Origin: a virus
Direction: 5' to 3' (one strand)
Length of the DNA: 64,000 bases
IMG/VR virus record: IMGVR_UViG_3300042319_000564
Span: 1 to 64,000 of that record
Made by a program: the position numbers and the translations under genes. Shown piece by piece: positions 1-64,000 of this stretch (its first letter is position 1; the number at the start of each line of letters is the position of its first letter). Under the pieces are notes generated by a model. That model did no database searches and was not told where the DNA came from. It saw only the letters and a program-made list of their open reading frames with translations.

Positions 1-600
1 CACATATCCTGGTTGTTGTTCATTAATATATTTTGGTATTTTGTTGTCTAAGAATCTGCTAGTGTGACCGACGATTTTATTCTTATAAGTGTAGGGAATT
101 ATTATTCTATTTGCGTAACGACCTTTTAGATTAGGTGTTATTAAGAACGGATACTCATTATAATTTATCCCCCTTGACTGCACATAATCAATGTACACTT
201 TGTGTAATGGATTATTTTCATCAATTAATTCACCTTCAGGTAATTCGTGATCCTTGAATTTGATTTTTATTTTAGTTTTCTTTTGAATTACTATATCAAG
301 TAAATCTTTTTGCTGTAAGCTTTCTAAACTCCACTTACCTATTTGTGTATCATCAATTCCACACCATAACAATAGTTGTTTTGTTTTATAGCTGATGCTT
401 CTACCTAATACAAAGTTACATTTGTATCCACAGTTAAAACAATGCATAGACCAGTTAGTTTGTCCGTCAAACTTAATACCACCTCGCATTCTGCGATCAG
501 GTTTGTGACCAAGATGACTACAACAGATAGCATTAAAGCTATGCCATCCACTAGTTGTTGTTTTTTTCTTGCCGGGAATTATAGATAAAATATCAAACAT
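1..600 (-). CDS. Zinc-finger DNA primase, 3' end cut by window
   Basis: Reading leftward from the ATG at 600-598, the frame stays open for 200 codons to the window edge, so the C-terminus is missing. About 25 residues in is a CCSHLGH stretch followed by CFNCGYK some 25 residues later. This is a C-x2-H...C-x2-C zinc finger of the CHC2 kind found at the N-terminus of phage primases, which read the template and start RNA primers for lagging-strand synthesis. A later segment (GRYANRIIIPY, then VGHTSRFLD) resembles the start of the TOPRIM-adjacent region in such proteins. A helicase-primase or a primase relic cannot be excluded because the catalytic part lies outside the window. Its place beside other replication genes fits. 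Confidence 0.7.
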   Translation of the reverse strand, partial: MFDILSIIPGKKKTTTSGWHSFNAICCSHLGHKPDRRMRGGIKFDGQTNWSMHCFNCGYKCNFVLGRSISYKTKQLLLWCGIDDTQIGKWSLESLQQKDLLDIVIQKKTKIKIKFKDHELPEGELIDENNPLHKVYIDYVQSRGINYNEYPFLITPNLKGRYANRIIIPYTYKNKIVGHTSRFLDNKIPKYINEQQPGYV

Positions 601-649
601 TAGTAATAGTATAACATACTACGACTGTAATATCAACAACTATGGTTGC

Positions 650-1339
650 TTATCTTACCAATATATTGGTTACTGCGCCGGAATTACTTTCAAATTGCAT
701 TCTGACGTACGGATGATATCCTTGAACCACATACCCTTTGGTATCAGCAACATTATCATATGTATCGGTTGTGATAGGATACCAATCTCCATCTACAATA
801 GTAGAGCCTTCAATAGCAATATTTCCATAATAATCAATATATTGTGCTTGTAGAGTTAATATAGGATTATTATTAGTAGAAATAACACTAGTGTAATATA
901 TTAAGTTACTATCACTATTTCCATTAGGGGAAGTGTTTGGGAAACTTTGTCCTGTAGGTATACTAACAGAGGCAGAAGGAATAAAGCTAGGTAACACACT
1001 ATTAACAATATTCAGATCACCACGTGCACCTGCATTTTGGTCAACAAATACAGGATAGTCAAACTCTCCTACTGGTATTTCTAGTGAATAATAACATTTT
1101 TGTGTATCAATATTTTCTATATCTGCTGGACCTATAATCAATGCGGCTATACCGGTTGCAGGTAATTGTAATGTTAATGCTTTTTGTAATAATACTGCTC
1201 CGCCGGTATAGTTAATAATCCTACATGTAATAGATTTACCAGTTATGTCTACCGGTTTTTGTTCCTGATTTAAGAACTGGAACTGTATTTGATTGTCTAC
1301 ACCTTTGTGTAGGGTCAGTGGTTTGGCATACTGAGGCAT
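650..1339 (-). CDS. Virion or baseplate protein, BppU-like N-terminus
   Basis: 229 aa. I chose the ATG at 1339 because AAGGAG lies five bases upstream; a longer frame to 1417 has no such site. The N-terminus (LTLHKGVDNQIQFQFLNQ, then PVDITGKSITCRI) matches the pattern of baseplate upper-protein N-terminal domains, which describe a beta sandwich used to attach phage appendages. The rest is rich in Ser, Thr, Asn and Ile with short beta-type segments, as in phage structural proteins. No signal peptide or catalytic motif is seen. It sits between the primase and the only plus-strand gene. Structural role is inferred; the exact position in the particle is unknown. Confidence 0.5.
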   Translation of the reverse strand: MPQYAKPLTLHKGVDNQIQFQFLNQEQKPVDITGKSITCRIINYTGGAVLLQKALTLQLPATGIAALIIGPADIENIDTQKCYYSLEIPVGEFDYPVFVDQNAGARGDLNIVNSVLPSFIPSASVSIPTGQSFPNTSPNGNSDSNLIYYTSVISTNNNPILTLQAQYIDYYGNIAIEGSTIVDGDWYPITTDTYDNVADTKGYVVQGYHPYVRMQFESNSGAVTNILVR

Positions 1340-1484
1340 ATAACTCCTTGGCGAATATCCTGATAATAATACAACAATCTGTCTTTGCGTATAAATGAAA
1401 ACTTGGGTTGAGTACACAAATGTAATCTCCTATTGTGTATTTAGTCATCCATATATATTAATTTATTAATGGTTTGGGAAGGGT

Positions 1485-1493
1485 GATAAATAT
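1485..1493 (+). promoter_or_regulatory. Late-promoter-like element for the plus-strand gene
   Basis: GATAAATAT on the plus strand, matching the (T/G)ATAAATA element found before many minus-strand late genes here. It lies 20 bases before the ATG at 1513. A single short match could occur by chance in AT-rich DNA. Confidence 0.4.
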
Positions 1494-1512
1494 ATCCGAG
1501 ACTATAATTTTA

Positions 1513-1893
1513 ATGATACAAAACGAGTTTTTTAAACGCCTAAGCGAAAATCACCCTTTCATAACCATTTGTTCCTACGCAAATCAGGATTATGTAGGAA
1601 TTGTCCAGAACCGAGACGATATTGTCACCACTATATACGATTACGGTGCTATAATAGACAATGATGTTAAAGAGAAATTCCTAGAACTAGGAGATGTTTG
1701 GTGGTGGGAATCTAACAGATTAATACCTATTAATCTATTTTTAAAAGACGAATGGACTATATTCAAGCCCTATATAAGAACTTTTAACAACAAAAGTCTC
1801 ACAATACTACATGGTCCTGTTTGTAGTATCATTGAATTAAACAAACGTAGAAGCAAACGCCGTAGCATTACACTAGTAAAACGATTACCCTAA
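1513..1893 (+). CDS. Conserved-looking phage protein, function unknown
   Basis: The only convincing plus-strand gene. From the ATG at 1513 it encodes 126 aa starting MIQNEFFKRL; a TTG 39 bases upstream in frame is possible but has no better ribosome site. The protein is a compact, soluble, mixed-charge sequence with a WWWE cluster near the middle, an HGPVCS segment and a basic tail (NKRRSKRRSITLVKRL). I do not recognise a named domain. Its end overlaps the end of the convergent mini-DnaE gene by 9 bases, so the two cannot be transcribed freely at once. A GATAAATAT element upstream suggests late expression. Confidence 0.7.
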   Translation: MIQNEFFKRLSENHPFITICSYANQDYVGIVQNRDDIVTTIYDYGAIIDNDVKEKFLELGDVWWWESNRLIPINLFLKDEWTIFKPYIRTFNNKSLTILHGPVCSIIELNKRRSKRRSITLVKRLP

Positions 1894-2448
1894 TAAGTTC
1901 ATATGGACTACAACCAATTGTGAATAGGCTAGGCTATGACTTTTCTTAAACACATATCCATCAGTTCCCTTATCCCACACAGTTTTAGCAATCTCACTCC
2001 ATCTTTCACCGATCAAATGCTTTTTACCAGGACGAATAACAGCTAAAAACATAGCTAATCTTGGGATACTATCTACTGGTTCTGGCATCTTTTGTAAATT
2101 GTAGAACTGATTATTCAAGTGAATCAACTTCTCTACAAATACAGGATCTTTTAATTTACTCCAATCAGGTTCATGCATTAACTCTATAAGATGTGCTTCA
2201 TTACGTACCTGACTATAAACGTGTACATTCAATAAATCTAATTTAAAATAGCCACGCTTTTCTGCCGCTGTATAATCAATACTTGCTATATTGTTTACTG
2301 GATCATACGGTACATCTGTAATATATACACCCGTAGCATGATTACGTATAGGCTTAACATTACGCATTGCCGCTCTTGTGTGAGGAATTAACTTTAATAA
2401 ATCATCTCTTGATCCGAAGTCAATGTCAATATCACTATCTATTCTCAT
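1885..2448 (-). CDS. Miniature DnaE-like (C-family polymerase) protein
   Basis: 187 aa, against about 1100 for bacterial DNA polymerase III alpha. Five DnaE landmarks appear in the right order: D-I-D-I-D-F (residues 6-11, equivalent to the paired catalytic aspartates D401 and D403 of E. coli DnaE), H-A-T-G-V (37-41, like HAGGV), F-K-L-D-L-L (68-73, like the KFDFLG segment with the third aspartate), A-V-I-R-P-G (136-141, like ALYRPGP), and K-K-S-H-S-L-A-Y (168-175, like FNKSHSAAY). The PHP, most of the fingers, the beta-binding and the C-terminal domains are absent. The ATG overlaps the stop of the upstream exonuclease gene (ATGA), so the two are translationally coupled. It may be a minimal polymerase, a nucleotide-binding regulator, or a relic under selection. 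The family match rests on my reading of motifs. Confidence 0.7.
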   Translation of the reverse strand: MRIDSDIDIDFGSRDDLLKLIPHTRAAMRNVKPIRNHATGVYITDVPYDPVNNIASIDYTAAEKRGYFKLDLLNVHVYSQVRNEAHLIELMHEPDWSKLKDPVFVEKLIHLNNQFYNLQKMPEPVDSIPRLAMFLAVIRPGKKHLIGERWSEIAKTVWDKGTDGYVFKKSHSLAYSQLVVVHMNLLG

Positions 2449-3008
2449 CTTGCTGGTGCTACCAATTCTGCTTTAATTAACTTAGTATACGCTTTTTGCA
2501 CTACAATAGCTTGTCTTTCGGCATCTTCTACTGCTTTGTGACTTGTGGTGTGACCACCGTCTTTAAGTTTTACACCCGTAATATCGTAAATAGTTCTAGT
2601 ATCTCTAATAGTCCAGAAAGGCCAGGGAATAGGATTAGGCTTGTTGCTTGTTTGTCTAAATGCATTTTCCATTACAACTACGTCAAAGCTCGCACCATTG
2701 CTCCAAACAGCATCACGATTCCAACAGAACTTATAAAGGGTCTCCATGCACTCTTTAAATGGCACACGTCCCCCGTCTCCCATAGCTTCTTCAAGTGCTT
2801 CAGGGCTCTGCTCACTCCACCATCGTAATGTGTCCTCATTAATACTCCTATTATAAATCTCTGTTTGATCCTCAACTGTAGGTCGTAATTCTAATCGTTC
2901 AACTACACCTTGACCTTTAGGATCAAACCTTACTGCGCCAATAGTTAAGATAACACAATCAGGTGTTGTATCTAAACTTTCAATATCTATCATAATGTGA
3001 TTTGCCAT
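2445..3008 (-). CDS. DEDD-family 3'-5' exonuclease
   Basis: 187 aa. The N-terminus has M-I-D-I-E-S (D8-x-E10), the metal-binding pair of ExoI. The middle has N-G-A-S-F-D, the ExoII N-x3-F-D pattern, and the C-terminal part has H-K-A-V-E-D-A, the ExoIII H-x4-D of the DEDDh type. The overall look is that of the Rv2179c/DexA-type 3'-5' exoribonuclease/exonuclease family. It would degrade single-stranded DNA or RNA ends or act in proofreading. Its stop overlaps the start of the mini-DnaE gene, which suggests a polymerase-exonuclease partnership like DnaE-DnaQ, but that is inference. Confidence 0.85.
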   Translation of the reverse strand: MANHIMIDIESLDTTPDCVILTIGAVRFDPKGQGVVERLELRPTVEDQTEIYNRSINEDTLRWWSEQSPEALEEAMGDGGRVPFKECMETLYKFCWNRDAVWSNGASFDVVVMENAFRQTSNKPNPIPWPFWTIRDTRTIYDITGVKLKDGGHTTSHKAVEDAERQAIVVQKAYTKLIKAELVAPAR

Positions 3009-3009
3009 A

Positions 3010-3369
3010 TTACGCCTGTAATGTTTTCCAAATATATTGTTTCTCTAAATAGTCCTGAAACTTTATTGCTTCAGATTCACTATTAAATACTACACCTTTG
3101 ATATCATACATATCTTCTAGGTATCTAGCATAGTCCCCGTTAACATCTTGTGCCCAAGTAAGTGCTGTAATCCACATAACATCTATTTCTCCACCACTAA
3201 GTACGCCGGACATTATTGCTATACCAACTTCGTAACTACCGATATCGGCAAACAACACAGCTAATAGTCTTTTCTTTGTATCAAACTGCCGGATACTCTG
3301 CCATTTAGGCCATGATACTAGAAATTTATTGTTTTGTACAGTGGTTATGGGAAAGGGTGTATTGTTCAT
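3010..3369 (-). CDS. Small hypothetical protein
   Basis: 119 aa. The ATG at 3369 overlaps the stop of the preceding gene (ATGA). The protein has a hydrophobic centre with several Gly and Ala residues (FADIGSYEVGIAIMSGVLSGG) but no clear transmembrane helix. The C-terminus ends in a segment on editing of exposed residues (SEAIKFQDYLEKQYIW) that is reminiscent of the FxLRW family upstream, though it lacks that exact ending. Function unknown. It is the last of a chain of overlapping small genes that feeds into the exonuclease gene one base downstream. Confidence 0.6.
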   Translation of the reverse strand: MNNTPFPITTVQNNKFLVSWPKWQSIRQFDTKKRLLAVLFADIGSYEVGIAIMSGVLSGGEIDVMWITALTWAQDVNGDYARYLEDMYDIKGVVFNSESEAIKFQDYLEKQYIWKTLQA

Positions 3370-3632
3370 TGGAATTTTAATAAAAATATTAGGTACTTCT
3401 TTTCGTCAACAATCTCATAACCATCTGTTATGTTACCATTAACTATGTTCATTCTTATACCATATTGTCCTATAAGGTAATCTTCAAAATCGTATGCGTC
3501 AAATTCTTTGTTCTGTGCCATATATTCTTTACGTACAAGTTTCAATGCCGCCCAATAATCCCATCGTTTTTTACGTTGTTCTATTAATGGATCATCGTCA
3601 TCGTAATCTTGTATTTTTGGAATTGATACCAT
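3366..3632 (-). CDS. Small protein of the FxLRW-tail family
   Basis: 88 aa. I place the start at the ATG at 3632, which overlaps the upstream gene's TGA (TGATG) and follows a GAGGTGG ribosome site; a GTG three codons upstream is in frame but poorly placed. The N-terminus is very acidic (DYDDDDPLIE). The C-terminus reads YLIFLLKFQ, a variant of the F-x-L-[RK]-[WF] ending shared by its neighbours. Function unknown. Confidence 0.65.
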   Translation of the reverse strand: MVSIPKIQDYDDDDPLIEQRKKRWDYWAALKLVRKEYMAQNKEFDAYDFEDYLIGQYGIRMNIVNGNITDGYEIVDEKKYLIFLLKFQ

Positions 3633-3874
3633 CAACTCCACCTCAACGTAAACATAATGTAATCTTTCTCATATCTAAACTTAAAGCTAACTTTATTTGT
3701 ATCAGTAACACACCATCTACTATGTCGTCTGTATTTGCCTACATTACTTACTAACCATTGTGTCATCTCATTGTATTTGTCAATGTGTTCTGCTCTAACT
3801 GAACATTCATACCATCCTGGCTTAGTATATGCCCAACCAAGTTTGTGGTCATAATGCTCATCTATTATTGCCAT
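3632..3874 (-). CDS. Small protein of the FxLRW-tail family
   Basis: 80 aa, rich in Trp, Tyr and His, ending MFTLRWS. The codons for L-R-W (TTG AGG TGG) are at the same time the Shine-Dalgarno sequence of the next gene, whose ATG overlaps this gene's TGA. The gene's own start lies inside the last codons of the gene before it (AGATGG), an overlap of 10 bases. Function unknown; a small RNA- or protein-binding fold is possible. Confidence 0.65.
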   Translation of the reverse strand: MAIIDEHYDHKLGWAYTKPGWYECSVRAEHIDKYNEMTQWLVSNVGKYRRHSRWCVTDTNKVSFKFRYEKDYIMFTLRWS

Positions 3875-4182
3875 CTAAGTAGAAACCATTCTAAATCTTT
3901 TTTGTCACGGAACCAAAACTTAGAATTATTCATATACCATCTCATGTCAGGTGTCCATACTCCGTCGTGTGCTGTAGGACCAAATGTTTCTACCATCCAT
4001 GCTTCCATTTCTTTCCATTTAACAATATTAATTGGTTGTACAGTCAAATACGGTTGACCATAAACCGTACCCTCGCTAAAGTCAAAAGAATTCCATCCTA
4101 ATGCAGACATTAACACCATTGCGTCAATATCTTTAGCCATTTGATCGGCTACTTGATTAATAATTTCTTCTGTTATATTCAT
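3865..4182 (-). CDS. Small protein of the FxLRW-tail family
   Basis: 105 aa. The start is the ATG at 4182, because GAGGTGGGG lies directly upstream; a GTG two codons earlier is inside that ribosome site. The N-terminal half is a predicted helix (ITEEIINQVADQMAKDIDAM); the C-terminal half has WKEMEAWMVETFG and ends WFLLRWQ. The W-x6-W-x2-E-x-F-G pattern is shared with the 65-aa neighbour (WNETCAWAVEHFG), showing that these genes are paralogues and do not only share a tail. Function unknown. Confidence 0.65.
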   Translation of the reverse strand: MNITEEIINQVADQMAKDIDAMVLMSALGWNSFDFSEGTVYGQPYLTVQPINIVKWKEMEAWMVETFGPTAHDGVWTPDMRWYMNNSKFWFRDKKDLEWFLLRWQ

Positions 4183-4394
4183 CCCCACCTCAACGTAAAA
4201 TAGCTAGCATTACTATCATTGTAAAAAGTAAATCTTGCATGTCGTTTCACAATAGGATCATGGCTAAAATTGTCATACTTCTCTTGGTAGTAAGCATAGT
4301 CAAAATCAACACCCTGAATATAACCCATGTTTCGTAACTCATGTCCTATTTCCATAGTTCTCTTAGCAGTAATATATAGGATAACATCAGCCAC
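4179..4394 (-). CDS. Small protein of the FxLRW-tail family, GTG start
   Basis: 71 aa, ending YFTLRWG. The start is a GTG at 4394 that follows AGATGGGGATAAT; the only nearby ATG is out of frame. Its final codons TTG AGG TGG GGA TGA supply both the LRWG tail and the ribosome site plus overlapping ATG of the next gene. Residues 1-40 form a likely helix-strand unit (TAKRTMEIGHELRNMGY). Function unknown. Confidence 0.6.
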   Translation of the reverse strand: MADVILYITAKRTMEIGHELRNMGYIQGVDFDYAYYQEKYDNFSHDPIVKRHARFTFYNDSNASYFTLRWG

Positions 4395-4395
4395 A

Positions 4396-4593
4396 TTATC
4401 CCCATCTTAACTCAAAATGGATAGCATCTTTCTCATCTACAAAATAAAAATCCATATAATTTTCTGTTGGATGTGTTGTATACTTATCACCTGGTAATCC
4501 AAAATGTTCTACCGCCCAAGCACAGGTTTCATTCCATGTAGGTATATCATGAAATGGTTGCCATGATATACGAACTCTAGTACCCGCCTGCAT
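4396..4593 (-). CDS. Small protein of the FxLRW-tail family
   Basis: 65 aa, ending HFELRWG preceded by VDEKDAI. The middle repeats the WNETCAWAVEHFG pattern seen in the 105-aa neighbour. The start overlaps the end of the zinc-finger gene by 17 bases. This is the first of four or five consecutive paralogues, so the set probably arose by tandem duplication. Function unknown. Confidence 0.65.
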   Translation of the reverse strand: MQAGTRVRISWQPFHDIPTWNETCAWAVEHFGLPGDKYTTHPTENYMDFYFVDEKDAIHFELRWG

Positions 4594-5275
4594 TTAGTAA
4601 TTCCTTAACTTGTTTAACATTTGCTGGATCACGATTAAACTTTAATGCCCATTGCTCTGGATTAATATAGTCCATAATCATCTTCTGCTGGTCATCACGT
4701 AATGTACTTAAGAACTGTACACCACTAGAACTTTGATATAACATCCATGGACTAATTCGTCCTCTGGCTATCTCATAACATATATTGTTTGGATTACCGT
4801 AACGTAAATAATCTCTGCTTTGAATCTTCTCTGCTTCAGCTTTTTCTATTGCTGTTTCAATGCTACGATGTATCGCATCTAATGGATCTTCAGTACGCAA
4901 ATATTCACATAAGAACTTTGTATAATTAGTATCTTGACGCCAGTTATCAATACGTATTGAATTCTTTAACAACCAATCACTAAATCTACTAACATTAATA
5001 CACTTAATTTCTACACAATATAGACCAAACTTAATGAACGCAAGATAATAAGGATTCTTAATGAATTCTTCATATGTACGATTCTTTGTTCCTGCAGTGT
5101 TCTTTTTATAGAACTGTAACCAAGCTTGAAAACCCACACGATTACCTTGACGGTCACGCTCTAACCATCTACGTTTAGTTTCACATATGTGTTTAAGTAC
5201 AGTACTCTCACGTTGAAAAGTAGCTTTACAAAACTCACACCCATACATTGATTTAGTTTCCTCGGTCTTTTTCAT
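4577..5275 (-). CDS. Zinc-finger phage protein, function unknown
   Basis: 232 aa. The N-terminus has a C2H2-type finger with a modified last ligand: Y-G-C-E-F-C (C13, C16) then HIC about 12 residues later, so the set is C-x2-C-x12-H-x-C. A basic stretch (ETKRRWLERDRQG) follows, suited to nucleic acid binding. The rest is helical with aromatic clusters. The position between the tiny-gene array and replication genes suggests a role in DNA or RNA transactions of the phage, but I cannot name it. The start codon lies inside the end of the upstream gene (23-base overlap). Confidence 0.75.
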   Translation of the reverse strand: MKKTEETKSMYGCEFCKATFQRESTVLKHICETKRRWLERDRQGNRVGFQAWLQFYKKNTAGTKNRTYEEFIKNPYYLAFIKFGLYCVEIKCINVSRFSDWLLKNSIRIDNWRQDTNYTKFLCEYLRTEDPLDAIHRSIETAIEKAEAEKIQSRDYLRYGNPNNICYEIARGRISPWMLYQSSSGVQFLSTLRDDQQKMIMDYINPEQWALKFNRDPANVKQVKELLNAGGY

Positions 5276-5843
5276 ATTCTTTAATATCTTCTTCAGTCAC
5301 CAATTGACTAAGAACTTCTATATCAGATTGTTTTAAGTTAGGGTATGTTTCTGCCAAATAACATTTACGCTTGTGTTCTTGTACAAATGCTTTAGCTATC
5401 TCATCAATATCATCACTATCTACCTTAGGATAAATCTTAGTGTAATATTCTTTAATCTCCTTGACTTTTGCAGGTTCTTTTAATGATGTTACTTTACTAC
5501 CTAAATGAGGTATCCACTGATGGAATTGTTTACCTAATCCAGGACTACTAGCACATAACATATACCATTGCAATTTAGGATGCTTCTGTACATATTCGTT
5601 GAACAAATGTTTATTAGCGTGATAATCTACACTACGCAAATAATAGCCCTGAACATCCCCTGAACCTTTAATAGCACTCATCCAATGTGTCATCATATAG
5701 GGAACAAACTTCTTTTGTTGTTCTTCTGTTAACCTATCATAATAACCATAGTCTTTCTTGTCCATAGCTGTAAGTGCATCAAACAAGTCAAAGTCTTGTG
5801 ATACGAATTTTTCATCAACAGGGGTACTCTTTTTAGTTGCCAT
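5253..5843 (-). CDS. Conserved phage protein, possible gp62-like clamp-loader subunit
   Basis: 196 aa, T4 gp62 being 187. The order of features resembles gp62 proteins: an N-terminal FDLFDALTAMDKK helix, then F-V-P-Y-M-M-T-H-W-M-S, a HANKHLFNEY helix, and a basic aromatic segment HPKLQWYML ending KQFHQW. In gp62 the matching parts are the PF/PYM-NR-LS motif, ANEMN and a KR-F-KW motif. The likeness is by pattern only and the partner gp44 is not in this window, so the call is tentative. The C-terminal 70 residues are charged helices. The gene abuts the one upstream by one base (TAATG). Confidence 0.45.
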   Translation of the reverse strand: MATKKSTPVDEKFVSQDFDLFDALTAMDKKDYGYYDRLTEEQQKKFVPYMMTHWMSAIKGSGDVQGYYLRSVDYHANKHLFNEYVQKHPKLQWYMLCASSPGLGKQFHQWIPHLGSKVTSLKEPAKVKEIKEYYTKIYPKVDSDDIDEIAKAFVQEHKRKCYLAETYPNLKQSDIEVLSQLVTEEDIKEYEKDRGN

Positions 5844-6343
5844 TAGAATGCCTGACTATAATCTACAATCTCACAGTTACGACTAATCTCTTTTACAAAG
5901 TAAACACATCTTGGTTTAGGTCCATCATCTAATGGCACACATAAGAACTGTCCATTCTTTAATCTAGGAGCATACCAGGTTACATCATGGTATATATCTA
6001 TAATCTCAATCGGCACAAAACTTGGACTGAATGAACTTAATGGATTAAATTCAAATGCATTGAAGCCTCTATCATTGATACTAGTTAAGGGTAATGTTTC
6101 TAAATCGCCGTGTTCTTGTTCACCAATTAGTATTTGCCAATCAACAGGCATTTTAATAGTACTGTTTCCTATCTTTAATACAAGTGCAGGACTGTTAAAT
6201 GATTCCAAAAAGATTAATGGGATATAATGATAATCTACGTTTTGTGGATTACTGTTGTCTAGTATCGCAAAACGCAGGTCATCAATTTCTTCGGGAAGTG
6301 TTTCTAGGTTATAGAATTCGTTTTCTAGGGTTAATATTCGCAT
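5843..6343 (-). CDS. Conserved hypothetical phage protein
   Basis: 166 aa, soluble, beta-rich, with many Leu-Pro turns and a C-terminal ending C-E-I-V-D-Y-S. There is no motif I can tie to a function. Its ATG at 6343 lies about seven bases from the -10 of a sigma70-type promoter, so its mRNA would begin at or near the start codon (leaderless). It is the first gene of the run that continues through the zinc-finger and FxLRW genes, and so may be the promoter-proximal gene of that operon. Confidence 0.65.
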   Translation of the reverse strand: MRILTLENEFYNLETLPEEIDDLRFAILDNSNPQNVDYHYIPLIFLESFNSPALVLKIGNSTIKMPVDWQILIGEQEHGDLETLPLTSINDRGFNAFEFNPLSSFSPSFVPIEIIDIYHDVTWYAPRLKNGQFLCVPLDDGPKPRCVYFVKEISRNCEIVDYSQAF

Positions 6344-6349
6344 GTTGTT

Positions 6350-6378
6350 ATTCTATCACATTCTTATCTATATGTCAA
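6350..6378 (-). promoter_or_regulatory. Sigma70-type promoter, leaderless start
   Basis: TTGACA at 6378-6373, 17-base spacer, TAGAAT at 6355-6350. The start codon at 6343 falls at the expected +1. Confidence 0.75.
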
Positions 6379-7821
6379 TTTTTCTACGTCAAACGGGTAA
6401 TTGGCCTCTTTATAAAAAGCCTTACGTTGAGTCAAATGCCGTTTAGCAAATTTACAACTACTGGTTATGTCGTAGATTTGTACATGGTCTTTATCTTCTG
6501 CTTTACGAATTCCTCTACCGATGCTTTGGATAACACGGACGAATGATTTTCCAGGTTCAATGAGAACCAGATTAAAAATCCTAGGTATGTTGATACCAAC
6601 AGCAGCCACACCATATGTTGCCACAATAATTTTATTACTTGCGGTTGCAACTTCGTCATATTCTTCTTTCCTTTCATTCATATTAGTAGCACCACTAACA
6701 AACACGCTACCGGGTAATCTACTGACAATCTCTTTTCCTGCATTCACCCTATCAACAAGGATCAATGTATTACCTGTATCATTAATACCGCTAATTAAAC
6801 TAGCTATCTTATCTAATCTTTCACTATCTTCTAGTAAATGTTTTAATTCGCTTTGATAGTTAGTAAACTCTTTACCATCTTGTAATTGCATAATGTTAAC
6901 GTGACAACGTGCTAGTACACCCTGATCTTGTAATTCACTTGCACTTAGTTTACCAATCACATTACCCAAACTTACATAGATGCTTTGTGCTTCAAACTTA
7001 GCTTTAGGAATAGTTCCTGTTAATCCCCAACGAATGGGCACTTTGCTGAATACTCCTGTAAGCAATGTTTTTAATGCATCTGCTTTAGCCATGTGTACTT
7101 CATCAACCATTACACACACTACACCTTCAATAAAGTCTCCGATCTCAACTTCTGCCTTACCTGCTTTTGTTTTCTTAAGCATATTGTTAAGACTTTGCCA
7201 GGTACAGATAGTATGTGTCTTATTGTATTCTTTACGATCACCGAAGTATACACCCACATCTAAACCTAGATTGATATAATCTGCTTCTGTTTGTGTTACT
7301 AATGACTTATTCGGAACGATGACAATACTACGACCATACTTCTCAACGCTATTAGATAGTGCGGCTGTCATCAATGTTTTGCCTGCACCAGTTGCAATTT
7401 CTTGTAGTGATTGAGGGTTCTCTAAGAAGTTATTAACAAGTTCAATTTGATAATCACGTAGTTCAACTGGAGTACCTTCTTTAGGATGACCTTTAGGCCA
7501 GTTCTTATGTTTGAATGTAGCCTCGGACACTTTGTCAAATGTAAAGGTTGTTGTGTAATCTCTTAAATCATCTAGCTCAATATCATATCCCGCATTGTCT
7601 AGGTAAGGAAGTATTTCAGGAAGTAGATTGATGTAAGTACTACCCGCTAAACTGAAATAGCTAACCTTACCATTCCATCTACCTAGTCTTACTGCAGGTA
7701 GATAACGTGCTCCGGGTATTTCGTACTCAAACATTTTCATCAGTGCTTTGCGCTCTGATAGTTCAAGTCCCTCTATTTTTACATTCACCTCGTCTTTGAC
7801 GATTATTTTACATTGTTTCAT
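6364..7821 (-). CDS. uvsW: UvsW-like superfamily 2 DNA helicase
   Basis: 485 aa, close to T4 UvsW (about 500). Motif I is G-A-G-K-T (145-149), motif II is D-E-V-H (240-243), motif III is L-T-G-T, and motif VI is Q-S-I-G-R-G-I-R. The first 100 residues form the small N-terminal substrate-binding part seen in UvsW (ARYLPAVRLGRWNGKVSYF). The enzyme unwinds branched DNA and R-loops, moves Holliday junctions, and in T4 helps switch from origin- to recombination-primed replication. It overlaps the start of the upstream gene product's end by 14 bases, so the two are probably expressed together. Confidence 0.93.
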   Translation of the reverse strand: MKQCKIIVKDEVNVKIEGLELSERKALMKMFEYEIPGARYLPAVRLGRWNGKVSYFSLAGSTYINLLPEILPYLDNAGYDIELDDLRDYTTTFTFDKVSEATFKHKNWPKGHPKEGTPVELRDYQIELVNNFLENPQSLQEIATGAGKTLMTAALSNSVEKYGRSIVIVPNKSLVTQTEADYINLGLDVGVYFGDRKEYNKTHTICTWQSLNNMLKKTKAGKAEVEIGDFIEGVVCVMVDEVHMAKADALKTLLTGVFSKVPIRWGLTGTIPKAKFEAQSIYVSLGNVIGKLSASELQDQGVLARCHVNIMQLQDGKEFTNYQSELKHLLEDSERLDKIASLISGINDTGNTLILVDRVNAGKEIVSRLPGSVFVSGATNMNERKEEYDEVATASNKIIVATYGVAAVGINIPRIFNLVLIEPGKSFVRVIQSIGRGIRKAEDKDHVQIYDITSSCKFAKRHLTQRKAFYKEANYPFDVEKLTYR

Positions 7822-8836
7822 TCTTTTCCAAGTTAACTGGTTGACTATTTACCACGTTGATTACTTTTGCTGTGTTAGCATGATCCGTATCACTTATCAA
7901 TTTAAATTTGATTAGAACCGGGAACTTATACTTACTCATATTATCATGTATCATCATTCTCCCAGAATCATTATAACGTATCCCGGAAAGTTCCAATGCT
8001 TGTTTTAACTCGGTTTTACACTTTATGTTCGTTGCTAATCCTATTCCGGATACTGAAACGTAATCACATTTAATATTCTTTAACCAAGGTACAATATCAC
8101 ATATGTTTGACAATTCTACTTTAGGATTATATGAACCGGCAAACCTTTCTTCATCAGTTAATAAGATACTTTCATCAACTTCTATTCCATATCTTACTAG
8201 TTCGGCTAACGTTGTTAATTCTGTGTTTAATTTAATATGTTGTATAGCGTTATCTAATGCAGAGTTGGTACATGCAATCATATAATTACCATTAACACAA
8301 ACTAATGTAGGTGTCCAGTATTTTGCATCTTTGTAATACTCTTGTTGACTTAATATTTTTTTAACATTGTCGCTATATCTAATTTCATTAAAAAAGGTTC
8401 CAGTCATTCGTACTGCTAGTTTTAATGAAAAGGTGCTCAAATCAGCAATATAGTATTTATTGATATTATCCCATAAAAAACTAGATTGACTAAGTGACCT
8501 AAACGCCGTAATAAATGCTTTATTATAAGGTGTCTTTAGAATGATATTGTCATCTACAATACCAATATGAGCGGATGTATATTCATCAGTAGTTGTTACT
8601 ATAAGTGTTTTCCAAGGAAGATTTAGTAATTCCTTAATAAACATTTGATTTTTTACAAATTGACGTTCATATTTTTCAATAAGTTTATCAACTAGTGTTG
8701 ATTGATTGCTGGTGATACGACTTTTAGATACAATAATTTTTTCAAGGTTTTGAAGGAATCTGATATCATACCTACTTAATCTTAAGTTGGTAAACATATA
8801 ATATATCAATTGTTCTTTATTATTCAATTCAATCAT
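7808..8836 (-). CDS. Partner protein upstream of UvsW, function unknown
   Basis: 342 aa. Residues 15-60 carry a helical pattern (LRLSRYDIRFLQNLEK... QSTLVDKLIEKYERQF) often found in phage DNA-metabolism proteins. Residues about 110-150 (YNKAFITAFRSLS, then W at about 127 and KYYIADL) resemble the small HARP-type annealing module of SNF2-like helicases. The C-terminal half has no recognised motif. Together with its 14-base overlap with uvsW, this suggests a helicase accessory factor; this is inference. A sigma70 promoter places +1 at the start codon. Confidence 0.6.
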   Translation of the reverse strand: MIELNNKEQLIYYMFTNLRLSRYDIRFLQNLEKIIVSKSRITSNQSTLVDKLIEKYERQFVKNQMFIKELLNLPWKTLIVTTTDEYTSAHIGIVDDNIILKTPYNKAFITAFRSLSQSSFLWDNINKYYIADLSTFSLKLAVRMTGTFFNEIRYSDNVKKILSQQEYYKDAKYWTPTLVCVNGNYMIACTNSALDNAIQHIKLNTELTTLAELVRYGIEVDESILLTDEERFAGSYNPKVELSNICDIVPWLKNIKCDYVSVSGIGLATNIKCKTELKQALELSGIRYNDSGRMMIHDNMSKYKFPVLIKFKLISDTDHANTAKVINVVNSQPVNLEKNETM

Positions 8837-8842
8837 TCAAAC

Positions 8843-8871
8843 ATTGTACAACAAATAAAACAAAAAATCAA
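8843..8871 (-). promoter_or_regulatory. Sigma70-type promoter, leaderless start
   Basis: TTGATT at 8871-8866, 17-base spacer, TACAAT at 8848-8843. The ATG of the downstream gene (8836) sits at the expected +1. A terminator hairpin lies just upstream. Confidence 0.6.
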
Positions 8872-8898
8872 TAAAAAAGGGGGAGACCGAAGTCTCCC
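8872..8898 (-). terminator. Rho-independent terminator with TTCG loop
   Basis: On the minus strand a GGGAGAC stem, TTCG tetraloop and GTCTCCC stem are followed by CCTTTTTT. It ends the transcript of the AAA+ gene at 8976-10007. The 75 bases between that stop and the hairpin hold nothing I recognise. Confidence 0.92.
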
Positions 8899-8975
8899 AA
8901 AGTACTTAAAGAAAGGAACGAAAAACATTTATCGGAACGGACTTATTGACATTGCCGTTACGCACACTGCAGGGG

Positions 8976-10007
8976 TTATGCCGATTTCATGCAAGTTGTC
9001 TTAGCAAGATTCTGCCAATTGCTAGGACTGATCTTAACCAAGTCTGCAATCTTCAAACACATACGCAAGGACACTTCACGCAATTTAGTATGATTATCCC
9101 ACATGAAGTTAATCACCGTTTGTGATTGTTCTTCAGTAAAATCATAATCTTTAAACAAGCCACCCTCAGCATCACGATGTACTTGCTTGATACGCAACAT
9201 CTTGTCACGATCACCATCAATAGTCAGGTCCAGAAAGTGACAACGACTCTGCAATGCTTCTAAGTGATCCTGCAATTTCTTAGATTTGAGATTGCCGAAT
9301 TTCAAGTTAGTGATAAAGATAGCACTACCATTGAAGTTGAAAGTATTTGGGATACCTTCTTCACGCAACAAACGACTGTCAGAGTTCCAGCAAATTCTAC
9401 GTGTCTTGCCTGAATCAAGTGCGGCCTTGAGAATGTTCAAACTCAAGTCATCAGTAAAAACACTATCACAATCATCAAAAATTAACACATTCTTAGTGTC
9501 AGAATACTTGTACAATTGAGTATACAAACCCAATGCTGTCATAGCACCTTTGACAATTTGAAAACGAACTCGCTTGCCTGCAAGCTTGTCAAACATGCTT
9601 GCTTTCTCCATTTGTGTTTCAACACCATGAGATTTGCCGACACCGGGCGGGCCTGAAACAATCATGGCACGAATGTCACCATTGATACAAGCACGTGACA
9701 TTTCATCAAGGACCTCAAAACGTGTAGCAATACGGTCCATTGCTTCTTGTTCTGATTCTTTCACAACTTCTTTCTTAAACTCTACTACAGCATTAGCCAT
9801 AACTTTATCTCCATTTAAAAATTCAATATTATCAATCGCATCTACTAAGATTTTAATCTCAGCACTACGACCCGGGAACTGACCATCATTTTTAACAGTC
9901 ACATAACTACCTTTTTTACTTGTCTGAAAACCCTTGACAAGTGTAAACACTTCACCTTTAACTGCTTCATTACGATAAGAACCTGACAAAATACGAACTG
10001 TAGACAT
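8976..10007 (-). CDS. AAA+ ATPase, phage type, role unknown
   Basis: 343 aa. Walker A is G-P-P-G-V-G-K-S (119-126) and Walker B is L-I-F-D-D-C-D (about 175-181), followed by a sensor-like S-A-I-F-I-T-N about 60 residues on. The first 90 residues form a small beta-rich domain (RILSGSYRNE... FTLVKGF) that looks like a KOW/SH3-type module. It is a stand-alone AAA+ machine, not a MoxR protein. Possible jobs are clamp or helicase loading or remodelling of a phage complex; I cannot choose between them. It has its own strong promoter, an AGGAG ribosome site and a strong terminator, so it is expressed as a separate early unit. Confidence 0.8.
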   Translation of the reverse strand: MSTVRILSGSYRNEAVKGEVFTLVKGFQTSKKGSYVTVKNDGQFPGRSAEIKILVDAIDNIEFLNGDKVMANAVVEFKKEVVKESEQEAMDRIATRFEVLDEMSRACINGDIRAMIVSGPPGVGKSHGVETQMEKASMFDKLAGKRVRFQIVKGAMTALGLYTQLYKYSDTKNVLIFDDCDSVFTDDLSLNILKAALDSGKTRRICWNSDSRLLREEGIPNTFNFNGSAIFITNLKFGNLKSKKLQDHLEALQSRCHFLDLTIDGDRDKMLRIKQVHRDAEGGLFKDYDFTEEQSQTVINFMWDNHTKLREVSLRMCLKIADLVKISPSNWQNLAKTTCMKSA

Positions 10008-10041
10008 AGCTTCTCCTGTGTGTTAATCAATCAATACAAGT

Positions 10042-10070
10042 ATTATAGCACAAATGCCATTTATTGTCAA
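10042..10070 (-). promoter_or_regulatory. Strong sigma70 promoter (TTGACAATAAAT cassette)
   Basis: TTGACA at 10070-10065, 17-base spacer, consensus TATAAT at 10047-10042. The TGA stop of the gene upstream is inside the TTGACA box. It drives the AAA+ gene. Confidence 0.9.
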
Positions 10071-10390
10071 ACAACGTGATAGATGACACCTTGATCGGTG
10101 TATACTTTAGTGATACCTTCAAGTGCCCAATCAGATTCAAGCAAAGCTAAATGTTTGCGGTCCTTGATAGTTGCTTTATGAACTTTCACTCGGATCCATT
10201 TCTTGCAATTTGTTATAGACACTTGTTCAGCGGCATATACCATTTCAAGTCCCAATTTCATACGTTCTGCACGTAATTTTTGACTAGCACTAAAACGACT
10301 TGCATTGACAGCACTTTTCAAACTTGCATCACGGGCCGCAAAGAAAGCGAATCGTCCAGCAGATTTGTGTTCTGTTTCATTTACAATCAT
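10067..10390 (-). CDS. Small basic hypothetical early protein
   Basis: 107 aa. The start is the ATG at 10390, preceded by AAAGGAG; the longer frame to 10417 would begin within the promoter -10 box. The N-terminal half is rich in Ala, Ser, Arg and Lys and probably helical (FAFFAARDASLKSAV). The C-terminal half has alternating strands. There is no recognised domain. It is expressed alone from its own sigma70 promoter, a design typical of phage host-takeover genes, but its target is unknown. Confidence 0.65.
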   Translation of the reverse strand: MIVNETEHKSAGRFAFFAARDASLKSAVNASRFSASQKLRAERMKLGLEMVYAAEQVSITNCKKWIRVKVHKATIKDRKHLALLESDWALEGITKVYTDQGVIYHVV

Positions 10391-10419
10391 ATAAGCTCCT
10401 TTAATCAATCTATACAAGT

Positions 10420-10448
10420 ATTATAGCACAATGCCCATTTATTGTCAA
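10420..10448 (-). promoter_or_regulatory. Strong sigma70 promoter (TTGACAATAAAT cassette)
   Basis: TTGACA at 10448-10443, 17-base spacer, TATAAT at 10425-10420. It starts one base after the upstream stop codon. Confidence 0.9.
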
Positions 10449-10449
10449 A

Positions 10450-10827
10450 TTATGCTACCTTACGAAAATACATATAGGGCAAGCCCAATGTATAGCACAG
10501 ATACTCATCATCACCTTGAGTGTCCTCAGCTTCGTGGATCCAGCGGATAGCTGTAGCACGGTCCTTAGCACCTGAAAATTTCAGGTCATCTACCCTTTTC
10601 TCAAAAGAGAAAATTGCATGTTGTTCTGCCTGAACACGGACCTTTTCTTCGGCTTCAATAGCTACACCGAGTCCTTCAAACTCAGCTTCAAAATCTTCAA
10701 GGGTCCAGTGTGAGGTGTCAACACCGCGAGGGCGAACGCCGTACGCATCCTTGTACATGTCCCAGTAAAGTTCCCGGGCTTGTTCTAACTGTGATAACTC
10801 ATCCCAAGATTTAAATTCTGTAGTCAT
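10450..10827 (-). CDS. Small acidic hypothetical early protein
   Basis: 125 aa. ATG at 10827 chosen over an in-frame TTG two codons upstream because of the GAGGA site. The sequence is acidic and helical, rich in Glu, Trp and Ala (WDELSQLEQARELYWDMYKDAYG), with a C-terminal Tyr/Phe-rich end. No known domain is seen. Individual sigma70 promoter; probably an early gene. Confidence 0.6.
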   Translation of the reverse strand: MTTEFKSWDELSQLEQARELYWDMYKDAYGVRPRGVDTSHWTLEDFEAEFEGLGVAIEAEEKVRVQAEQHAIFSFEKRVDDLKFSGAKDRATAIRWIHEAEDTQGDDEYLCYTLGLPYMYFRKVA

Positions 10828-10860
10828 TTTCAAGTCCTCTTTATCAGTTTCAATACAAGT

Positions 10861-10889
10861 ATTGTATCACGGATACCATTTATTGTCAA
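10861..10889 (-). promoter_or_regulatory. Sigma70 promoter (TTGACAATAAAT cassette)
   Basis: TTGACA at 10889-10884, 17-base spacer, TACAAT at 10866-10861. The upstream gene's TGA lies inside the -35 box. Confidence 0.85.
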
Positions 10890-11098
10890 ATTTTGGCTAT
10901 CAAATTAGCATGAATTTCAGACATTTCCGACTGCTCTACATAGAAATCCGACCTAGGATCATAGTACCGGCCTTCTTTGTTGTCATAATACAACACTCTT
11001 CCGGAGAAATTGAACGGACCTTCTAGACCCTGACGAGGACCATACTTTGTACGCATTTCGTCCATCTGATACTTGTCAGCAACAACTTTGTAACCCAT
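10886..11098 (-). CDS. Small hypothetical early protein
   Basis: 70 aa. The ATG at 11098 is preceded by GAAAGGG. The protein is rich in Tyr, Arg and Asp (YYDNKEGRYYDPRSDFYVE) and soluble, with no recognised domain. It has its own promoter and belongs to the same string of singly promoted early genes. Confidence 0.55.
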   Translation of the reverse strand: MGYKVVADKYQMDEMRTKYGPRQGLEGPFNFSGRVLYYDNKEGRYYDPRSDFYVEQSEMSEIHANLIAKI

Positions 11099-11125
11099 AA
11101 GACCCTTTCAACTGAATAAGACTCT

Positions 11126-11154
11126 ATTGTATACTAAACACCATTTATTGTCAA
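11126..11154 (-). promoter_or_regulatory. Sigma70 promoter (TTGACAATAAAT cassette)
   Basis: TTGACA at 11154-11149, 17-base spacer, TACAAT at 11131-11126. The upstream methyltransferase stop is inside the -35 box. Confidence 0.85.
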
Positions 11155-12149
11155 ATTTTATACACTATGGTATCATCACTACTTTTAGCGTTTTTTACTG
11201 TGTTCTGATTACTTTGTCGTTTACTACTTTGAACTGTCAATGTATCAACTTTGTTATAGCCAAACTCAGTATGATATTTTAATACGTCATCTGCCATGTC
11301 TCTATTACGAACCTTACCTACATTCCAACAACTTACACCATTGGGTCTCAAATGCTCTATACCCAACTTAATAATTTCACGTAAGAATACATCAGCCCAA
11401 TCCTGATACGTAGGTGTCTTTGTTATTGATTGAGTTGGTTCATGTGTATATACTTCTAAATCAAAGTATGGTGGGCTAGTCAATACCAAATCACATTTAG
11501 GTAATTTATATTGTTTCATATTCAATGCATCATCACATATCAATGTAACTTTGTTTTGTATACCTAAAAAGTTTACAATACTCATTAAGTTATCGTATGT
11601 TTGTGTATTGGGTTCAAAAGCAATATAATGTGCTCCGTAACTTACTGCACCTAACATTCTTCCGCCCCAACCTGCACAAGGATCTAATACAACTTCCGGC
11701 TTATATTTAATACATGCTAGTTTCATCATTTGTGGACGATACATTGTATTTTTAGTAAGACTACAGCAAAAGTATATACCACGTTTCAATTCACTAAGAT
11801 AAGGTGTGCTGTGACATTTACGATTCCATTTAAGAACTTTTTCTAAATTAGATTGAACCCACAAGCTTCTAAAACTTGTACCAGTACTGCTTTCAATGTC
11901 GTAAAAATTAGGACAATAGTGTTCACTTAATTTCATTCCTAAACGTGATGTGCTACTAATTGTTGTATCAGTAGTAGTCCACTTAGATAGTTGTTGCCAA
12001 TCTTTTTTCAGTACATCATCTGAGTAATGAGGTAAGAAGTTATATTGTTCTAATTCTTTAGCCAGATTGGGTACGGCAGCGTCAAAGTCTGCATCTGATA
12101 AGTTACGTGTTGAGTAACGTACATTTAGAATGTCGGCTAATGTTACCAT
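11151..12149 (-). CDS. DNA methyltransferase, N6-A or N4-C type
   Basis: 332 aa. The SAM-binding motif I is D-P-C-A-G-W-G-G-R, about residue 163. The catalytic motif IV is T-S-P-P-Y-F-D, about residue 233; the SPPY form is common in N4-cytosine and some N6-adenine enzymes. The N-terminal 150 residues are probably a target-recognition region. It would methylate an exocyclic amino group in phage or host DNA. The gene overlaps by 7 bases a PD-(D/E)xK nuclease-like gene, giving a restriction-modification-like pair, although phage methyltransferases are often orphans protecting the genome. Specificity cannot be read from the sequence. Confidence 0.85.
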   Translation of the reverse strand: MVTLADILNVRYSTRNLSDADFDAAVPNLAKELEQYNFLPHYSDDVLKKDWQQLSKWTTTDTTISSTSRLGMKLSEHYCPNFYDIESSTGTSFRSLWVQSNLEKVLKWNRKCHSTPYLSELKRGIYFCCSLTKNTMYRPQMMKLACIKYKPEVVLDPCAGWGGRMLGAVSYGAHYIAFEPNTQTYDNLMSIVNFLGIQNKVTLICDDALNMKQYKLPKCDLVLTSPPYFDLEVYTHEPTQSITKTPTYQDWADVFLREIIKLGIEHLRPNGVSCWNVGKVRNRDMADDVLKYHTEFGYNKVDTLTVQSSKRQSNQNTVKNAKSSDDTIVYKI

Positions 12150-12703
12150 TGATCCAAGCTTCTAACCCACGGTAAATTAATAAACAATGGCCAGGCCTTT
12201 TTCTTAGGTTTACTATTGTACATCCAATCATCATTTTTACCGTTTGCACCTGATTGTTGTCTATTAAAAAAAAGATTTGACCCTAATAGATATGATTCTA
12301 AATCTTCTCTAGTAAACCATACTATATGTGAAGTATTTGGATTTGATCCCATAAGTATCGCTCTTTCCCAATCTTTGCCTATACTAAAATGATTAAAGAT
12401 AAAACAATTAGGTTGTACTATGTCTTTATATCTATTTGCTAGACTGAATTTTACTTCAGTTTTAATATCAGTAACAATTCCATCATGACCGGAATTGGTT
12501 CTTGGTTTTATATCATAGCCCAAATCTAATAATATACTAAAAACTACTTCTTCCCCGTGTGCGCCCTTTTGTTTAGGATCAACATTTACGTAACCTTTGT
12601 GCGGCGTTTGTATCCAGGGATCGGCTTTTGGTGATAGTATATCCTGTGCTTTTTTATTGTTATAAATTATAGGATATACATATTTTTTATTATCTAAAAT
12701 CAT
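12143..12703 (-). CDS. PD-(D/E)xK nuclease-like protein
   Basis: 186 aa. The start is the ATG at 12703 with GGAG eight bases upstream; a TTG four codons earlier overlaps that site. The middle reads G-A-H-G-E-E-V-V, then R-T-N-S-G-H-D-G-I, then T-E-V-K-F-S. That order (Glu in a helix, Asp before a strand, then E-x-K) is the usual active-site pattern of PD-(D/E)xK endonucleases such as type II restriction enzymes. The last 40 residues are aromatic and basic. It lies directly upstream of the methyltransferase and overlaps it. A restriction, repair or host-DNA-cutting function is plausible; cutting activity is inferred. Confidence 0.6.
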   Translation of the reverse strand: MILDNKKYVYPIIYNNKKAQDILSPKADPWIQTPHKGYVNVDPKQKGAHGEEVVFSILLDLGYDIKPRTNSGHDGIVTDIKTEVKFSLANRYKDIVQPNCFIFNHFSIGKDWERAILMGSNPNTSHIVWFTREDLESYLLGSNLFFNRQQSGANGKNDDWMYNSKPKKKAWPLFINLPWVRSLDQW

Positions 12704-13491
12704 GTAAGACTCCAATTTAATAGTTGATAGTATTGTAACTCATCATACTTTTTAGGATAATATGTTCCCTCAATTCGCAAATGTTCATTTGTAAACATCT
12801 TATCCCAAATGTGTTTCAATGGGTTCCTTGGTTCAATAGCAATCATATGTGCATTGCCATTACTATTCTTTAACCAATATTCAAACTGTTTTGTACGTTT
12901 ATTACTTTTATAAAAACTTGTCACTGGTGTCAATGTAGTGATTTGTTTAAGAGGAGGTGAGTCAAAAGTAGGTAATTCTAATTTAATTTCTCTTTTAAAT
13001 GTGTCAAATTTAACGTCATATTCATAGAATTCAGGTAATCTAAAGACAATAGGCAACAGTTCTTCTGTAACTTTTTTATCATTACCATGAATGAATGTAT
13101 TTAGGTCTTGTCTATATTTTGATAACTTAACGCTTTTAAGAGACCATAACATAATTTTTTTGCTAAAGTAATCTCTAATTTCATTGGCACGAACTCTATC
13201 AGGTTCTTCTACCCTTCTGAACAAGTTATCATCTAACAGGCTAGTAATACCTATGTGATGTGAACTCTTATCCTTAGTATCACGTAAACGTTTCCATGCA
13301 ACACTTAGTGCTAATACATCTTCACTAGTTTCAATTACCTCATAACGTTTAACATAGTCACTTCTAGTAATGTTTTTAAACAGGTTATTAAGATAAGTAT
13401 CATCTAATGAAATAGATGACTGGCCTAGTGTATTCATTGCACCGGTACCAGACAATGTTATTGTATTACTGCTATATGTATTATTAGTCAA
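12700..13491 (-). CDS. Conserved hypothetical protein, TTG start
   Basis: 264 aa. The longer frame up to 13560 runs through uvsY, so I chose the TTG at 13491: GGAGGA ends nine bases upstream and the TTG overlaps the uvsY stop region (TTGACTAA). The protein is charged and soluble with many Asp/Lys pairs and a C-terminal tract on aromatic residues (YDELQYYQLLNWSL). I recognise no domain. It is coupled at both ends (uvsY before, nuclease after), so it probably belongs to the recombination/DNA-processing operon. Confidence 0.55.
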   Translation of the reverse strand: MTNNTYSSNTITLSGTGAMNTLGQSSISLDDTYLNNLFKNITRSDYVKRYEVIETSEDVLALSVAWKRLRDTKDKSSHHIGITSLLDDNLFRRVEEPDRVRANEIRDYFSKKIMLWSLKSVKLSKYRQDLNTFIHGNDKKVTEELLPIVFRLPEFYEYDVKFDTFKREIKLELPTFDSPPLKQITTLTPVTSFYKSNKRTKQFEYWLKNSNGNAHMIAIEPRNPLKHIWDKMFTNEHLRIEGTYYPKKYDELQYYQLLNWSLT

Positions 13492-13945
13492 TTCGGATAT
13501 CCTCCATGCCTGCTGTACGTAAACGCACAATATGTCCCATCTGCCATTGTTTAGCTTCAAGGCCCTTCATTATACCTAACCAACGATTTCGTAGTAATGC
13601 TACTTCATTGATAAGTGTTTCAAAGTCAACTACTTCATCTTCACCGTCAACATACTTTTCAGCATCACGGCTTGTCAATACTCTATTATACGCTTCTAAG
13701 TATTTTTGAAAATGTTTTCGGCGAATTTTCCGTAATTGAATATTAAGATAGTTCAATACTGCTTCTATCTCTTGTAGTTGATTAAATCTATGTTCTGTGA
13801 TTCCGGGTAATGCGGCAATGTTCTTTTCAACATTACCGTATACCTTAACATCACTCTTTGCCGAAATTATTTCGTTATCATAATGACTAATAAAATCGGG
13901 TATCACAGCTAAATTAGTTGTGATCCTTGTATACCAATTTGACAT
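13484..13945 (-). CDS. uvsY: UvsY-like recombination mediator
   Basis: 153 aa (T4 UvsY 137). The key stretch is Y-L-E-A-Y-N-R-V-L-T-S-R-D-A-E-K-Y-V, then GEDEVVD, then N-E-V-A-L-L-R-N, then K-G-L-E-A-K-W-like Q-W-Q-M-G, and finally L-R-T-A-G-M-E-D near the C-terminus. These are the conserved blocks I know from UvsY of T4-like phages. UvsY loads UvsX on ssDNA coated with gp32. All three partners are encoded within 3 kb here, as expected for a working recombination system. Confidence 0.82.
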   Translation of the reverse strand: MSNWYTRITTNLAVIPDFISHYDNEIISAKSDVKVYGNVEKNIAALPGITEHRFNQLQEIEAVLNYLNIQLRKIRRKHFQKYLEAYNRVLTSRDAEKYVDGEDEVVDFETLINEVALLRNRWLGIMKGLEAKQWQMGHIVRLRTAGMEDIRID

Positions 13946-14197
13946 TTAGTTCCAATCGTCTTGGTCGTCATCTTCTTCAAATTCTTCGTAATCATCTTCC
14001 GTATCATGCTGTTCAGCGTAACCTTTCAATGCCTTAAGCATTTCCTTGTCACCTTTAAACGCATCTTTGATATCGTCAGTTTCGTAGTTGTTGTCAATCA
14101 ATAAATTGATTAATGTATCTGCGGCATCACTACGGTCATTGAAATCAATGTGTGTGCGTAGTGCATCCCAAACTTCAGCAACAAAATCTAAATTCAT
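13946..14197 (-). CDS. Small acidic protein between uvsX and uvsY
   Basis: 83 aa with a strongly acidic tail: the last 20 residues are mostly Asp and Glu. The first 60 residues look helical (WDALRTHIDFNDRSDAAD). It overlaps uvsX by four bases (ATGA) and is directly followed by uvsY. Such acidic tails often mimic DNA or bind ssDNA-binding-protein partners, so a role in the recombination complex is possible. No family name can be given. Confidence 0.65.
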   Translation of the reverse strand: MNLDFVAEVWDALRTHIDFNDRSDAADTLINLLIDNNYETDDIKDAFKGDKEMLKALKGYAEQHDTEDDYEEFEEDDDQDDWN

Positions 14198-15261
14198 TCT
14201 GTACCCTCCTCCTCAGGTGTTACAGTACTTATCTTTGTTGTCGCTTTTTGACTATACTCTTCCATTACTTTATCCAAGCAACCGTCAGTATTTGCTTCCC
14301 ATGCTTTACGAAACTTCTTAATGATTTCACCATCAAGTGTTGTATATACTAATGAATTACCTTCTTTCTTAACAAGTTCAGCTTTCTCAATCATATCTAA
14401 TAATCCTGAGTAAGGGCTCATACCTGTTTCATAAGGAATCTTAACTTGCACAGATTCAAATGGTTTCGCATAGCGAGTTTTCATAATCTTACATGCCGCA
14501 CGAATACCTCGTACATCACTAATCTTATTACCATCTTCATCTTCTTTAAGTTTTAGTTTCTTCATAGCAACAACAATACTTGAAGCATAAACGAAACCTT
14601 GACCGCCTGAGATTTTATCATCTGGATCAAACATATCTTGTGAAGCATATGTGTGATTAGTTGCAACTAAGCCAATGCCCAGTGAACCAAACATATTAAC
14701 ACAGTTACGAACAAGTGCTGTTAGTGCTTTAGGCTTACGACCCATGTCACCTTTCATATCACCTGCTTCAAACTGATTAACGTCAGTTGGTGTCAATAAC
14801 ATACCTAAACTGTCAATCACAAACAATACCTTAGGACGATCTGTTTCCGGTAGTGCTTTGTAATCTTTAACGAACATAGAAATAGTTTTTCCTACTTCGT
14901 CAATCATTGCCATGTTAAGTTTTAACAATTTACTGTCGTCTGTAGATACACCAAGTGCGTGTAGCCATGCTTCGTCAAGGGCATTCTCTGAGTCAACTAA
15001 GACTACAAAAATTCCTTGTTCTTGTGCGTGTCGGACGAGGTTTCCTGAGCAGATGAACGATTTCCCGGCGCCCGATTCTCCGGCAAAGACAGTAACTTTA
15101 CCAAGAGGTACGCCTTTATTAAAATCTCCCGAAATCAAATAGTTTAGGGCATAGTTTCCTGTACTTATCCAATCAGTAGGATCATTAAATCCAATTGATA
15201 GACCTTCAATAGATTTTGTAATGTCCTTACGGAACTTACTAATGTCGAATGGTTTAGCCAT
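14194..15261 (-). CDS. uvsX: UvsX recombinase (RecA/Rad51 family)
   Basis: 355 aa (T4 UvsX 391). Walker A is G-E-S-G-A-G-K-S (about 64-71); Walker B reads V-L-F-V-I-D-S-L-G (about 145-153). Further RecA-type motifs are VVLVDSENAL and ATNHTY. The enzyme forms a filament on ssDNA and carries out strand exchange; it drives recombination-dependent replication in T4-like phages. AGGAAT precedes the ATG. The order gene 32, small gene, uvsX, acidic gene, uvsY is compact. Confidence 0.95.
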   Translation of the reverse strand: MAKPFDISKFRKDITKSIEGLSIGFNDPTDWISTGNYALNYLISGDFNKGVPLGKVTVFAGESGAGKSFICSGNLVRHAQEQGIFVVLVDSENALDEAWLHALGVSTDDSKLLKLNMAMIDEVGKTISMFVKDYKALPETDRPKVLFVIDSLGMLLTPTDVNQFEAGDMKGDMGRKPKALTALVRNCVNMFGSLGIGLVATNHTYASQDMFDPDDKISGGQGFVYASSIVVAMKKLKLKEDEDGNKISDVRGIRAACKIMKTRYAKPFESVQVKIPYETGMSPYSGLLDMIEKAELVKKEGNSLVYTTLDGEIIKKFRKAWEANTDGCLDKVMEEYSQKATTKISTVTPEEEGTE

Positions 15262-15275
15262 TATATTCCTTTTGT

Positions 15276-15509
15276 TTATTTTACGTGTACATGTGTACTA
15301 TACACGTTGATTGTTTGTTTGTCTAGTATATCTGGACATTTTTCTGCGATAGATTCTAATTCCCAATCATTTGGATAATGACGTAATGCACCTCTAGCCC
15401 TATCTCTAATGATACTAGGAACACGAGGTGTTTTACCTGGATCGCATAATTCTTCCAATAGTTTCTTACCTTGCTTAATGGCGCGGTATCTTTCGTCTGG
15501 TAATGTCAT
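15276..15509 (-). CDS. BPSL0761-like small protein
   Basis: 77 aa. The pattern M-T-L-P-D-E-R-Y-R-A, then L-L-E-E-L-C, then P-R-V-P, then R-D-R-A-R-G-A-L-R-H-Y-P-N-D matches the BPSL0761 family of small proteins common in Burkholderiales and their prophages. Function is unknown; the conserved Arg/His/Pro block suggests an interaction surface. A good AAGGAG site precedes the ATG. Its presence supports a betaproteobacterial host. Confidence 0.7.
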   Translation of the reverse strand: MTLPDERYRAIKQGKKLLEELCDPGKTPRVPSIIRDRARGALRHYPNDWELESIAEKCPDILDKQTINVYSTHVHVK

Positions 15510-15525
15510 GGAGTTCTCCTTAGGT

Positions 15526-15543
15526 AGGGAGCAAATGCTCCCT
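15526..15543 (-). terminator. Hairpin between gene 32 and the BPSL0761-like gene
   Basis: AGGGAGCA paired with TGCTCCCT around a 2-base centre. There is no run of T after it, so it may be an mRNA-stabilising or partial terminator hairpin rather than a full terminator. Confidence 0.45.
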
Positions 15544-15551
15544 ATTACCTT

Positions 15552-16556
15552 TTAAGACTTGTTTTGTCTAGCACGAATCATTGCTAGAATGTCTTGTGCT
15601 TTGTCACTTGAAGGTTGTGCTGTAGGAACCTTAATAGATTCGGCTGCTGCCATTGCATCTTCTTCCCATGGTGCTGAAGTTTCTGCTACGGGGGCGGTTG
15701 CGGGTGTGCCAGTTTCAGTGGACACTGTTTGTTTTTCCGCGGTTGCTCCTGCAGGTGCCTCTAGTCCCCAAGGACGATAGTAACTACCCCAACGCTCTAA
15801 GTCATATGGTTGACCATCTACACTTGCGTCAAACATTTCTTTGATTACACGCAATTCTGCTTCGCCGGGACGCTTTGGCAAGAACTCTGCCAAATTATAC
15901 AAGCCATGTGCTTCAATAGCGGCTTGCTCTGCTTCGGTCAATGCTGACTCTTTACGTGCCCAATTACTTGTTGAGTAATCAGCATAACCACCTTTACTTG
16001 TTTTCTTAATATTCAAATCAAGACCACGCATAAAGTCTGTTGGCAATTCTTCCATCTCAGGATCCATCAAACTTGCTTTAATGATTGTAAAGATTTGTGG
16101 ACTAATAATGAATCTACGAATTGGATTAGCTGGTGTCTTGTCATCACCAATTGGATTCTGACGAACAAAACCTTGAAACAAATAACTGCGTTTCTTCCAG
16201 TATTTGTTTGCTAACTCTTTCAATGTTTCATCTTTATACCAAGGACGAACTTCAGTTAAGATTGGGCATTGTGCTTTTGGATCATACATCTCAACGCAAG
16301 GTACTTGTACTTCAATACGTTTGACATTAGGATCACCTTTAACTCCATTGAATGGAAGTTTAATAATCTGTCGTTCTACCCAGAAGTATGGGTTGTTGCT
16401 ATCTGCATCAGGTAATAGACGCATTGTGGCTGTTGTGCCTTCGTCCATATTCCAGTGGGGGTAGATAGAGTTGTCTGATTGTTTCTGTGTTGAACCAGAA
16501 GTTGATTTGTTTTCTTGTGCCGCAATACGGGCACGAATTTCTGCTAATGATGCCAT
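15552..16556 (-). CDS. gp32-like single-stranded DNA-binding protein
   Basis: 334 aa (T4 gp32 301). The N-terminal helix (SLAEIRARIAAQE) resembles the cooperativity domain. The core has Y-P-H-W-N, R-L-L-P-D, C-P-I-L followed by W and K-rich segments (LANKYWKKRSYLFQGFV), and R-F-I-I-S-P-Q-I-F, all typical of myovirus gp32. The C-terminal 90 residues are a linker rich in Thr, Ala and Pro, ending in a SSDKAQDILAMIRARQ helix rather than in a plain acidic tail. It coats ssDNA and gathers replication and recombination proteins. Both a sigma70-type and a late-type promoter lie upstream. Confidence 0.9.
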   Translation of the reverse strand: MASLAEIRARIAAQENKSTSGSTQKQSDNSIYPHWNMDEGTTATMRLLPDADSNNPYFWVERQIIKLPFNGVKGDPNVKRIEVQVPCVEMYDPKAQCPILTEVRPWYKDETLKELANKYWKKRSYLFQGFVRQNPIGDDKTPANPIRRFIISPQIFTIIKASLMDPEMEELPTDFMRGLDLNIKKTSKGGYADYSTSNWARKESALTEAEQAAIEAHGLYNLAEFLPKRPGEAELRVIKEMFDASVDGQPYDLERWGSYYRPWGLEAPAGATAEKQTVSTETGTPATAPVAETSAPWEEDAMAAAESIKVPTAQPSSDKAQDILAMIRARQNKS

Positions 16557-16634
16557 GATAAATTTCCTTATAAATTGAGATGGTCTCGTTTTTAATATTC
16601 GCCGCTTCCCTATGAAACGACTAACATAAGAGTT

Positions 16635-16663
16635 AGTATAGCATGTCTAACTCTCAATGTCGA
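16635..16663 (-). promoter_or_regulatory. Sigma70-type promoter for gene 32
   Basis: TCGACA at 16663-16658, 17-base spacer, TATACT at 16640-16635. The transcript would have a leader of about 70 bases. Confidence 0.65.
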
Positions 16664-16665
16664 TA

Positions 16666-16674
16666 GTATTTATC
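16666..16674 (-). promoter_or_regulatory. Late-type element upstream of gene 32
   Basis: GATAAATAC, directly next to the sigma70 promoter, so gene 32 may be transcribed early and late. Confidence 0.6.
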
Positions 16675-16720
16675 CCTATTGTGGGTAAACACATTTTTTT
16701 GTATAGGTTTTTAACCCTTT

Positions 16721-18016
16721 TTAAATGTATGGTAGCCCGATAATTTTATCCAACATACGTTCATATGTTTTATCTAGGCTTTCATTAAACAATTCTTGTT
16801 GAACTGGCTGTTCCCATAATTTCATTTTAACATTATCTAACCAAAGTCTAACTTGTTCAGATGTTAATGGAGTCTTATCATTACCTAAATTATATAACAA
16901 AGGAACATATTGTTCTACTGTATCAGCTATTTGTTTATCGCTATAATCTTTTTCTGCTAAATCCTTAGCAAATCTTCCCTTAAACATAGCAAACAGTCCA
17001 GGCAAATGTTTAGTAATCCATTCATTGTAATTAGGATTACGATATTGTTTAGACGGTTTAATATCATAACCTTCATTTATACTTTCTTGTACATTAGCTG
17101 AACTGGGCATGTTCTGTTGTTTTTGATTATTCACAAGCCAAGATATATCTGCTACCTTTTTATCTGGTGCTGAATTTGAGCTAGTCATTTTTTCAATATT
17201 CTGATTAATAAAATCTAAACTTTGACTAATTTCAACCTTCATTTTACTAATATCTTCCGCATCTTGCATAATGCCGGCTCTTAACTCTCTTGATATCTCA
17301 AGTTCTTTATTCATGTCTGTACCAAACTTTTCAAGTTTATCAGAGGTAATTTTTTTATAATCACTGAAACTAGTCTTATATTCTTTAAATCTTAGTTCTT
17401 TAGCAGCCAATCTAGCTCTAGCATCTTTGAGACCTCTTGCAACTTCATTATAATTAACTGTTGCATCATTTTCAATATCTCTTACCATATCTTGTAACTT
17501 CTTAACATCTTCTTTATCAGTTGATTTATTTGTTTGCAACATTTTAACTTGAGAATTTAGTTCATTATATACTTTGGGATCCATTCCTGGTTTAGTTTTT
17601 AATGCTTCTAAATCTTTTTGAATTTTTTCTAATTCATCAGCACTAGCTTTTGCTTGTTGTTGTGTACCAGAACTACCGGTAGTTAACATACCACTAAGCT
17701 GTTTTAATCTAGCAACTTCTTTGTCAGTTTCAACAGATTGTTGTTCAAAATTTTGTAGTTCTTGACCCAAATCATTTACTACACTTCTTAGCCGTTCATT
17801 TTCACGTTTTTGAGTATCTATTAAACTATTTTGCTTTGAATCAGTTGTTTCCTGATTTTGCATTTCATCTGCAATTAATAATATCATTGCCTGTTCTGAG
17901 GAATAGCCAGGATATTTGTTTCTAGCTCTATATATTAAATCTTTGTCAACCGGCAAAGCCCTAACAGAACCATCATCAGTTCTTGGGTTTTCATTTAATA
18001 ATGATGCTATTTTCAT
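16721..18016 (-). CDS. Long coiled-coil protein with possible capsid-targeting N-terminus
   Basis: 431 aa. The N-terminus M-K-I-A-S-L-L-N-E fits the hydrophobic-x-Glu cleavage pattern of T4 prohead protease after a short leader. Residues 50-270 are a long coiled coil rich in Glu, Lys and Gln (KRENERLRSVVNDLGQELQ and similar). The last 130 residues form a separate Trp/Tyr-bearing domain. It overlaps the 720-aa gene upstream by four bases. This position next to terL and the architecture suit a scaffold, prohead core or ejected internal protein. None of these can be decided from sequence. Confidence 0.6.
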   Translation of the reverse strand: MKIASLLNENPRTDDGSVRALPVDKDLIYRARNKYPGYSSEQAMILLIADEMQNQETTDSKQNSLIDTQKRENERLRSVVNDLGQELQNFEQQSVETDKEVARLKQLSGMLTTGSSGTQQQAKASADELEKIQKDLEALKTKPGMDPKVYNELNSQVKMLQTNKSTDKEDVKKLQDMVRDIENDATVNYNEVARGLKDARARLAAKELRFKEYKTSFSDYKKITSDKLEKFGTDMNKELEISRELRAGIMQDAEDISKMKVEISQSLDFINQNIEKMTSSNSAPDKKVADISWLVNNQKQQNMPSSANVQESINEGYDIKPSKQYRNPNYNEWITKHLPGLFAMFKGRFAKDLAEKDYSDKQIADTVEQYVPLLYNLGNDKTPLTSEQVRLWLDNVKMKLWEQPVQQELFNESLDKTYERMLDKIIGLPYI

Positions 18017-20175
18017 TTTCTAATTCCAGCAATATTTAATATTCTTGCTAAGTCATCTGAACCTTCAGCTACTGTTTCATTAGTTAACGGTGTATCTAAT
18101 TTCTTAACAGGAGGTTTTGGAGTAGGATAATATGCAGATTTAGCACGTTTATCTGTACCCTTAATTTTAGGATTATCTACCCTAGGACTTACATGCTTCC
18201 ATGGGTCAAGAGTATCTTTATCTTCGCCTTCACCAACTAGATCACCAATCGTTGCCGGCTTATTTGCTTTAGGACCTTTGTTACGCCATTGTCCTGCTTC
18301 ACCCGTAGCATAGTCACCGGCGAACTCATCTTCAGATATAGGTTCTTCTTTATCGCTATAATTAGCACGGATATTTTGCATTTTCTTTTCACTAGCATGG
18401 TCTTGTCCAGCTTTACGTAATGCATCCATACCTTTTTTGCCATACTTCTTAATACCAAAAGATGCTTGTAATGCGCTTTCATCAACTTCATCTTCTTCAA
18501 TAGTATTCATACGTTTCTTCAATGCAGACATACCAGCAGGACTAGTCATATTTTTCTCATCGGCTTTATCTAAATCTTGTTTAGTGACTTTCCAATCACC
18601 ACCTTTTTCTTTACGATGAACTGCAGGCGTATTGATTTTCTGATCGGCTTGTTGTGCTGGATCTAACGCTTCTTCCATACTCATCAAATCTGATTCTTTC
18701 AAACCATTTTTTTGTAATATATTAGATAGTTGATATCTTATGCTTGTAACCATTTGCCTTGTGGGACTATCCATTTGTCCTTTAGATTGCAATTGTCCCA
18801 ATTGGTCAATTAATTTTTTAAGTTCTTGTGAGTCATCATATGGAATTTTTAAGCTAGGTACTCGGTTGATATCGTAGCCAAACATTCTTGCTTCATCAAC
18901 TGGCTTATCTTTTGGTTCAGGCTTCTTACCAGTTTGTGGAACACCTGCTGATTTTTGTAAATCTCTAATTAGGTCTTCTTCACTACCGCCACCTAATTTG
19001 TCAAATACTTTACTTCCAACTTTCTTAACGGTATCTAAGATGCCCTCATCTAACTCATCCTCTTCAGGTATTGCACCTGGATTACTTGACTGGGTATCTG
19101 ATTCTTCTAAATCAAGTGAATCTAAATTGTCTTTATCAGTCTTTACATTATGATCCAATGTTTCTGCACCAGGGGCTTCAGTTAAACTATCAGCCCATTC
19201 GCTTAATTCATTAACTTCTTTCATCTCAGCTACTTTTTTATGTAACTTACTCAATATTGGCATTACACTTTCAATACGTGGATCTAATGTTTCTTGTACA
19301 AACAACTCATTTAAATTGTTTTCTTCTGCCTCATCTTCCATTAATGGAGGAATATATGATTCAAAGTACGCATTGTATCCACGTGCGCCACGCATCTTAC
19401 TTAATGATTCTCTTAAACTTTGATAATGATTAATACCTTCATTAACTAATTGTTGTGCTGATTCGTTGAATTGATTATTACGTGTAGCACGAACAAATCC
19501 TGCCATCTTTTGATATTCTTCACATAAGCTACCAATATGATTCCAACGGTCATCATGCGGTAAACCACCTTCAGCTAAATGACGGGCATATATCTGAGCA
19601 ATACCTGGCTTAGTTGTAGGAGCAAGAATTCTTTCACCCTGTGTATTCTCTAAGAAGATACGGTTTACATTACGATAACGTTGTTCACCTTCTTCAATTT
19701 GACGACTATGTTCAATAACAATCTTAACTGTTGGAATATTGTCGTTATAACTAGCTTTCTTACCCATTGGATAGTAGCCTTCTGATATTCTTTCTTGCTT
19801 TTTCATATGTTCCCTTTTTGCCATATCATATTTTAAATGGTCTCTGTTTTTAACTTCAAAACTCAATTGGTGTTGCTGTGAGAAACGTTTTAGATGATTC
19901 AATAGTTTATACCACGAATCATCACCGCCGTTATTTTCTTTTTCGCTGTTAGCAACATCATCACCAAAATAGATTACTAACTTGTGTAATCCATCAATAG
20001 ATGCTGTTACTGTACCGTATTCTTCTCCGTCTTTAGTAAACTTAAACTGAAAGACTTCTGCTTCTTCTGGGACTGGAATTTCCTTACCCGAAGTATCCAA
20101 TAGTGTAGGGGCATACCCTCTACTACGTAATAGCTCAAATAATGAGCGGTTGATTGATTCTTGATTTTTAGCCAT
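18013..20175 (-). CDS. Large head-associated or scaffold-like protein
   Basis: 720 aa, charged, with no membrane segments. It alternates helical blocks with Asp/Glu/Lys linkers, and has many L-x-E, I-x-E and V-x-E sites (SEGYYPM, TEAPGAE, EEALDP) that could be cut by a prohead protease. The C-terminus ends S-D-D-L-A-R-I-L-N-I-A-G, a tail seen in internal proteins of T4-like phages. The start codon lies five bases after a GATAAATAC late element. Adjacent to terL. A prohead-core or internal virion protein is most likely. Confidence 0.55.
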   Translation of the reverse strand: MAKNQESINRSLFELLRSRGYAPTLLDTSGKEIPVPEEAEVFQFKFTKDGEEYGTVTASIDGLHKLVIYFGDDVANSEKENNGGDDSWYKLLNHLKRFSQQHQLSFEVKNRDHLKYDMAKREHMKKQERISEGYYPMGKKASYNDNIPTVKIVIEHSRQIEEGEQRYRNVNRIFLENTQGERILAPTTKPGIAQIYARHLAEGGLPHDDRWNHIGSLCEEYQKMAGFVRATRNNQFNESAQQLVNEGINHYQSLRESLSKMRGARGYNAYFESYIPPLMEDEAEENNLNELFVQETLDPRIESVMPILSKLHKKVAEMKEVNELSEWADSLTEAPGAETLDHNVKTDKDNLDSLDLEESDTQSSNPGAIPEEDELDEGILDTVKKVGSKVFDKLGGGSEEDLIRDLQKSAGVPQTGKKPEPKDKPVDEARMFGYDINRVPSLKIPYDDSQELKKLIDQLGQLQSKGQMDSPTRQMVTSIRYQLSNILQKNGLKESDLMSMEEALDPAQQADQKINTPAVHRKEKGGDWKVTKQDLDKADEKNMTSPAGMSALKKRMNTIEEDEVDESALQASFGIKKYGKKGMDALRKAGQDHASEKKMQNIRANYSDKEEPISEDEFAGDYATGEAGQWRNKGPKANKPATIGDLVGEGEDKDTLDPWKHVSPRVDNPKIKGTDKRAKSAYYPTPKPPVKKLDTPLTNETVAEGSDDLARILNIAGIRK

Positions 20176-20178
20176 ATT

Positions 20179-20187
20179 GTATTTATC
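20179..20187 (-). promoter_or_regulatory. Late-type promoter element, leaderless start
   Basis: GATAAATAC; the ATG at 20175-20173 lies at the expected +1. Confidence 0.7.
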
Positions 20188-20196
20188 TTTTACCTC

Positions 20197-21744
20197 TTAG
20201 CTTATGACCGCAAAGAAGGGCAATGGAGCTATGTATTCATCATGGTCACGAATCTGTGTCTCTAAATTCACATGATAATCACTTAAATGCTGTAACATAC
20301 GTGTAACTAACAAACTAGCCATAATCAAATCGTCTGTATCCCCGATTTTAGCGGCATAGCTTCCGCCGTGTGCGACAAACGCTTTTAGTTCACTTATAAG
20401 ACTACGACTATTTACAGTCATTTTCTTGCTCTCAACCAATGTTTTAAACTTAGCACAACTTGCTAGTTTGCTTTTATTAGTTGTATTAAATCCTCTACGT
20501 CCTTTGCCTGCTTCGCTAATAAAGATACCCGGGATATTACTTTCCCCGTATTCGTTTAATGATATGATAGCGGCTTCCCCAATTCCATTACATTCAATAG
20601 AATAGTAGATGTTGTTTGGTTCGTTTGTACATTCTGCTATATATTTGCTTATCTGTGCTAATAGTTTAATCTGACTTGGGATATCCGTTTTATTATGTTT
20701 CCATTCACCTACTTGTGTAGTAGTATTTGCTTCAAAGATTTGTATGGCTGACGGGTCACCACCTGTACCTAAGCTTGGGTCTAATCCTACACAATAAATA
20801 TTACCCTTCTTAGGCTTTTCATACCAACGTACTTGTCCTATACGACTTACAGGTTCTATACCTTCCATGGCTATCAATGTATTTGGATTAATCAATGTCT
20901 CATCAGCAATAATGAACTCGCACCCAATTTCTCGGTTAAAACGATCATCGCCGAGCTGTGCTTTTATTTCATCAGCCCACTTTTGATCTCGTCCTGGTTG
21001 TTCACTCCAATGCGCTCTATATGCTCTGAAGCCGTTAACACCTATTTCTGTTGTGTTACCAAAATCATCTTCGGTCTTGTTAGCACCCTTCCAAATATAA
21101 GCAAATTGATCCTCGTCACTGTTTGGTGTGCTTGTGATAATAGCTTTACCACCTGTTGACAATGTTGGTGTTATAGCTGTCCAGAATTCTTTAGCAATAC
21201 TTGGTCTAACGAATGCAAACTCGTCCAAATATAATAGTGTAATAGACATACCACGACCTGTATTTTCAGTAGTTGTTGCACTTACAATACGACTACCATT
21301 CTCAAAGTCTAATGATCCTTTGTTGTATGTTGTTACACCAGCTTTAATATGATCGGGGCAGTTTTCATATGCATAACGAATACGTTGCATAATCTCCTGA
21401 GCACCTGTATATTTGTGTGCCGCAACCAAGATAGTACTGTCTGGTACAAACATGGCGTACCAGAGTAAGTATCCTGCGGCTGAAGTTGACTTACCAGATT
21501 GACGAGGCATCAAGCTGATACTATAACGATAGTTGTGATATGTTTCAATCAATCGTTTTTGATAGGGCCAAGGATGATAAACCATACTACCTTTAGTAGG
21601 GTGTTGTATCATAAAGAAGTTATCCATAAAATATAGATAACCTGTATCTGGGTCACAGCATTTAATAAAATCCTGTAGTTCTTTATCAGTTTTAAAAACT
21701 GTTTTAGTATAGGGATTCTTTACTAGTGAAGGTGTATTACTCAT
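20197..21744 (-). CDS. terL: Terminase large subunit (gp17-like)
   Basis: 515 aa. The ATPase has R-Q-S-G-K-S as Walker A (81-86) and L-Y-L-D-E-F as Walker B (171-176), with a downstream S-T-P-N coupling motif. The C-terminal nuclease shows V-G-L-D-P-S-L-G (first Asp), S-I-E-C-N-G (Glu region) and D-D-L-I-M-A (last Asp), an RNase H-like set. It pumps DNA into the prohead and cuts headfuls. The small subunit gp16 is not seen nearby. The ATG is six bases after a perfect TATAAATA late element. Confidence 0.96.
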   Translation of the reverse strand: MSNTPSLVKNPYTKTVFKTDKELQDFIKCCDPDTGYLYFMDNFFMIQHPTKGSMVYHPWPYQKRLIETYHNYRYSISLMPRQSGKSTSAAGYLLWYAMFVPDSTILVAAHKYTGAQEIMQRIRYAYENCPDHIKAGVTTYNKGSLDFENGSRIVSATTTENTGRGMSITLLYLDEFAFVRPSIAKEFWTAITPTLSTGGKAIITSTPNSDEDQFAYIWKGANKTEDDFGNTTEIGVNGFRAYRAHWSEQPGRDQKWADEIKAQLGDDRFNREIGCEFIIADETLINPNTLIAMEGIEPVSRIGQVRWYEKPKKGNIYCVGLDPSLGTGGDPSAIQIFEANTTTQVGEWKHNKTDIPSQIKLLAQISKYIAECTNEPNNIYYSIECNGIGEAAIISLNEYGESNIPGIFISEAGKGRRGFNTTNKSKLASCAKFKTLVESKKMTVNSRSLISELKAFVAHGGSYAAKIGDTDDLIMASLLVTRMLQHLSDYHVNLETQIRDHDEYIAPLPFFAVIS

Positions 21745-21750
21745 AATAAG

Positions 21751-21758
21751 TATTTATA
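21751..21758 (-). promoter_or_regulatory. Late promoter TATAAATA of terL
   Basis: Exact T4 late consensus on the minus strand. The terL start codon (21744) falls close to the expected +1, which implies little or no leader. Confidence 0.8.
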
Positions 21759-21780
21759 TGAGCAATTTAATAATGGTATT

Positions 21781-21804
21781 AAAAAAGCACTCCTAAGAGT
21801 GCTT
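21781..21804 (-). terminator. Rho-independent terminator
   Basis: AAGCACTC and GAGTGCTT around a four-base loop, then a run of T on the minus strand. It ends the transcript of the methyltransferase gene just before the terL promoter. Confidence 0.9.
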
Positions 21805-21808
21805 GATG

Positions 21809-22504
21809 TTATTTGATATCTAATGGTCTAGCTTTAGTAGCAACAACACAATAGTATTTTTCTTTCATTGCTAATGGCTTATCCGGATCTTCTGAATTAG
21901 GAGAACTTAACTCAAATTCAAAGTTATCAAACTTGTTAACTGCAAAACCAGTACGATCTAATAATGCAGCCAATTGTTGTTCACCTAAAATACTATAATG
22001 GTTTAGATTCCATTCGTGTTTACGCTGAGTATCGGGTGCAGGAACTTCAATATACAATTTACCACCTTGTTTCAATACACGATTATATTCCATCAAACTA
22101 AAGATAGGATATGGACTATGTTCCAATGCATGACGTAAAAAGATAAAATCAACACTTTCATCAAAATAACCTTCTTTTTGTGGTAAGAAACTCAAGTCAT
22201 ATGTTTTAATAGTATGACCCTTAGCCTCACAAATTTTTATGTCGCCCGGGCTTAGTGTTACACCGATAACATCAGTATATTCCCGTTCTTTCATCTCATC
22301 TAAGAAATAACCAGGACCGCAACCCAAGTCTAAGATTTTAGCATCCTTTGGAATATTTAGTGGGTCAATATATTGATTTACTACTTGAGAAGTAAGTTGT
22401 TTATGAAACTGACTATCACCTTCTTCATATATATGGGCTGTATAAAGCCATTCGTTGTAAAATTTTAATTTGAGTAAATCTAGCGTGTTATTGATATCAA
22501 TCAT
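21809..22504 (-). CDS. SAM-dependent methyltransferase (class I)
   Basis: 231 aa. Motif I is L-D-L-G-C-G-P-G-Y at about residues 59-67. Motif IV-like sequence is F-I-F-L-R-H-A-L-E-H, typical of the methyltransferase-11/-23 families that methylate small molecules, sugars or proteins. It does not carry the NPPY/SPPY motif of DNA methyltransferases. Its lone position with its own terminator near head genes does not reveal the substrate; surface glycan or capsid methylation is possible. Confidence 0.85.
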   Translation of the reverse strand: MIDINNTLDLLKLKFYNEWLYTAHIYEEGDSQFHKQLTSQVVNQYIDPLNIPKDAKILDLGCGPGYFLDEMKEREYTDVIGVTLSPGDIKICEAKGHTIKTYDLSFLPQKEGYFDESVDFIFLRHALEHSPYPIFSLMEYNRVLKQGGKLYIEVPAPDTQRKHEWNLNHYSILGEQQLAALLDRTGFAVNKFDNFEFELSSPNSEDPDKPLAMKEKYYCVVATKARPLDIK

Positions 22505-22556
22505 TCTGAATCCTGTAATTTGATATAATTACTTATTCACAAAATGAGTGGTCAAA

Positions 22557-22931
22557 TTATTTTCTTTTATAGCCTTTAAAAGGTTTAACAGTGCTTTGAG
22601 TGTTTGTGCCATCTAATTCTTTACTTTTCAAATCACCTTTATTTAAATCGTGATAATCAGATCCTGCAGCCTTGTATGCCATCAGTAACATATCTTGTTC
22701 TTGCTGAGTATAAGGTACTGCAATATTATATCTTCCAGCCCAACTTTCACCGTCCATATTTGGTACAAAAGTTCCATCGGTTGCGGCCGCTGCCATCATA
22801 ATTCTATTCAATTCATATATCCGATCAGCCGCGTTGTTATCACGAAATTTATGTAACCCTTTTGTGGCCATTTGTTTTCTATTTCCTATTTTTCCGATTT
22901 TAGATTCGGATACAAATTCATTTGCTCTCAT
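22557..22931 (-). CDS. Putative internal virion protein with capsid-targeting-like N-terminus
   Basis: 124 aa. The N-terminus M-R-A-N-E-F-V-S-E-S resembles the T4 capsid-targeting sequence (MKTYQEFIAEA), which is cut after Glu by the prohead protease. The C-terminus T-V-K-P-F-K-G-Y-K-R-K is basic and nearly the same as that of the next gene upstream. The body has an M-M-A-A-A-A-T-D-G segment and a conserved-looking Trp. The pair overlap by four bases and lie by terL. I infer a protein packaged in the head; the body has no known domain. Confidence 0.6.
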   Translation of the reverse strand: MRANEFVSESKIGKIGNRKQMATKGLHKFRDNNAADRIYELNRIMMAAAATDGTFVPNMDGESWAGRYNIAVPYTQQEQDMLLMAYKAAGSDYHDLNKGDLKSKELDGTNTQSTVKPFKGYKRK

Positions 22932-23335
22932 TTTCTTTTGTATCCTTTGAATCCTTTAATCGGTGACTGAGTTAATGTATCGTCCATCTCATCACTTTTA
23001 GGAGTACTTACCATTTTTTTACCAGATTTTCCAACTTTCTTTAATGCTTGGTCAATAGTTTTACCAAGTTCTGTATCAAACTCAGATGACACAACCTGAT
23101 GTTCTCCCCAACTACTTTCTGCTCTAAACTCCGGCTCAAATCCATTCTTTACATTATCGTTGCCACCTTCGCCCCTGACTGCGGCAATCGCTACACCAAA
23201 ACGATATAAATCATAGAAGTCATTGTTCTTTAACTCTGGAATAACATACGTGTTAGGTAGGGACATAGTTGCTAAATCTAAACCATCGTGTACTTTACTC
23301 AATGTTGTTTCAGTAATAAATTCTTTTGCTCTCAT
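22928..23335 (-). CDS. Putative internal virion protein, relative of neighbour
   Basis: 135 aa. N-terminus M-R-A-K-E-F-I-T-E-T (targeting-like), C-terminus S-P-I-K-G-F-K-G-Y-K-R-K. The two ends match the downstream neighbour while the middle is different, as in the T4 internal proteins, which share a leader but differ in body. The middle has F-Y-D-L-Y-R-F-G-V-A-I-A-A-V and a D/E-rich segment. It overlaps the 317/296-aa virion gene start by one base. Confidence 0.6.
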   Translation of the reverse strand: MRAKEFITETTLSKVHDGLDLATMSLPNTYVIPELKNNDFYDLYRFGVAIAAVRGEGGNDNVKNGFEPEFRAESSWGEHQVVSSEFDTELGKTIDQALKKVGKSGKKMVSTPKSDEMDDTLTQSPIKGFKGYKRK

Positions 23336-24225
23336 TAAGATTCCGTTGTTAATATTACGCCGTCTTCGGTACCCATTAGATATCCATTAGCATACCCATC
23401 TAATGCAATATCTACACCAACTGTAACAACTGCTTCTGGATATGTTATTACTGCTGATATAAAATGTTCTAAATATGCATTAACTAATGGATTAATCATA
23501 ACTCTAACATTACTACCAGATACATCCATATCATATCTACAAATAGCATTACCTTCAAATAACGTAGAATGTCCGCTAAATCTTACTCCAGCAAGATTAT
23601 TAGTGATACTTGCGGTTAATGTAATATCCTGCATGTCAGGAGTTCCTTCATCACTTGAACGGATTTGAAATTCACCTTGATAAAAACGTGCTATAGGTAC
23701 TTCAAATATAACTTGATTTGCGGAAAGACCTGTTGTATATGCAGTTGATGTTGTTGTACTAGTTAAAAATAAATTACTAAAATTATTATTAATCTTATAG
23801 AAAGCGGTTCTTAACGGATCACCGTTACCATCATTAGGTGTCTCTCCAATATTAATATATTCTTGATTGCCATATGGACCAAATGTTAATATATTATTTG
23901 ACGATTCTACAGTAGTTAAGGCTAAAGCTGTACTAGTGGAAACTGTTGGTTTTGTAACTCTTTGTTTTTGTCTGATAAGTACAGGATTATTAGCTCTGCT
24001 GTCAAATTTATTAGTAATATACACATTACCAATATTAAGATTATTGGTATTGCCTGTTGGTGTGGATTGGTTTGTAGAATTAATTACTTCTACTAGAGTA
24101 GAACTAGCAGAATTACTTGTAGGAAAAGAAAACAAATTATTAGCTACATTAGCAAAAGCCGTACTTAATGGATCTGCATTACCACTAGTGGGCATACTGT
24201 TTGCATTAGTAAATTCTTGTGACAT
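23335..24225 (-). CDS. Virion protein with NDG-GDPLR-AF motif
   Basis: 296 aa from the ATG at 24225, which has TAGGA upstream; a 21-codon longer frame has no ribosome site. Two copies of a motif are seen: S-G-N-A-D-P-L-S-T-A-F-A-N-V-A-N-N-L-F near the start and N-D-G-N-G-D-P-L-R-T-A-F-Y-K-I-N-N-N-F-S about residue 120-140. The G-D-x-L-R-x-A-F-x-K-I-N-x-N-F repeat is common in tail, neck or fibre proteins of T4-like phages. The rest is beta-rich. A GATAAATAC late element lies 22 bases upstream. Confidence 0.7.
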   Translation of the reverse strand: MSQEFTNANSMPTSGNADPLSTAFANVANNLFSFPTSNSASSTLVEVINSTNQSTPTGNTNNLNIGNVYITNKFDSRANNPVLIRQKQRVTKPTVSTSTALALTTVESSNNILTFGPYGNQEYINIGETPNDGNGDPLRTAFYKINNNFSNLFLTSTTTSTAYTTGLSANQVIFEVPIARFYQGEFQIRSSDEGTPDMQDITLTASITNNLAGVRFSGHSTLFEGNAICRYDMDVSGSNVRVMINPLVNAYLEHFISAVITYPEAVVTVGVDIALDGYANGYLMGTEDGVILTTES

Positions 24226-24246
24226 GTAAAATCCTAAACCTATATA

Positions 24247-24255
24247 GTATTTATC
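24247..24255 (-). promoter_or_regulatory. Late-type promoter element
   Basis: GATAAATAC, 22 bases before the ATG of the NDG-motif virion gene. Confidence 0.7.
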
Positions 24256-24514
24256 AAAAGCCGAACCAATTCTTCTTTGGCGCTTCAATAACTATAGGGG
24301 TTTTACTACGCTGGATTTCTTGTAAGGCACGTATTGCTTCCATTTTTACTTGATTGTCAGAACTTTTTGTCATATCAATCAATACACTTATTCGTGCCGC
24401 TTCACTCATTGTGGCATCTCTACTTATGGATTTCTGTGCTTCTAAGTATAGCTCAAAATCATTGTTGGTGGCACAGCCGGCTAACAATACACACAATAAT
24501 ATCAAATACTTCAT
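24254..24514 (-). CDS. Small lipoprotein
   Basis: 86 aa. The signal peptide MKYLILLCVLLAGC ends in an L-L-A-G-C lipobox, so Cys14 would be lipidated and the protein anchored in a membrane facing the periplasm. The mature part is helical (LYLEAQKSISRDATMSEAARI) and ends WFGF. It follows the o-spanin-like gene. It may be a second lipoprotein of the lysis module or a superinfection-exclusion protein; neither is proven. Confidence 0.7.
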   Translation of the reverse strand: MKYLILLCVLLAGCATNNDFELYLEAQKSISRDATMSEAARISVLIDMTKSSDNQVKMEAIRALQEIQRSKTPIVIEAPKKNWFGF

Positions 24515-24523
24515 AATATGCTA

Positions 24524-24784
24524 TTATTTTACGTTATCAAATATCTTTTTCTGTTCATTATACCAATCTTGCCATCCGTCAACCTTAGTTGAACATTCAT
24601 GGTATAGTGAGTAGTTATGTATAATAACCTTAAGCATTTCAGTTATAGCAACCTTATCACCCTCAATCTTTTTAAGACTTTCGCATTTCTTCATTAATTC
24701 AGGTGTAGCGTTTGGGAACTTTTGTTTAACTGGAACAGTTGTTGAGCATCCAGCTAATAATAGAAGTATTAATAGATATTTCAT
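24524..24784 (-). CDS. Outer-membrane spanin-like lipoprotein (Rz1-like)
   Basis: 86 aa. Signal peptide MKYLLILLLLAGC with lipobox L-L-A-G-C. The mature protein has P-N-A-T-P-E-L, then an S-L-Y-H-E-C-S-T-K segment like the A-x-L-Y-H-x-C motif of Rz1-type proteins, then W-Q-D-W-Y. The start overlaps the end of the i-spanin-like gene by four bases (ATGA). The two would form the complex that joins outer and inner membrane at the end of lysis. Confidence 0.7.
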   Translation of the reverse strand: MKYLLILLLLAGCSTTVPVKQKFPNATPELMKKCESLKKIEGDKVAITEMLKVIIHNYSLYHECSTKVDGWQDWYNEQKKIFDNVK

Positions 24785-25239
24785 TTTGTAGCCGCCTTAT
24801 TCAACTCAGTAGCTTGATTATGTAGGTCTATGATTTCTTTAGGGACAGGACAGTTTTCAATATACTTGATAACTTCTTCTTTTTTGATTACTTCTTTATC
24901 AACGTATTTGATAATGTCTTTACCTTTTTCACGTATAACTTTAGTCTTTTCTACAATCTTTTCTTGGATCTCAATGTTCTTGTTTGCAGATTGTGCTTCA
25001 GCTTGAGCCATTTTAGCTTCCATCTCTTTGACCTTAAGTTCCCATTCTTTATAATCAGCTAGGCCTCCCTCAAGATATACGCCAAACACAAGCACAATGA
25101 TGCTACAAATTTGTATAGCAAATTGATATGTTTTAACAAAAGGAATGAATCCTAGGACGAATCCTGCGAGGGTGCCCAAAATACCTAATCCAAAGATTAC
25201 ATGTATTGCGGCGTCGGGTAGTATTGATAGTATCCACAT
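24781..25239 (-). CDS. Inner-membrane spanin-like protein (Rz-like)
   Basis: 152 aa. Two hydrophobic segments at residues 8-30 and 38-55 are followed by a long coiled coil (EWELKVKEMEAKMAQAEAQ, then EKIVEKTKVIREKG). The C-terminus has K-Y-I-E-N-C-P-V-P-K, a short segment typical of Rz-type ends. Unlike lambda Rz it has two membrane segments rather than one. The coiled coil would span the periplasm and meet the lipoprotein partner encoded right after it. A CATAAATAC element is just upstream. Confidence 0.7.
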   Translation of the reverse strand: MWILSILPDAAIHVIFGLGILGTLAGFVLGFIPFVKTYQFAIQICSIIVLVFGVYLEGGLADYKEWELKVKEMEAKMAQAEAQSANKNIEIQEKIVEKTKVIREKGKDIIKYVDKEVIKKEEVIKYIENCPVPKEIIDLHNQATELNKAATK

Positions 25240-25246
25240 AGTATGC

Positions 25247-25255
25247 GTATTTATG
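25247..25255 (-). promoter_or_regulatory. Late-type promoter element for spanin genes
   Basis: CATAAATAC, eight bases before the ATG at 25239; the leader would be two bases or none. Confidence 0.55.
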
Positions 25256-26231
25256 CCAGGGGATACTTACTTTCAGGAAGTATTTTAGTTGCTACCATAT
25301 CAGTTCCGCAAAAACATTGTTCAATTTTACAGGGTACGTAATTATCAGTAAATGATATATTATCATATAGACTACGTGTTTCACCCTGTTCGCATACTCC
25401 TCTATATATAACATCATGGTCAATTCTCATAGTAGATGATCCTATATTACAATCCCAACCCATAAAGTTGTTTTTTTGTTGTTTCATTAATACTTGGGGA
25501 TTAATATTATAAGAAAGGTTGTTGTTATATGTTATTTTTAAAGTATGATTTATTTTATATTTAGGATCTAATAAAGATTTTACTTTAGTATTTTTATGTT
25601 TTCCGGGTAACCAGTTTTCAGTCTTTAATTTAGTTATTTCTTCAGTTGTATATTTTGAATATATATCTGGATTTCCCATCATTGCTTTAACTGTTATAGT
25701 TGCTCCGGTGTTTTTAATTAAATATTCCTGTGCTTCAAATGCCTTATCTAAAGTAGTATACACATGAGTAATCAAGCATATTACATCTGTAGCCTCATTA
25801 TGAAATAAATTTGCAACTTCTGTAATATGGTGATAATCATTTGTTTGCTCACTATGGTATGTTAAAAACAAATTATCCATTAATTTTGATTCTTGTAACT
25901 CTTTCCACCACCTGATAGTTCTTGCGCCATTTGATATCATACTTATCATTGCCCCTTTAGACTTCATATATGCTAATAAAGGAATAAGATCGGGATATAG
26001 TGTGGGTTCACCGCCGGTAATTTGAATCCAAAAAGGCATATCACCGCATGCCGCAACTAATTTATCAGTATATTCTTTGTATTTGTCTAAAGTAAACCAT
26101 CGTTGACTTCCGTCTTTGTGTCTGCTACCGCAAAAACTACAATCATGGTTACATACGTTATGTATCTTCCATTCAATGAAGTTATAGTCTGCTTGTGTTG
26201 CTTTTTCTACTTTAATTGGGAATATCTTCAT
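25251..26231 (-). CDS. Radical SAM enzyme
   Basis: 326 aa. The iron-sulfur motif is C-x3-C-x2-C at C27, C31, C34 (CNHDCSFC). I-T-G-G-E-P-T at about residue 72 is the GGE motif that binds SAM. C-terminal cysteines (CNIGSS, GVC, CKIEQCFCG) could hold an auxiliary cluster (SPASM-like). It starts five bases after a TATAAATA element. Neighbours are an aminotransferase and an epimerase, so it may act on a sugar, nucleotide or peptide; the substrate is unknown. Confidence 0.85.
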   Translation of the reverse strand: MKIFPIKVEKATQADYNFIEWKIHNVCNHDCSFCGSRHKDGSQRWFTLDKYKEYTDKLVAACGDMPFWIQITGGEPTLYPDLIPLLAYMKSKGAMISMISNGARTIRWWKELQESKLMDNLFLTYHSEQTNDYHHITEVANLFHNEATDVICLITHVYTTLDKAFEAQEYLIKNTGATITVKAMMGNPDIYSKYTTEEITKLKTENWLPGKHKNTKVKSLLDPKYKINHTLKITYNNNLSYNINPQVLMKQQKNNFMGWDCNIGSSTMRIDHDVIYRGVCEQGETRSLYDNISFTDNYVPCKIEQCFCGTDMVATKILPESKYPLA

Positions 26232-26234
26232 CAG

Positions 26235-27302
26235 TTATTTATAGAAATTAATAACCTTACTTGCGATATATTCTACTTCTTGGTCAGTTAATTCCGGATA
26301 CATAGGAAGACTTAATACTCCCCTAGATAATAATACGCTATTACTTAATAGATCGGGTTTAGCTAATTCTTTGCCAATTGGTAAATCACCCAACACATAT
26401 TCATAATGAACTTTACTATCAATTCCATCAGTCAATAAATGCGTATGTAAACTATTACGATCGGCTAAATACATTACAAATTTTTGATGAGCATGAGGAT
26501 CTTTTGTATCCGACAAACAATTTATAGGCAAGTCTTTAAATTTATCACACCAATATTTTGCTATATTACTTCTACGTTTTTGCCACTCATATATATATTT
26601 TGTTCTAACTAATATTTGAGCACAATCTTGTTCGCTCATCTTGCTATTAGTCCCGGCATTGTAAAAATAAGGCTTGTTATTATCTCTGTAACTTGAAGCA
26701 TATAGATATAACTTTTCATCGTTTGTGACAATTGCACCACCATTACCTGAACTAGGTAAATTCTTTGTAGGGTCAAAACTGATTGACATACCACTACCCA
26801 CATCACCTTCACATGCTAACCAATGTTGTGCTCCATCAACTATTACTCCATATGCATTTGGATAATTAGCATTAGGCCAGGGCTTGCGACCCGCAAATCC
26901 CATCACACAATCATATATTCCACCTCTACCTGTCTCATGTTGGATAACACCATTCTTATCAGTATCAGCTAATTCAATGTCCCAGCCAGCTGTTATAAAC
27001 GCATTTAGTGTGGCTGGGTAGGTTAAATTAGGAATACGAATTTTGGGGTTGCCCTCCATAGTTTCACTGTGTGAAATCTTTTTCCAACGGGCTATAATCT
27101 CTAATGCTTGTGTACCTGAATGTACAGTTATAGCATACTTTGTACTAGTACGATGTTTTAGCCATTCTTCAAACGATCGGGTGTAATGACCACCAACTAG
27201 TTTACCGTCTTTGAGGGCACGGTGAGTTGCATCAAGCAACTCTTCACCGATGTTCTTATACTGTCTTGCTAGACCAAAATGCGGAATTACTAAGCCACTC
27301 AT
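26235..27302 (-). CDS. DegT/DnrJ/EryC1/StrS-family aminotransferase
   Basis: 355 aa. The PLP-binding lysine is in S-F-D-P-T-K-N-L-P-S-S-G-N-G-G, matching the SF-x-x-K-N motif of nucleotide-sugar aminotransferases. Other family features are L-K-H-R-T-S-T-K-Y-A-I-T-V-H-S-G-T-Q-A-L at the start and the T-K-Y-I-Y-E-W-Q-K-R-R segment. It transfers an amino group to a keto-sugar, giving amino sugars for surface glycans. Its first 47 bases overlap the end of the epimerase gene, so the two are coupled. Confidence 0.88.
   Translation of the reverse strand: MSGLVIPHFGLARQYKNIGEELLDATHRALKDGKLVGGHYTRSFEEWLKHRTSTKYAITVHSGTQALEIIARWKKISHSETMEGNPKIRIPNLTYPATLNAFITAGWDIELADTDKNGVIQHETGRGGIYDCVMGFAGRKPWPNANYPNAYGVIVDGAQHWLACEGDVGSGMSISFDPTKNLPSSGNGGAIVTNDEKLYLYASSYRDNNKPYFYNAGTNSKMSEQDCAQILVRTKYIYEWQKRRSNIAKYWCDKFKDLPINCLSDTKDPHAHQKFVMYLADRNSLHTHLLTDGIDSKVHYEYVLGDLPIGKELAKPDLLSNSVLLSRGVLSLPMYPELTDQEVEYIASKVINFYK
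26236..26243 (-). promoter_or_regulatory. Late promoter TATAAATA of the radical SAM gene
   Basis: Exact consensus within the last codons of the aminotransferase gene; ATG at 26231 lies near +1. Confidence 0.65.
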
Positions 27303-28224
27303 AATATTTTTGAAATCCTTCTTCTACATCTATCTTAGGATCATAACCAAAGTCTCTACGAGCGGCATCAATGTTCAATGCACCACGACTTGGGAAATCA
27401 GCATCTTTATCTTTAACTATCAATGTTCCACCACCTGCTAACTTCAATGCTAGTTGTGCGGCTTCTAACAATGTACGACTGTGACTCTTGGTGATATTAT
27501 ATGTTTTGTTATTGGTGTTATTACTTAATGCGGCCGCAACAATACCATCTGCGGCATCTTCTACATATGTAAAGTCTAATGTTTCATTTGCACCATTAAC
27601 ATTCAATATGCCGCCTCGCATTGCGGTAAGCATAAACTTAGCAATAACACGATCCTCAACATCTAGTTCACCATACACCGCACTTGGACGAATGATTGTA
27701 TGACTAAAACATCCACGACGGCTATAATCTTCTACTAATCTTTCTCCGGCTAGTTTCATAATGCCATACTGACCTTGCGGCTTACAGTTATAATCTTCTG
27801 TTACGTCATCTGTAAAGTCACCGTATACCATTGAACTACTGATATAAACAAATTTCTTTATTCCATGCTTCTTACTAACTTCACACAAATTTAATAGACC
27901 TTCCATCATTGTTTTTGCTCCCATAGTTGGATTAGCATTAACAACTTTTTGTCTTGGAAAACTAGCCATATGAATCACAATATCAAACTTGTATCGTTCA
28001 AATAACCAATCAATACTTTCGCTAGAAATGTCAATAGCATGGATACTGCCGGGTTGTATTTTCTTCAACCGTTCTGTCATTAGATAGTCAATCTCATCTT
28101 GTGGAATGATACCGTAGTTAGTTCGTATATCGGTAATAGCAACACGGTGTCCCATATGTTGCAATCTATCTACTACATTATGTCCGATAAGTCCTAATCC
28201 ACCTGTAACTAGTATATTACTCAT
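27256..28224 (-). CDS. NAD-dependent nucleotide-sugar epimerase/dehydratase (SDR)
   Basis: 322 aa. The Rossmann motif G-G-L-G-L-I-G is at residues 8-14. The catalytic region is S-S-S-M-V-Y-G and Y-G-I-M-K-L-A-G-E (Y-x3-K). Later the extended-SDR feature R-P-S-A-V-Y-G appears. It acts on a nucleotide-sugar, and its product could serve the aminotransferase coded just after it. The start overlaps the end of the upstream small gene (within TATGAG). T4-like phages of aquatic bacteria often carry such genes. Confidence 0.9.
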   Translation of the reverse strand: MSNILVTGGLGLIGHNVVDRLQHMGHRVAITDIRTNYGIIPQDEIDYLMTERLKKIQPGSIHAIDISSESIDWLFERYKFDIVIHMASFPRQKVVNANPTMGAKTMMEGLLNLCEVSKKHGIKKFVYISSSMVYGDFTDDVTEDYNCKPQGQYGIMKLAGERLVEDYSRRGCFSHTIIRPSAVYGELDVEDRVIAKFMLTAMRGGILNVNGANETLDFTYVEDAADGIVAAALSNNTNNKTYNITKSHSRTLLEAAQLALKLAGGGTLIVKDKDADFPSRGALNIDAARRDFGYDPKIDVEEGFQKYYEWLSNSAFWSSKTV

Positions 28225-28549
28225 ATTTTAATTTCCAAAATGTTAATTGTTTGTGTGTTAGATATGCTCTAATATGATATACATAACTATAATCGTATAG
28301 GTCATTGTTACGATGCCAACTAGGTGGAGGATTAGAGTTTTCCATTATCCATTTACCAGCTTCTGTTTGTTGCCACTCATATATAGGTTGTGCTACAAAC
28401 AAATCAGGATCTTCAACATCACCCATTCTAATAGTATGTACTACATGAGTGATAGATACAGTCTCTTCTCCGGTATCAGATATTTGTACCTGATATTTGG
28501 GTCTAGTAAATTCGTCTTTAGACTGCCATTGGTGCTTTGATAGGGCCAT
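28217..28549 (-). CDS. Small protein with FxLKY tail
   Basis: 110 aa from an ATG at 28549 that lies inside the end of thyA (32-base overlap); an earlier in-frame codon at 28615 goes deep into thyA and is less likely. The protein is rich in Trp and Tyr, and has a central V-S-I-T-H-V-V-H-T-I block. It ends Q-L-T-F-W-K-L-K-Y-E, a variant of the C-terminal F-x-L-[RK]-[WF] ending of the tiny genes at 3.3-4.6 kb. Function unknown. Confidence 0.6.
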   Translation of the reverse strand: MALSKHQWQSKDEFTRPKYQVQISDTGEETVSITHVVHTIRMGDVEDPDLFVAQPIYEWQQTEAGKWIMENSNPPPSWHRNNDLYDYSYVYHIRAYLTHKQLTFWKLKYE

Positions 28550-29417
28550 CACTTTTATAGTTCTCCAAATATATATCTGCCATTGATATTTCAAAGATGT
28601 TTGTTTTTGAGGCATTTAACATCAATGTCGGTAACGGGTACGGTTCACGTGTTAGTTGTTCTTTGACTTGTTCAATGTGGTCTTTGTAAATATGTGTATC
28701 ACCTGTACTGATTACAAGTTCTCCTACTTTCAGATTACAGTGATGTGCCAATAGATGTGTAAGTAGTGCATAAGAAGCAATGTTAAAAGGTAGACCCAAG
28801 AAAACATCAACACTACGCTGATACATATGACAAGATAGTTCTTTATTTTTGTTGACATAGAATTGACTCATAACGTGACAAGGGGGCAATGCCATTTCTT
28901 CTAACTCGCTCACGTTCCAAGCACTAAGAATGTGCCTGCGCCCATTAGGATCTTCAATTAATCCTTTAATGAGATTTGCCAATTGGTCAACTTCCGTGCG
29001 GTCAACGGCAAGGCGGTTACCACCTTTGTGCGCCGGGCCCATGTCTTTTTCAACCGTGTCTTTGTTCCAATGCCGCCATTGTACCCCATATACACGTCCG
29101 AGATCACCTTCAAATTTCGCTTTAGGCTTCCAATACGATGCTTCTGCATTCGGCGTCCAGATAGTAACCTTTCCTTCACTTGTACCGTGGGTAAGTTCTG
29201 CCAATCTACGCTCATCACTACTTCCTTCAATAAACCAAAGAAGCTCACCGACGCAAGCTTTCCAAGCAAGTTTCTTAGTAGTGACTGCGGGAAAGCCCCG
29301 ACGCAAATCAAAGCGAATATGACGTCCAAAAACACTATAGGTGCCAACACCAGTTCTATCATCTTTAACTTCTCCGTTATCTAGTATATCTTGTAATAAT
29401 TCTAAGTATTGTTTCAT
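28518..29417 (-). CDS. thyA: Thymidylate synthase
   Basis: 299 aa. The catalytic cysteine is C180 in A-L-P-P-C-H. Other ThyA features are R-T-G-V-G-T-Y-S-V-F-G near the N-terminus, L-W-F-I-E-G-S-S, R-V-Y-G-V-Q-W-R-H-W, R-R-H-I-L-S-A-W-N-V and D-V-F-L-G-L-P-F-N. It makes dTMP from dUMP using methylene-tetrahydrofolate and so feeds phage DNA synthesis. Full length; an extended -10 promoter and terminator lie upstream. Confidence 0.97.
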   Translation of the reverse strand: MKQYLELLQDILDNGEVKDDRTGVGTYSVFGRHIRFDLRRGFPAVTTKKLAWKACVGELLWFIEGSSDERRLAELTHGTSEGKVTIWTPNAEASYWKPKAKFEGDLGRVYGVQWRHWNKDTVEKDMGPAHKGGNRLAVDRTEVDQLANLIKGLIEDPNGRRHILSAWNVSELEEMALPPCHVMSQFYVNKNKELSCHMYQRSVDVFLGLPFNIASYALLTHLLAHHCNLKVGELVISTGDTHIYKDHIEQVKEQLTREPYPLPTLMLNASKTNIFEISMADIYLENYKSDGPIKAPMAV

Positions 29418-29422
29418 AAGTT

Positions 29423-29431
29423 ATTATATCA
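29423..29431 (-). promoter_or_regulatory. Extended -10 promoter of thyA
   Basis: TGATATAAT on the minus strand (TG-n-TATAAT, TATAAT at 29428-29423). No good -35 is seen. The ATG (29417) falls near +1. Confidence 0.5.
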
Positions 29432-29441
29432 TGTTAATAAG

Positions 29442-29467
29442 AAAAGCCCCGACTGATCAGGGCTTTT
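29442..29467 (-). terminator. Terminator hairpin, both directions
   Basis: AAAAAGCCC and GGGGCTTTT stems around a short loop, T-rich on both sides. It ends the 29476-30472 gene pair before thyA. Confidence 0.88.
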
Positions 29468-29475
29468 TGATTGAG

Positions 29476-29772
29476 TTAAAGTTTACCTAATAGTCGGTCT
29501 GTTTCTGGTTGTACAGTATCAGCAATGCTTTGTACATTAAGTACAAATTCTACACTTACAATAGAATCTTCCAACTCATTTAGTTTTCTACTAACAGCAT
29601 CCTCTACTTGATCTGGATCCAAACCTTGTTGAAGTAACTTTTGAATATTAATAGTTTGTTGCTTCTTACCAGTTAATTTAATAATTAATTTTTTAATAAA
29701 CTCTACAGGTATTTTGTTCTTCTCTACATCTTCAAGGATGTGTTCCCATTTATCAATAAAATCAGGCGACAT
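29476..29772 (-). CDS. Small helical hypothetical protein
   Basis: 98 aa, all predicted helix, charged (KWEHILEDVEKNKIPVEFIKK) with a G-L-D-P-D-Q-V-E-D-A turn. It overlaps the end of the 236-aa gene upstream by 11 bases. No known family. It is the last gene before the terminator. Confidence 0.6.
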   Translation of the reverse strand: MSPDFIDKWEHILEDVEKNKIPVEFIKKLIIKLTGKKQQTINIQKLLQQGLDPDQVEDAVSRKLNELEDSIVSVEFVLNVQSIADTVQPETDRLLGKL

Positions 29773-30472
29773 TAGTTACTTTTTTAGTGTATTTTCTTTT
29801 TGTTGGTGTAGCTACTTCTGCAACTACTGCCTTTTTAGATTTAGTTGATTTAACTGTTTCTTTAACTGCATGTGTGGGATCCATTTGTGCGGCTTCTTTT
29901 AACAATCTGTCAGCTTCTGCCATTAAGCCTTTTGCCTCTGCAGACATTTTTTGTGCTTGTTGGCGTAAGTTATTAGCTAATGTAGTATCACCTAATAAAT
30001 CATCTGAGCCTACAACTGGCGAGTTTGATTGTGGTCCACGCATTCTACGTGCTACGTCAGCTGGATCTTGCAATCCACGACTATTATCTAGTTCAGCCAT
30101 ACGTCTAACAGCATCCTCACCCATTTTCATTTCATCTAAAATTTTATTAAGATCATTTAATTTAATGCGTGTATTAGGTGCCGGAGTCATTACAATTTGT
30201 TCTGTATTGACTTTCTTTAATTGACCTTCTATGTGCAAAACTTGCAGAATTGGTCGGCCGTCTTGTGTGTAACTTCTATTCAATGCATCGGCTAAATTTT
30301 CACTACTTTGACCTATATCACTTTCAATACAACGAATTAATGAATCATGTATATTCTTATTGATTGTTTCTGTATATGTAACTAAGCACATATGAGGCTC
30401 GCCTGGTACTTCTCGGAAAATTACAGCTACTTTTCTGTCCCCGTGTTTCCCTACGTGTCTTGTAAAACTCAT
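29762..30472 (-). CDS. Conserved hypothetical phage protein with basic tail
   Basis: 236 aa. The first 110 residues are a folded domain (M-S-F-T-R-H-V-G-K-H-G-D-R-K-V-A-V-I-F-R). The middle is Arg/Pro-rich (R-R-M-R-G-P-Q), followed by a helical region (AEAKGLMAEADRLLKEAAQ), and the C-terminus is Lys/Thr-rich (KRKYTKKVT), suited to nucleic acid binding. AAGGAG precedes the ATG. I do not know a named homologue. Confidence 0.65.
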   Translation of the reverse strand: MSFTRHVGKHGDRKVAVIFREVPGEPHMCLVTYTETINKNIHDSLIRCIESDIGQSSENLADALNRSYTQDGRPILQVLHIEGQLKKVNTEQIVMTPAPNTRIKLNDLNKILDEMKMGEDAVRRMAELDNSRGLQDPADVARRMRGPQSNSPVVGSDDLLGDTTLANNLRQQAQKMSAEAKGLMAEADRLLKEAAQMDPTHAVKETVKSTKSKKAVVAEVATPTKRKYTKKVTNVA

Positions 30473-30546
30473 ATTATGTTCTCCTTGTAATATGCTAAAG
30501 TTATTTAATAAGAAATTTGTTCTCTACAAAATTTCCATATGCCCAT

Positions 30547-30798
30547 TTATGACCATTTTAACTCATAAAAAGTTGCTTCTTGCGGGTCCTCAAATGCAAT
30601 ACAACTAGGAGAAATTAACTCAATAATACTAGTTGAAATTGTAGGATATGTAATACTAAATCTTCCAGTCAATTTATCCAATACCCATTGTTTAGATTCA
30701 GGTGTGCATGGATGTGATGTTACTATAAAATGTTTAGGAGTATATGTCAACTCTCTTTCACTAAACCACGTAATAGGATCTAACTGATATTCAATCAT
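30547..30798 (-). CDS. Small protein with FxLKW tail
   Basis: 83 aa. The C-terminus A-T-F-Y-E-L-K-W-S repeats the ending of the 3.3-4.6 kb gene array, but here no gene follows, so the tail is not explained by a downstream ribosome site. The body has a P-C-T-P-E-S-K-Q-W-V segment. ATGA overlap with the gene upstream. Function unknown. The 74 bases upstream of the 29762-30472 gene hold nothing I recognise. Confidence 0.6.
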   Translation of the reverse strand: MIEYQLDPITWFSERELTYTPKHFIVTSHPCTPESKQWVLDKLTGRFSITYPTISTSIIELISPSCIAFEDPQEATFYELKWS

Positions 30799-31226
30799 TT
30801 TGTTAAATTGTCCAACATCTTATATTTTTCCCAGGCTTCTACTACTGCAGGGGTTGAGTTATCGTTAGTAGGAACCACTTGCATCCACAATCCTTGACCT
30901 AATTTAGCTGGATGATTATACAGGTAACTATGTCCAGCTCTGCGACCTTCATCATCAAATACTCTAGGTTGATGTATCCTACCCGAGAAATATAATCTAG
31001 TAGCTAATGCCTTTACATCAGTCAGGTCATACTCGCCTAAGGTACTCAGATTTGAACGGCGTTGATATGGATTACCTTCTGCGTAGTATTGTTCTACTAC
31101 TTGCATAAAGGTATCGTAATCAGGACACAATGTACGTGTTACAATGAACATAACATCATCCTCGGACACTTCGTTATGCATAATACTAACTAGACAACCA
31201 CCAAGACTAGTACCAATATACATCAT
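30795..31226 (-). CDS. Hypothetical protein
   Basis: 143 aa, soluble, with an S-L-G-G-C-L-V-S-I strand near the start and a W-E-K-Y end. Two adjacent ATG codons (31226 and 31223) can start it; the ATG overlaps the upstream stop. Part of a four-gene chain joined by four-base overlaps (30547-31597). No domain recognised. Confidence 0.55.
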   Translation of the reverse strand: MMYIGTSLGGCLVSIMHNEVSEDDVMFIVTRTLCPDYDTFMQVVEQYYAEGNPYQRRSNLSTLGEYDLTDVKALATRLYFSGRIHQPRVFDDEGRRAGHSYLYNHPAKLGQGLWMQVVPTNDNSTPAVVEAWEKYKMLDNLTK

Positions 31227-31597
31227 ACAATCATCTTCCTATCTTGCTTAACGTAATCACTATATACTTTTTTACCATTAGTTCTAATCCATTTTACGAT
31301 AGGCTGTGGATTATCATTAAATGCTTCCTTAAGTTCATCATACTCAACAGTACTATTGAATTCATAAATCTCATATGCACGTTGACTATTTGCACTCGCA
31401 CGAAGGATCATCATTTGTAATGGTATACCCGATGGTTGGTTGGGTATACGTTCTTCTTTAAGAATAGCAATAATTTTCTGTTGTTCCCATTCATTGTATT
31501 TTTTCATGTGCAAGTCAACATCATGTAGACTTTCAAGACCTTGCATATCCCACATTGCTAGATAGTGCTTAGTTTTGTTCTTTTTTGAGTAGGACAT
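31223..31597 (-). CDS. Hypothetical protein
   Basis: 124 aa, basic and helical. The start at 31597 lies inside the end of the 85-aa gene (29-base overlap); an internal ATG at 31555 would avoid the overlap. The middle contains E-E-R-I-P-N-Q-P-S-G-I-P-L-Q-M-M, and the end is Lys-rich. Function unknown. Confidence 0.5.
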   Translation of the reverse strand: MSYSKKNKTKHYLAMWDMQGLESLHDVDLHMKKYNEWEQQKIIAILKEERIPNQPSGIPLQMMILRASANSQRAYEIYEFNSTVEYDELKEAFNDNPQPIVKWIRTNGKKVYSDYVKQDRKMIV

Positions 31598-31826
31598 ATA
31601 CCATCTCTGCTTTGTTAATTGCGTTTGCTAATGCAGGTTCTGTTTCTGCTAGTTTAAGAATTTCTTTCCACTCATGCCATTTAGCAATACTTTTTCTTTC
31701 GGGATCTTCTCTAATTAAGGTGCGGTCAAGAGACCCACTTTTACGTGAATAGATCGTTTTGCCACCATCAGGGCTTTCGTAAATTAAATCAGGGCTTTCG
31801 TAAATTAATATTGAATCATTAGTCAT
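31569..31826 (-). CDS. Small hypothetical protein with repeated N-terminus
   Basis: 85 aa. A perfect 21-base tandem repeat (31767-31787 and 31788-31808) doubles the peptide LIYESPD within the first 20 residues. The rest is charged and helical (KWHEWKEILKLAETEPAL). The ATG overlaps the end of the 38-aa membrane protein gene. Function unknown. Confidence 0.55.
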   Translation of the reverse strand: MTNDSILIYESPDLIYESPDGGKTIYSRKSGSLDRTLIREDPERKSIAKWHEWKEILKLAETEPALANAINKAEMVYVLLKKEQN

Positions 31827-31935
31827 CGTGTTTTGATAAGGTATCTAATGCATAGGATAGTAGTCTAATAAAAATATACAAGACTACTCCTAGTACCAAT
31901 ACTATAAAGCCATAGCCAAGTATATCTAATATCAT
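31819..31935 (-). CDS. 38-aa single-pass membrane protein
   Basis: The ATG at 31935 overlaps the stop of the VWA gene (ATGA) and the stop overlaps the start of the next gene, so the coupling at both ends supports translation. The protein is a hydrophobic helix (about residues 5-30: ILGYGFIVLVLGVVLYIFIR) with a charged tail (KHDD). It is too short for a standard gene finder. It may modulate a membrane process. Confidence 0.55.
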   Translation of the reverse strand: MILDILGYGFIVLVLGVVLYIFIRLLSYALDTLSKHDD

Positions 31936-33218
31936 GTTGATGACGACTCATCATAAATTGCATACGTACCGAATGGGGGATTGGGATTCTTGTCACCATG
32001 AATGATCCATGTCGTATCACAATAATCAGCATCACCCCAACTACCAAAAGGATAGCCATCAGTGAAACAAATCAATCGTTTAGGTACATTGCCAATGTCT
32101 TTCAAGTATTTAAAGATACAATCAAAGTCAGTGCCGCCGCCGCCCATTGGCTCATATTCTTCAATGAGGTCCATGTTCTCACTACTGAAGTCTTTCGGGT
32201 TATATGTCTCAGTATCAAAACAGAATACATGGACCTTGTAACCATCAAACGCATCCATCATGCCACCCACTTCACCTAAGAATTGCTGTGCTTGTTTGTT
32301 ACTGATACTACCTGACATGTCAATAGCAACAACAACATCAATTTCTTCACCGGGATTCATGCCGGGCATAATAGCATCCATATGCCAACCTCTACGTGAG
32401 GGACGCATCCATGAATAATCTGTACGAATAGCACTTGTCAAATTCGTTTGAATCAGTTCACGCCAGGGCATAACTGGGTTAGTTGCTTGCTTAATCAAAC
32501 GTTCAACACCTAAAGGCAATGAACCTGCTTCAGCACTGCTTGCGGCATTGATAATAGCTTGCTTAACTTCCTGACGTACACGTTCACGTTCTTCAGGACT
32601 CATTGTTGGGCGTTTGCTTTTGCCTTCACTATCTCCGTTACCTTCACCATCATTCTCACCTTCACCATCCATGTGATCGTCAATCATCTGGTCAAGTAAA
32701 TCATCAATGGAGATTTTCTGAACATTCTTCATCAAATCATCATAGATTTCTTCTGCGGCTTTACCATCATACTTCTGCTCATACAAGCAAGGTACTGTTT
32801 TAATAAACTCACCCACTTTATGACGTTTCAAATCAGCATTAACAGCATAGTCATCAGCAATATTCCAGATCTCAGGATCACGATTACCTCTACGACCCAT
32901 GTGGTCATAGACAACGTGTAACACTTCATGCCCAACTAAGAATTCAACTTCTTTAGGCTTCAACATCATAATGAAACGACTATTGTAATAGAATTTCAAG
33001 CCATCAGTTGCCGCTGTACTACACCATAGATCAGCATTAATCAATTGCATACGAGTAGCAAGATTGCCGAAAAAGCTATGACGTAACAATAGACCAATAC
33101 GTGCGGTAACTAATTTTTCACGTGCTTGATAGTCAATCTTACTATCTGTAGGTCCTACAAGATTCTCAAATTTCTTACTGCGACTACGTTTCTTACTGGG
33201 ATTAATTACTTCACTCAT
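31932..33218 (-). CDS. VWA-domain protein with HExxH metallopeptidase-like domain
   Basis: 428 aa. The N-terminal half has H-E-V-L-H at residues 97-101 with a following H (V-Y-D-H), which fits a zinc metallopeptidase-like fold (DUF2201 type). A Glu/Asp/Gly linker follows, and the C-terminal half begins A-I-D-M-S-G-S (MIDAS motif, D-x-S-x-S) of a von Willebrand A domain, with a later F-T-D-G. It pairs with the MoxR ATPase at 33842-34942. MoxR-VWA pairs act as chaperone-like systems in bacteria. The phage role is unknown. Confidence 0.85.
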   Translation of the reverse strand: MSEVINPSKKRSRSKKFENLVGPTDSKIDYQAREKLVTARIGLLLRHSFFGNLATRMQLINADLWCSTAATDGLKFYYNSRFIMMLKPKEVEFLVGHEVLHVVYDHMGRRGNRDPEIWNIADDYAVNADLKRHKVGEFIKTVPCLYEQKYDGKAAEEIYDDLMKNVQKISIDDLLDQMIDDHMDGEGENDGEGNGDSEGKSKRPTMSPEERERVRQEVKQAIINAASSAEAGSLPLGVERLIKQATNPVMPWRELIQTNLTSAIRTDYSWMRPSRRGWHMDAIMPGMNPGEEIDVVVAIDMSGSISNKQAQQFLGEVGGMMDAFDGYKVHVFCFDTETYNPKDFSSENMDLIEEYEPMGGGGTDFDCIFKYLKDIGNVPKRLICFTDGYPFGSWGDADYCDTTWIIHGDKNPNPPFGTYAIYDESSST

Positions 33219-33244
33219 ATTGGTCCTTTGTTGTTTATGTCTCT

Positions 33245-33273
33245 ATTGTAACAGAGATTGTATTAATTGTCAA
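33245..33273 (-). promoter_or_regulatory. Sigma70 promoter (TTGACAAT cassette)
   Basis: TTGACA at 33273-33268, 17-base spacer, TACAAT at 33250-33245. The -35 box encodes the last residues of the upstream protein (VDN). Confidence 0.85.
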
Positions 33274-33616
33274 CTGCAATGAATTCACAAGCATCACTGG
33301 GGAATGAAGCGTTATTCAGTTCTTTTTCAGTACTATACAATTCATAGTATTTTGTACCGAGATGAATCAATACAATTTTTTCTTGTTGTTTCTTAGTAAA
33401 AGAAGTTTTATAACCACAAGAGCCTGCTAGTCTATCCATACCGATACCACGAATATTAGCAGGAGGGTCAAGCTTAATACCTTCAGGTGAGCCACCATAA
33501 ATACCATCAACTACATTACCGTATTCAGGGCTACGAATGACGTTACCTTCTTTAAGAAGATTCTCAACCATTTTAAGAATAGCTTTACCACGATATGTTC
33601 TAAATTGTAATAACAT
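33263..33616 (-). CDS. Small hypothetical early protein
   Basis: 117 aa, soluble, starting M-L-L-Q-F-R-T-Y-R-G with AGAGGA upstream. It has a Gly-rich centre (DGIYGGSPEGIKL) and an S-C-G-Y-K segment. No known domain. It lies between the MoxR and VWA genes with a promoter of its own, so it may be unrelated to them or be a partner. Confidence 0.55.
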   Translation of the reverse strand: MLLQFRTYRGKAILKMVENLLKEGNVIRSPEYGNVVDGIYGGSPEGIKLDPPANIRGIGMDRLAGSCGYKTSFTKKQQEKIVLIHLGTKYYELYSTEKELNNASFPSDACEFIAVDN

Positions 33617-33644
33617 TTTGTTCCTCTGTATAAGTTAAAGATGT

Positions 33645-33673
33645 ATTGTAGCAGACCATGGATTTATTGTCAA
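33645..33673 (-). promoter_or_regulatory. Sigma70 promoter (TTGACAATAAAT cassette)
   Basis: TTGACA at 33673-33668, 17-base spacer, TACAAT at 33650-33645; drives the 117-aa gene. Confidence 0.85.
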
Positions 33674-33675
33674 AA

Positions 33676-33840
33676 TTACATTGACAGTTTGCGATAACCT
33701 TTATCAAAGTAAATCCTTGCGTAAGGTTCCGCACCTTTAGTATACAGTTCCTCGGCTTCACTTTTGTTCAATCCACGATCACGGGCACTTTGACCCATTG
33801 CGTAGAAATACTTCTTTCCAGTTAAAATCTTTGTTGCCAT
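33676..33840 (-). CDS. 54-aa basic protein downstream of MoxR
   Basis: ATG at 33840, immediately after the MoxR stop codon at 33842-33844. The product is Lys/Arg-rich and helical (MATKILTGKKYFYAMGQSAR, ending YRKLSM). Its compact position argues for a real gene. Function unknown. Confidence 0.6.
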   Translation of the reverse strand: MATKILTGKKYFYAMGQSARDRGLNKSEAEELYTKGAEPYARIYFDKGYRKLSM

Positions 33841-33841
33841 A

Positions 33842-34942
33842 TTAATTACCTGCATCTACAATGTACTTGCCGTATTTCTTATGGAAGTCATCAAAGTTCT
33901 TCAATTGTGAAGGTTCAATCGGTAACTTGTATGTCTTAAGAGCAATCTTAGCACCCATAACAACTAGTTCAGTCTCAAAGTTTGCCATAATGTAACTGAA
34001 GAAATTATCAGCCATTGTGTGAAACTCTTTACTAGAAACTTTCTTTGTTTCTAGTGCATCACGCAATTCATAGCACATTGAAATAGTCAATGAGTACATT
34101 GCAGAAATTTCTTTAACTGCGAGGTCCTTAACTTTACCTGACAAAATGTCTGAGGGTTCTGGCATACGACCTGCTACTTTACGATGTGCCGCAAACTTAA
34201 CAGCAAGACCTTCACCAACTGCACCTGAAATCAAATTGAACAATGTATCACTATCTGTGTCATCTTCATCATTCAACAAATCACTAACAAAACACCATGA
34301 ACGAGGTGTAGCAAATGCACGTGAACTAGATTTAGCATCAAAATCGTACAAATCTTGTTTAGCGAATGATAGATAACCCACAACATCTTTGTGAATACCT
34401 TTGTTCACAGCCCAATTCTGCCATGATGTAAAATCGGCTCGCATTTCTAAGTGTAAGAAACGATTAGCTAGGGGCATCGGCATTCTGAAAGTAACACCTT
34501 TGTCAGAGTCACGATTGCCTGCCGCAACAATCACAACGTTATCAGGAAGTACATACTTACCAACTCTACGATTTAGAATAAGTTGATAGCCAGCCGCTTG
34601 TACTGCGGGACTTGCACTATTCATTTCATCTAAGAATAGAACAACAATCGGGTACTTGCTTGCTAGTTCTTCATCAGGCAAGTCAACAGGTGCCGCCCAG
34701 TCCATTTTATTAATATCACGATTGAAATACGGAATACCACGAATGTCTGTAGGTTCCATTTGTGCCATACGCAAGTCAATCATAAAGCCACCTAGTTCAT
34801 CTGTGACTTCAGAAACAACTTCTGATTTACCGATGCCGGGAGGGCCCCACAAGAAAAGCGGGCGTTTAGCTTTGAATGCTTTAAGCATTGCTTTGCGAGT
34901 TTGTACACTAGTGATAGTGAGATTGTCTGATACTGATGCCAT
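33842..34942 (-). CDS. MoxR-family AAA+ ATPase
   Basis: 366 aa. Walker A is G-P-P-G-I-G-K-S (33-40), Walker B reads V-V-L-F-L-D-E-M-N-S-A (about 95-105), and the sensor region V-A-A-G-N-R appears about residue 140. MoxR enzymes remodel partner proteins, usually with a VWA protein, which is coded 600 bases downstream at 31932-33218. A GGAGC site precedes the ATG and a dedicated promoter lies 34 bases upstream. Confidence 0.9.
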   Translation of the reverse strand: MASVSDNLTITSVQTRKAMLKAFKAKRPLFLWGPPGIGKSEVVSEVTDELGGFMIDLRMAQMEPTDIRGIPYFNRDINKMDWAAPVDLPDEELASKYPIVVLFLDEMNSASPAVQAAGYQLILNRRVGKYVLPDNVVIVAAGNRDSDKGVTFRMPMPLANRFLHLEMRADFTSWQNWAVNKGIHKDVVGYLSFAKQDLYDFDAKSSSRAFATPRSWCFVSDLLNDEDDTDSDTLFNLISGAVGEGLAVKFAAHRKVAGRMPEPSDILSGKVKDLAVKEISAMYSLTISMCYELRDALETKKVSSKEFHTMADNFFSYIMANFETELVVMGAKIALKTYKLPIEPSQLKNFDDFHKKYGKYIVDAGN

Positions 34943-34975
34943 TAAGTGCTCCTGTTGAAAATTTAATATGTATGA

Positions 34976-35004
34976 AGTATAGTCTAAAACTGATTTATTG
35001 TCAA
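34976..35004 (-). promoter_or_regulatory. Sigma70 promoter (TTGACAATAAAT cassette)
   Basis: TTGACA at 35004-34999, 17-base spacer, TATACT at 34981-34976; drives the MoxR gene. Confidence 0.85.
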
Positions 35005-35076
35005 ATTTTGTGTTGTTGTTTATTTACAACAGATTGTGGATTGATAAAGAGATAGTTTTCTAGCTTCAATATGAGT

Positions 35077-35105
35077 ATTGTATCATTGATTGGATTTATT
35101 GTCAA
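35077..35105 (-). promoter_or_regulatory. Second sigma70 promoter before MoxR gene
   Basis: TTGACA at 35105-35100, 17-base spacer, TACAAT at 35082-35077. About 70 bases of non-coding DNA separate it from the MoxR promoter, so tandem promoters or a short RNA are possible. It starts right after the stop of the 84-aa gene. Confidence 0.8.
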
Positions 35106-35106
35106 A

Positions 35107-35361
35107 TTATTTCATTAGATTAGCCATTAGTAGTAGCTTTTCTAAGTGATTGATTGCTGTATTGATATCGGCAACCCTATCGTTTAACATTTCGTATTTG
35201 CCCGTTCTACGTAGATTGACTTCCAGTTTACTTAGTTCACTTACCATTTTGTCAATGTTTTTGTGCATACGATGTAAGTCTGGATTGTAGCCAATCCCAT
35301 TCATTTGACTTGATAAGTTACTACTAACTTGATTCCAATCTAAAGCACGTTCTATTTTCAT
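35107..35361 (-). CDS. Small helical early protein
   Basis: 84 aa, helical (MHKNIDKMVSELSKLEVNLR), probably coiled coil. The ATG at 35361 lies seven bases from a -10 box, so its mRNA would be leaderless, or the true start is the internal Met at residue 19. Function unknown. Confidence 0.55.
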   Translation of the reverse strand: MKIERALDWNQVSSNLSSQMNGIGYNPDLHRMHKNIDKMVSELSKLEVNLRRTGKYEMLNDRVADINTAINHLEKLLLMANLMK

Positions 35362-35367
35362 ACGATG

Positions 35368-35396
35368 AGTATAACAGACTATGGAATTTATGTCAA
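35368..35396 (-). promoter_or_regulatory. Sigma70 promoter, leaderless start
   Basis: TTGACA at 35396-35391, 17-base spacer, TATACT at 35373-35368; the ATG is at the expected +1. Confidence 0.8.
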
Positions 35397-35397
35397 C

Positions 35398-35422
35398 AAA
35401 AAAGGCTCCTGAGAGCCTTTTT
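35398..35422 (-). terminator. Rho-independent terminator
   Basis: On the minus strand AAAGGCTC, short loop, GAGCC then a T run. It ends the 307-aa repeat gene just before the next promoter. Confidence 0.9.
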
Positions 35423-35446
35423 ATTTTAGTGTTGTTAATTTTATTG

Positions 35447-36370
35447 TTAACCGTAGGCTGCGGCTGCTAATCCGTATCTTGCAGTACCAACACCTGCAGT
35501 ATCAGTAGCTACTACCCCGGTGTTTGATACTTTGTTGGTTAATGAATATGGAATATAAGGTCCCTCAACCAAACCATATCCAAATATAGCTTTATCATTG
35601 CCATAACCTGCGGCCGCCAAAAAACTTCTAACAGTACCAACACCTGCAGTATCAGTAGCTACTACCCCGGTGTTTGATACTAGGTTAGTTATTGATGTAA
35701 AAGCAGGATCCCGTCCATATCCAAATATAGCCTTATCAGTGCCATAAGTTGCGGCTGCAAGGGCTTGTCTAGCAGTACCAACTCCGGTAGTATCTGTAGA
35801 CACCACCCCGGTGTTTGATACTAGATTGGTCATTGATCCCTGTGAGTTAATCACTTGCCCATATCCAAAAATAGCTTTATCAGTTCCATATCTTGTGGCT
35901 GCTAATGCAGTTCTAGTAGTACCAACACCTGTAGTATCATTAGCAACTACTCCGATATTTGATACTAGGTTAGTTATTGCTGTCTGACTAGAGCCAGCAA
36001 GTCCATATCCAAATATAGCTTTATCGCTACCGTAACCCGCGGCCGCCAATCCATATCTAGCAGTACCGACACCTGCAGTATCATTAGCAACTACTCCGGT
36101 ATTTGATACCAAGTTAGTCAATGATTTATCTCCTCCGCTTCCAGTGCCATATCCAAATATAGCCTTATCTGTACCATAACTCGCCGCTGATAATCCCCAT
36201 CTAGCAGTGCCAACACCGGTAGTATCATTAGCAACTACTCCGGTATTTGACACTAGATTAGTCATTGATACTGTCTCTCCATATCCAAATATAGCTTTGT
36301 TTCCCGCCGGCGGAGGTGTTATTGCGAATCCGCCAGCAAATGTTACGCCCGAAAATGTCATATCTGCCAT
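35447..36370 (-). CDS. Virion repeat protein, six propeller-like repeats
   Basis: 307 aa. Six repeats of about 45 residues each hold the pattern K-A-I-F-G-Y-G, then T-N-L-V-S-N-T-G-V-V, then T-x-G-V-G-T-x-R-x-x-L-A-A-A-x-Y-G-x-D. The C-terminal half-repeat can close with the N-terminal half-repeat. This is the look of a beta-propeller of the RCC1/kelch type, although no family is proven. The N-terminus (TFSGVTFAGGFAITPP) is a short leader shared in type with its neighbours. A surface role such as receptor or glycan binding is likely. GCTAAATAC (late-type variant) lies upstream. Confidence 0.7.
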   Translation of the reverse strand: MADMTFSGVTFAGGFAITPPPAGNKAIFGYGETVSMTNLVSNTGVVANDTTGVGTARWGLSAASYGTDKAIFGYGTGSGGDKSLTNLVSNTGVVANDTAGVGTARYGLAAAGYGSDKAIFGYGLAGSSQTAITNLVSNIGVVANDTTGVGTTRTALAATRYGTDKAIFGYGQVINSQGSMTNLVSNTGVVSTDTTGVGTARQALAAATYGTDKAIFGYGRDPAFTSITNLVSNTGVVATDTAGVGTVRSFLAAAGYGNDKAIFGYGLVEGPYIPYSLTNKVSNTGVVATDTAGVGTARYGLAAAAYG

Positions 36371-36388
36371 AATATATTATCCTTTATA

Positions 36389-36397
36389 GTATTTAGC
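36389..36397 (-). promoter_or_regulatory. Late-type element, variant
   Basis: GCTAAATAC, 19 bases before the ATG at 36370; one base off the usual GATAAATAC. Confidence 0.4.
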
Positions 36398-36415
36398 AAA
36401 AAAGATTAGATAAAG

Positions 36416-36438
36416 AAAAAGGCTCCGAAGAGCCTTTA
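36416..36438 (-). terminator. Rho-independent terminator
   Basis: AAAGGCTC-TTCG-GAGCCTTTTTC on the minus strand; ends the 397-aa repeat gene. Confidence 0.88.
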
Positions 36439-36454
36439 ATATGTATAATACCTT

Positions 36455-37648
36455 TTATGATAGCGAATAGCCTGCTGCCGAAGGATTAAATCTAGTTTGA
36501 CCGACAATTGTAGTATCAGTTGCAACAACCCCTGTGTTTGATACTAGATTAGAGTAATCATATAAGGGATCTCCGTACGCAAATATAGCTTTATCATTAC
36601 CATAACTTGCGGCTGCTAATTGTCCTCTACTAGTGCCCGCGCTAACAGTATCACTAGCAAAAACACCGGTATTTGATACTAGATTAGTATCTCTTCCTGG
36701 GCTACCAAATATTGCTTTATCACCGCCATAACCTGCAGCCCCTAAAACATATTTAGCAGAAACTGCTTCAGTAATATCATTAGCAACCACACCTGTGTTT
36801 GATACTTTGTTGGTTATTGATACTGTAGCAGACCCGTTATAACCAAATCCAAATATAGCTTTATCTAATCCATAACCTGCGGCCGCTAATCCGTATCTAG
36901 CAGTACCGACACCTGAAGTATCACCGGAAACCACACCTGTATTACTTACTAAGTTAGTTACTGATGTTACTACAGGACCACCGTATCCAAAAATAGCTTT
37001 ATCTGTACCATAGGCCGCAGCCGCTAGTAAAGTCCTACTAGTACCCACACCCGCAGTATCGTTAGCAACAACACCAGTATTTGATACTAGATTGGTCAAT
37101 GATACGTAACCAACTGAACTCTGTCCATATCCAAATATAGCTTTATCAGTACCATATCCTGCGGCTGCAAGGCCATCCCTAGCAGTACCTACACCTGTTG
37201 TATTACTTGCAATTACACCAGTATTACTTACTAGATTGGTTACTGAGAAACGACCAGAATTGTTTGCACCATAGCCAATTATAGCCTTTTTAGTTCCGAT
37301 TATAGGATTATTTGTTGTAACACTATTACTTGCCGCACTTGGACTACTTGTACCTACATTATTAGTAGCAGTTACTGTAAATGTATAACTTGTACTACCA
37401 GTTAATCCAGTTACATTAATAGTACCACTACCTGCTTGATTTAATGTACCTGTGACATTACCCGGACTACTTGTTGCCGTATAGCTTGTAATTGTTGCAC
37501 CTCCATTGTTAACCGGAGCAGTAAATGTTACTGTTGCAGTTGTCTCACCTGTAGCTGTTGCCGTTCCGATAGTTGGTGCACCGGGTACTGTAGGTGGTGC
37601 TGTAAGATTCATTCCACCTGATAAAGTCATTCCACCTGTAAAATTCAT
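36455..37648 (-). CDS. Virion adhesin-like protein: Fn3 module plus propeller-like repeats
   Basis: 397 aa. The N-terminus M-N-F-T-G-G-M-T-L-S-G-G-M is identical to the next gene's. Residues about 20-115 form a fibronectin type III-like module (V-P-G-A-P-T-I-G-T-A, then S-Y-T-F-T-V-T-A-T-N-N). The rest has six repeats of the same KAIFGYG/NLVSNTGV type as the 307-aa gene. It would be a fibre or decoration protein with a binding propeller carried on an Ig-like stalk. It is expressed late. Confidence 0.72.
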   Translation of the reverse strand: MNFTGGMTLSGGMNLTAPPTVPGAPTIGTATATGETTATVTFTAPVNNGGATITSYTATSSPGNVTGTLNQAGSGTINVTGLTGSTSYTFTVTATNNVGTSSPSAASNSVTTNNPIIGTKKAIIGYGANNSGRFSVTNLVSNTGVIASNTTGVGTARDGLAAAGYGTDKAIFGYGQSSVGYVSLTNLVSNTGVVANDTAGVGTSRTLLAAAAYGTDKAIFGYGGPVVTSVTNLVSNTGVVSGDTSGVGTARYGLAAAGYGLDKAIFGFGYNGSATVSITNKVSNTGVVANDITEAVSAKYVLGAAGYGGDKAIFGSPGRDTNLVSNTGVFASDTVSAGTSRGQLAAASYGNDKAIFAYGDPLYDYSNLVSNTGVVATDTTIVGQTRFNPSAAGYSLS

Positions 37649-37699
37649 AAAATATATCCTTTGTTGTATTTAACAATATAGTAACAAAAATTTAGTATT

Positions 37700-39256
37700 T
37701 TATTGTCTACCGGTACCGGCCATTTGAACACGTGGTCCACTTAGTGGTCCTCGTATACTTGCAATACCAGTATCATTGGCATAGGTGATACGTTGAACAG
37801 TAGATAATCTATTAGTAGCTCCTGGACCCGGGGCATATGCTCCGCCGAACCACCCATATGTACTATCTCCCGAAGTTGCGGAATCTGAAATTCCACTGTT
37901 AAAAGTTCCTCTATTAGTTGATGTTACTGTATCTGTTGCATATGTTATCCGAGTTATTGTACTAACCCTCCCGGAGCCAGGCATATACCCTCCACCAAAC
38001 CATCCATAATTAAGGTTACCTATTGCCGCAAGACCCTCTGAATTTATAGTTAACGGGCCGCGAACGCTTGCAGTAGCGGTATCTGTTGCATATGTTATTC
38101 TATCCACTGTAGATAAATCTTGTCCGGTATCGCCATCTCTTCCGCCACCAAACCAACCATCAGTGGTATTCCCAATTGCAGCTAATATTAATTTGGATTG
38201 GCTTAACGGCCCCCTGTAAGTAGCAGTAGCAGTATCAGTTGCATAGATTATTCGCTGTACACTTGATCTATAACTGCCTGCACCATACCAACCATATGTA
38301 GTGTTATCAGAAACCGCTCCCATACCAAAGTTACCGGCGGCAATTAACGGTCCACGAATACTAGCAGTAGAAGTATCGGTTGAGTAATTAATGCGATCTA
38401 CCGTAGTTCTATTACCTGCATTATTACCACCGGCTACCCATCCGTCATATCCTGTTCCAGCAGATGCTGCCTGATATCTATTTGAACTTAACGGGCCACG
38501 TACACTTGCCGTAGCCGTATCTGTTGCATATGTGATTCTGTCTACTGTTGAGTATATTATAGTTCCTGTTCCCGGTGAAAAATAAGTTCCACCGGCAAAC
38601 CAACCATACGATAATGCCGGAGCCGGTACTGAAGGATCAGTAGTAATACTATTACTTGCCGCACTTGCACTACCTGTACCTGCAATATTAGTAGCAGTAA
38701 CGGTAAATGTATAACTTGTGTTTGCTGTTAACCCGGAAACAGTAATAGTACCAGATCCTGCTTGATTTAATGTACCTGTAACTCCACCGGGACTACTTGT
38801 GGCTGTATATGATGTAATTGTATCCCCACCATTACTAACAGGGGCAGTAAATGCTACAGTCGCTGTTGTCTGACCAGTTGCTGTTGCAGTTCCTATTGTA
38901 GGAGCTCCGGGTACCGACGGTACTATATCATTTGTAGCATTTGAATTTGCAGAAGAATTTCCGTAACTGTTAGTACCGGTTACTACACAACGTATTCTAT
39001 AGTTAACGTCTGCTTGAACCAAAGTATACGTGCTACTATTTGCACCTAATATATTACTATATGATCCTCCACCTCGTTGCCATTGATATGTATACGTTAT
39101 TGTGGCATTACCAGTCCATGTGCCATCAGTAGTTGATAGTGTTGAACCAAACGTCTCGGTTCCGCTAACTACCGGGGCCACAGTATTTACCGGTGCGGTT
39201 CCTGACACTACAATACTCATTCCACCTGATAAAGTCATTCCACCTGTAAAATTCAT
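37700..39256 (-). CDS. Virion adhesin-like protein: Ig-like, Fn3 and six GW repeats
   Basis: 518 aa. Order: shared leader (1-13); an Ig-like domain (about 22-115; TYTYQWQRGG); an Fn3 module (about 118-210); then six repeats of about 50 residues with G-W-F-x-G-G, then V-D-R-I-T-Y-A-T-D-T-A-T-A-S, then R-G-P-L. The repeats are of the kelch-like type and differ in sequence from the neighbours' repeats, so the blades were exchanged while the stalk was kept. A GATAAATA element lies 20 bases upstream. Confidence 0.75.
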   Translation of the reverse strand: MNFTGGMTLSGGMSIVVSGTAPVNTVAPVVSGTETFGSTLSTTDGTWTGNATITYTYQWQRGGGSYSNILGANSSTYTLVQADVNYRIRCVVTGTNSYGNSSANSNATNDIVPSVPGAPTIGTATATGQTTATVAFTAPVSNGGDTITSYTATSSPGGVTGTLNQAGSGTITVSGLTANTSYTFTVTATNIAGTGSASAASNSITTDPSVPAPALSYGWFAGGTYFSPGTGTIIYSTVDRITYATDTATASVRGPLSSNRYQAASAGTGYDGWVAGGNNAGNRTTVDRINYSTDTSTASIRGPLIAAGNFGMGAVSDNTTYGWYGAGSYRSSVQRIIYATDTATATYRGPLSQSKLILAAIGNTTDGWFGGGRDGDTGQDLSTVDRITYATDTATASVRGPLTINSEGLAAIGNLNYGWFGGGYMPGSGRVSTITRITYATDTVTSTNRGTFNSGISDSATSGDSTYGWFGGAYAPGPGATNRLSTVQRITYANDTGIASIRGPLSGPRVQMAGTGRQ

Positions 39257-39274
39257 AAGATATACCCTTTATCT

Positions 39275-39282
39275 TATTTATC
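39275..39282 (-). promoter_or_regulatory. Late-type promoter element
   Basis: GATAAATA, 19 bases before the ATG of the 518-aa adhesin-like gene. Confidence 0.65.
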
Positions 39283-39322
39283 AAATAACTATCAATGTTT
39301 TATGAATGGAATTAACAATATA

Positions 39323-39994
39323 TTATTTTGTTCTTTTTATTTTCTTTTTAGCAACAGGTGTTTCTAACTCTTTTGGTGCATCCACTACTGTTGTAGTTGG
39401 TTGATTAGTTAATTCTAACATAATATCTTTCTGTTCCAACAATACAGTATTTTGCGGGACAAGACCTATTTGAATCAATGATTGTAATGTTTGTGGATTA
39501 CTCATAGCATTCAATAATTTAGCTGGACTAGGTCTGCCCATAGCTATGATTTCAGATTGAATCTCACGACCAACTGTTACTGTGAATTCATAGTTAGCAT
39601 TAGCTTCAAACATTTCATCATCGGTGTATGGTGTACCATCTGGATGTTTAAGTCTTGTTGGTTCTACTTCAGCATAGAGTTCAGCCATATATTTTTCTAA
39701 TATTTTAATCTCTTTGCGATTAAGTTCAAAAGCGTGTTTTTGGTCATCTAAATGTGATTCCAACTCAATAATTTCTGCTTGTAAATTAAGCAGAATATGT
39801 GGTAGTGCTGGAACTGTTTTTAGATGTTTTAGTTCTTCAAGTTTAGCTTGATATTTGAGTTCAGCTACTTCTTCTAGCACAGCCGCTCGTTTGCGACCGA
39901 CATAGAAGCCTTGAAGTGTTTTGATTTTTTCCCATGGGGTACTACCGATAACCTGGTAACGATAGTTAAATTCTGAATTTAGATTTGAAGCCAT
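39323..39994 (-). CDS. Helical phage protein, possibly a tail-fibre accessory factor
   Basis: 223 aa. The N-terminus Y-R-Y-Q-V-I-G-S-T-P-W-E-K-I-K-T-L is distinctive. A long helical part follows (AELKYQAKLEELKHLK, then IIELESHLDDQKHAFEL), with a Lys-rich end (KKKIKRTK). Its position among fibre genes suggests a chaperone or structural linker. I know of no named family. Confidence 0.55.
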   Translation of the reverse strand: MASNLNSEFNYRYQVIGSTPWEKIKTLQGFYVGRKRAAVLEEVAELKYQAKLEELKHLKTVPALPHILLNLQAEIIELESHLDDQKHAFELNRKEIKILEKYMAELYAEVEPTRLKHPDGTPYTDDEMFEANANYEFTVTVGREIQSEIIAMGRPSPAKLLNAMSNPQTLQSLIQIGLVPQNTVLLEQKDIMLELTNQPTTTVVDAPKELETPVAKKKIKRTK

Positions 39995-40056
39995 TTTTTT
40001 CTCTCTATAAGTTGTGTATAGAGATATTTAATGACTTATTTGCCTGTCTAAAAATT

Positions 40057-41211
40057 TTATAAATCGCCTGTGTTAGTTGAAGGGAATGCTCTTCCCGCAC
40101 CCCAAATTATACGTACTGCTCCACCATTATCAACAGATGACCCGTCAGCGTTTGCACTAAGTCCGGCACCACCGCCATATGTTCCACCTCTAGGTAATCC
40201 ATTTGAACCCGGAAATCCCGGGCCACCCATTGGCCAAGGTTCTATACCTGCACTAGTGTTTGTGCCATATCCATAACCACCTGCACCACTAGCTCCTTGA
40301 CCTAGTAAACCTACACCACCACCGTTGCCAGCATAGCTAAATTGTCCTCCGGAAGCTCCGCCTCCGCCGCTTCCACCGGTACCTGCACTACCAGTGCCGC
40401 CCCTAGCAAGATATGAGGGGGCACCGGTGCCTCCTGTTCCAGAATAACCACCTGCACCGCCGTGGCCGCCATATATTAATGTAGGAGGGCTAGCTCTGTA
40501 TATTCCACCCTCTCCACCTTCGCCACCACCATCTCCATTAAACCAGCCACCTCGGCCGCCTTGTACAAAATCGGCACTAGTAGTAGGTATACCATTGCCG
40601 CCATCGCCCCATAAGGTGCTTGTACTAATAAAATAACTTTGTCCACCTTTAGTAGGGTTGAATATGTTCCTACCCGCACCAACTACAACAGTATATGATT
40701 GTCCGGGAACTACAGTAATATTATTTTTCCATCCTAATCCGCCTCCACCCGCGCTGCCTGTGCCTCCACCCCCGGCACCAACAACAACAGCACACACTGA
40801 TGTTATACCGCCGGGTGCTACCCATGAATATGTTCCGGCAGTTGTAAATGCCACCTGACCCGTTGGAGGAGCATTGGTTGTAATTGAATTACTTGCGGCA
40901 CTTGCACTACCTGTTCCTATATTATTTGTAGCAGTAACTGTAAATGTATAACTAGTACTTGCCGTTAAGCCGGACACTGTAATAGTGCCTGAACCCGCTT
41001 GAGTTAATGTACCAGTAATATTACCTGGACTACTTGTTGCTGTATAACTTGTAATTGTTGCACCTCCATTATTAAGTGGGGCAGTAAATGCTACTGTTGC
41101 TGATGTTGCACCTGTAGCAGTTGCTGTACTAATAGTCGGTGCTCCTGGTACTGTTGGTGGAGGTGTTATACTTACACCTGCTCCTAATGTTATGCCTGGT
41201 CCAATATCCAT
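40057..41211 (-). CDS. Virion adhesin-like protein: Fn3 module plus glycine-rich domain
   Basis: 384 aa. Residues about 20-112 are an Fn3-like module that is nearly the same as those in the two neighbouring genes. A beta domain follows (TTAGTYSWVAPGGITSVCAV), and the last 200 residues are Gly-rich (GGHGGAGGYSGTGGTGAP and many like it). Gly-rich tips of this kind occur in tail fibre adhesins (T2-type gp38), where loops bind receptors. The Gly-rich part is likely variable. GATAAATAC lies upstream. Confidence 0.75.
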   Translation of the reverse strand: MDIGPGITLGAGVSITPPPTVPGAPTISTATATGATSATVAFTAPLNNGGATITSYTATSSPGNITGTLTQAGSGTITVSGLTASTSYTFTVTATNNIGTGSASAASNSITTNAPPTGQVAFTTAGTYSWVAPGGITSVCAVVVGAGGGGTGSAGGGGLGWKNNITVVPGQSYTVVVGAGRNIFNPTKGGQSYFISTSTLWGDGGNGIPTTSADFVQGGRGGWFNGDGGGEGGEGGIYRASPPTLIYGGHGGAGGYSGTGGTGAPSYLARGGTGSAGTGGSGGGGASGGQFSYAGNGGGVGLLGQGASGAGGYGYGTNTSAGIEPWPMGGPGFPGSNGLPRGGTYGGGAGLSANADGSSVDNGGAVRIIWGAGRAFPSTNTGDL

Positions 41212-41231
41212 GTTAAATATCCTTCTTTATT

Positions 41232-41240
41232 GTATTTATC
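41232..41240 (-). promoter_or_regulatory. Late-type promoter element
   Basis: GATAAATAC, 21 bases before the ATG of the Gly-rich adhesin gene. Confidence 0.7.
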
Positions 41241-41247
41241 AAACAAC

Positions 41248-41274
41248 AAAAAAGGCTCAAATTGAGCCTTTTTA
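41248..41274 (-). terminator. Rho-independent terminator
   Basis: AAAAAGGCTC and GAGCCTTTTTT around a short loop on the minus strand; ends the porin gene. Confidence 0.92.
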
Positions 41275-41291
41275 TACAATCTCAATGGAGA

Positions 41292-42173
41292 TTAGAAGCG
41301 ATGTGTTACACCAACCCCAACTTGTTTTACGTCATTTGCTGTACCAGTAGCATCAACATTACGATAGTTGACACCTAATGCAGTACGCTTACTGAAGTTA
41401 TAATCAGCACCCATTGCATAAGCTTTAACATTAGTATTTGTTTTACCATAGCTAGCTTTAGCAGTTACTGGACCAAATGCTTGACTTGCACCAAACAAAT
41501 CACCTGTACGTGCTACAGCACCTTTGTCATCACTATGTGAGTAAAATACTTGTGTATTGCCTAATTTTGCGCTACCAGCATATACTGTGCTTTTCTCAAT
41601 ACCTTGAGTATATTGTGCAACTGTTGCGTTAATGCCAAACAATTTTGCACTTGCACTATAGCTACTTGCTTCTGTGCCTACACCATTTTGTGTGCGGTCA
41701 TATGTTGCAGTTACACCTTTGACTGGTGTCAACCCAAAGAATGTACCATTGCTCATTCTTAAACCACGCAAGTTATGTACATCACCTGCAACACTACCAT
41801 ACAATGTGCCAAAAGCGTCATTGTTAGTAATTGCTAAGAAGTGACTGTGTAGATTGCGACCTAAATCAATGCTACCAAGCTTGTTTGCCAAACCAATTGT
41901 TGATTGACGATCACCAAGTTTAGTATCTGCACCAGTGATAGGATCATTGGCTTTTAAACTTGTATCTAGTACTATACGAGCCTTCATACCACCAATGTTT
42001 TCATTTACTGAAATAGTGATGTTGCTTGTTGGATCAGTAGCTAGAGTTGTTTTGCTAGTAGCACCAGTCTTAGTATTGTCAACAAATTCGCTGATTTTAC
42101 CATTTAGATTAATTTGTGCTGTTGCAACTAGTGTTGTTGCGGCCAATAATGTCGCTATTGCGATTTTCTTCAT
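41292..42173 (-). CDS. Outer-membrane porin, betaproteobacterial type
   Basis: 293 aa. A signal peptide of about 20 residues (MKKIAIATLLAATTLVATAQ) is followed by I-N-L-N-G-K-I, the first strand typical of Gram-negative porins of Burkholderiales. The body has alternating strands with Tyr and Gly, and the chain ends V-G-V-G-V-T-H-R-F, the C-terminal Phe signal recognised by the BAM complex. Host porins are usually 340-400 aa, so this is a small version. It would sit in the host outer membrane as a pore. Roles to consider are nutrient uptake in the infected cell, or replacing a host receptor porin to exclude other phages. Late TATAAATA promoter, 5' hairpin and terminator frame the gene. Confidence 0.88.
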   Translation of the reverse strand: MKKIAIATLLAATTLVATAQINLNGKISEFVDNTKTGATSKTTLATDPTSNITISVNENIGGMKARIVLDTSLKANDPITGADTKLGDRQSTIGLANKLGSIDLGRNLHSHFLAITNNDAFGTLYGSVAGDVHNLRGLRMSNGTFFGLTPVKGVTATYDRTQNGVGTEASSYSASAKLFGINATVAQYTQGIEKSTVYAGSAKLGNTQVFYSHSDDKGAVARTGDLFGASQAFGPVTAKASYGKTNTNVKAYAMGADYNFSKRTALGVNYRNVDATGTANDVKQVGVGVTHRF

Positions 42174-42185
42174 AAGATTTTCCTT

Positions 42186-42211
42186 TAAAAATAAGCCTGA
42201 TTCCTCAGGCT
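42186..42211 (-). promoter_or_regulatory. 5'-end hairpin in the porin leader
   Basis: AGCCTGA-GGAA-TCAGGCT followed by TTATTTTT, in the leader between promoter and AAAGGA site. It may stabilise the mRNA or act as a weak terminator/attenuator. Confidence 0.55.
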
Positions 42212-42218
42212 AGACTAA

Positions 42219-42226
42219 TATTTATA
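42219..42226 (-). promoter_or_regulatory. Late promoter TATAAATA of the porin gene
   Basis: Exact late consensus; 46 bases before the ATG. Transcription would begin just before the hairpin. Confidence 0.8.
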
Positions 42227-42298
42227 GTGATTTTTGTTACCCATATAAAATAGTTGTTTACGTAATAACATACGCTTTAACACAAAAATAGGCTTAAC

Positions 42299-42712
42299 TT
42301 ACTCTATTTCAATCCATGAAATTGTATCTTCATCCCATTTGTAAATTTTATCATCCGATGGGTAGGAACCAATCGGTGATTTAAATGAGCAAGTTATTTC
42401 ATCAAATATCCAAGATGGATACCCATGTTCTGCCCAATCTTGTTTAATTGCATCTTGCTTTGCTAGTTTTTCTTCATCAGTCATTGAACGAACAGTGTGA
42501 ACATCGGTACAAACTCCATCAATTATTTCATAATGACCACCTACATATATTTCATATACGCCCAAAACACTAGGTTCTGGTTTACGCACAAATTCAATAA
42601 ACTCTTCCGGGAGGTTATTAATATCAATATGAGGGAAAATTTGTATAAAATTTTCTTCAAGTATAGGATGCTCAACTGGTTCCCCGTTTTGTAATCTAAT
42701 AAATAATTTCAT
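42299..42712 (-). CDS. Tail-fibre-assembly-like small protein
   Basis: 137 aa. The pattern N-G-E-P-V-E-H-P-I-L-E-E-N-F, then P-H-I-D-I-N-N-L-P, then G-V-Y-E-I-Y, then M-T-D-E-E-K-L-A-K-Q-D, is typical of small proteins beside fibre genes in T4-like phages, often called tail fibre assembly proteins. It may chaperone the adhesins coded nearby. GATAAATA lies 27 bases upstream. The 80 bases before it to the porin hairpin hold no gene. Confidence 0.6.
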   Translation of the reverse strand: MKLFIRLQNGEPVEHPILEENFIQIFPHIDINNLPEEFIEFVRKPEPSVLGVYEIYVGGHYEIIDGVCTDVHTVRSMTDEEKLAKQDAIKQDWAEHGYPSWIFDEITCSFKSPIGSYPSDDKIYKWDEDTISWIEIE

Positions 42713-42738
42713 TTTATAAATCCTGTTAGTAATTATTA

Positions 42739-42746
42739 TATTTATC
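42739..42746 (-). promoter_or_regulatory. Late-type promoter element
   Basis: GATAAATA, 27 bases before the 137-aa gene's ATG. Confidence 0.65.
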
Positions 42747-42764
42747 TCAAAAAAATAAAGGATT

Positions 42765-42788
42765 AAAAAGGCTCAAAGAGCCTTTTTA
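42765..42788 (-). terminator. Rho-independent terminator
   Basis: AAAAAGGCTC, TTT loop, GAGCCTTTTT on the minus strand; ends the DUF4214-like gene. Confidence 0.9.
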
Positions 42789-42804
42789 TAGTAGTTTATA
42801 TTGA

Positions 42805-43704
42805 TTACGCTACGAAAGGAGTATACTCAATACCAGTTGTTGCTAAACCAACTAAACCAATAGTTGTTTCAAACGCTGATAATTCGCTAGCAATAACTAA
42901 CACATCAGCTTGACTATACTTATTAGCAGTCATCCAGTTTGTCAATGCTGTTACATCCGCGATTGTAGCTGTAGTACCCATAACATTTTTGTAAACATGC
43001 TTAATGAATGTCTCATCACTAATACCACCGGCATCAGTTTTGTATGTGTCAGTAGCTAATAGTGCTGTAGCCAATTCTTTGTTTGTCCAACCTGCATCAG
43101 CAAGATAGATACCAATACCTTTGTATGCATTAGTAACATCACTAGTACCTAATGCGGCTGCTAGTAATGCGTATACATCACCTGCACGTCCTGCGGCATC
43201 ATAAGCAATAGCTTTGTCTGTAAAGACTACACGTTCATGATCAGCAAGATTAAATTCCATGTTACTAACTAGTGTGCTAGCTAGTGTTACTTTACTAGCA
43301 GTTTTAGTTGTAGTGAACTCTGTACTTGCACCGCCTGCTGTGTAAGTGTCAATACCAGTTGTGCCAGTAACGTCAACTGTAACATCAACTGTACCGTCAC
43401 CGATACGACCTGTACCTACTACACCAAATGTAGCAATCTTACCTGCTGTACCAACTGTAGCTACTGTAACGATTAAGTTATTAGCAACTGTGCCGCCTAA
43501 TGCCGTACCAGCTAGTGTGATTGTGTCACCTGCTAGATAACCACGGCCTGCGCTAGCGGCTAGACTGTCTAACACAACGGAATAAACTCCGTTAGTTTTT
43601 GTAACATCAAATGCGGCTTCAACGCCTGCACCGCCTGTTAAGCCAGTGATGTTTTGATAGGTAGCGTTTACCGGTTTATCTTTGATTGTAATTGTTGTTG
43701 TCAT
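42805..43704 (-). CDS. DUF4214-like surface or virion protein
   Basis: 299 aa, very low in charged residues, Thr/Val/Gly-rich. Residues 1-160 are beta-rich with Gly-Thr motifs. Residues about 170-299 match the DUF4214 pattern: F-I-K-H-V-Y-K-N-V-M-G, then A-L-T-N-W-M, then V-L-V-I-A-S-E-L-S-A-F and G-I-E-Y-T-P-F. In bacteria this module is found in S-layer and exported repeat proteins, which supports an aquatic betaproteobacterial gene source. There is no signal peptide, so a virion role is more likely than secretion. AAGGAAA is the ribosome site. Confidence 0.65.
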   Translation of the reverse strand: MTTTITIKDKPVNATYQNITGLTGGAGVEAAFDVTKTNGVYSVVLDSLAASAGRGYLAGDTITLAGTALGGTVANNLIVTVATVGTAGKIATFGVVGTGRIGDGTVDVTVDVTGTTGIDTYTAGGASTEFTTTKTASKVTLASTLVSNMEFNLADHERVVFTDKAIAYDAAGRAGDVYALLAAALGTSDVTNAYKGIGIYLADAGWTNKELATALLATDTYKTDAGGISDETFIKHVYKNVMGTTATIADVTALTNWMTANKYSQADVLVIASELSAFETTIGLVGLATTGIEYTPFVA

Positions 43705-43798
43705 AAATTTCCTTTTATATATAAAAAATAACTCAATAAGTATATAGCGTTTCTACTAGTAATGTCAAGGTTAATCCTGGCTAAACGTGTGATCCGGA

Positions 43799-44482
43799 TC
43801 ACATGTTGGTGTGAAAAATAGCTTTTTTTACCAAACTATCTATGCTATTGACTAAGGGAATACCGTTTTGTTCTGATTCTCTAACAGCTAAGGGTAATTC
43901 TGTGCAACCCAATACTACAGCACTTGCACCACGACTAATCAAACTATCTACTACAGAAATTAACATGGTATGTGATACAACCATATCCCCTGCTTTAATT
44001 AAATCTATAGCAGGTTGTACTATGTTATCCATTTCTTCTTGACTAGGAACAATACAATCCCAATCAGTTAAACGGTTTTGATATAAGCCTAATTCAATTG
44101 TAGCTTGTGTTCCCATTATACCTATTGTGCCTGTAACATTTATATCACGTAATGAATCAGCTACGCTATCTACAATATGTAGAATAGGAATTTTAAATTT
44201 AACTAATTCATCATACCAGTAATGTGCTGTGTTGCAAGGTATGACAATTGAAGTACATCCAACTGCTTTCAATACTTGCATACCTTGTAGTAAGTATGGT
44301 AGTGGTCTATCATCACCATTACGTATACTTGTACTACGATCTGGTACACGTGGTTCATTCCATAGTACGAACGGAATATGTTCTTGGTCACAACTTGCAG
44401 GTGTTTGTTGTATAAGTCTAGTTACGAACTCTGCACTTGCGGCTGGACCCATTCCACCTAGTATACCTAATCGTTTGGTCAT
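43799..44482 (-). CDS. Aspartate/glutamate racemase
   Basis: 227 aa, the usual length. The N-terminus L-G-I-L-G-G-M-G-P-A-A is the family signature. The two catalytic cysteines are C83 in I-P-C-N-T-A-H and C193 in L-G-C-T-E-L-P. PLP-independent; it interconverts the L and D forms of Asp or Glu. It is the last gene of the operon with the amino-acid-binding protein and symporter, and starts by ATGA overlap with a 20-aa membrane peptide gene. D-Glu is needed for peptidoglycan and D-amino acids for signalling; the phage use is unknown. Confidence 0.9.
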   Translation of the reverse strand: MTKRLGILGGMGPAASAEFVTRLIQQTPASCDQEHIPFVLWNEPRVPDRSTSIRNGDDRPLPYLLQGMQVLKAVGCTSIVIPCNTAHYWYDELVKFKIPILHIVDSVADSLRDINVTGTIGIMGTQATIELGLYQNRLTDWDCIVPSQEEMDNIVQPAIDLIKAGDMVVSHTMLISVVDSLISRGASAVVLGCTELPLAVRESEQNGIPLVNSIDSLVKKAIFHTNM

Positions 44483-44541
44483 ATTATAACCAATATGATG
44501 ATTATGAAAATACCAATAGCTATTACGCTAGGAAGTCTCAT
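44479..44541 (-). CDS. 20-aa membrane peptide
   Basis: ATG at 44541 overlaps the stop of the 200-aa membrane protein gene, and its TGA overlaps the racemase ATG. The peptide is one hydrophobic helix (MRLPSVIAIGIFIIIILVII). The tight coupling at both ends makes translation plausible. It could help the symporter, or only link translation of the genes around it. Confidence 0.45.
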   Translation of the reverse strand: MRLPSVIAIGIFIIIILVII

Positions 44542-45140
44542 TTTTTGAATAATAATGCCGAAGCAATAACTAATGCTGTTTGTGCGGCTTCTACATCAGC
44601 TGGTTGCTCTTTCCAACCTACACTAATTTGACCAATGAATACGCCGGGTTCAGCAGGTACACTGATTCTACACATATAGTTAACACCATTCTCCCTGTAC
44701 GCAAATCCAATTAAGCTTTGTGGCTTAAGATAAGGACTACATGGTATCTTACCAGACATTAAACCAATCACATCATTGTTGTTATCGTAGTTTTTAGAAA
44801 ATAATCCAACATCTAATCCATCATGTTGTTTAATTCTTCCACCATTGCGTGTAGCTAAGAACACGATTTTTCTAGTGTTTACTAGTGTATTAACTTCCAT
44901 TATGGATACAAGTTCTACTTCTGTATTTTTTAATAAGAAGTTGTATGCGTCATCATACTTGCCGTTCATCTTTGGTAATGCTTGTTGAGCTTTATACGTT
45001 GCCAAGAATGAATCTTTTTCTGTATAAACGATCCAACCAGCAAATCCTAGTATACAGAGAAAGACAACGGTGAATAGACGAAATGGACTTTCGCCTATAT
45101 AAGTTAATAAACTAAAGAGAAAATCTTTAAGTTTGTCCAT
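44538..45140 (-). CDS. Membrane-anchored protein next to the symporter
   Basis: 200 aa. One transmembrane helix at about residues 17-37 (RLFTVVFLCILGFAGWIVY) with a long C-terminal part, probably periplasmic, holding four cysteines or so (PCSPYL, YMCRI). No known family. It overlaps the symporter by 14 bases. A partner or regulator of the transporter is a fair guess. Confidence 0.55.
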   Translation of the reverse strand: MDKLKDFLFSLLTYIGESPFRLFTVVFLCILGFAGWIVYTEKDSFLATYKAQQALPKMNGKYDDAYNFLLKNTEVELVSIMEVNTLVNTRKIVFLATRNGGRIKQHDGLDVGLFSKNYDNNNDVIGLMSGKIPCSPYLKPQSLIGFAYRENGVNYMCRISVPAEPGVFIGQISVGWKEQPADVEAAQTALVIASALLFKK

Positions 45141-46404
45141 CCGGTGCTACCTCTTTGTCACAGACAAATGCTGTTACTGCTACGTTACCGTGTACATGAC
45201 TTGCTGTGCGAATCATATCCATTAATGGGTCAACTGCAATCAACAACACTAACACAGCTTCACTTGGAAGTTTTAACAAGTCACAAACAACTGCTACTGT
45301 AGCAACTGTTAAGATACCTGTTGTGCCTGCACTTGCTAGTCCTGCTAAGATACTACCAAATAACACTACAGCTAATCCAGTTAAACCTAACGGTGCATCG
45401 TAGATGTTAGCAATGAATACTGTAGCAATAGCATAGTAAACAATACTGCCAATACGATTAACAGTGAAACTTAGTGGAACAGTTAATTCAACTCCGCCTT
45501 TATCAAAGTGTAGTCTGTGTAATGATTCTTGTGCGTATGGTATACATGCTAATGAACTGCGTGAGCTAACAGCTACAATCAATGTTTCTTTAGTTTCACG
45601 GATAACAGTCATTAAACTTAATCCACTACGCATCCAAATTACAACAGTACCTGCAATAACTACTAATAGTCCACCAATAAATTGTTGCATTACAAAGTCA
45701 AACATAGTTAAGAATATACCTACACCCACTTTACCAACTTGTGCTGATATCATTGCTAACAATGCAATTGGTAAAAAGTAATTTAAGAACTTAAAGATGC
45801 TGATACTTGCTTGTTGAATGCTTTTAAGCACTTCTACAAGCATCTTTTGACCTTCTGTTTTAAGATGTCCAAGCGCAACACCAAATATTAAACAGAAGAT
45901 AACAATCTTCAAGCTTTCACCATTGTTTAGTGTGTTGAAGATGTTTTCTGGAATAAACTTCTCTGCCATTTTACCTGCATTTACTGAGGGTTCTACTGGC
46001 ATTGGTTCTTTAAGAGTAATGTTTAAGTCTGTCCCACTGTCTTTGTCGTTTACTAGTACACCAAGTTGTGTTTTCTTCTCAGGTGTCATTTCTGTGCCAG
46101 TTATTAGAACAGTACCTACGCCAATAGTTGCGGCTAAGAACATACTACCAACAAAGCCTACAATGATTTTGCGAATCAATTGTTGACTACCTTCTTTCTG
46201 TAGTAAGCCAATGATACCAACTAAGATAGTTGCTAATAAGAATGGTAATACTACAACTTTAAGTAAGCTGATGTAGATGCCTCCTAAGCTTTCAAAGTTT
46301 AAGCTGAACTCAGGAGCATATACTCCACTAAGTATACCAACAATGATAGAACCAAGTATGGTCCACGGGCTTGTTAAAAACGTTTTTAAATGTGTGGTTG
46401 TCAT
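45127..46404 (-). CDS. Dicarboxylate/amino-acid:cation symporter (GltP/SDF family)
   Basis: 425 aa, the normal length. Many membrane helices. The S-S-R-S-S-L-A-C-I-P region takes the place of the S-S-x-x-T-L-P re-entrant loop, and V-D-P-L-M-D-M-I-R-T-A-S-H-V-H-G-N matches the D-R-x-x-D-M-x-R-T-x-x-N-V-x-G-D substrate and cation site. The changes (R to P, N to H, D to N) may alter the substrate. It would import Asp, Glu or C4-dicarboxylates across the inner membrane with protons or sodium. It follows the binding-protein gene by nine bases. Confidence 0.9.
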   Translation of the reverse strand: MTTTHLKTFLTSPWTILGSIIVGILSGVYAPEFSLNFESLGGIYISLLKVVVLPFLLATILVGIIGLLQKEGSQQLIRKIIVGFVGSMFLAATIGVGTVLITGTEMTPEKKTQLGVLVNDKDSGTDLNITLKEPMPVEPSVNAGKMAEKFIPENIFNTLNNGESLKIVIFCLIFGVALGHLKTEGQKMLVEVLKSIQQASISIFKFLNYFLPIALLAMISAQVGKVGVGIFLTMFDFVMQQFIGGLLVVIAGTVVIWMRSGLSLMTVIRETKETLIVAVSSRSSLACIPYAQESLHRLHFDKGGVELTVPLSFTVNRIGSIVYYAIATVFIANIYDAPLGLTGLAVVLFGSILAGLASAGTTGILTVATVAVVCDLLKLPSEAVLVLLIAVDPLMDMIRTASHVHGNVAVTAFVCDKEVAPDGQT

Positions 46405-46413
46405 AGCAGGTCC

Positions 46414-47232
46414 TTATTTCTTTTCTGCTTTATATCTATCCATTAACTTTTTAGTGTCAATGTTACTGTATTCATTTTTGATAACATAATCTACAATACT
46501 TAGTAACTGTGTAGATTTGTAATTTACTGCTACTGCAATGTTATCTACACTATCACTGATTGTAATTGACTTTGTAGTAATGGCTGCATCTGGCTTTTCA
46601 AAAGCAATTTTCTTAATTTCAAACTCATCTCTATAAGCGGCTGCAATATCACCACGTGTTACTTTATCAATGATTACTTCCCATTTATCTTCTGGGAGAA
46701 ACGTAGCTTTGGGGAAATTAGTACGTGCAAACGTGTCATAGCTTGAGTTACGAATAAAACTTATCTTACCATTAAAATCTCTAATGACTTGATATACTTC
46801 ACGTCCTTGGCTGTTTTGACTTAGCCATAAACGATTGAGAACCAGTGACTGTCTTAGTTTAACATATGGTGTGCTAAATTTAACTACTTGTAGTCTAGGG
46901 GCTGTAACAGATAATTTACTTACAGCAACATCTGCTCTACCGTCTCGTACTTGTTCAACAACTTCAGCAAAACTTTCAGCATCTCGTCTAAACTGTACCG
47001 GGACTCCAAGCATTACGCCTATTCTTCGTGCAATTTCAACGTCAAGACCTTTGATATCATCCCCTTCACCACTGAAGAAGGGAGGGTTATCTTTTTTGGT
47101 CATTGCCACAATAAGAACGTTTGCTTTCTTAATTGCGGCAATATCAGGGGGTAGTGGTACCGTAGAAGTTGGTAATTGTGCGTGGACAACTGAACTAATC
47201 AGTACGAATAATAATAGTAGTAGTTTTTTCAT
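46414..47232 (-). CDS. Periplasmic amino-acid-binding protein (SBP family 3)
   Basis: 272 aa. Signal peptide MKKLLLLLFVLISSVVHA, then a family-3 solute-binding pattern: K-K-D-N-P-P-F-F, G-L-D-V-E-I-A-R-R-I-G, V-R-D-G-R-A-D-V-A-V-S, and F-S-T-P-Y-V. The protein binds a polar amino acid in the periplasm. No ABC permease is coded here; the neighbour is a secondary symporter, which is unusual. TATAAATAC with the ATG seven bases after makes a late, leaderless transcript. Confidence 0.88.
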   Translation of the reverse strand: MKKLLLLLFVLISSVVHAQLPTSTVPLPPDIAAIKKANVLIVAMTKKDNPPFFSGEGDDIKGLDVEIARRIGVMLGVPVQFRRDAESFAEVVEQVRDGRADVAVSKLSVTAPRLQVVKFSTPYVKLRQSLVLNRLWLSQNSQGREVYQVIRDFNGKISFIRNSSYDTFARTNFPKATFLPEDKWEVIIDKVTRGDIAAAYRDEFEIKKIAFEKPDAAITTKSITISDSVDNIAVAVNYKSTQLLSIVDYVIKNEYSNIDTKKLMDRYKAEKK

Positions 47233-47238
47233 AGTACT

Positions 47239-47247
47239 GTATTTATA
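47239..47247 (-). promoter_or_regulatory. Late promoter TATAAATAC of the amino-acid import operon
   Basis: Exact consensus; start codon at 47232 falls near +1. Confidence 0.75.
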
Positions 47248-47274
47248 CTAGGAAAACCCTAACTTACCATAAAA

Positions 47275-47895
47275 TTACTTATTTGCCAATGGATTATCCA
47301 TAGCTTTTTGTATTTTGCTATCAACTTCTCTCTTTAATGTCTCTACTTCACGGTTTATTTCTCTACGAGCGGCAGTAAATTCACTATTAATTTCTTTACG
47401 GGTTGATTCCATATCTTTACGAATTGCAGCCGCTTCGGTTCTGGCCCTTTCTAGGTCTTCTCGCACAGCCTTACGCATATCACGCATTTCTAACTCGGTT
47501 TCACGTTGGGCTGTCTTAACACTACGTTCCACTTGTTCAGTCACAGATTCATTACGGCGGATATCATTCTTCAAATCAGTTTTGATATCACGTGTATAAT
47601 CAGCACCTTTTTGACTATTCTCCTCAATGACCGCTAAACGTTTATCAAATCCAGATAAGTCTGGTGCACTATATTCAGCAATTTTTTTCTTCATACCCAC
47701 GTAGTCTTTATAGACTTCAAAGGTTCCGTAAAGCCCACCTAATATAGATGATACAATTGTGGCTGCAACCATTAGTTTAGCTGGGGTAAATTCATATCCA
47801 CCAATACTAATAACTGTATCTTTGCTAGCATACTTTTTAGCGGCTGCCTCAAGTTCATCAACCTTAGCATTTACGTTTTTAATTTCTTCTGTCAT
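47275..47895 (-). CDS. Membrane-anchored coiled-coil protein
   Basis: 206 aa. One membrane segment at about residues 41-61 (LMVAATIVSSILGGLYGTF), then a long Arg/Glu coiled coil to the end (RTEAAAIRKDMESTRKEIN and similar), and a PLANK tail. This is the architecture of a membrane-tethered stalk. It could be a structural or lysis-related protein, or an exclusion factor. Function unknown. It is the last gene of a unit that begins with the secreted proteins at 48-51 kb. Confidence 0.65.
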   Translation of the reverse strand: MTEEIKNVNAKVDELEAAAKKYASKDTVISIGGYEFTPAKLMVAATIVSSILGGLYGTFEVYKDYVGMKKKIAEYSAPDLSGFDKRLAVIEENSQKGADYTRDIKTDLKNDIRRNESVTEQVERSVKTAQRETELEMRDMRKAVREDLERARTEAAAIRKDMESTRKEINSEFTAARREINREVETLKREVDSKIQKAMDNPLANK

Positions 47896-47916
47896 TGTTT
47901 TCTCCTAATTTATTTG

Positions 47917-48006
47917 TTATCTTAATATTAGATATTGCACTATTACAATGAATGCTATAACTATTACCACACCACATACTATATCATAAATGAGTTGTCC
48001 ATTCAT
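47917..48006 (-). CDS. 29-aa membrane peptide
   Basis: ATG at 48006 lies seven bases after TTAGGA, which is part of the previous gene's final codons. The peptide has one membrane helix (YDIVCGVVIVIAFIVIVQYL) with charged ends. No other ORF covers this stretch. Moderately supported by the ribosome site and spacing. Confidence 0.45.
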   Translation of the reverse strand: MNGQLIYDIVCGVVIVIAFIVIVQYLILR

Positions 48007-48007
48007 A

Positions 48008-49828
48008 TCATTGTCCTAACTTATATTGTTGATTGACCATTTCTTGGTGTAATCTATCACTACCCAATCCTCTTAACAATCTTACGTTATCAACATTGAC
48101 TTGATTTTTGTATATCTCTTTTGGTGCATAGAATGCTACATCAGGCATCATTACTGAATATGCTTGATATCCTGCAGGTTGTATTGCCATCTTATTAATA
48201 TCAACAGCTCCAGCCAATTCATTTGGCAATACATTTTTTTTCACTGTTTCTGTCTTTTGTTCTTGTGAATTTGTATTTTGTAATATAGTACGTTCTTCTA
48301 TTGCATCGTTTAATACAGAACGTGTACCCATTTTGATACCTTCATTTTGTGGTAATTCTATTTCAATACTAACTGAGTTTGGTACACGTGAAACAAGTAA
48401 TTCAAATCGTGCAGAGTCACTAGTTGTATTCATATTTTGTAAACCTGATATGTTTTCTATAGAAGGTTGAACGTAGCTATTATTAACCATAGCAAGTGAT
48501 GATGCTGATGAACTAGTATCACTATTAATTGTTTGTTGCGTTGCTGGTTTTAATAATTCAATAGTAAATGCAGTAACTGTTGTTGAATTTGATTCTGTTG
48601 TTTGTGTTGTATTGTTAGATTTTAATACTTCAACCTTACCTACAGTAGTTTGTGTAGAACCACTGAGTGGACCACTAGAACTTTGTGCTTGCATTGAACT
48701 AGTTGTTGTAGCACTAGTTGTAGTAGTTGTAGTGCTTTGACTAACTGCTGAGGCAGCAACTGCTTCTGCTTGTTCTTGTGCTTGCATTGCATCTTTGGAT
48801 GCAGCCGATTCTGCGGCTTGCACTACAGACTTTGCCTCGTTGCCAATTCTAGCCTGATTACTACTAATCATACTTAATACTGATCCTAGACTAGGTCCAG
48901 CTTTGTTATCACTTGCTGTTTTAGTTTCACTAGGCTTAGATTGTTGACCTCCTCCTTGGGGTTGACTACCGGGTGGAGGTGGACCATTTGGATTATTACC
49001 CGGTCCTGGGCCTGGTGGGGGTGGACTACCCGGTGGCGGTTCTGTTCCAGGAGGCGGGGGCGGTGCACCATCCGGCGGGGGTGGAGCATCTCCTGGAGGA
49101 ACTATTACAGGATTTAGTTTTGCAAGCGCATCATTATATCCTCTACAGCTAGGTGAGTACAATGGATTGTTAGTACACGGATCAACACTATACTTCAAAC
49201 TAAAATTAACCGCAGTTATTTCTGGTCCATATGGCCCTGTTAAGTTATTAGTATCTTTACCAATAAATCCGTATACAGCATTACCGAGATCAGGCACACC
49301 ATACGCACTTTTAAAATCTCTGCTAAGATTAAAGTTTCTCCAACCGTATGTATTGTATGTTAGATCCCAGTTATAACCTTCTAACACTTTTGAGTTTGTA
49401 TTGTTGTAGATATTTACATAGGCACTGAAAATGTCGGTCTGGCCATTGTCCCATCCATTACCGTTTTTCGCTTGAAATGTAAAGTTAAATCCGTTAACTT
49501 GTAGGCCTGTACCACTATTAGGCAATGCGTTTTTAATACTAACAATCTGGTATAAATCAGTTGCCTGATTAGAGAAGTTAATAACATTGGAACCTGAGCC
49601 CCAAGCAGCAACTCTAGGTAATCCACCACAATAACCTTGCCCACCCGGCTCCCAGCAGGTAAGCTGTTGACCAATAGTACCAGCATTTTGCCAGGTAGAG
49701 GTTATACCAGTAGCCTGATTAGTAAAGTTAGTCAGGTTACCGGTAGTAGATATATCTTGACTATTAGAATAACTTGCGGACAACAACGCCAAGGATAGCG
49801 CCAATGCCAATTTTCTTATAAGTATCAT
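48008..49828 (-). CDS. Secreted protein with Pro-rich linker
   Basis: 606 aa. Signal peptide MILIRKLALALSLALLSASY, then a folded N-terminal domain of about 200 aa (Trp/Gly/Asn-rich, C-x10-C pairs such as LTCWEPGGQGYC). A Pro/Gly-rich linker follows (PPPPDGAPPPPPGTEPPPGS), then a Ser/Thr/Gln-rich region and a C-terminal domain with S-V-S-I-E-I-E-L-P. This looks like an exported surface or envelope protein. It overlaps the next gene by 65 bases. Function unknown; it could modify the surface of the infected cell. Confidence 0.7.
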   Translation of the reverse strand: MILIRKLALALSLALLSASYSNSQDISTTGNLTNFTNQATGITSTWQNAGTIGQQLTCWEPGGQGYCGGLPRVAAWGSGSNVINFSNQATDLYQIVSIKNALPNSGTGLQVNGFNFTFQAKNGNGWDNGQTDIFSAYVNIYNNTNSKVLEGYNWDLTYNTYGWRNFNLSRDFKSAYGVPDLGNAVYGFIGKDTNNLTGPYGPEITAVNFSLKYSVDPCTNNPLYSPSCRGYNDALAKLNPVIVPPGDAPPPPDGAPPPPPGTEPPPGSPPPPGPGPGNNPNGPPPPGSQPQGGGQQSKPSETKTASDNKAGPSLGSVLSMISSNQARIGNEAKSVVQAAESAASKDAMQAQEQAEAVAASAVSQSTTTTTTSATTTSSMQAQSSSGPLSGSTQTTVGKVEVLKSNNTTQTTESNSTTVTAFTIELLKPATQQTINSDTSSSASSLAMVNNSYVQPSIENISGLQNMNTTSDSARFELLVSRVPNSVSIEIELPQNEGIKMGTRSVLNDAIEERTILQNTNSQEQKTETVKKNVLPNELAGAVDINKMAIQPAGYQAYSVMMPDVAFYAPKEIYKNQVNVDNVRLLRGLGSDRLHQEMVNQQYKLGQ

Positions 49829-51044
49829 CTATCTTTACCTCATCTACTTTTGGTAGTTTTTCTGGGTTTGCTTCCCAAGATGCTTTAGCTTGTTCACCAA
49901 TCTTACCGTCGTATGGACAAGGTGTTCCTGCTGCCAACATAGCTTCAAATACACGACGGTCTTGACACATCACAGCAACTGCGGCTACCTTCATACCCAT
50001 GTCGTATAGAGTTTTAGACAACTTTAATCTTTCACAATTCATGTCACGTACTGTTCCACCTGAACTTACACCAAATACTTGTGTCTGTACACTACCAGAA
50101 CTACCGGTGCTACATAAGTCAGCATTGCCACCACTTAACATAGAGGGTGCAACAGCAGTTGGTGGAGGTTGAATAACTCTTTGAGTTACTTCAGTTTTAT
50201 TAATATTAGTATTAGTTACCTCACCGGCTTGAATATTTGTACTTACATTAGTGTTTTGATTAATATTGTTATTAACAGCAGTACTAGCACTAGTTGAAGT
50301 ATTGATATTACGGTTAGTCATATCACCGGTATTGACATTGTTGTTTGTAGCAGTACTACTATTAACATTATTATTGTTGTTGACGGCAGTACTAGTATTA
50401 ACATTATTGTTGTTATATGTCATTGTACCAGTATTTTCATTCTTGTTTACGTTAGTATTGACACTAGTACTAGTATTAACATTATTATTGTTATACGTCA
50501 TTGTACCGGAATTAACATTAAAGTTAGTATTTGTATTTGTACTTGTACTTGTACTAGCATTGTTATTGTTATATGTCATTGTACCAGTATTAACATTGTT
50601 ATTGTTATTTGTAGCGGTACTAGTGCTTGTGCTAGCATTGTTATTGTTATATGTCATTGTTCCGGAATTAACATTATTGTTATTATATGTCATTGTTCCC
50701 GAATTGACATTATTATTGTTATTTGTAACAGTACCGCTTTGCACATTATTATTGGTGTTTACACTAGTACTATTGTTGTTATTAGTATTATTGCTAGTAC
50801 TATTGACTGCACTAGTGCTATTACTATTACTGTTACTAGTTGTATTACTGTTTGAAGTAACCGTACTAGTACTATTACTTGTACTGTTAGTGTCTACTAG
50901 ACTTTTAGAATCATACGTTCCCTGATTAATTAGGGTACTTGTACCTGTAGTTGTGCCACCAGCTGAACTTGAAGTTGTGGTGGTTTGAGCTTGAATAGTG
51001 ATTGCCATGCCCATGATGGCACATATAGCGAGAATCTTTTTCAT
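49764..51044 (-). CDS. Exported Asn/Thr-rich repeat protein
   Basis: 426 aa. Signal peptide MKKILAICAIMGMAITIQAQ. Residues about 30-270 are low complexity: Asn, Thr, Ser and Val, with a periodic N-V-N-S-G-T-M-T-Y-N-N-N-N unit repeated many times. A C-terminal domain of about 120 aa has four or more cysteines (LCSTGSS, NCERL, MCQDRR, TPCPYD) and ends in a membrane-like helix (KKIGIGAILGVVVRKLF). The repeats resemble amyloid- or beta-solenoid-forming tracts in appearance only. A partner of the 606-aa protein (overlapping genes). Confidence 0.65.
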   Translation of the reverse strand: MKKILAICAIMGMAITIQAQTTTTSSSAGGTTTGTSTLINQGTYDSKSLVDTNSTSNSTSTVTSNSNTTSNSNSNSTSAVNSTSNNTNNNNSTSVNTNNNVQSGTVTNNNNNVNSGTMTYNNNNVNSGTMTYNNNNASTSTSTATNNNNNVNTGTMTYNNNNASTSTSTNTNTNFNVNSGTMTYNNNNVNTSTSVNTNVNKNENTGTMTYNNNNVNTSTAVNNNNNVNSSTATNNNVNTGDMTNRNINTSTSASTAVNNNINQNTNVSTNIQAGEVTNTNINKTEVTQRVIQPPPTAVAPSMLSGGNADLCSTGSSGSVQTQVFGVSSGGTVRDMNCERLKLSKTLYDMGMKVAAVAVMCQDRRVFEAMLAAGTPCPYDGKIGEQAKASWEANPEKLPKVDEVKIDDTYKKIGIGAILGVVVRKLF

Positions 51045-51107
51045 TTTTATTATTGTCCTCTAGAATTAATATTTAGTTAGATTTTAGTTGAGAAATATCA
51101 AGCTTTA

Positions 51108-51443
51108 TTAAATTTTGATGAGTATGTCAGAGTTTGGAGTTAATGATGGCACGCCAGGCCAAACTGTTTTTAACTGAAATTTTAGAGTACTGTCACTTAT
51201 TCTTCTCAGTCCTAAGGCAGTTTCGCTTGACCAATCGTAAACCCAAAACCTTTGTCCAGATGGGATTTTTTGAAGTTTGCGTAATACTTTAGGTAATTGT
51301 TTTTTTATAATATAATCTACAGCGTGGGGAGATACCCCACGATCTTTGGCACGATCTATTGCATGTTGGTCTACTATGATTTCTAAATCATTAGTAATTA
51401 TAGTACCCATAGCCGCTTCTGTTATAACTTCATTAATACGCAT
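51108..51443 (-). CDS. Toxin/nuclease-like protein with capsid-targeting-like N-terminus
   Basis: 111 aa. The N-terminus M-R-I-N-E-V-I-T-E-A-A resembles the leader of T4 internal head proteins, with a possible cleavage after I-T-E. The body D-Q-H-A-I-D-R-A-K-D-R-G-V-S-P, then K-V-L-R-K-L-Q, then R-F-W-V-Y-D, then L-R-R-I-S-D-S-T-L-K-F-Q-L-K-T-V-W resembles small RelE/BrnT-like or DUF4258-like toxin folds (H-A-x-x-R early, basic residues, C-terminal strands). No antitoxin gene is evident. It would be a packaged effector injected with DNA; inference from two weak signals. CATAAATAG lies five bases upstream. Confidence 0.5.
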   Translation of the reverse strand: MRINEVITEAAMGTIITNDLEIIVDQHAIDRAKDRGVSPHAVDYIIKKQLPKVLRKLQKIPSGQRFWVYDWSSETALGLRRISDSTLKFQLKTVWPGVPSLTPNSDILIKI

Positions 51444-51446
51444 ATA

Positions 51447-51455
51447 CTATTTATG
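51447..51455 (-). promoter_or_regulatory. Late-type element, variant
   Basis: CATAAATAG, with the ATG at 51443 near +1; weaker match than others. Confidence 0.45.
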
Positions 51456-51460
51456 CAAAA

Positions 51461-51483
51461 AGGAAAGGCTCCTGAGAGCCTTT
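51461..51483 (-). terminator. Terminator of the tmRNA gene
   Basis: AAAGGCTC, short loop, GGAGCCTTT on the minus strand; the same stem family as the fibre-gene terminators. Confidence 0.75.
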
Positions 51484-51756
51484 ACTGAGTTTCTGTTACG
51501 AGGTATGTCTTACCCTAGGTAGCCTTTATCAAGCTGCCAATGCGAACTGTGAGTCGTTTGCGTTTACTTTTTTTGCTTCTACGACCGGGAAACCCCTGTC
51601 CTACGGCTTCTGCTTTGCCGAGCTGTCCACTATGTTACTCTTTGCCCAATCGATCCTGTGTCATCCCCACCTAAATATACATTATACACTTAGGTGGAGA
51701 TGGCCGGCACTGCCCCGGCGTCTTGAACTTATTTTACATCGTTTCATACAGCAATA
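51463..51756 (-). ncRNA. ssrA: Circularly permuted (two-piece) tmRNA gene
   Basis: Read on the minus strand, the order is acceptor piece, short loop, coding piece. Acceptor side: T-arm GCCGG/CCGGC (51719-51703) with a 7-base loop GGCAGTG, then CATCTCC-A-CC (51702-51693). Coding side: starts GGGGATG at 51668, whose seven bases pair with CATCTCC (one G-U). A loop of about 20 bases (TAAGTGT...) joins them, and the stem extends on both sides (CACCTAA/TTAGGTG), as expected for an uncut precursor. The tag frame is GCA AAC GAC TCA CAG TTC GCA TTG GCA GCT TGA TAA (51561-51526), giving ANDSQFALAA with a double stop; AND...ALAA is the known tag form. TTGGGC (51649-51644) can pair with GTTCAA (51728-51723) as helix P2. 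The T-loop departs from the TTC consensus. tmRNA frees stalled ribosomes and tags the peptide for ClpXP. Confidence 0.9.
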
Positions 51757-51759
51757 ACT

Positions 51760-54700
51760 TCAATTGTATTTAGTATTAAAATACTCTTGCAACCAAGGCC
51801 AATCATAACTTAAACGTAATTTATCTAACTCACCATTGACTGATTCATAGTATTCTACAGCATCTAATGCACCATTGATACTATATTGGGCAAAATCTCC
51901 TTCACCTACAGTTGACCATATCTTTAATCTATGTCTGCTTATAGTACTATCTTCTAATCGTAACTTAATAGCTTCACGGAAACTAGTACGCCAGGTACTA
52001 AACTCATCAGTATTGTATACTGCTATACCTGAATTAATATTTACGACCTCATGTTCATTATCTAGCGTAAAGTCTAATCCTTTACCCATATTAAGTAATG
52101 TAATATGTTTATTGTATGCAATCATAGCTTGGTGACCGTATTCTAATCCATTGACCGAGTTAGTTGCATGAAAAATATAATGTTTAGGTACTTGTAGTCT
52201 ATCAGGTTGCCATGACCAATCAAATTTATCATTAACACGTAACTTAGCAAATACGGTAAACATCCATGGTGTGTTACTTGATTCTGCAGCCGCATGATAG
52301 GCTGCTACACGACCGTCAACCCCATCAACTCTAACAACACGATTTTTTAGTCCTTTAGTCACTTTCAGTAAATGTTCGTAGTTCTCGTCAGCACCCGTTT
52401 CACCGTTACTTAGGAAGACTATATCCAGTGGCTTTGACTGTCCCATTTTTGTTGATTTAGTAATATATGGATAATCGTACAATTCTTTTTCAACATAATT
52501 ATTAGCTTCTTTTGGTACAACAATACGTGTGCCTCCCGTGTTAGTAATCAATATATTCTTTGACTCACTAGACCACATGCTAATAGGTTCATCATTGGTA
52601 TCCGGTGTAGTTACATTATCACTTGTAGTAAACACTGCATATGGGAAATCGTAAGAATGTTTTTTAAAGTTTAAATGTGTATCTTGTTCAGTTACAAAAT
52701 TAGGTGCGGGTAAACGTTTTACTTTTTGATGCTGATTAAAGTTAATCTTCTCTATGTTTTCTAACTTATCTAAATCTTCTACTAGCTCATGTAGTTTATT
52801 TACATTAATAAAAAATGTATCACCAAACTTCTGCCTATCACTAGGGAACACATGCAATTGATCTAATGAGAATGGATCACATATATAAGTAAAATCAAAG
52901 TTTGTATAATCACATATTGAACTGCAAACCCAAATATAATGATCTTTTTTAGTATCTAACTTATGTAGAATGTTTTTCAATGTGGTTAAATAATTATTTT
53001 CATATTTAATTTTGTGAACATTTAAACGTTTAGTTTTATTTTTAATTAATGATACCGTATCATTGATAGTAGTGTGATTACCGTAATCAATTAAATAAAC
53101 ATCATATAAACAATTACTAGCAATAGCACGTTTTGTTTTTAAAAAGTTTAAGTTACGTAAGTGTTCAATAATTTTTACATATTTTGTATCTTCAGCAAAG
53201 GTTTCTTTATTGACCATAAAGGTAGTACCCCAATGACTCCATTGTGTTCCAAACACATGTACCATTGACATTTGCCACGGGTTAGGATAATAATTAAATT
53301 CAAAATCAGTATAATCTAATTCACTGTTTAATATCCAACACAATTCAGTTGTAGATTTGTTGATACAGCGATTGATGGTCTCAACCCAACTATTTAAGTA
53401 ACGTGTTTTTTGTAGCGTTGGGAACTGTGTTTTAAGTTGTTCAAATCTAGTTAATGATTCTTTATTACCTTTGTCTACAAAAAATGCATCAACTGGTTTA
53501 AACAGTTTAGATAGATATTCTTCATCTAATTTTACATTTTCAACAAAGTTTATATCTCTGTAACCGTTATGCCACATTTTACTGTTAACTAGATATGTGT
53601 GTGTTGTTTCGCTATCAGGTGATCCAAACACATTGATATTGAATGCTTGTTCTTTAGTAGGATGCCAATCAAAATTAAATGTAGTATAATCAATATTTTT
53701 ACGCAAAGCCCAAAATATTTCATCTTTGTGTGCTTCTATCAATTTTTCTAAGGTGGTTTCAATATAATATTGTGGATATTGAATCTTATTATCAGATAAT
53801 AATACATTTTCTAATAACACAACATGGCCATCATTACCCGGTGTAATATATTTAGGTCCATCTTGTAAATGAATATCCTCTAATACTGTACCAAATTGAT
53901 AGATATAGGCAGGACTAGTAGCATCAGGATGCCAACTAAAGTCAAATTTTGTATCGTCAAATCCTGCAGGTATAATCCAATTTGTGTTGTCAGGTAATCG
54001 TTTAGATTTTAATACATCCAGATACTTAATTGGGGTATCAACTGTAGACCCGGGAGGTGTGTATATAGGACCATTTGTTTTTTGCCATTGTGTACCAAAT
54101 TGGTATATTAAAGGATCATCATTAATATCAGGATGCCAACTAAAATCAAACTCGCTAACATCTAATCTAGATGGCACACTCCAATATGTCATATCCGGTT
54201 TTAGTTTTGCTACAGGATAATCCATGTATTTGATATCGGTTGCGCCATTTGCAATATATTTAGGTCCACCTACTTTATCCCATGTACTTGAAAACTGATA
54301 GATATAGGCAGGTTCAGTTGAATCCGGATGCCAACTGTAATCAAATTCTTCTACGTTAACAGGTATATCCCAATTTGTTTTATCAGAAATACGTTTGGCT
54401 TTAAGTATATCCATATATTTTACGGGAGTATTTTCATTACAGCCCGGTGCTGTAAATATAGGACCGTCTGTCTTTTGCCATTGTGTGCCAAATTGATATA
54501 CAAAAGGATCATCGTTAATATCAGGATGCCAACTAAAATCAAACTCACTAGAATCTAGGCCGGCTGGAATAGACCAATGAGTCATATCTTGTTTAACTGT
54601 TGCAATAGGATAATCTAAATATTTTATTTCTGTAGCACCCTCTACAGTGAATTTAGGTCCACCTGTTTTACTCCAGGGACTAGGGAATTGATAGATATAG

Positions 54701-55905
54701 GGAGATTCAGTACTATCCGGGTGCCAACTAAAATCAAATAATTTTTGATCCACATTTCCAGGTATTAACCAATTGGTAAATCTCCAAGCTATAACTTCTG
54801 CTCTAATAACATCTATATATTTAATTTCTGTTGCACCGGGAACTACATATCTAGGTCCACCTGTTTTTTGATGTACCGTTCCAAATTGATATATGTAGGG
54901 AGGATCATTAGGATTAGGTTCCCAACTAAAATCAAAACTATTTTTTATAACATACGGAGGTATTTCCCAATTATCCATACACTGTTTACGTGTAGCACGT
55001 TCTTCCATGTACTTATATTCTGTTGCACCTTCAACAACATATTGAATAGAAATTTTATCTGCAGGGTTATTCCATTGATTCCCCCATGCATATATAAATG
55101 GAGGACTATAAGGGTCAGGTTGCCATGAATAGTCTATTCCATCACTATTTTCTAAATGAGTAAATCTAGCACTGTTGGGCAATAACTCTGCCTTCATTGA
55201 ATCATCGTTAATATATTTTCGTTTAGTAGCTCCTGGTACATGATACTCAACAGTTGGCATAATTTCACCAGGATATAGTGTATTACCAAATACATAGATG
55301 TATGCGGGTTCATTTGGATCTGGTCTCCAGCTAAAGTCAAATGTAGACTTATCTATAGATTTCCATATTTTCCACTTGTCCCATTCAGGTAATAATTCTA
55401 CATCATCGTACATGTATTTTACAGTAGTAGCACCTTCAACATGATATTCTACACAATGTTTAAGTTCTGTCGGGTAGAATTTGCAACCCCATTTATATAT
55501 GTAGGGAGGATCGTATGGATCGGGCTCCCAACTAAAATCAAATTTTAATTCATCTATTTTTTCTAATATTACCCAATTATCATTTTTAATGTTTTTTCTA
55601 TATATAGGTTCAACATCAGCACGATATATAATAGTATCAATATCTTGTTTTGGACATAACCATGTACCACTATCTTTATGACGGTTGCTTGGCCATACGT
55701 TATTATATTCGCTAGTCCAAACTTCGTCATCAGGTAAAAAATCAAAATCCCAATCCCAATCAAATTTAGTATAATCACAATATTCATTGATTATCCAAAA
55801 ATGTTCTGTAGTACATTGCTGTCTAGCGTCAGCTAAATCAATTGCATGTTTTTCTCGGGGGTGTGCGTTAGGTTTATTACCGTAATAAAATACATCTCTT
55901 ATCAT
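51760..55905 (-). CDS. Giant repeat protein with 14 FDFSW-type repeats
   Basis: 1381 aa. About 14 copies of a unit of roughly 60-75 residues occur along the protein, with the core F-D-F-S-W-x-P-D, then P-x-Y-I-Y-x-F-G-T. Between cores lie K-Y-M or K-Y-L-D and P-G-A-T-E segments. The units are regular in the first two thirds; the last four are divergent (F-E-F-N-Y-Y-P-N and F-D-F-T-Y). The C-terminal 250 residues (D-I-V-F-L-S-N-G-E-T-G, V-D-G-R-V-A-A-Y-H-A-A-A) look like a truncated glycosyltransferase-type fold. There is no signal peptide. It may be a carbohydrate-handling or adhesin protein. It heads the glycan cluster. The tmRNA promoter lies in its last codons. Confidence 0.7.
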   Translation of the reverse strand: MIRDVFYYGNKPNAHPREKHAIDLADARQQCTTEHFWIINEYCDYTKFDWDWDFDFLPDDEVWTSEYNNVWPSNRHKDSGTWLCPKQDIDTIIYRADVEPIYRKNIKNDNWVILEKIDELKFDFSWEPDPYDPPYIYKWGCKFYPTELKHCVEYHVEGATTVKYMYDDVELLPEWDKWKIWKSIDKSTFDFSWRPDPNEPAYIYVFGNTLYPGEIMPTVEYHVPGATKRKYINDDSMKAELLPNSARFTHLENSDGIDYSWQPDPYSPPFIYAWGNQWNNPADKISIQYVVEGATEYKYMEERATRKQCMDNWEIPPYVIKNSFDFSWEPNPNDPPYIYQFGTVHQKTGGPRYVVPGATEIKYIDVIRAEVIAWRFTNWLIPGNVDQKLFDFSWHPDSTESPYIYQFPSPWSKTGGPKFTVEGATEIKYLDYPIATVKQDMTHWSIPAGLDSSEFDFSWHPDINDDPFVYQFGTQWQKTDGPIFTAPGCNENTPVKYMDILKAKRISDKTNWDIPVNVEEFDYSWHPDSTEPAYIYQFSSTWDKVGGPKYIANGATDIKYMDYPVAKLKPDMTYWSVPSRLDVSEFDFSWHPDINDDPLIYQFGTQWQKTNGPIYTPPGSTVDTPIKYLDVLKSKRLPDNTNWIIPAGFDDTKFDFSWHPDATSPAYIYQFGTVLEDIHLQDGPKYITPGNDGHVVLLENVLLSDNKIQYPQYYIETTLEKLIEAHKDEIFWALRKNIDYTTFNFDWHPTKEQAFNINVFGSPDSETTHTYLVNSKMWHNGYRDINFVENVKLDEEYLSKLFKPVDAFFVDKGNKESLTRFEQLKTQFPTLQKTRYLNSWVETINRCINKSTTELCWILNSELDYTDFEFNYYPNPWQMSMVHVFGTQWSHWGTTFMVNKETFAEDTKYVKIIEHLRNLNFLKTKRAIASNCLYDVYLIDYGNHTTINDTVSLIKNKTKRLNVHKIKYENNYLTTLKNILHKLDTKKDHYIWVCSSICDYTNFDFTYICDPFSLDQLHVFPSDRQKFGDTFFINVNKLHELVEDLDKLENIEKINFNQHQKVKRLPAPNFVTEQDTHLNFKKHSYDFPYAVFTTSDNVTTPDTNDEPISMWSSESKNILITNTGGTRIVVPKEANNYVEKELYDYPYITKSTKMGQSKPLDIVFLSNGETGADENYEHLLKVTKGLKNRVVRVDGVDGRVAAYHAAAESSNTPWMFTVFAKLRVNDKFDWSWQPDRLQVPKHYIFHATNSVNGLEYGHQAMIAYNKHITLLNMGKGLDFTLDNEHEVVNINSGIAVYNTDEFSTWRTSFREAIKLRLEDSTISRHRLKIWSTVGEGDFAQYSINGALDAVEYYESVNGELDKLRLSYDWPWLQEYFNTKYN
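51763..51792 (-). promoter_or_regulatory. Sigma70-type promoter of the tmRNA gene
   Basis: TTGCAA at 51792-51787, 18-base spacer, TACAAT at 51768-51763; the transcript would start near 51756, fitting a short acceptor piece. Confidence 0.6.
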
Positions 55906-55932
55906 TTGATTATTTAATATCGTATAGTATTA

Positions 55933-56850
55933 TTAAATAATTCTTTTATGTTTCCACAAATCAATAGCCATGTCCAATCCGTCATTTAAATTAACTTTTG
56001 GACTCCATCCTAATAATCGTTCTGCTTTTGCATGGGTAGAATTTAATACATATATCTCACCATCACGTTTTGGTTTAGTATTCCAATTAACTAAACCTTT
56101 CCAGTTCAACTTACTTGCAATCATATTAACTAATTCTTCAATTGTAACTGCATTGTCGGGTCCACAACAAAAGAATTCTTTACGTGATTTATCTGGATTT
56201 GCTAGCACTGCTTCATATAAGTCTAGTAAGTCATCAATCCATAAAAAATTCCTATAGGGTTTTCCATACCCCAAATTAATTTCATTTGGATTACTTAACA
56301 TTTGTGTGATAATTTGCTCAACTACAAAGAAATCATTATCGTTTCTACCATATGTATTAGTCTGTCTTAATGCACAGAAAGGGAAGTTAAATGCCCTACC
56401 GGCATATTCTAAATAATGTTCACAAGCAAGTTTAGCTACAGCATACGGAGCATTGGGATGTTGTTTAGTTTCTTCAGTAAACACTGGTAATACAAACTCT
56501 TTACCATGTTCAATTAAATCACTTTCTGGTTGCCATCCATAGGTTTCCATAGTAGAACTAAATAAAAATAATTCTAGGTTCTTAAGTTTTCTTGCACATT
56601 CAATAAGATTAACTGTGCCTACATAATTAATCTCGCTAAAAGTAATTTGTTCGTAAAAACTCTTTTCAACTTCTGTTCTTGCTGCCAAGTGTATAATCAT
56701 GTCTGGATTAACTTCTTGCAAACGCTGGTCTACTTTTGCCAGCTCTAATAAATCACAACCCAAATCATATATTTCATATTTGTGTTGTAATCTTTTTTGT
56801 AGATATCCACCTATAAATCCACTAAGTCCCGTTACTAATACTTTTTTCAT
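55933..56850 (-). CDS. NAD-dependent sugar epimerase/dehydratase (SDR)
   Basis: 305 aa. G-L-S-G-F-I-G is the Rossmann motif; the catalytic area is S-S-T-M-E-T-Y-G and Y-A-V-A-K-L-A (Y-x3-K). Other features are L-R-Q-T-N-T-Y-G-R and F-L-W-I-D-D. It changes a nucleotide-sugar for glycan synthesis. It overlaps the 438-aa gene by 29 bases. It is a second, distinct SDR besides the one at 27.3-28.2 kb. Confidence 0.9.
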   Translation of the reverse strand: MKKVLVTGLSGFIGGYLQKRLQHKYEIYDLGCDLLELAKVDQRLQEVNPDMIIHLAARTEVEKSFYEQITFSEINYVGTVNLIECARKLKNLELFLFSSTMETYGWQPESDLIEHGKEFVLPVFTEETKQHPNAPYAVAKLACEHYLEYAGRAFNFPFCALRQTNTYGRNDNDFFVVEQIITQMLSNPNEINLGYGKPYRNFLWIDDLLDLYEAVLANPDKSRKEFFCCGPDNAVTIEELVNMIASKLNWKGLVNWNTKPKRDGEIYVLNSTHAKAERLLGWSPKVNLNDGLDMAIDLWKHKRII

Positions 56851-58138
56851 TTTTTAATCCTTTTAAATAATTTTTAAATTCTTCTACCCTAGCAGACACA
56901 TGATTTTTATTATGTGTTACAATATCAATCCATTCTTCCGACATTTTATTTAAATCTTTGTTTAAACATATATCTTTAACAATTTCTGTTATACGATATA
57001 CTCGGTGTGAATGATTAGTTATGGTATCATAATCTTCATCCCAAAATTTATCAAATGTTTTATACCCGGCTATCTTAATATGTTCTAATGCATGTGGCAC
57101 CGATTGTAATATAAAAGGATGTTCATATAGCATAGCTCTGATAATCTTTTCTGTATAAAAAAATCCCGTTTTCATGTCGGTTGCTTCGTCAAATCTACTT
57201 TCTGATACAATGCTAAAATATGACCTGTCATAATATTCTGCTAAATTTTCTTTATTTGCAAATCCCATCCATGATCCGGTGTACGTACTACGGTTTCTGT
57301 CTGTCAGTGCTGATTGGTCAAGAACGGATGGTTGCAAATCTATTTCATCAATAATCTTAATCCATTCTTCATTTTTATATGTATGTTTTATATAGTCATT
57401 CAATGGTAAACTGGTTGAAGTGCTTTCGGCAGGAATTGATATAAACCCATACTTATTTAAATCTTCTTTTGTAAAAGTGACATGTGACATCAATCTATCT
57501 AATGTGTATCGCCTAGCCAATTTAATAAATTTTTTATCTTTTTCACACTTAGTTGGGTGATACTGTGGTAATTTTTTTAGACTCCATATTTCAGCCATTG
57601 GCATATGTATTAAATTGTTTCTATATAATTCATTTAGTATTCCTAATATGTCCGGGTGAAATATAGAAGTTGACCATATATAAAAATCCCTACAGGTTCC
57701 AAATTCTTTCAGGAACAGATCAAATATTCTATTGATAACATCTATCTCACAATCAGCCCAATTATGCGAAATAATTATTTTACATTTTCCTTTTGTCCAT
57801 AGTTCAATAATGTTTTTAGGGATATGTTCTATCCAAATTCCTCTACCACTTCCATAATACAATGATATTATATACTTTATATTATGTTGTATGTTAATAT
57901 TATAAACAATAGTTCCTTGTTCAGAGTAATAATCTATGTTATTTACAAGATCACTATGGTGAACATGCATATAATCTATTCCTAGTATTGCATTTATAGG
58001 TGAATCTGTAAAATATGTCATCCCTACCTTCATAGGAGTTTTGTAATAATGTGAGATATATTCATTGTGAGACATTCCCAACGAGTTGGGGATGGGTCCA
58101 TGAGGACCATACTCATTAATTGCATAAATTAATTTCAT
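56822..58138 (-). CDS. Glycosyltransferase-like protein
   Basis: 438 aa. The C-terminal segment F-Y-T-E-K-I-I-R-A-M-L-Y-E-H-P-F-I-L-Q-S, then L-E-H-I-K-I-A-G-Y-K-T-F, and W-D-E-D-Y-D is the pattern of phage/bacterial glycosyltransferases whose sugar-donor region carries E-K-x6-P-F. The N-terminal half has S-H-N-W-A-D and other aromatic stretches without a clear motif. It abuts the radical SAM gene by one base (TAATG-type). Target unknown. Confidence 0.65.
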   Translation of the reverse strand: MKLIYAINEYGPHGPIPNSLGMSHNEYISHYYKTPMKVGMTYFTDSPINAILGIDYMHVHHSDLVNNIDYYSEQGTIVYNINIQHNIKYIISLYYGSGRGIWIEHIPKNIIELWTKGKCKIIISHNWADCEIDVINRIFDLFLKEFGTCRDFYIWSTSIFHPDILGILNELYRNNLIHMPMAEIWSLKKLPQYHPTKCEKDKKFIKLARRYTLDRLMSHVTFTKEDLNKYGFISIPAESTSTSLPLNDYIKHTYKNEEWIKIIDEIDLQPSVLDQSALTDRNRSTYTGSWMGFANKENLAEYYDRSYFSIVSESRFDEATDMKTGFFYTEKIIRAMLYEHPFILQSVPHALEHIKIAGYKTFDKFWDEDYDTITNHSHRVYRITEIVKDICLNKDLNKMSEEWIDIVTHNKNHVSARVEEFKNYLKGLKNEKSISNGT

Positions 58139-60220
58139 TTAACTTTTCTTTGAAATAGGGATGTCAGCACCACAACTGCATCTAACAGAATCACATATTA
58201 CCGTTCTCAATAAACTATTCCAATCTATTTTCTTATGATCTTTTACATTACCAATAATACCACCCACTTCACAATTTCCTCGTTTAATGTGACCATACTG
58301 ATGTATAAACATACTTTCAGTACCTATTGCACATCTAAAATCAAAGAAATTTGTTTGTCCTTTGTTAATCAGCATTTGCGGACTATTAATTACTTCTGAC
58401 GTACTATCTTCATATGTAATGACGGCATTACTTGAATATTTCCTAAACAAAGGATTAGTTTCTAATATTTTTACTGCAGTAGTTTTTGTAGCAACAGTTT
58501 TAAAATTCTTAAAAAATTCAGACTGTTCAGGTGTGTACTTAAGATCAACTAGCTTATTTTTAGAAGATCCATATTGGTCATCAATGTACACTACTTCTAA
58601 TCGGGCAGTAGTTTCATTCTTTATTCTATCAATAAACTCAATGCACTTATCCCAATATAACGGATCCATCATCAATCTAACAGTTACCATAGTTAAATTT
58701 GATGCTATCTTAACTTTTTCTATCCATTCATCTGCTGTATTATTTGGAAATTCTTGTGCTGGATGAAAGCTACAACCAGCATATGATAGATATTTGAAGT
58801 TCTCCTCAATATAGCGTGGTGTCCTAGCTAGATTAGTAGTAATACCTATATATCCACCTAGAGTATGAATTTTTTTAACTAGGTCCGGGAAGAACGGGCT
58901 CAGTGTAGGTTCTCCTCCGCTTAGAGAAAACAATAATTTTTTATTTAAATTAAGTCCGTAGAATAAAAATAGATCGTCTAGAAATGGTTCTACTACATCC
59001 CAATCAAATAAATGATTTTTACCTTCATGTAATACCGGAGGACAATATCTACAGCTATAGTTGCAAATATCATTTAATATCCATGTAATTATAGCCCAAC
59101 TTTCATTTTTTATTTCTATAATCTTTTTCCCTTGAAGTGGTAATGGGCCCTTCCAATGAGGGATCCTACTAGTAGTAGGATTTGTATAGGCTGCAGTCAT
59201 CTGTGTGTCAGATACAATTTCCACAGATTTTACACTTGAAAAGGGAGTTAAATCCATTTTTAACCCGCCGGCATTTTTGTATAGGTCATCCTCTTGAACT
59301 TCATACAAATGACCAATTAATAAATATCCTTCTCTATTGCGATGGTCACCAAACTTCCATCCATGTTGTTCTAATCCTACTTTTTTAAATCTGTGATATT
59401 GTTTTGTTTTATAATCCGGAGTAGCATTGTCAGCACCTAATAATGCCATAATTTCATTTGACCAAGTAGTTTGTAGTACAACGGCATTTTCTTCTGCGGC
59501 GCGGGTGTCTTCATCTAATACAATATGAGAAATATTTTTTCCTAATGTGTTGTAACCTAATACCAAATCGCCAAATCTATAATAAGGAAAAAACGATGCG
59601 CTATCTTCTTCTGTTATTTCATAATCTAGTCTAGGATCGTAACTCATCAATATATTAACATTTGAGAAGGTTGGTAAGTTATTACGTTGTGGTATACTGG
59701 TATTAAAAAACATCTCTAACGTATGAATCGTATCATTCAACTGTAAAAAGGTCGTGTGAAATTCTTCATTAAATCGTATACCAGGCCATCGTACAGCTTG
59801 AGGATCGTCCTTATCTAACCGTTTCCATGCATCGTCCCACCAATTTTTAGATAATTTCTCAGCTAATCGGTTGCCATATATTTCATATTCTTCATGTAGA
59901 TAATTAAGAGTATCTTGGTCTATTACTGTTGCCCGACGTATTTCTCTATCATAAAAACTATTTAAATAATCAATAATACGATTAATTTTGTCTATTTTGC
60001 CACGATCGGTCAGTGTATCTAACGTATATGTATTACTGCGGGAGAATTTGACACTTTTTTCTCTTATACGTTTTTCACTAAAATTCATTTTTTCAAATGC
60101 TTTAACCCATTTTTTTGCTAATTCAGTTTCAAATAACCTGAAATATATATCATAGTGTTCCCATGTTGTAGGATTGACGAGGGTAATCCGTACATTTTTA
60201 TCTTCTAGAAATCGTGCCAT
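58139..60220 (-). CDS. Large radical SAM protein with extra N-terminal domain
   Basis: 693 aa. Residues 1-370 form an uncommon N-terminal region (F-L-E-D-K-N-V-R-I-T-L at the start; helical, Trp-rich). The radical SAM domain has C-N-Y-S-C-R-Y-C (C386, C390, C393) and S-G-G-E-P-T. At the C-terminus C-D-S-V-R-C-S-C-G-A-D and an earlier R-G-N-C-E may hold an auxiliary cluster, as in SPASM-type peptide- or sugar-modifying enzymes. The N-terminal domain may bring its substrate. The neighbours suggest modified glycan or peptide synthesis. The 60 bases upstream are AT-rich with a TATTAAATAC (late-like) string. Confidence 0.85.
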   Translation of the reverse strand: MARFLEDKNVRITLVNPTTWEHYDIYFRLFETELAKKWVKAFEKMNFSEKRIREKSVKFSRSNTYTLDTLTDRGKIDKINRIIDYLNSFYDREIRRATVIDQDTLNYLHEEYEIYGNRLAEKLSKNWWDDAWKRLDKDDPQAVRWPGIRFNEEFHTTFLQLNDTIHTLEMFFNTSIPQRNNLPTFSNVNILMSYDPRLDYEITEEDSASFFPYYRFGDLVLGYNTLGKNISHIVLDEDTRAAEENAVVLQTTWSNEIMALLGADNATPDYKTKQYHRFKKVGLEQHGWKFGDHRNREGYLLIGHLYEVQEDDLYKNAGGLKMDLTPFSSVKSVEIVSDTQMTAAYTNPTTSRIPHWKGPLPLQGKKIIEIKNESWAIITWILNDICNYSCRYCPPVLHEGKNHLFDWDVVEPFLDDLFLFYGLNLNKKLLFSLSGGEPTLSPFFPDLVKKIHTLGGYIGITTNLARTPRYIEENFKYLSYAGCSFHPAQEFPNNTADEWIEKVKIASNLTMVTVRLMMDPLYWDKCIEFIDRIKNETTARLEVVYIDDQYGSSKNKLVDLKYTPEQSEFFKNFKTVATKTTAVKILETNPLFRKYSSNAVITYEDSTSEVINSPQMLINKGQTNFFDFRCAIGTESMFIHQYGHIKRGNCEVGGIIGNVKDHKKIDWNSLLRTVICDSVRCSCGADIPISKKS

Positions 60221-60280
60221 CTTAGATCCTTAACTCACTGTGTATTTAATACACTGAGTGCTACTGTCAATTTTTTAACA

Positions 60281-61198
60281 TTAATATTGGTTATTAATAG
60301 GATAGATTTTTGGCTTTTTGGTATCTGCTGTAATTAATTTATGTTTAGGGTTTGCCGAACACAATGCACATTGTGGTATATGAGTTTTTGAAATTAAATT
60401 GTTCATAAATTTATCTAATTTTTCACCACTCCAGTTATGTTCAGCGGGGGCATAACTATCTATTAACTCTTTTTGATTTGTAGTAAGTGTTACATGATAC
60501 TGTTCCATAAATTTTGGTATTACTCCTATAGGAGCACATTTGTACAATTTGCCATCCATCATATGATGACAGTCTTGCATAATACAATTTTTAAAGGCTT
60601 CTTTAGGATCACTCTCATGTAGGGAAAATTCAGAATTTTCATATTTTAAACTACTATCTTTAAAATGCCATGAGGGGATTAGTCTAGATTGTATGTTATT
60701 ACGGTCTGTATATCTAAACATGGTAACTGAATGATCTTCATTTAAACAATCATTCCATACTTTGTTACTATGAATTTCTTTTTTTATGTCTTTGTCTAAA
60801 AACGATTCTAAATTTGTAAACGCATTTACCCAAGTACTCGGATCATGATGACTAACGTCCAATCCAACCTTACCTTTATATTTTAAAATTTCTTGATACA
60901 AATTAGGAACGTAATTCAATCTTGTTCCGTTGGTTACAATAAGAATATTTGCATTAGGCCATAAGATTTTTAGGCCTTCAATCCATTTAAAAAGATCCGG
61001 ATTGAGTAACGGTTCACCACCTATAATGCCAATAGTTCCTATAGTTAATATCTTTGACCAGTTACTGTATGCTTCTTTAGCATCGTCCCAACGATGATGG
61101 CCTTTAAAGGCATAGTTATTAAATCTATTACAATCTGTACAATTTAAGTTACAAACGTGTGTAATATAAAATTCAGTGTAAATTAAATGATGTTTCAT
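60281..61198 (-). CDS. Radical SAM protein
   Basis: 305 aa. C-N-L-N-C-T-D-C gives C16, C20, C23. I-G-G-E-P-L is the GGEP motif. A set of C-terminal cysteines (F-K-N-C-I-M-Q-D-C-H-H, Y-K-C-A-P, I-P-Q-C-A-L-C) suits extra iron-sulfur clusters. AAGGA precedes the ATG. The DNA upstream contains a copy of the C-terminal codons of the radical SAM gene at 63 kb (see the repeat). Confidence 0.85.
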   Translation of the reverse strand: MKHHLIYTEFYITHVCNLNCTDCNRFNNYAFKGHHRWDDAKEAYSNWSKILTIGTIGIIGGEPLLNPDLFKWIEGLKILWPNANILIVTNGTRLNYVPNLYQEILKYKGKVGLDVSHHDPSTWVNAFTNLESFLDKDIKKEIHSNKVWNDCLNEDHSVTMFRYTDRNNIQSRLIPSWHFKDSSLKYENSEFSLHESDPKEAFKNCIMQDCHHMMDGKLYKCAPIGVIPKFMEQYHVTLTTNQKELIDSYAPAEHNWSGEKLDKFMNNLISKTHIPQCALCSANPKHKLITADTKKPKIYPINNQY

Positions 61199-61216
61199 TA
61201 ATTTATCCTTCTTTAG

Positions 61217-61244
61217 TTGGAATCTTTTGATTCACATCTCTATT
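61217..61244 (-). repeat. 28-base direct repeat, copy 1
   Basis: Identical over 28 bases to 63014-63041. Here it lies in the short gap before the radical SAM gene at 60281-61198 and, read in frame, would encode R-D-V-N-Q-K-I-P, the tail of the protein at 63003-64000. It is probably a recombination scar. Confidence 0.85.
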
Positions 61245-61270
61245 ATTTAACAGATTTATTTTTTTGTCTT

Positions 61271-62212
61271 TTAAATTTTAATTTTGATATGTTTAACAGG
61301 ATTCCATTTAAAATCCCATTCTCTATTTTTTGTATGATATAGTACTGATCCAATACTGCTACTAGGGTCGCCTGGGTTAGGTAAACTCCATCTATATTTG
61401 AACAACGGTTCTACTACATTTTCATTTGCTCGGCTATTCATAGCACATCCACCCATATAAACTAAACAATCTGCACCTGTTAACTGTACAGCTAATTGCA
61501 TAACTTTACTTACTTCTATTTCAAAACGTTCTTGTACTGATGCGGCAAGGTCACATTGTTCTTCTGTGTGTAATATCCAGTCCTGCACACCTTTATGAAA
61601 ATTATAATTTAATTTTAGCGTGTCCGAACCAAAATAATTAGATACTTGTATACGGAATCTTTTAGGATTACCCTGTTCTGCCATTTGTTGTAATAAGTAT
61701 TCGTCTTTAATTGGCGTTAATCCAACAAGTTGTGTAAATGCGCTATAGAATAATCCTAGACTATGTGGATAACCACGACTCCATACTTTTTTCATTTCTC
61801 CGTGTTTTGCTTCCCAAATAGTAGCACATTCAAACTCTCCTATAGCATCTAGTACAACAACAGCACAATGATTAAAAGTACTAGTATAATAACCCGCAGC
61901 CGCGTGACTAGCATGATGTGGGGTATATCTTACAGGTGCATAATGTAATCTAGTTTTATTAAGATATCTTTTAGGAAGGACATTCATATCTAATGCGGTA
62001 TCATATTGACCGGCATAGACTTGTCTTGCTTTTTTAACCCAAGGTCTTTCATACCAAAAGATATTATTAGGAGCTCCGTAATAAAGTGCTTCTGTAATAA
62101 CTGAAGTATCTAATTCATCTGTTGAGCAGTTATACCATGATTTAAGTTTGTTATTATTAAAAATAGCTAAACTTGAACCGTGATTAAGAGCATTGATTCC
62201 CCAATGTATCAT
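61271..62212 (-). CDS. Carbamoyltransferase (NodU/TobZ-type), short form
   Basis: 313 aa. The N-terminal half has the signature P-H-H-A-S-H-A-A-A-G-Y-Y (H99, H100, H103), and G-V/L-x-G-x regions such as L-D-A-I-G-E-F-E. The C-terminal half has Y-M-G-G-C-A-M-N-S-R. Full enzymes of this family have about 550-600 aa with a second domain; this one lacks it. They use carbamoyl phosphate to carbamoylate a hydroxyl, for example on a sugar. The shorter form may be a distinct phage type or may need a partner. Confidence 0.75.
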   Translation of the reverse strand: MIHWGINALNHGSSLAIFNNNKLKSWYNCSTDELDTSVITEALYYGAPNNIFWYERPWVKKARQVYAGQYDTALDMNVLPKRYLNKTRLHYAPVRYTPHHASHAAAGYYTSTFNHCAVVVLDAIGEFECATIWEAKHGEMKKVWSRGYPHSLGLFYSAFTQLVGLTPIKDEYLLQQMAEQGNPKRFRIQVSNYFGSDTLKLNYNFHKGVQDWILHTEEQCDLAASVQERFEIEVSKVMQLAVQLTGADCLVYMGGCAMNSRANENVVEPLFKYRWSLPNPGDPSSSIGSVLYHTKNREWDFKWNPVKHIKIKI

Positions 62213-62322
62213 TTGTATATAAACGGATCTTGTTTACGTAATTCATCAAGACGGCGTTTGCGTTCTTGCCTTGCTTTATACCACTTTAGTGGTCTTAAAA
62301 TATAATAAAAAAATTTATTCAT
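62209..62322 (-). CDS. 37-aa basic protein
   Basis: ATG at 62322; the stop overlaps the carbamoyltransferase ATG (ATGA). It reads MNKFFYYILRPLKWYKARQ with a basic helix and ends K-Q-D-P-F-I-Y-K. The F-I-Y-K ending and position resemble small proteins seen near carbamoyltransferase genes in marine T4-like phages, from memory. Function unknown. Confidence 0.55.
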   Translation of the reverse strand: MNKFFYYILRPLKWYKARQERKRRLDELRKQDPFIYK

Positions 62323-62346
62323 AACGTATCCCCATAATAAAAGTTT

Positions 62347-63000
62347 TCATAGCGCCAATTCTTGTAATCCAGGTTGATAATTTAACACCAACTCAACTAA
62401 TCTATTACCTACTTTTTTATTTAATTCTTCTGTAAAATGATTGCTATACTCATTTCCTACCAAAGACATATCAACTAGATTTTCTTTTACAGTCATACCG
62501 TTTTTAAATATATATCCATGATCAAAACACCGTAAGTGTATTACGCAGGGAATTTTATAAACTTCTACAAGATCATCTAATTCTTTAAACCAAGAAACCA
62601 TTGCCCATTTACAATAATCACGGGACCAAAGTTCTTCATAGTATAATTGTCCGGCTTTAGCAATTGCAAGATTTTTTATTGGATCAATGTGTGTTCCCTC
62701 AGGATTATAAAATTTACCATTCTGGACACTACGGGAAGTAAGCCCATAATCATAATCATTGGGTATCCTATTAGGTTCAGTATGGCATAATAGTAATACT
62801 TTTGGTACATGTAATTGTAATTCCTTTAATAGTCGTTTGCGTACGCTCCACCAAGAAGCTCCGGCAAATCCATATCCTCGAGTTTTTTCATTGCTGTTGG
62901 ATAATTTTTGAGAAACTATAAACGGCCAATGAGTCGGTAGTGATCGTAATTCGGCAAAACTATCACCTAAAATTAATATATCTTTATGTTCAAATTTCAT
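62347..63000 (-). CDS. SGNH-hydrolase-like protein
   Basis: 217 aa. Block I is L-I-L-G-D-S-F-A-E (nucleophile Ser in G-D-S), a Gly-Ala segment (G-F-A-G-A-S-W-W) follows, then H-T-E-P-N-R with a possible Asn, and near the end S-N-H-F-T-E-E has the H of block V. The family includes acyl-transferases and esterases that (de)acetylate sugars or cell-wall glycans. The gene is coupled to the radical SAM gene, two bases away. Enzyme type likely; substrate unknown. Confidence 0.6.
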   Translation of the reverse strand: MKFEHKDILILGDSFAELRSLPTHWPFIVSQKLSNSNEKTRGYGFAGASWWSVRKRLLKELQLHVPKVLLLCHTEPNRIPNDYDYGLTSRSVQNGKFYNPEGTHIDPIKNLAIAKAGQLYYEELWSRDYCKWAMVSWFKELDDLVEVYKIPCVIHLRCFDHGYIFKNGMTVKENLVDMSLVGNEYSNHFTEELNKKVGNRLVELVLNYQPGLQELAL

Positions 63001-63002
63001 TT

Positions 63003-64000
63003 TTAACCAATAATTGGAATCTTTTGATTCACATCTCTATTTTGAGAACCTATAAAATTAAGTTCTCCGCAAATTGCACTGCATCTTTCCAATCTAATAT
63101 CAGAATTAAAAGATTTGTCTAATATACTAAACCAAGGACCGTTTACAATATCATGCAATTTAGTGTGATGTATGTTAGCAAGATGCTTTCCGCCAATTGT
63201 ATCCCACATTGACTGCATCATATATTTATCTGAATGCGATTCTGCTTCTATTCCGTAAAGTCTATCTTGCAACCAACCACATGGAAATACATTACCGTCT
63301 GCACTTATATAAATATGATTTGTTTTCTGTGAATGGCACTCAACTATAGTATTACCAAGATATTGTTTTATAGACCCGTGTTCAGTTGCAATCTTCTTTT
63401 GGTCTACATAAATCATATTTTGATAATCTACATTAGTAGGTAATTCTAAATAGCGTTCTACTACACCTTGTTTATTTTTCACAGGCCATTGCATAATGAA
63501 TTCGTGTTTCTTATTGAAGAATCTAGCTGTATATTTTACTCTAAATTCTTTGAAACCTAACTGACTACTTAATTCTCTCGCTTTATCAACTTGATGTTCA
63601 TTGTGTCTAAAAATTATAAAATCCCATATAGCTGTGCCACCGTTGTCAATATATATTTTTACATTTTTTATTATCTTTTGCCAATTAGTATCGACCCTAT
63701 ATAAATGGTTAGTATCTTCTAATCCATCTATACCGAAACCAATCCAATCTACATATTTGCCTGCTTCTTTCCAAAATGATTTAGTTTGTAAGCTGCCATT
63801 GGTATGCAACGCTACTACTAATTTGGGATTAACTTCTTTTAACCATTGACATATACGTATTAAATCTTTATTCATACAAGGATCACCGTATGTTCCACAG
63901 AAATAAACTTCTTCTAATTGCTTAATAAACTCAACAGGTAATATAGATTTTGCTGTTTCTAATGTTACATTTATCAACGGCAGACTTGATACAGTTGCGC
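63003..64000 (-). CDS. Radical SAM-type protein, 5' end outside window
   Basis: The frame is open to the window edge; the TTG at 63977 is probably not the start, since upstream codons read A-T-V-S-S-L-P-L-I-N-V-T in the same frame. The first part of the visible protein, Y-F-C-G-T-Y-G-D-P, stands in place of the usual GGEP element, and H-T-N-G-S and G-F-G-I-D-G-L follow as in radical SAM folds. Cysteines at F-P-C-G-W and C-S-A-I-C-G suit a SPASM-like part. The CxxxCxxC motif must lie beyond 64000. Confidence 0.75.
   Translation of the reverse strand, partial: ATVSSLPLINVTLETAKSILPVEFIKQLEEVYFCGTYGDPCMNKDLIRICQWLKEVNPKLVVALHTNGSLQTKSFWKEAGKYVDWIGFGIDGLEDTNHLYRVDTNWQKIIKNVKIYIDNGGTAIWDFIIFRHNEHQVDKARELSSQLGFKEFRVKYTARFFNKKHEFIMQWPVKNKQGVVERYLELPTNVDYQNMIYVDQKKIATEHGSIKQYLGNTIVECHSQKTNHIYISADGNVFPCGWLQDRLYGIEAESHSDKYMMQSMWDTIGGKHLANIHHTKLHDIVNGPWFSILDKSFNSDIRLERCSAICGELNFIGSQNRDVNQKIPIIG
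63014..63041 (-). repeat. 28-base direct repeat, copy 2
   Basis: Identical to 61217-61244; here it is the C-terminal coding end (R-D-V-N-Q-K-I-P) of the radical SAM-type gene. Confidence 0.85.

Follow-up and report, generated by a model that had tools for sequence, protein, structure and literature searches.

The trans-translation pathway uses SmpB, AlaRS, EF-Tu and RNases. In a survey of phage tmRNAs carried out with ARAGORN, 53 of the 133 unique structures are two-piece, and a permuted tmRNA is described for Melnitz, a T4-like phage (PMC9004378). Other papers list 79 phage tmRNA sequences (the source of RF04321; PMC11915505), ten phages with ssrA (PMC4131195) and a Sinorhizobium jumbo phage with one tmRNA (PMC11242549). 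Permuted tmRNAs in T4-like phages are already known, and the original prediction for the DNA studied here, in which no such case was taken as known, has to be corrected in this respect, as Melnitz was published with one and the Menderavirus phage Bhz51 also has one. What appears to be new is a phage tmRNA lineage composed of two modules; the titles and opening parts of abstracts in the open-access literature mention neither an exchange of phage tmRNA tags nor a phage tmRNA lineage missed by ARAGORN.

Melnitz (MZ577097), a Methylophilales phage, resembles the window (the whole 64-kb stretch of DNA that was analysed) in being a T4-like aquatic phage with a permuted tmRNA, and its T-loop is GGCAGTA. 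However, its tmRNA fits the alpha_tmRNA model best (106.7 bits), has the tag ANDNYVPVDYALAA, is found by ARAGORN and is directly followed by a glutamine riboswitch match, whereas no riboswitch match was obtained in the window. The 160-kb Menderavirus phages are presumably T4-like as well. The annotated tmRNA of one of them, Stenotrophomonas phage Bhz51, is permuted and, like that of the window, fits the beta_tmRNA model best (92.1 bits), but it has a canonical TTCGATT T-loop and the tag VAANDDSYTVRIAA (as given by ARAGORN) and lies between tRNA genes; the tmRNA of the Menderavirus phage Marzo is known by annotation only. The Sinorhizobium jumbo phage Phosso (PV764938) shares with the window a permuted tmRNA that is missed by ARAGORN and a terminase with 50% identity, and has the T-loop GGCGGTA; it differs in that alpha_tmRNA is the best model (108 bits) and in an insertion of about 400 nt in the intervening segment. 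The Phosso tmRNA (L336, PV764938.1 349596-350198) is not annotated in its record, and the same applies to the permuted tmRNAs of Stenotrophomonas phage DLP_6 (L354 604-825) and Acinetobacter phage BUCT628 (L356 572-786). The terminase large subunit encoded within the window matches those of T4-type and jumbo phages, its nearest matches being the jumbo phages Phosso, PA5oct and Atu_ph07 (49-50% identity); among five named jumbo relatives (one record being partial), only Phosso has a permuted tmRNA match.

According to the Rfam covariance models, the minus strand of the window encodes a complete circularly permuted (two-piece) tmRNA at 51753-51461, and we regard this assignment as confirmed. The tmRNA_permuted model (RF04321) matches 51753-51529 with 109 bits (cut-off 47, E 2.5e-20, model positions 1-213), and beta_tmRNA (RF01850) matches 51794-51459 with 99.3 bits (cut-off 84, E 5.6e-29). 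These are the only two Rfam matches at or above the gathering threshold in the window; both recur in a repeat search on the 451 bases around the tmRNA, and the whole virus record (95,534 bases) contains one match to each of the two models. The alpha_tmRNA model (RF01849) scores 76.2 bits at the locus, which is above its cut-off of 50 but below the score of beta_tmRNA, so that RF01849 is not the best of its clan here. ARAGORN reported no tmRNA anywhere in the 64-kb window. As in RF04321, the acceptor half precedes the coding half, with an intervening segment between them. This order rules out a one-piece tmRNA, and the E-values of the models together with the covariation described below rule out a chance resemblance. 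The prediction of a permuted two-piece tmRNA in a phage, which had been made from the letters alone, is thus borne out by all three models and by the terminase matches, and the features it listed (acceptor stem, T-arm, P2, tag, stops and terminator) are all present on the minus strand (Table 1). The cut points it had placed near 51668 and 51693 coincide with the predicted ends of the two pieces, namely G1 of the coding half and the CC end of the acceptor half.

The final A of CCA is not encoded, the DNA reading CCT. The acceptor stem has G3-U70 and is followed by A73, for alanine charging, and its helix runs on into the intervening segment, giving 18 consensus pairs in total. The minimum free energy of the fold has a z-score of -3.6 (0 of 100 shuffles as low), and a terminator scan of 501 bases found two terminators, that of the tmRNA gene and one on the plus strand, against a mean of 0.2 in shuffles. 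Several pairs of the beta_tmRNA model are non-standard in the alignment of the window tmRNA, and no additional common helix emerged when the 3' part was folded by consensus.

Table 1. Features of the tmRNA locus and its surroundings (window coordinates).
Feature	Position	Strand	Basis or remark
Circularly permuted tmRNA gene, P2 to terminator	51461..51753	minus	RF04321, RF01850, covariation in 25 phage relatives
Acceptor piece: P2 5' strand, T-arm, 3' acceptor strand, discriminator A, CC	51693..51753	minus	CM alignment
P2 helix	51752-51748 / 51626-51622	minus	5 bp
T-stem	51719-51715 / 51707-51703	minus	5 bp, 7-nt loop
T-loop GGCAGTG (G54 G55 C56 A57 G58), alphaproteobacterial tmRNA type	51708..51714	minus	
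Acceptor stem, 7 bp	51702-51696 / 51668-51662	minus	
A73; CC	51695; 51694-51693	minus	
Intervening transcribed segment extending the acceptor helix, predicted to be removed	51669..51692	minus	folding, consensus pairs
Coding piece: G1 of acceptor stem, D-loop, P2 3' strand, P3, to tag stop	51529..51668	minus	
Tag reading frame ANDSQFALAA, then TGA TAA; resume codon at 51561	51532..51561	minus	
3' domain, tag stop to terminator; belongs to the exchangeable module	51484..51528	minus	
Intrinsic terminator	51464..51483	minus	terminator scan
Promoter-like TTGCAA-18-TACAAT, within the 3'-terminal part of the 1381-aa ORF upstream	51763..51792	minus	weak alone
1381-aa ORF directly upstream of tmRNA	51760..55905	minus	no Pfam match
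Mostly variable stretch downstream of tmRNA	36400..51460	minus	collinear homologues

The tmRNA lies in a phage genome, as it stands in an IMG/VR virus record and related virus contigs carry the gene at the same place; there are three such contigs, one with identical flanks (G003) and two with other tags (G005 and G008). In 50,697 phage records, no match to the window tmRNA was found at E 1, and none to L087 at E 0.01. The acceptor-helix pattern occurs in at least 119 viral stretches, and a T-arm and acceptor pattern of this type recurs in 62 viral stretches, which rules out that the window tmRNA is without relatives. One scan gave 122 pattern matches, many of which lie in coding DNA as judged by context. 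Rows with a T-arm and an acceptor recognised by script were kept from both scans (61 in all, i.e. 60 plus the window's own, L001), and 35 of them are of the G54 type; L017 and L026, in which the loop apparently has 6 nt, were lost by the T-arm expression. These two are phage tmRNA-like loci with the loop TTCGAA and the same intervening hairpin. The set of 198 loci kept consists of 44 from the acceptor-helix scan, 27 of 41 new loci from the T-arm scan, 102 of 117 bacterial loci and, for the rest, loci from model searches; L033, L085 and L090 were dropped when it was assembled.

Covariation was analysed in 25 non-identical phage relatives; the phage set has 30 rows, of which the five whose intervening segments are long were set aside. 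In this alignment, 97.0% of the cells of the named structure pair, versus a mean of 91.2% in shuffles (0 of 500 as high) and 37-48% in slid controls of the same structure. The T-stem is paired at each position in all 25 rows, and two-sided changes occur at three of its five pairs, a proportion also seen in P2 (3/5). The outer P2 pairs are broken in five rows, two of which are shifted by one column (L007 and L051), while the other three truly differ (L045, L003 and L079). All 25 rows have G3-U70, and A73 (the A after CTCC) is invariant.

The tRNA-like scaffold is 97-99% identical among the window, G005 and G008, and the tags carried on these near-identical scaffolds are ANDSQFALAA, ANDSQYLLAANA and ANDSVYSLAA, respectively. 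No match of at least 150 nt exists between the three in the next 1.5 kb downstream; the gene directly upstream is retained in G005 and G008, but its proteins are only 70% and 51% identical. Correlations between parts of the gene were determined for 28 of the 47 unique phage rows (29 were taken up, of which L115 gave no tag with the expression; other tag types were not included). The two halves of the scaffold correlate with each other (r 0.724; 0 of 2000 permutations as high), and so do the tag and the 3' domain (r 0.475; 0 of 2000). For the scaffold versus the tag or the 3' domain, r was 0.057, 0.014 and 0.021 (599, 805 and 784 of 2000 as high), and an earlier measurement of scaffold versus module had given r 0.018 over 378 pairs. 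In 28 bacterial rows (L350 was left out for having no clear tag), scaffold and tag correlate with r 0.289 and 0.359 (0 of 2000); within the nine beta rows used, r was 0.668 and 0.597 (11 and 18 of 2000), and within 16 alpha rows 0.326 and 0.218 (7 and 83 of 2000), the latter being weak too. These results show that, in the phages, the tag/3' module is inherited independently of the tRNA-like scaffold, unlike in the 28-row bacterial set, from which the phage set also differs in divergence.

The flanks of L122 and L145 are nearly identical (upstream match 359 nt, downstream match 1477 nt), and the two loci differ in the intervening segment, the segment preceding the tag, the tag itself (ANDDTFLLAANA and ANDEKFLMTA), the 3' domain and the terminator. 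L007 has upstream DNA in common with L051 (309 nt) and downstream DNA in common with L023 (623 nt). Several variants were seen in two contigs each (L122/L142, L023/L154 and L051/L161), which argues against assembly chimeras; L145, L007, L061 and L022 are known from single contigs.

Based on the anatomy, the homology, the covariation, the grouping with phage genes only and the independence of the modules, we infer, with a probability of roughly 0.8, that the gene specifies a complete permuted tmRNA that performs trans-translation with host SmpB, and that it belongs to a lineage of two freely recombining modules. A phage related to the jumbo T4-like phages carries the gene with its own terminator and promoter-like site and would produce one precursor, from which host tRNA-processing enzymes would excise the intervening hairpin, the acceptor RNA and the coding RNA staying joined through the acceptor stem and P2. 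The host would add the last A of CCA, AlaRS would charge the RNA via G3-U70, and host SmpB and EF-Tu would bring it to ribosomes that have stalled on broken messages. Such ribosomes presumably accumulate, and are common, in infection, when messages are cut, and the phage may benefit from their rescue. Translation would resume at GCA and add ANDSQFALAA, and the product would go to host proteases. Module 1 would be the conserved tRNA-like scaffold, and module 2 the exchangeable tag, 3' domain and terminator. Keeping ribosome rescue running, one of the two roles first proposed for the gene, would thus be its most likely function. No SmpB model match was found in nine phage records, most of which are possibly fragments, while the control matched in 10 of 14 genomes; host SmpB is therefore presumed. 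It should be noted that the virus record is itself a 95.5-kb fragment, and that genes for SmpB or other factors may be present in the rest of the phage genome. With its recombining tags, the lineage makes it possible to test what a phage gains from its own trans-translation and whether the destruction of tagged proteins is in its interest.

The exchange of tags suggests that the fate of the product matters, but the exchange may also be neutral. We find it doubtful, although conceivable, that the phage tmRNA mainly alters this fate, with exchangeable tags directing products to another protease or letting them escape ClpXP, and thereby controlling turnover. This would fit the divergence of tags on near-identical scaffolds and the joint movement of tag and 3' domain. 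Several phage tags no longer end in an LAA-type signal, and, out of the 19 AND-type phage tags that are distinct, four lack a final AA (ANDDTFLLAANA, ANDSQYLLAANA, ANDEKFLMTA and ANDEQFLMVA), versus none in the 28 bacterial rows. However, the other 15 do end in AA, the window tag has the usual ALAA end, and the exchange may be neutral hitch-hiking. A more speculative and rather unlikely extension is that phages run a modular rescue RNA in which module exchange redirects the products of stalled ribosomes, so that trans-translation becomes a sorting step under phage control and tag exchange a diversifying system; the scaffold would then be fitted to host SmpB and processing enzymes, and homing endonucleases would perhaps help the exchange. 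Very long tags (26-29 residues, ARAGORN) occur in the more distant phage loci L036, L057, L094, L109 and L117, and two of these five end in AV instead of AA.

The T-loop of the window, GGCAGTG, lacks U54, U55 and A58, and had been read as a deviation from the standard loop. The G54 G55 C56 R57 G58 loop is, however, of the alphaproteobacterial tmRNA type, as judged by the Rfam consensus and many SAR11 genomes: the alpha consensus has the T-loop GGCgGUA and the D-loop AGGAUCGAC, and the window has both components of the alpha-type elbow (a GGCRGU T-loop and a AGGAUCGA D-loop). A T-arm pattern scan of bacterial genomes, which found the GGCAG core in SAR11 and other alphaproteobacterial loci as well, gave at least 117 stretches, and 78 of the 80 matches listed have alphaproteobacterial titles, while the remaining two belong to MAGs of Patescibacteria (L197) and Sinobacteraceae (L204); this rules out that the loop is unusual for tmRNA as such. 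SAR11 and other alphaproteobacterial tmRNAs (RF01849) share with the window the GGCRGU T-loop and a AGGATCGA-type D-loop, but the SAR11 loci have short intervening segments and the tag ANDKFALAA or ANNKFALAA, and the window scores lower on RF01849 (76.2). On the other side, betaproteobacterial RF01850 tmRNAs resemble the window in the style of the intervening hairpin of some members (CACCTAAG...TTAGG) and in ANDxxFALAA-like tags, but each of the 10 betaproteobacterial-type rows used has a TTC T-loop, and most have GGTTTCGAC or GGCTTCGAC as D-loop, whereas the window has AGGATCGAT and lacks the canonical UUCRANU-type loop of the beta_tmRNA consensus. A TTC loop does not define every locus scoring above the beta cut-off, since one such locus (L289, 121.1 bits) has GGCGGTA. 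As judged from sequence, the window tmRNA joins an alpha-type elbow to a body for which beta_tmRNA is the best-fitting model, and the betaproteobacterial assignment made originally holds for the body (99.3 vs 76.2 bits) but not for the elbow.

This combination is not confined to phages: besides L289, L286 has the same elbow (GGCAGTA) on an RF01850-like body (80.9 bits, below cut-off). L286, L351 and L289, which are labelled gammaproteobacterial (the class of the L286 and L289 genomes being labelled through the Sinobacteraceae MAG), share with the window a GGCAGTA or GGCGGTA elbow and the RF01850-like body, but have intervening segments of 4-6 nt and the tags ANDSVYDVALAA and ANDDNFEVALAA. In the MAG family labelled Sinobacteraceae, two of 41 genomes match the L286/L351 type (G001 and G1007; GGCAGTA elbow, tag ANDSVYDVALAA).

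Positions 54 and 58 were compared in loci selected without fixing these positions (44 from the acceptor-helix scan and 16 from model searches; three second copies, and loci whose pattern fixed G-G, were left out). Among the matches listed, these 60 loci have U-A in 33 cases and G-G in 27, and are never mixed; this switch supplies natural variants of a tRNA tertiary pair. Counting near-copies, ARAGORN finds 6 of 48 phage loci with a G54 loop, 15 of 16 with a TTC loop and 2 of 7 with a TGC loop; for bacterial loci with GGCAGTA it succeeds in 94 of 99. The class of phage tmRNA described here is probably under-counted, because the published survey used ARAGORN, which overlooks most phage loci with this elbow.

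In a tree of 76 tmRNAs (47 unique out of 72 phage rows, 16 alpha rows, 10 beta rows, and the group of L286, L351 and L289), the window falls in a 30-row phage set without any bacterial row (support 95/94) and forms a trio with G005 and G008 (100/95). The 16 alpha rows and four phage rows lie across a branch with 94/89 support, and L286, L351 and L289 form their own group (100/99). The alignment has 289 columns and support is moderate, the deeper order being uncertain owing to this short length. These placements bear on the idea that the gene is a bacterial tmRNA captured after gene exchange, as has been suggested for Melnitz (PMC9004378), with Betaproteobacteria, SAR11 or the gammaproteobacterial-labelled group as sources. 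It would explain a beta-like body with a SAR11-type T-loop, and L286 and L351 share the GGCAGT elbow core, a P2-side stretch ATTGCTGTATGAAGC and GTGGACAGC with the phage genes. However, we consider it improbable, given a phage set without a bacterial row, the separate position of the gammaproteobacterial-labelled group, and the finding that none of the bacterial loci fetched, among the matches listed, combines the phage intervening hairpin with this elbow. The sampling behind this is limited to at least 117 bacterial T-arm stretches and to model searches whose prefilters lose matches; with few candidates scored per genome, RF01850 was above cut-off in at least 1 of 369, at least 1 of 398 and at least 10 of 250 genomes. 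An ancient capture of a bacterial tmRNA is possible. One phage record (G006) has, beside its full permuted tmRNA, a second weak RF04321 match (C1 101310-101443; 27.8 bits, below cut-off).

The promoter that had been proposed within the preceding gene exists as a sequence, but taken alone it is no commoner than chance (one promoter found near the tmRNA, 1.5 expected in shuffles). Its weak sigma-70-like pair has the -10 box in the register where relatives have TATAAT-like boxes, and a TAAATA lies 4-5 nt off register. In 11 of the 42 upstream regions of unique phage loci, a TTGACA-like box and a TATAAT-like box, 17 nt apart, occupy a common register at the start of the tmRNA, and another nine regions carry TAAATA there (60 or 61 on the scale of the script); none of the 42 has both in register. 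TAAATA in register is what we take to be a T4-late-type -10 core. The window contains 50 copies of TAAATA on the minus strand and 27 on the plus strand, and 22 of the 60 minus-strand ORFs have a copy in the 110 nt preceding them, a count made without a shuffled control; TAAATA is perhaps the T4-type late promoter of this phage.

Homologues of the 1381-aa ORF lie directly upstream of the tmRNA in G005 and G008 too, and the variable stretch that begins at the tmRNA is about 15-16 kb long in the window, about 2 kb in G005 and about 1 kb in G008. GIY-YIG homing-endonuclease-like genes stand directly beside the tmRNA in L022 (4396-4881; Pfam match below cut-off, PHROG match 8e-10) and L003 (2478-3245), and it is possible that such neighbours drive local recombination. 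Comparing flanks in 990 pairs among 45 loci (near-copies included), 28 pairs share both sides, 30 the upstream side only, 12 the downstream side only and 920 neither. The variable stretch, the endonuclease-like genes and the one-sided sharing would all be expected if the tmRNA were a passive recombination landmark, i.e. a site of crossover or accessory insertion whose RNA is itself without benefit. We nevertheless think this quite unlikely, since the stems are maintained through compensatory changes, G3-U70, the tag frames and the stop codons are conserved, and promoter-type boxes stand in register at the start of 20 of the 42 unique copies; this has the appearance of selection acting on a functional RNA. 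That the tmRNA is degenerate or a decoy, titrating SmpB and inhibiting trans-translation of the host, has a reported phage precedent in the tRNA-like-domain-only RNA of the mycobacteriophage DS6A type (PMC4131195, PMC11915505), but is very improbable here, where nothing is missing from the coding part, the resume codon, the stops or the 3' domain.

Downstream of the tmRNA, the window encodes a sodium:dicarboxylate symporter (SDF) beside a family 3 solute-binding protein (45127-47232). No close bacterial match was found for the symporter, or for the porin that adjoins the tmRNA in G005, in the genomes searched: the symporter search covered 250 genomes of the order that includes G629 and gave matches in two (35% identity), and the porin matched in none of 250 genomes of that order at 1e-20, in a search without a positive control. 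The tmRNA of G629 reaches 251.5 bits with beta_tmRNA. Plasmid matches of the symporter are scattered over many genera. The porin matches four plasmid records at 25-34% identity, from Cupriavidus, Burkholderia and Hydrogenophaga, genera that we take to be all Burkholderiales. A repetitive, Asn/Thr/Ser-rich ORF of 426 aa with a signal-like N-terminus (49764-51044) has no Pfam match, and the one PHROG that it matches has no known function. The flanking ORFs tallied with Pfam and PHROG are 99 of the 138 listed. Substrate-binding proteins are found near phage tmRNAs, namely TctC in four and DctP in three of these 99, and porin or outer-membrane barrel domains are found near phage tmRNAs as well.
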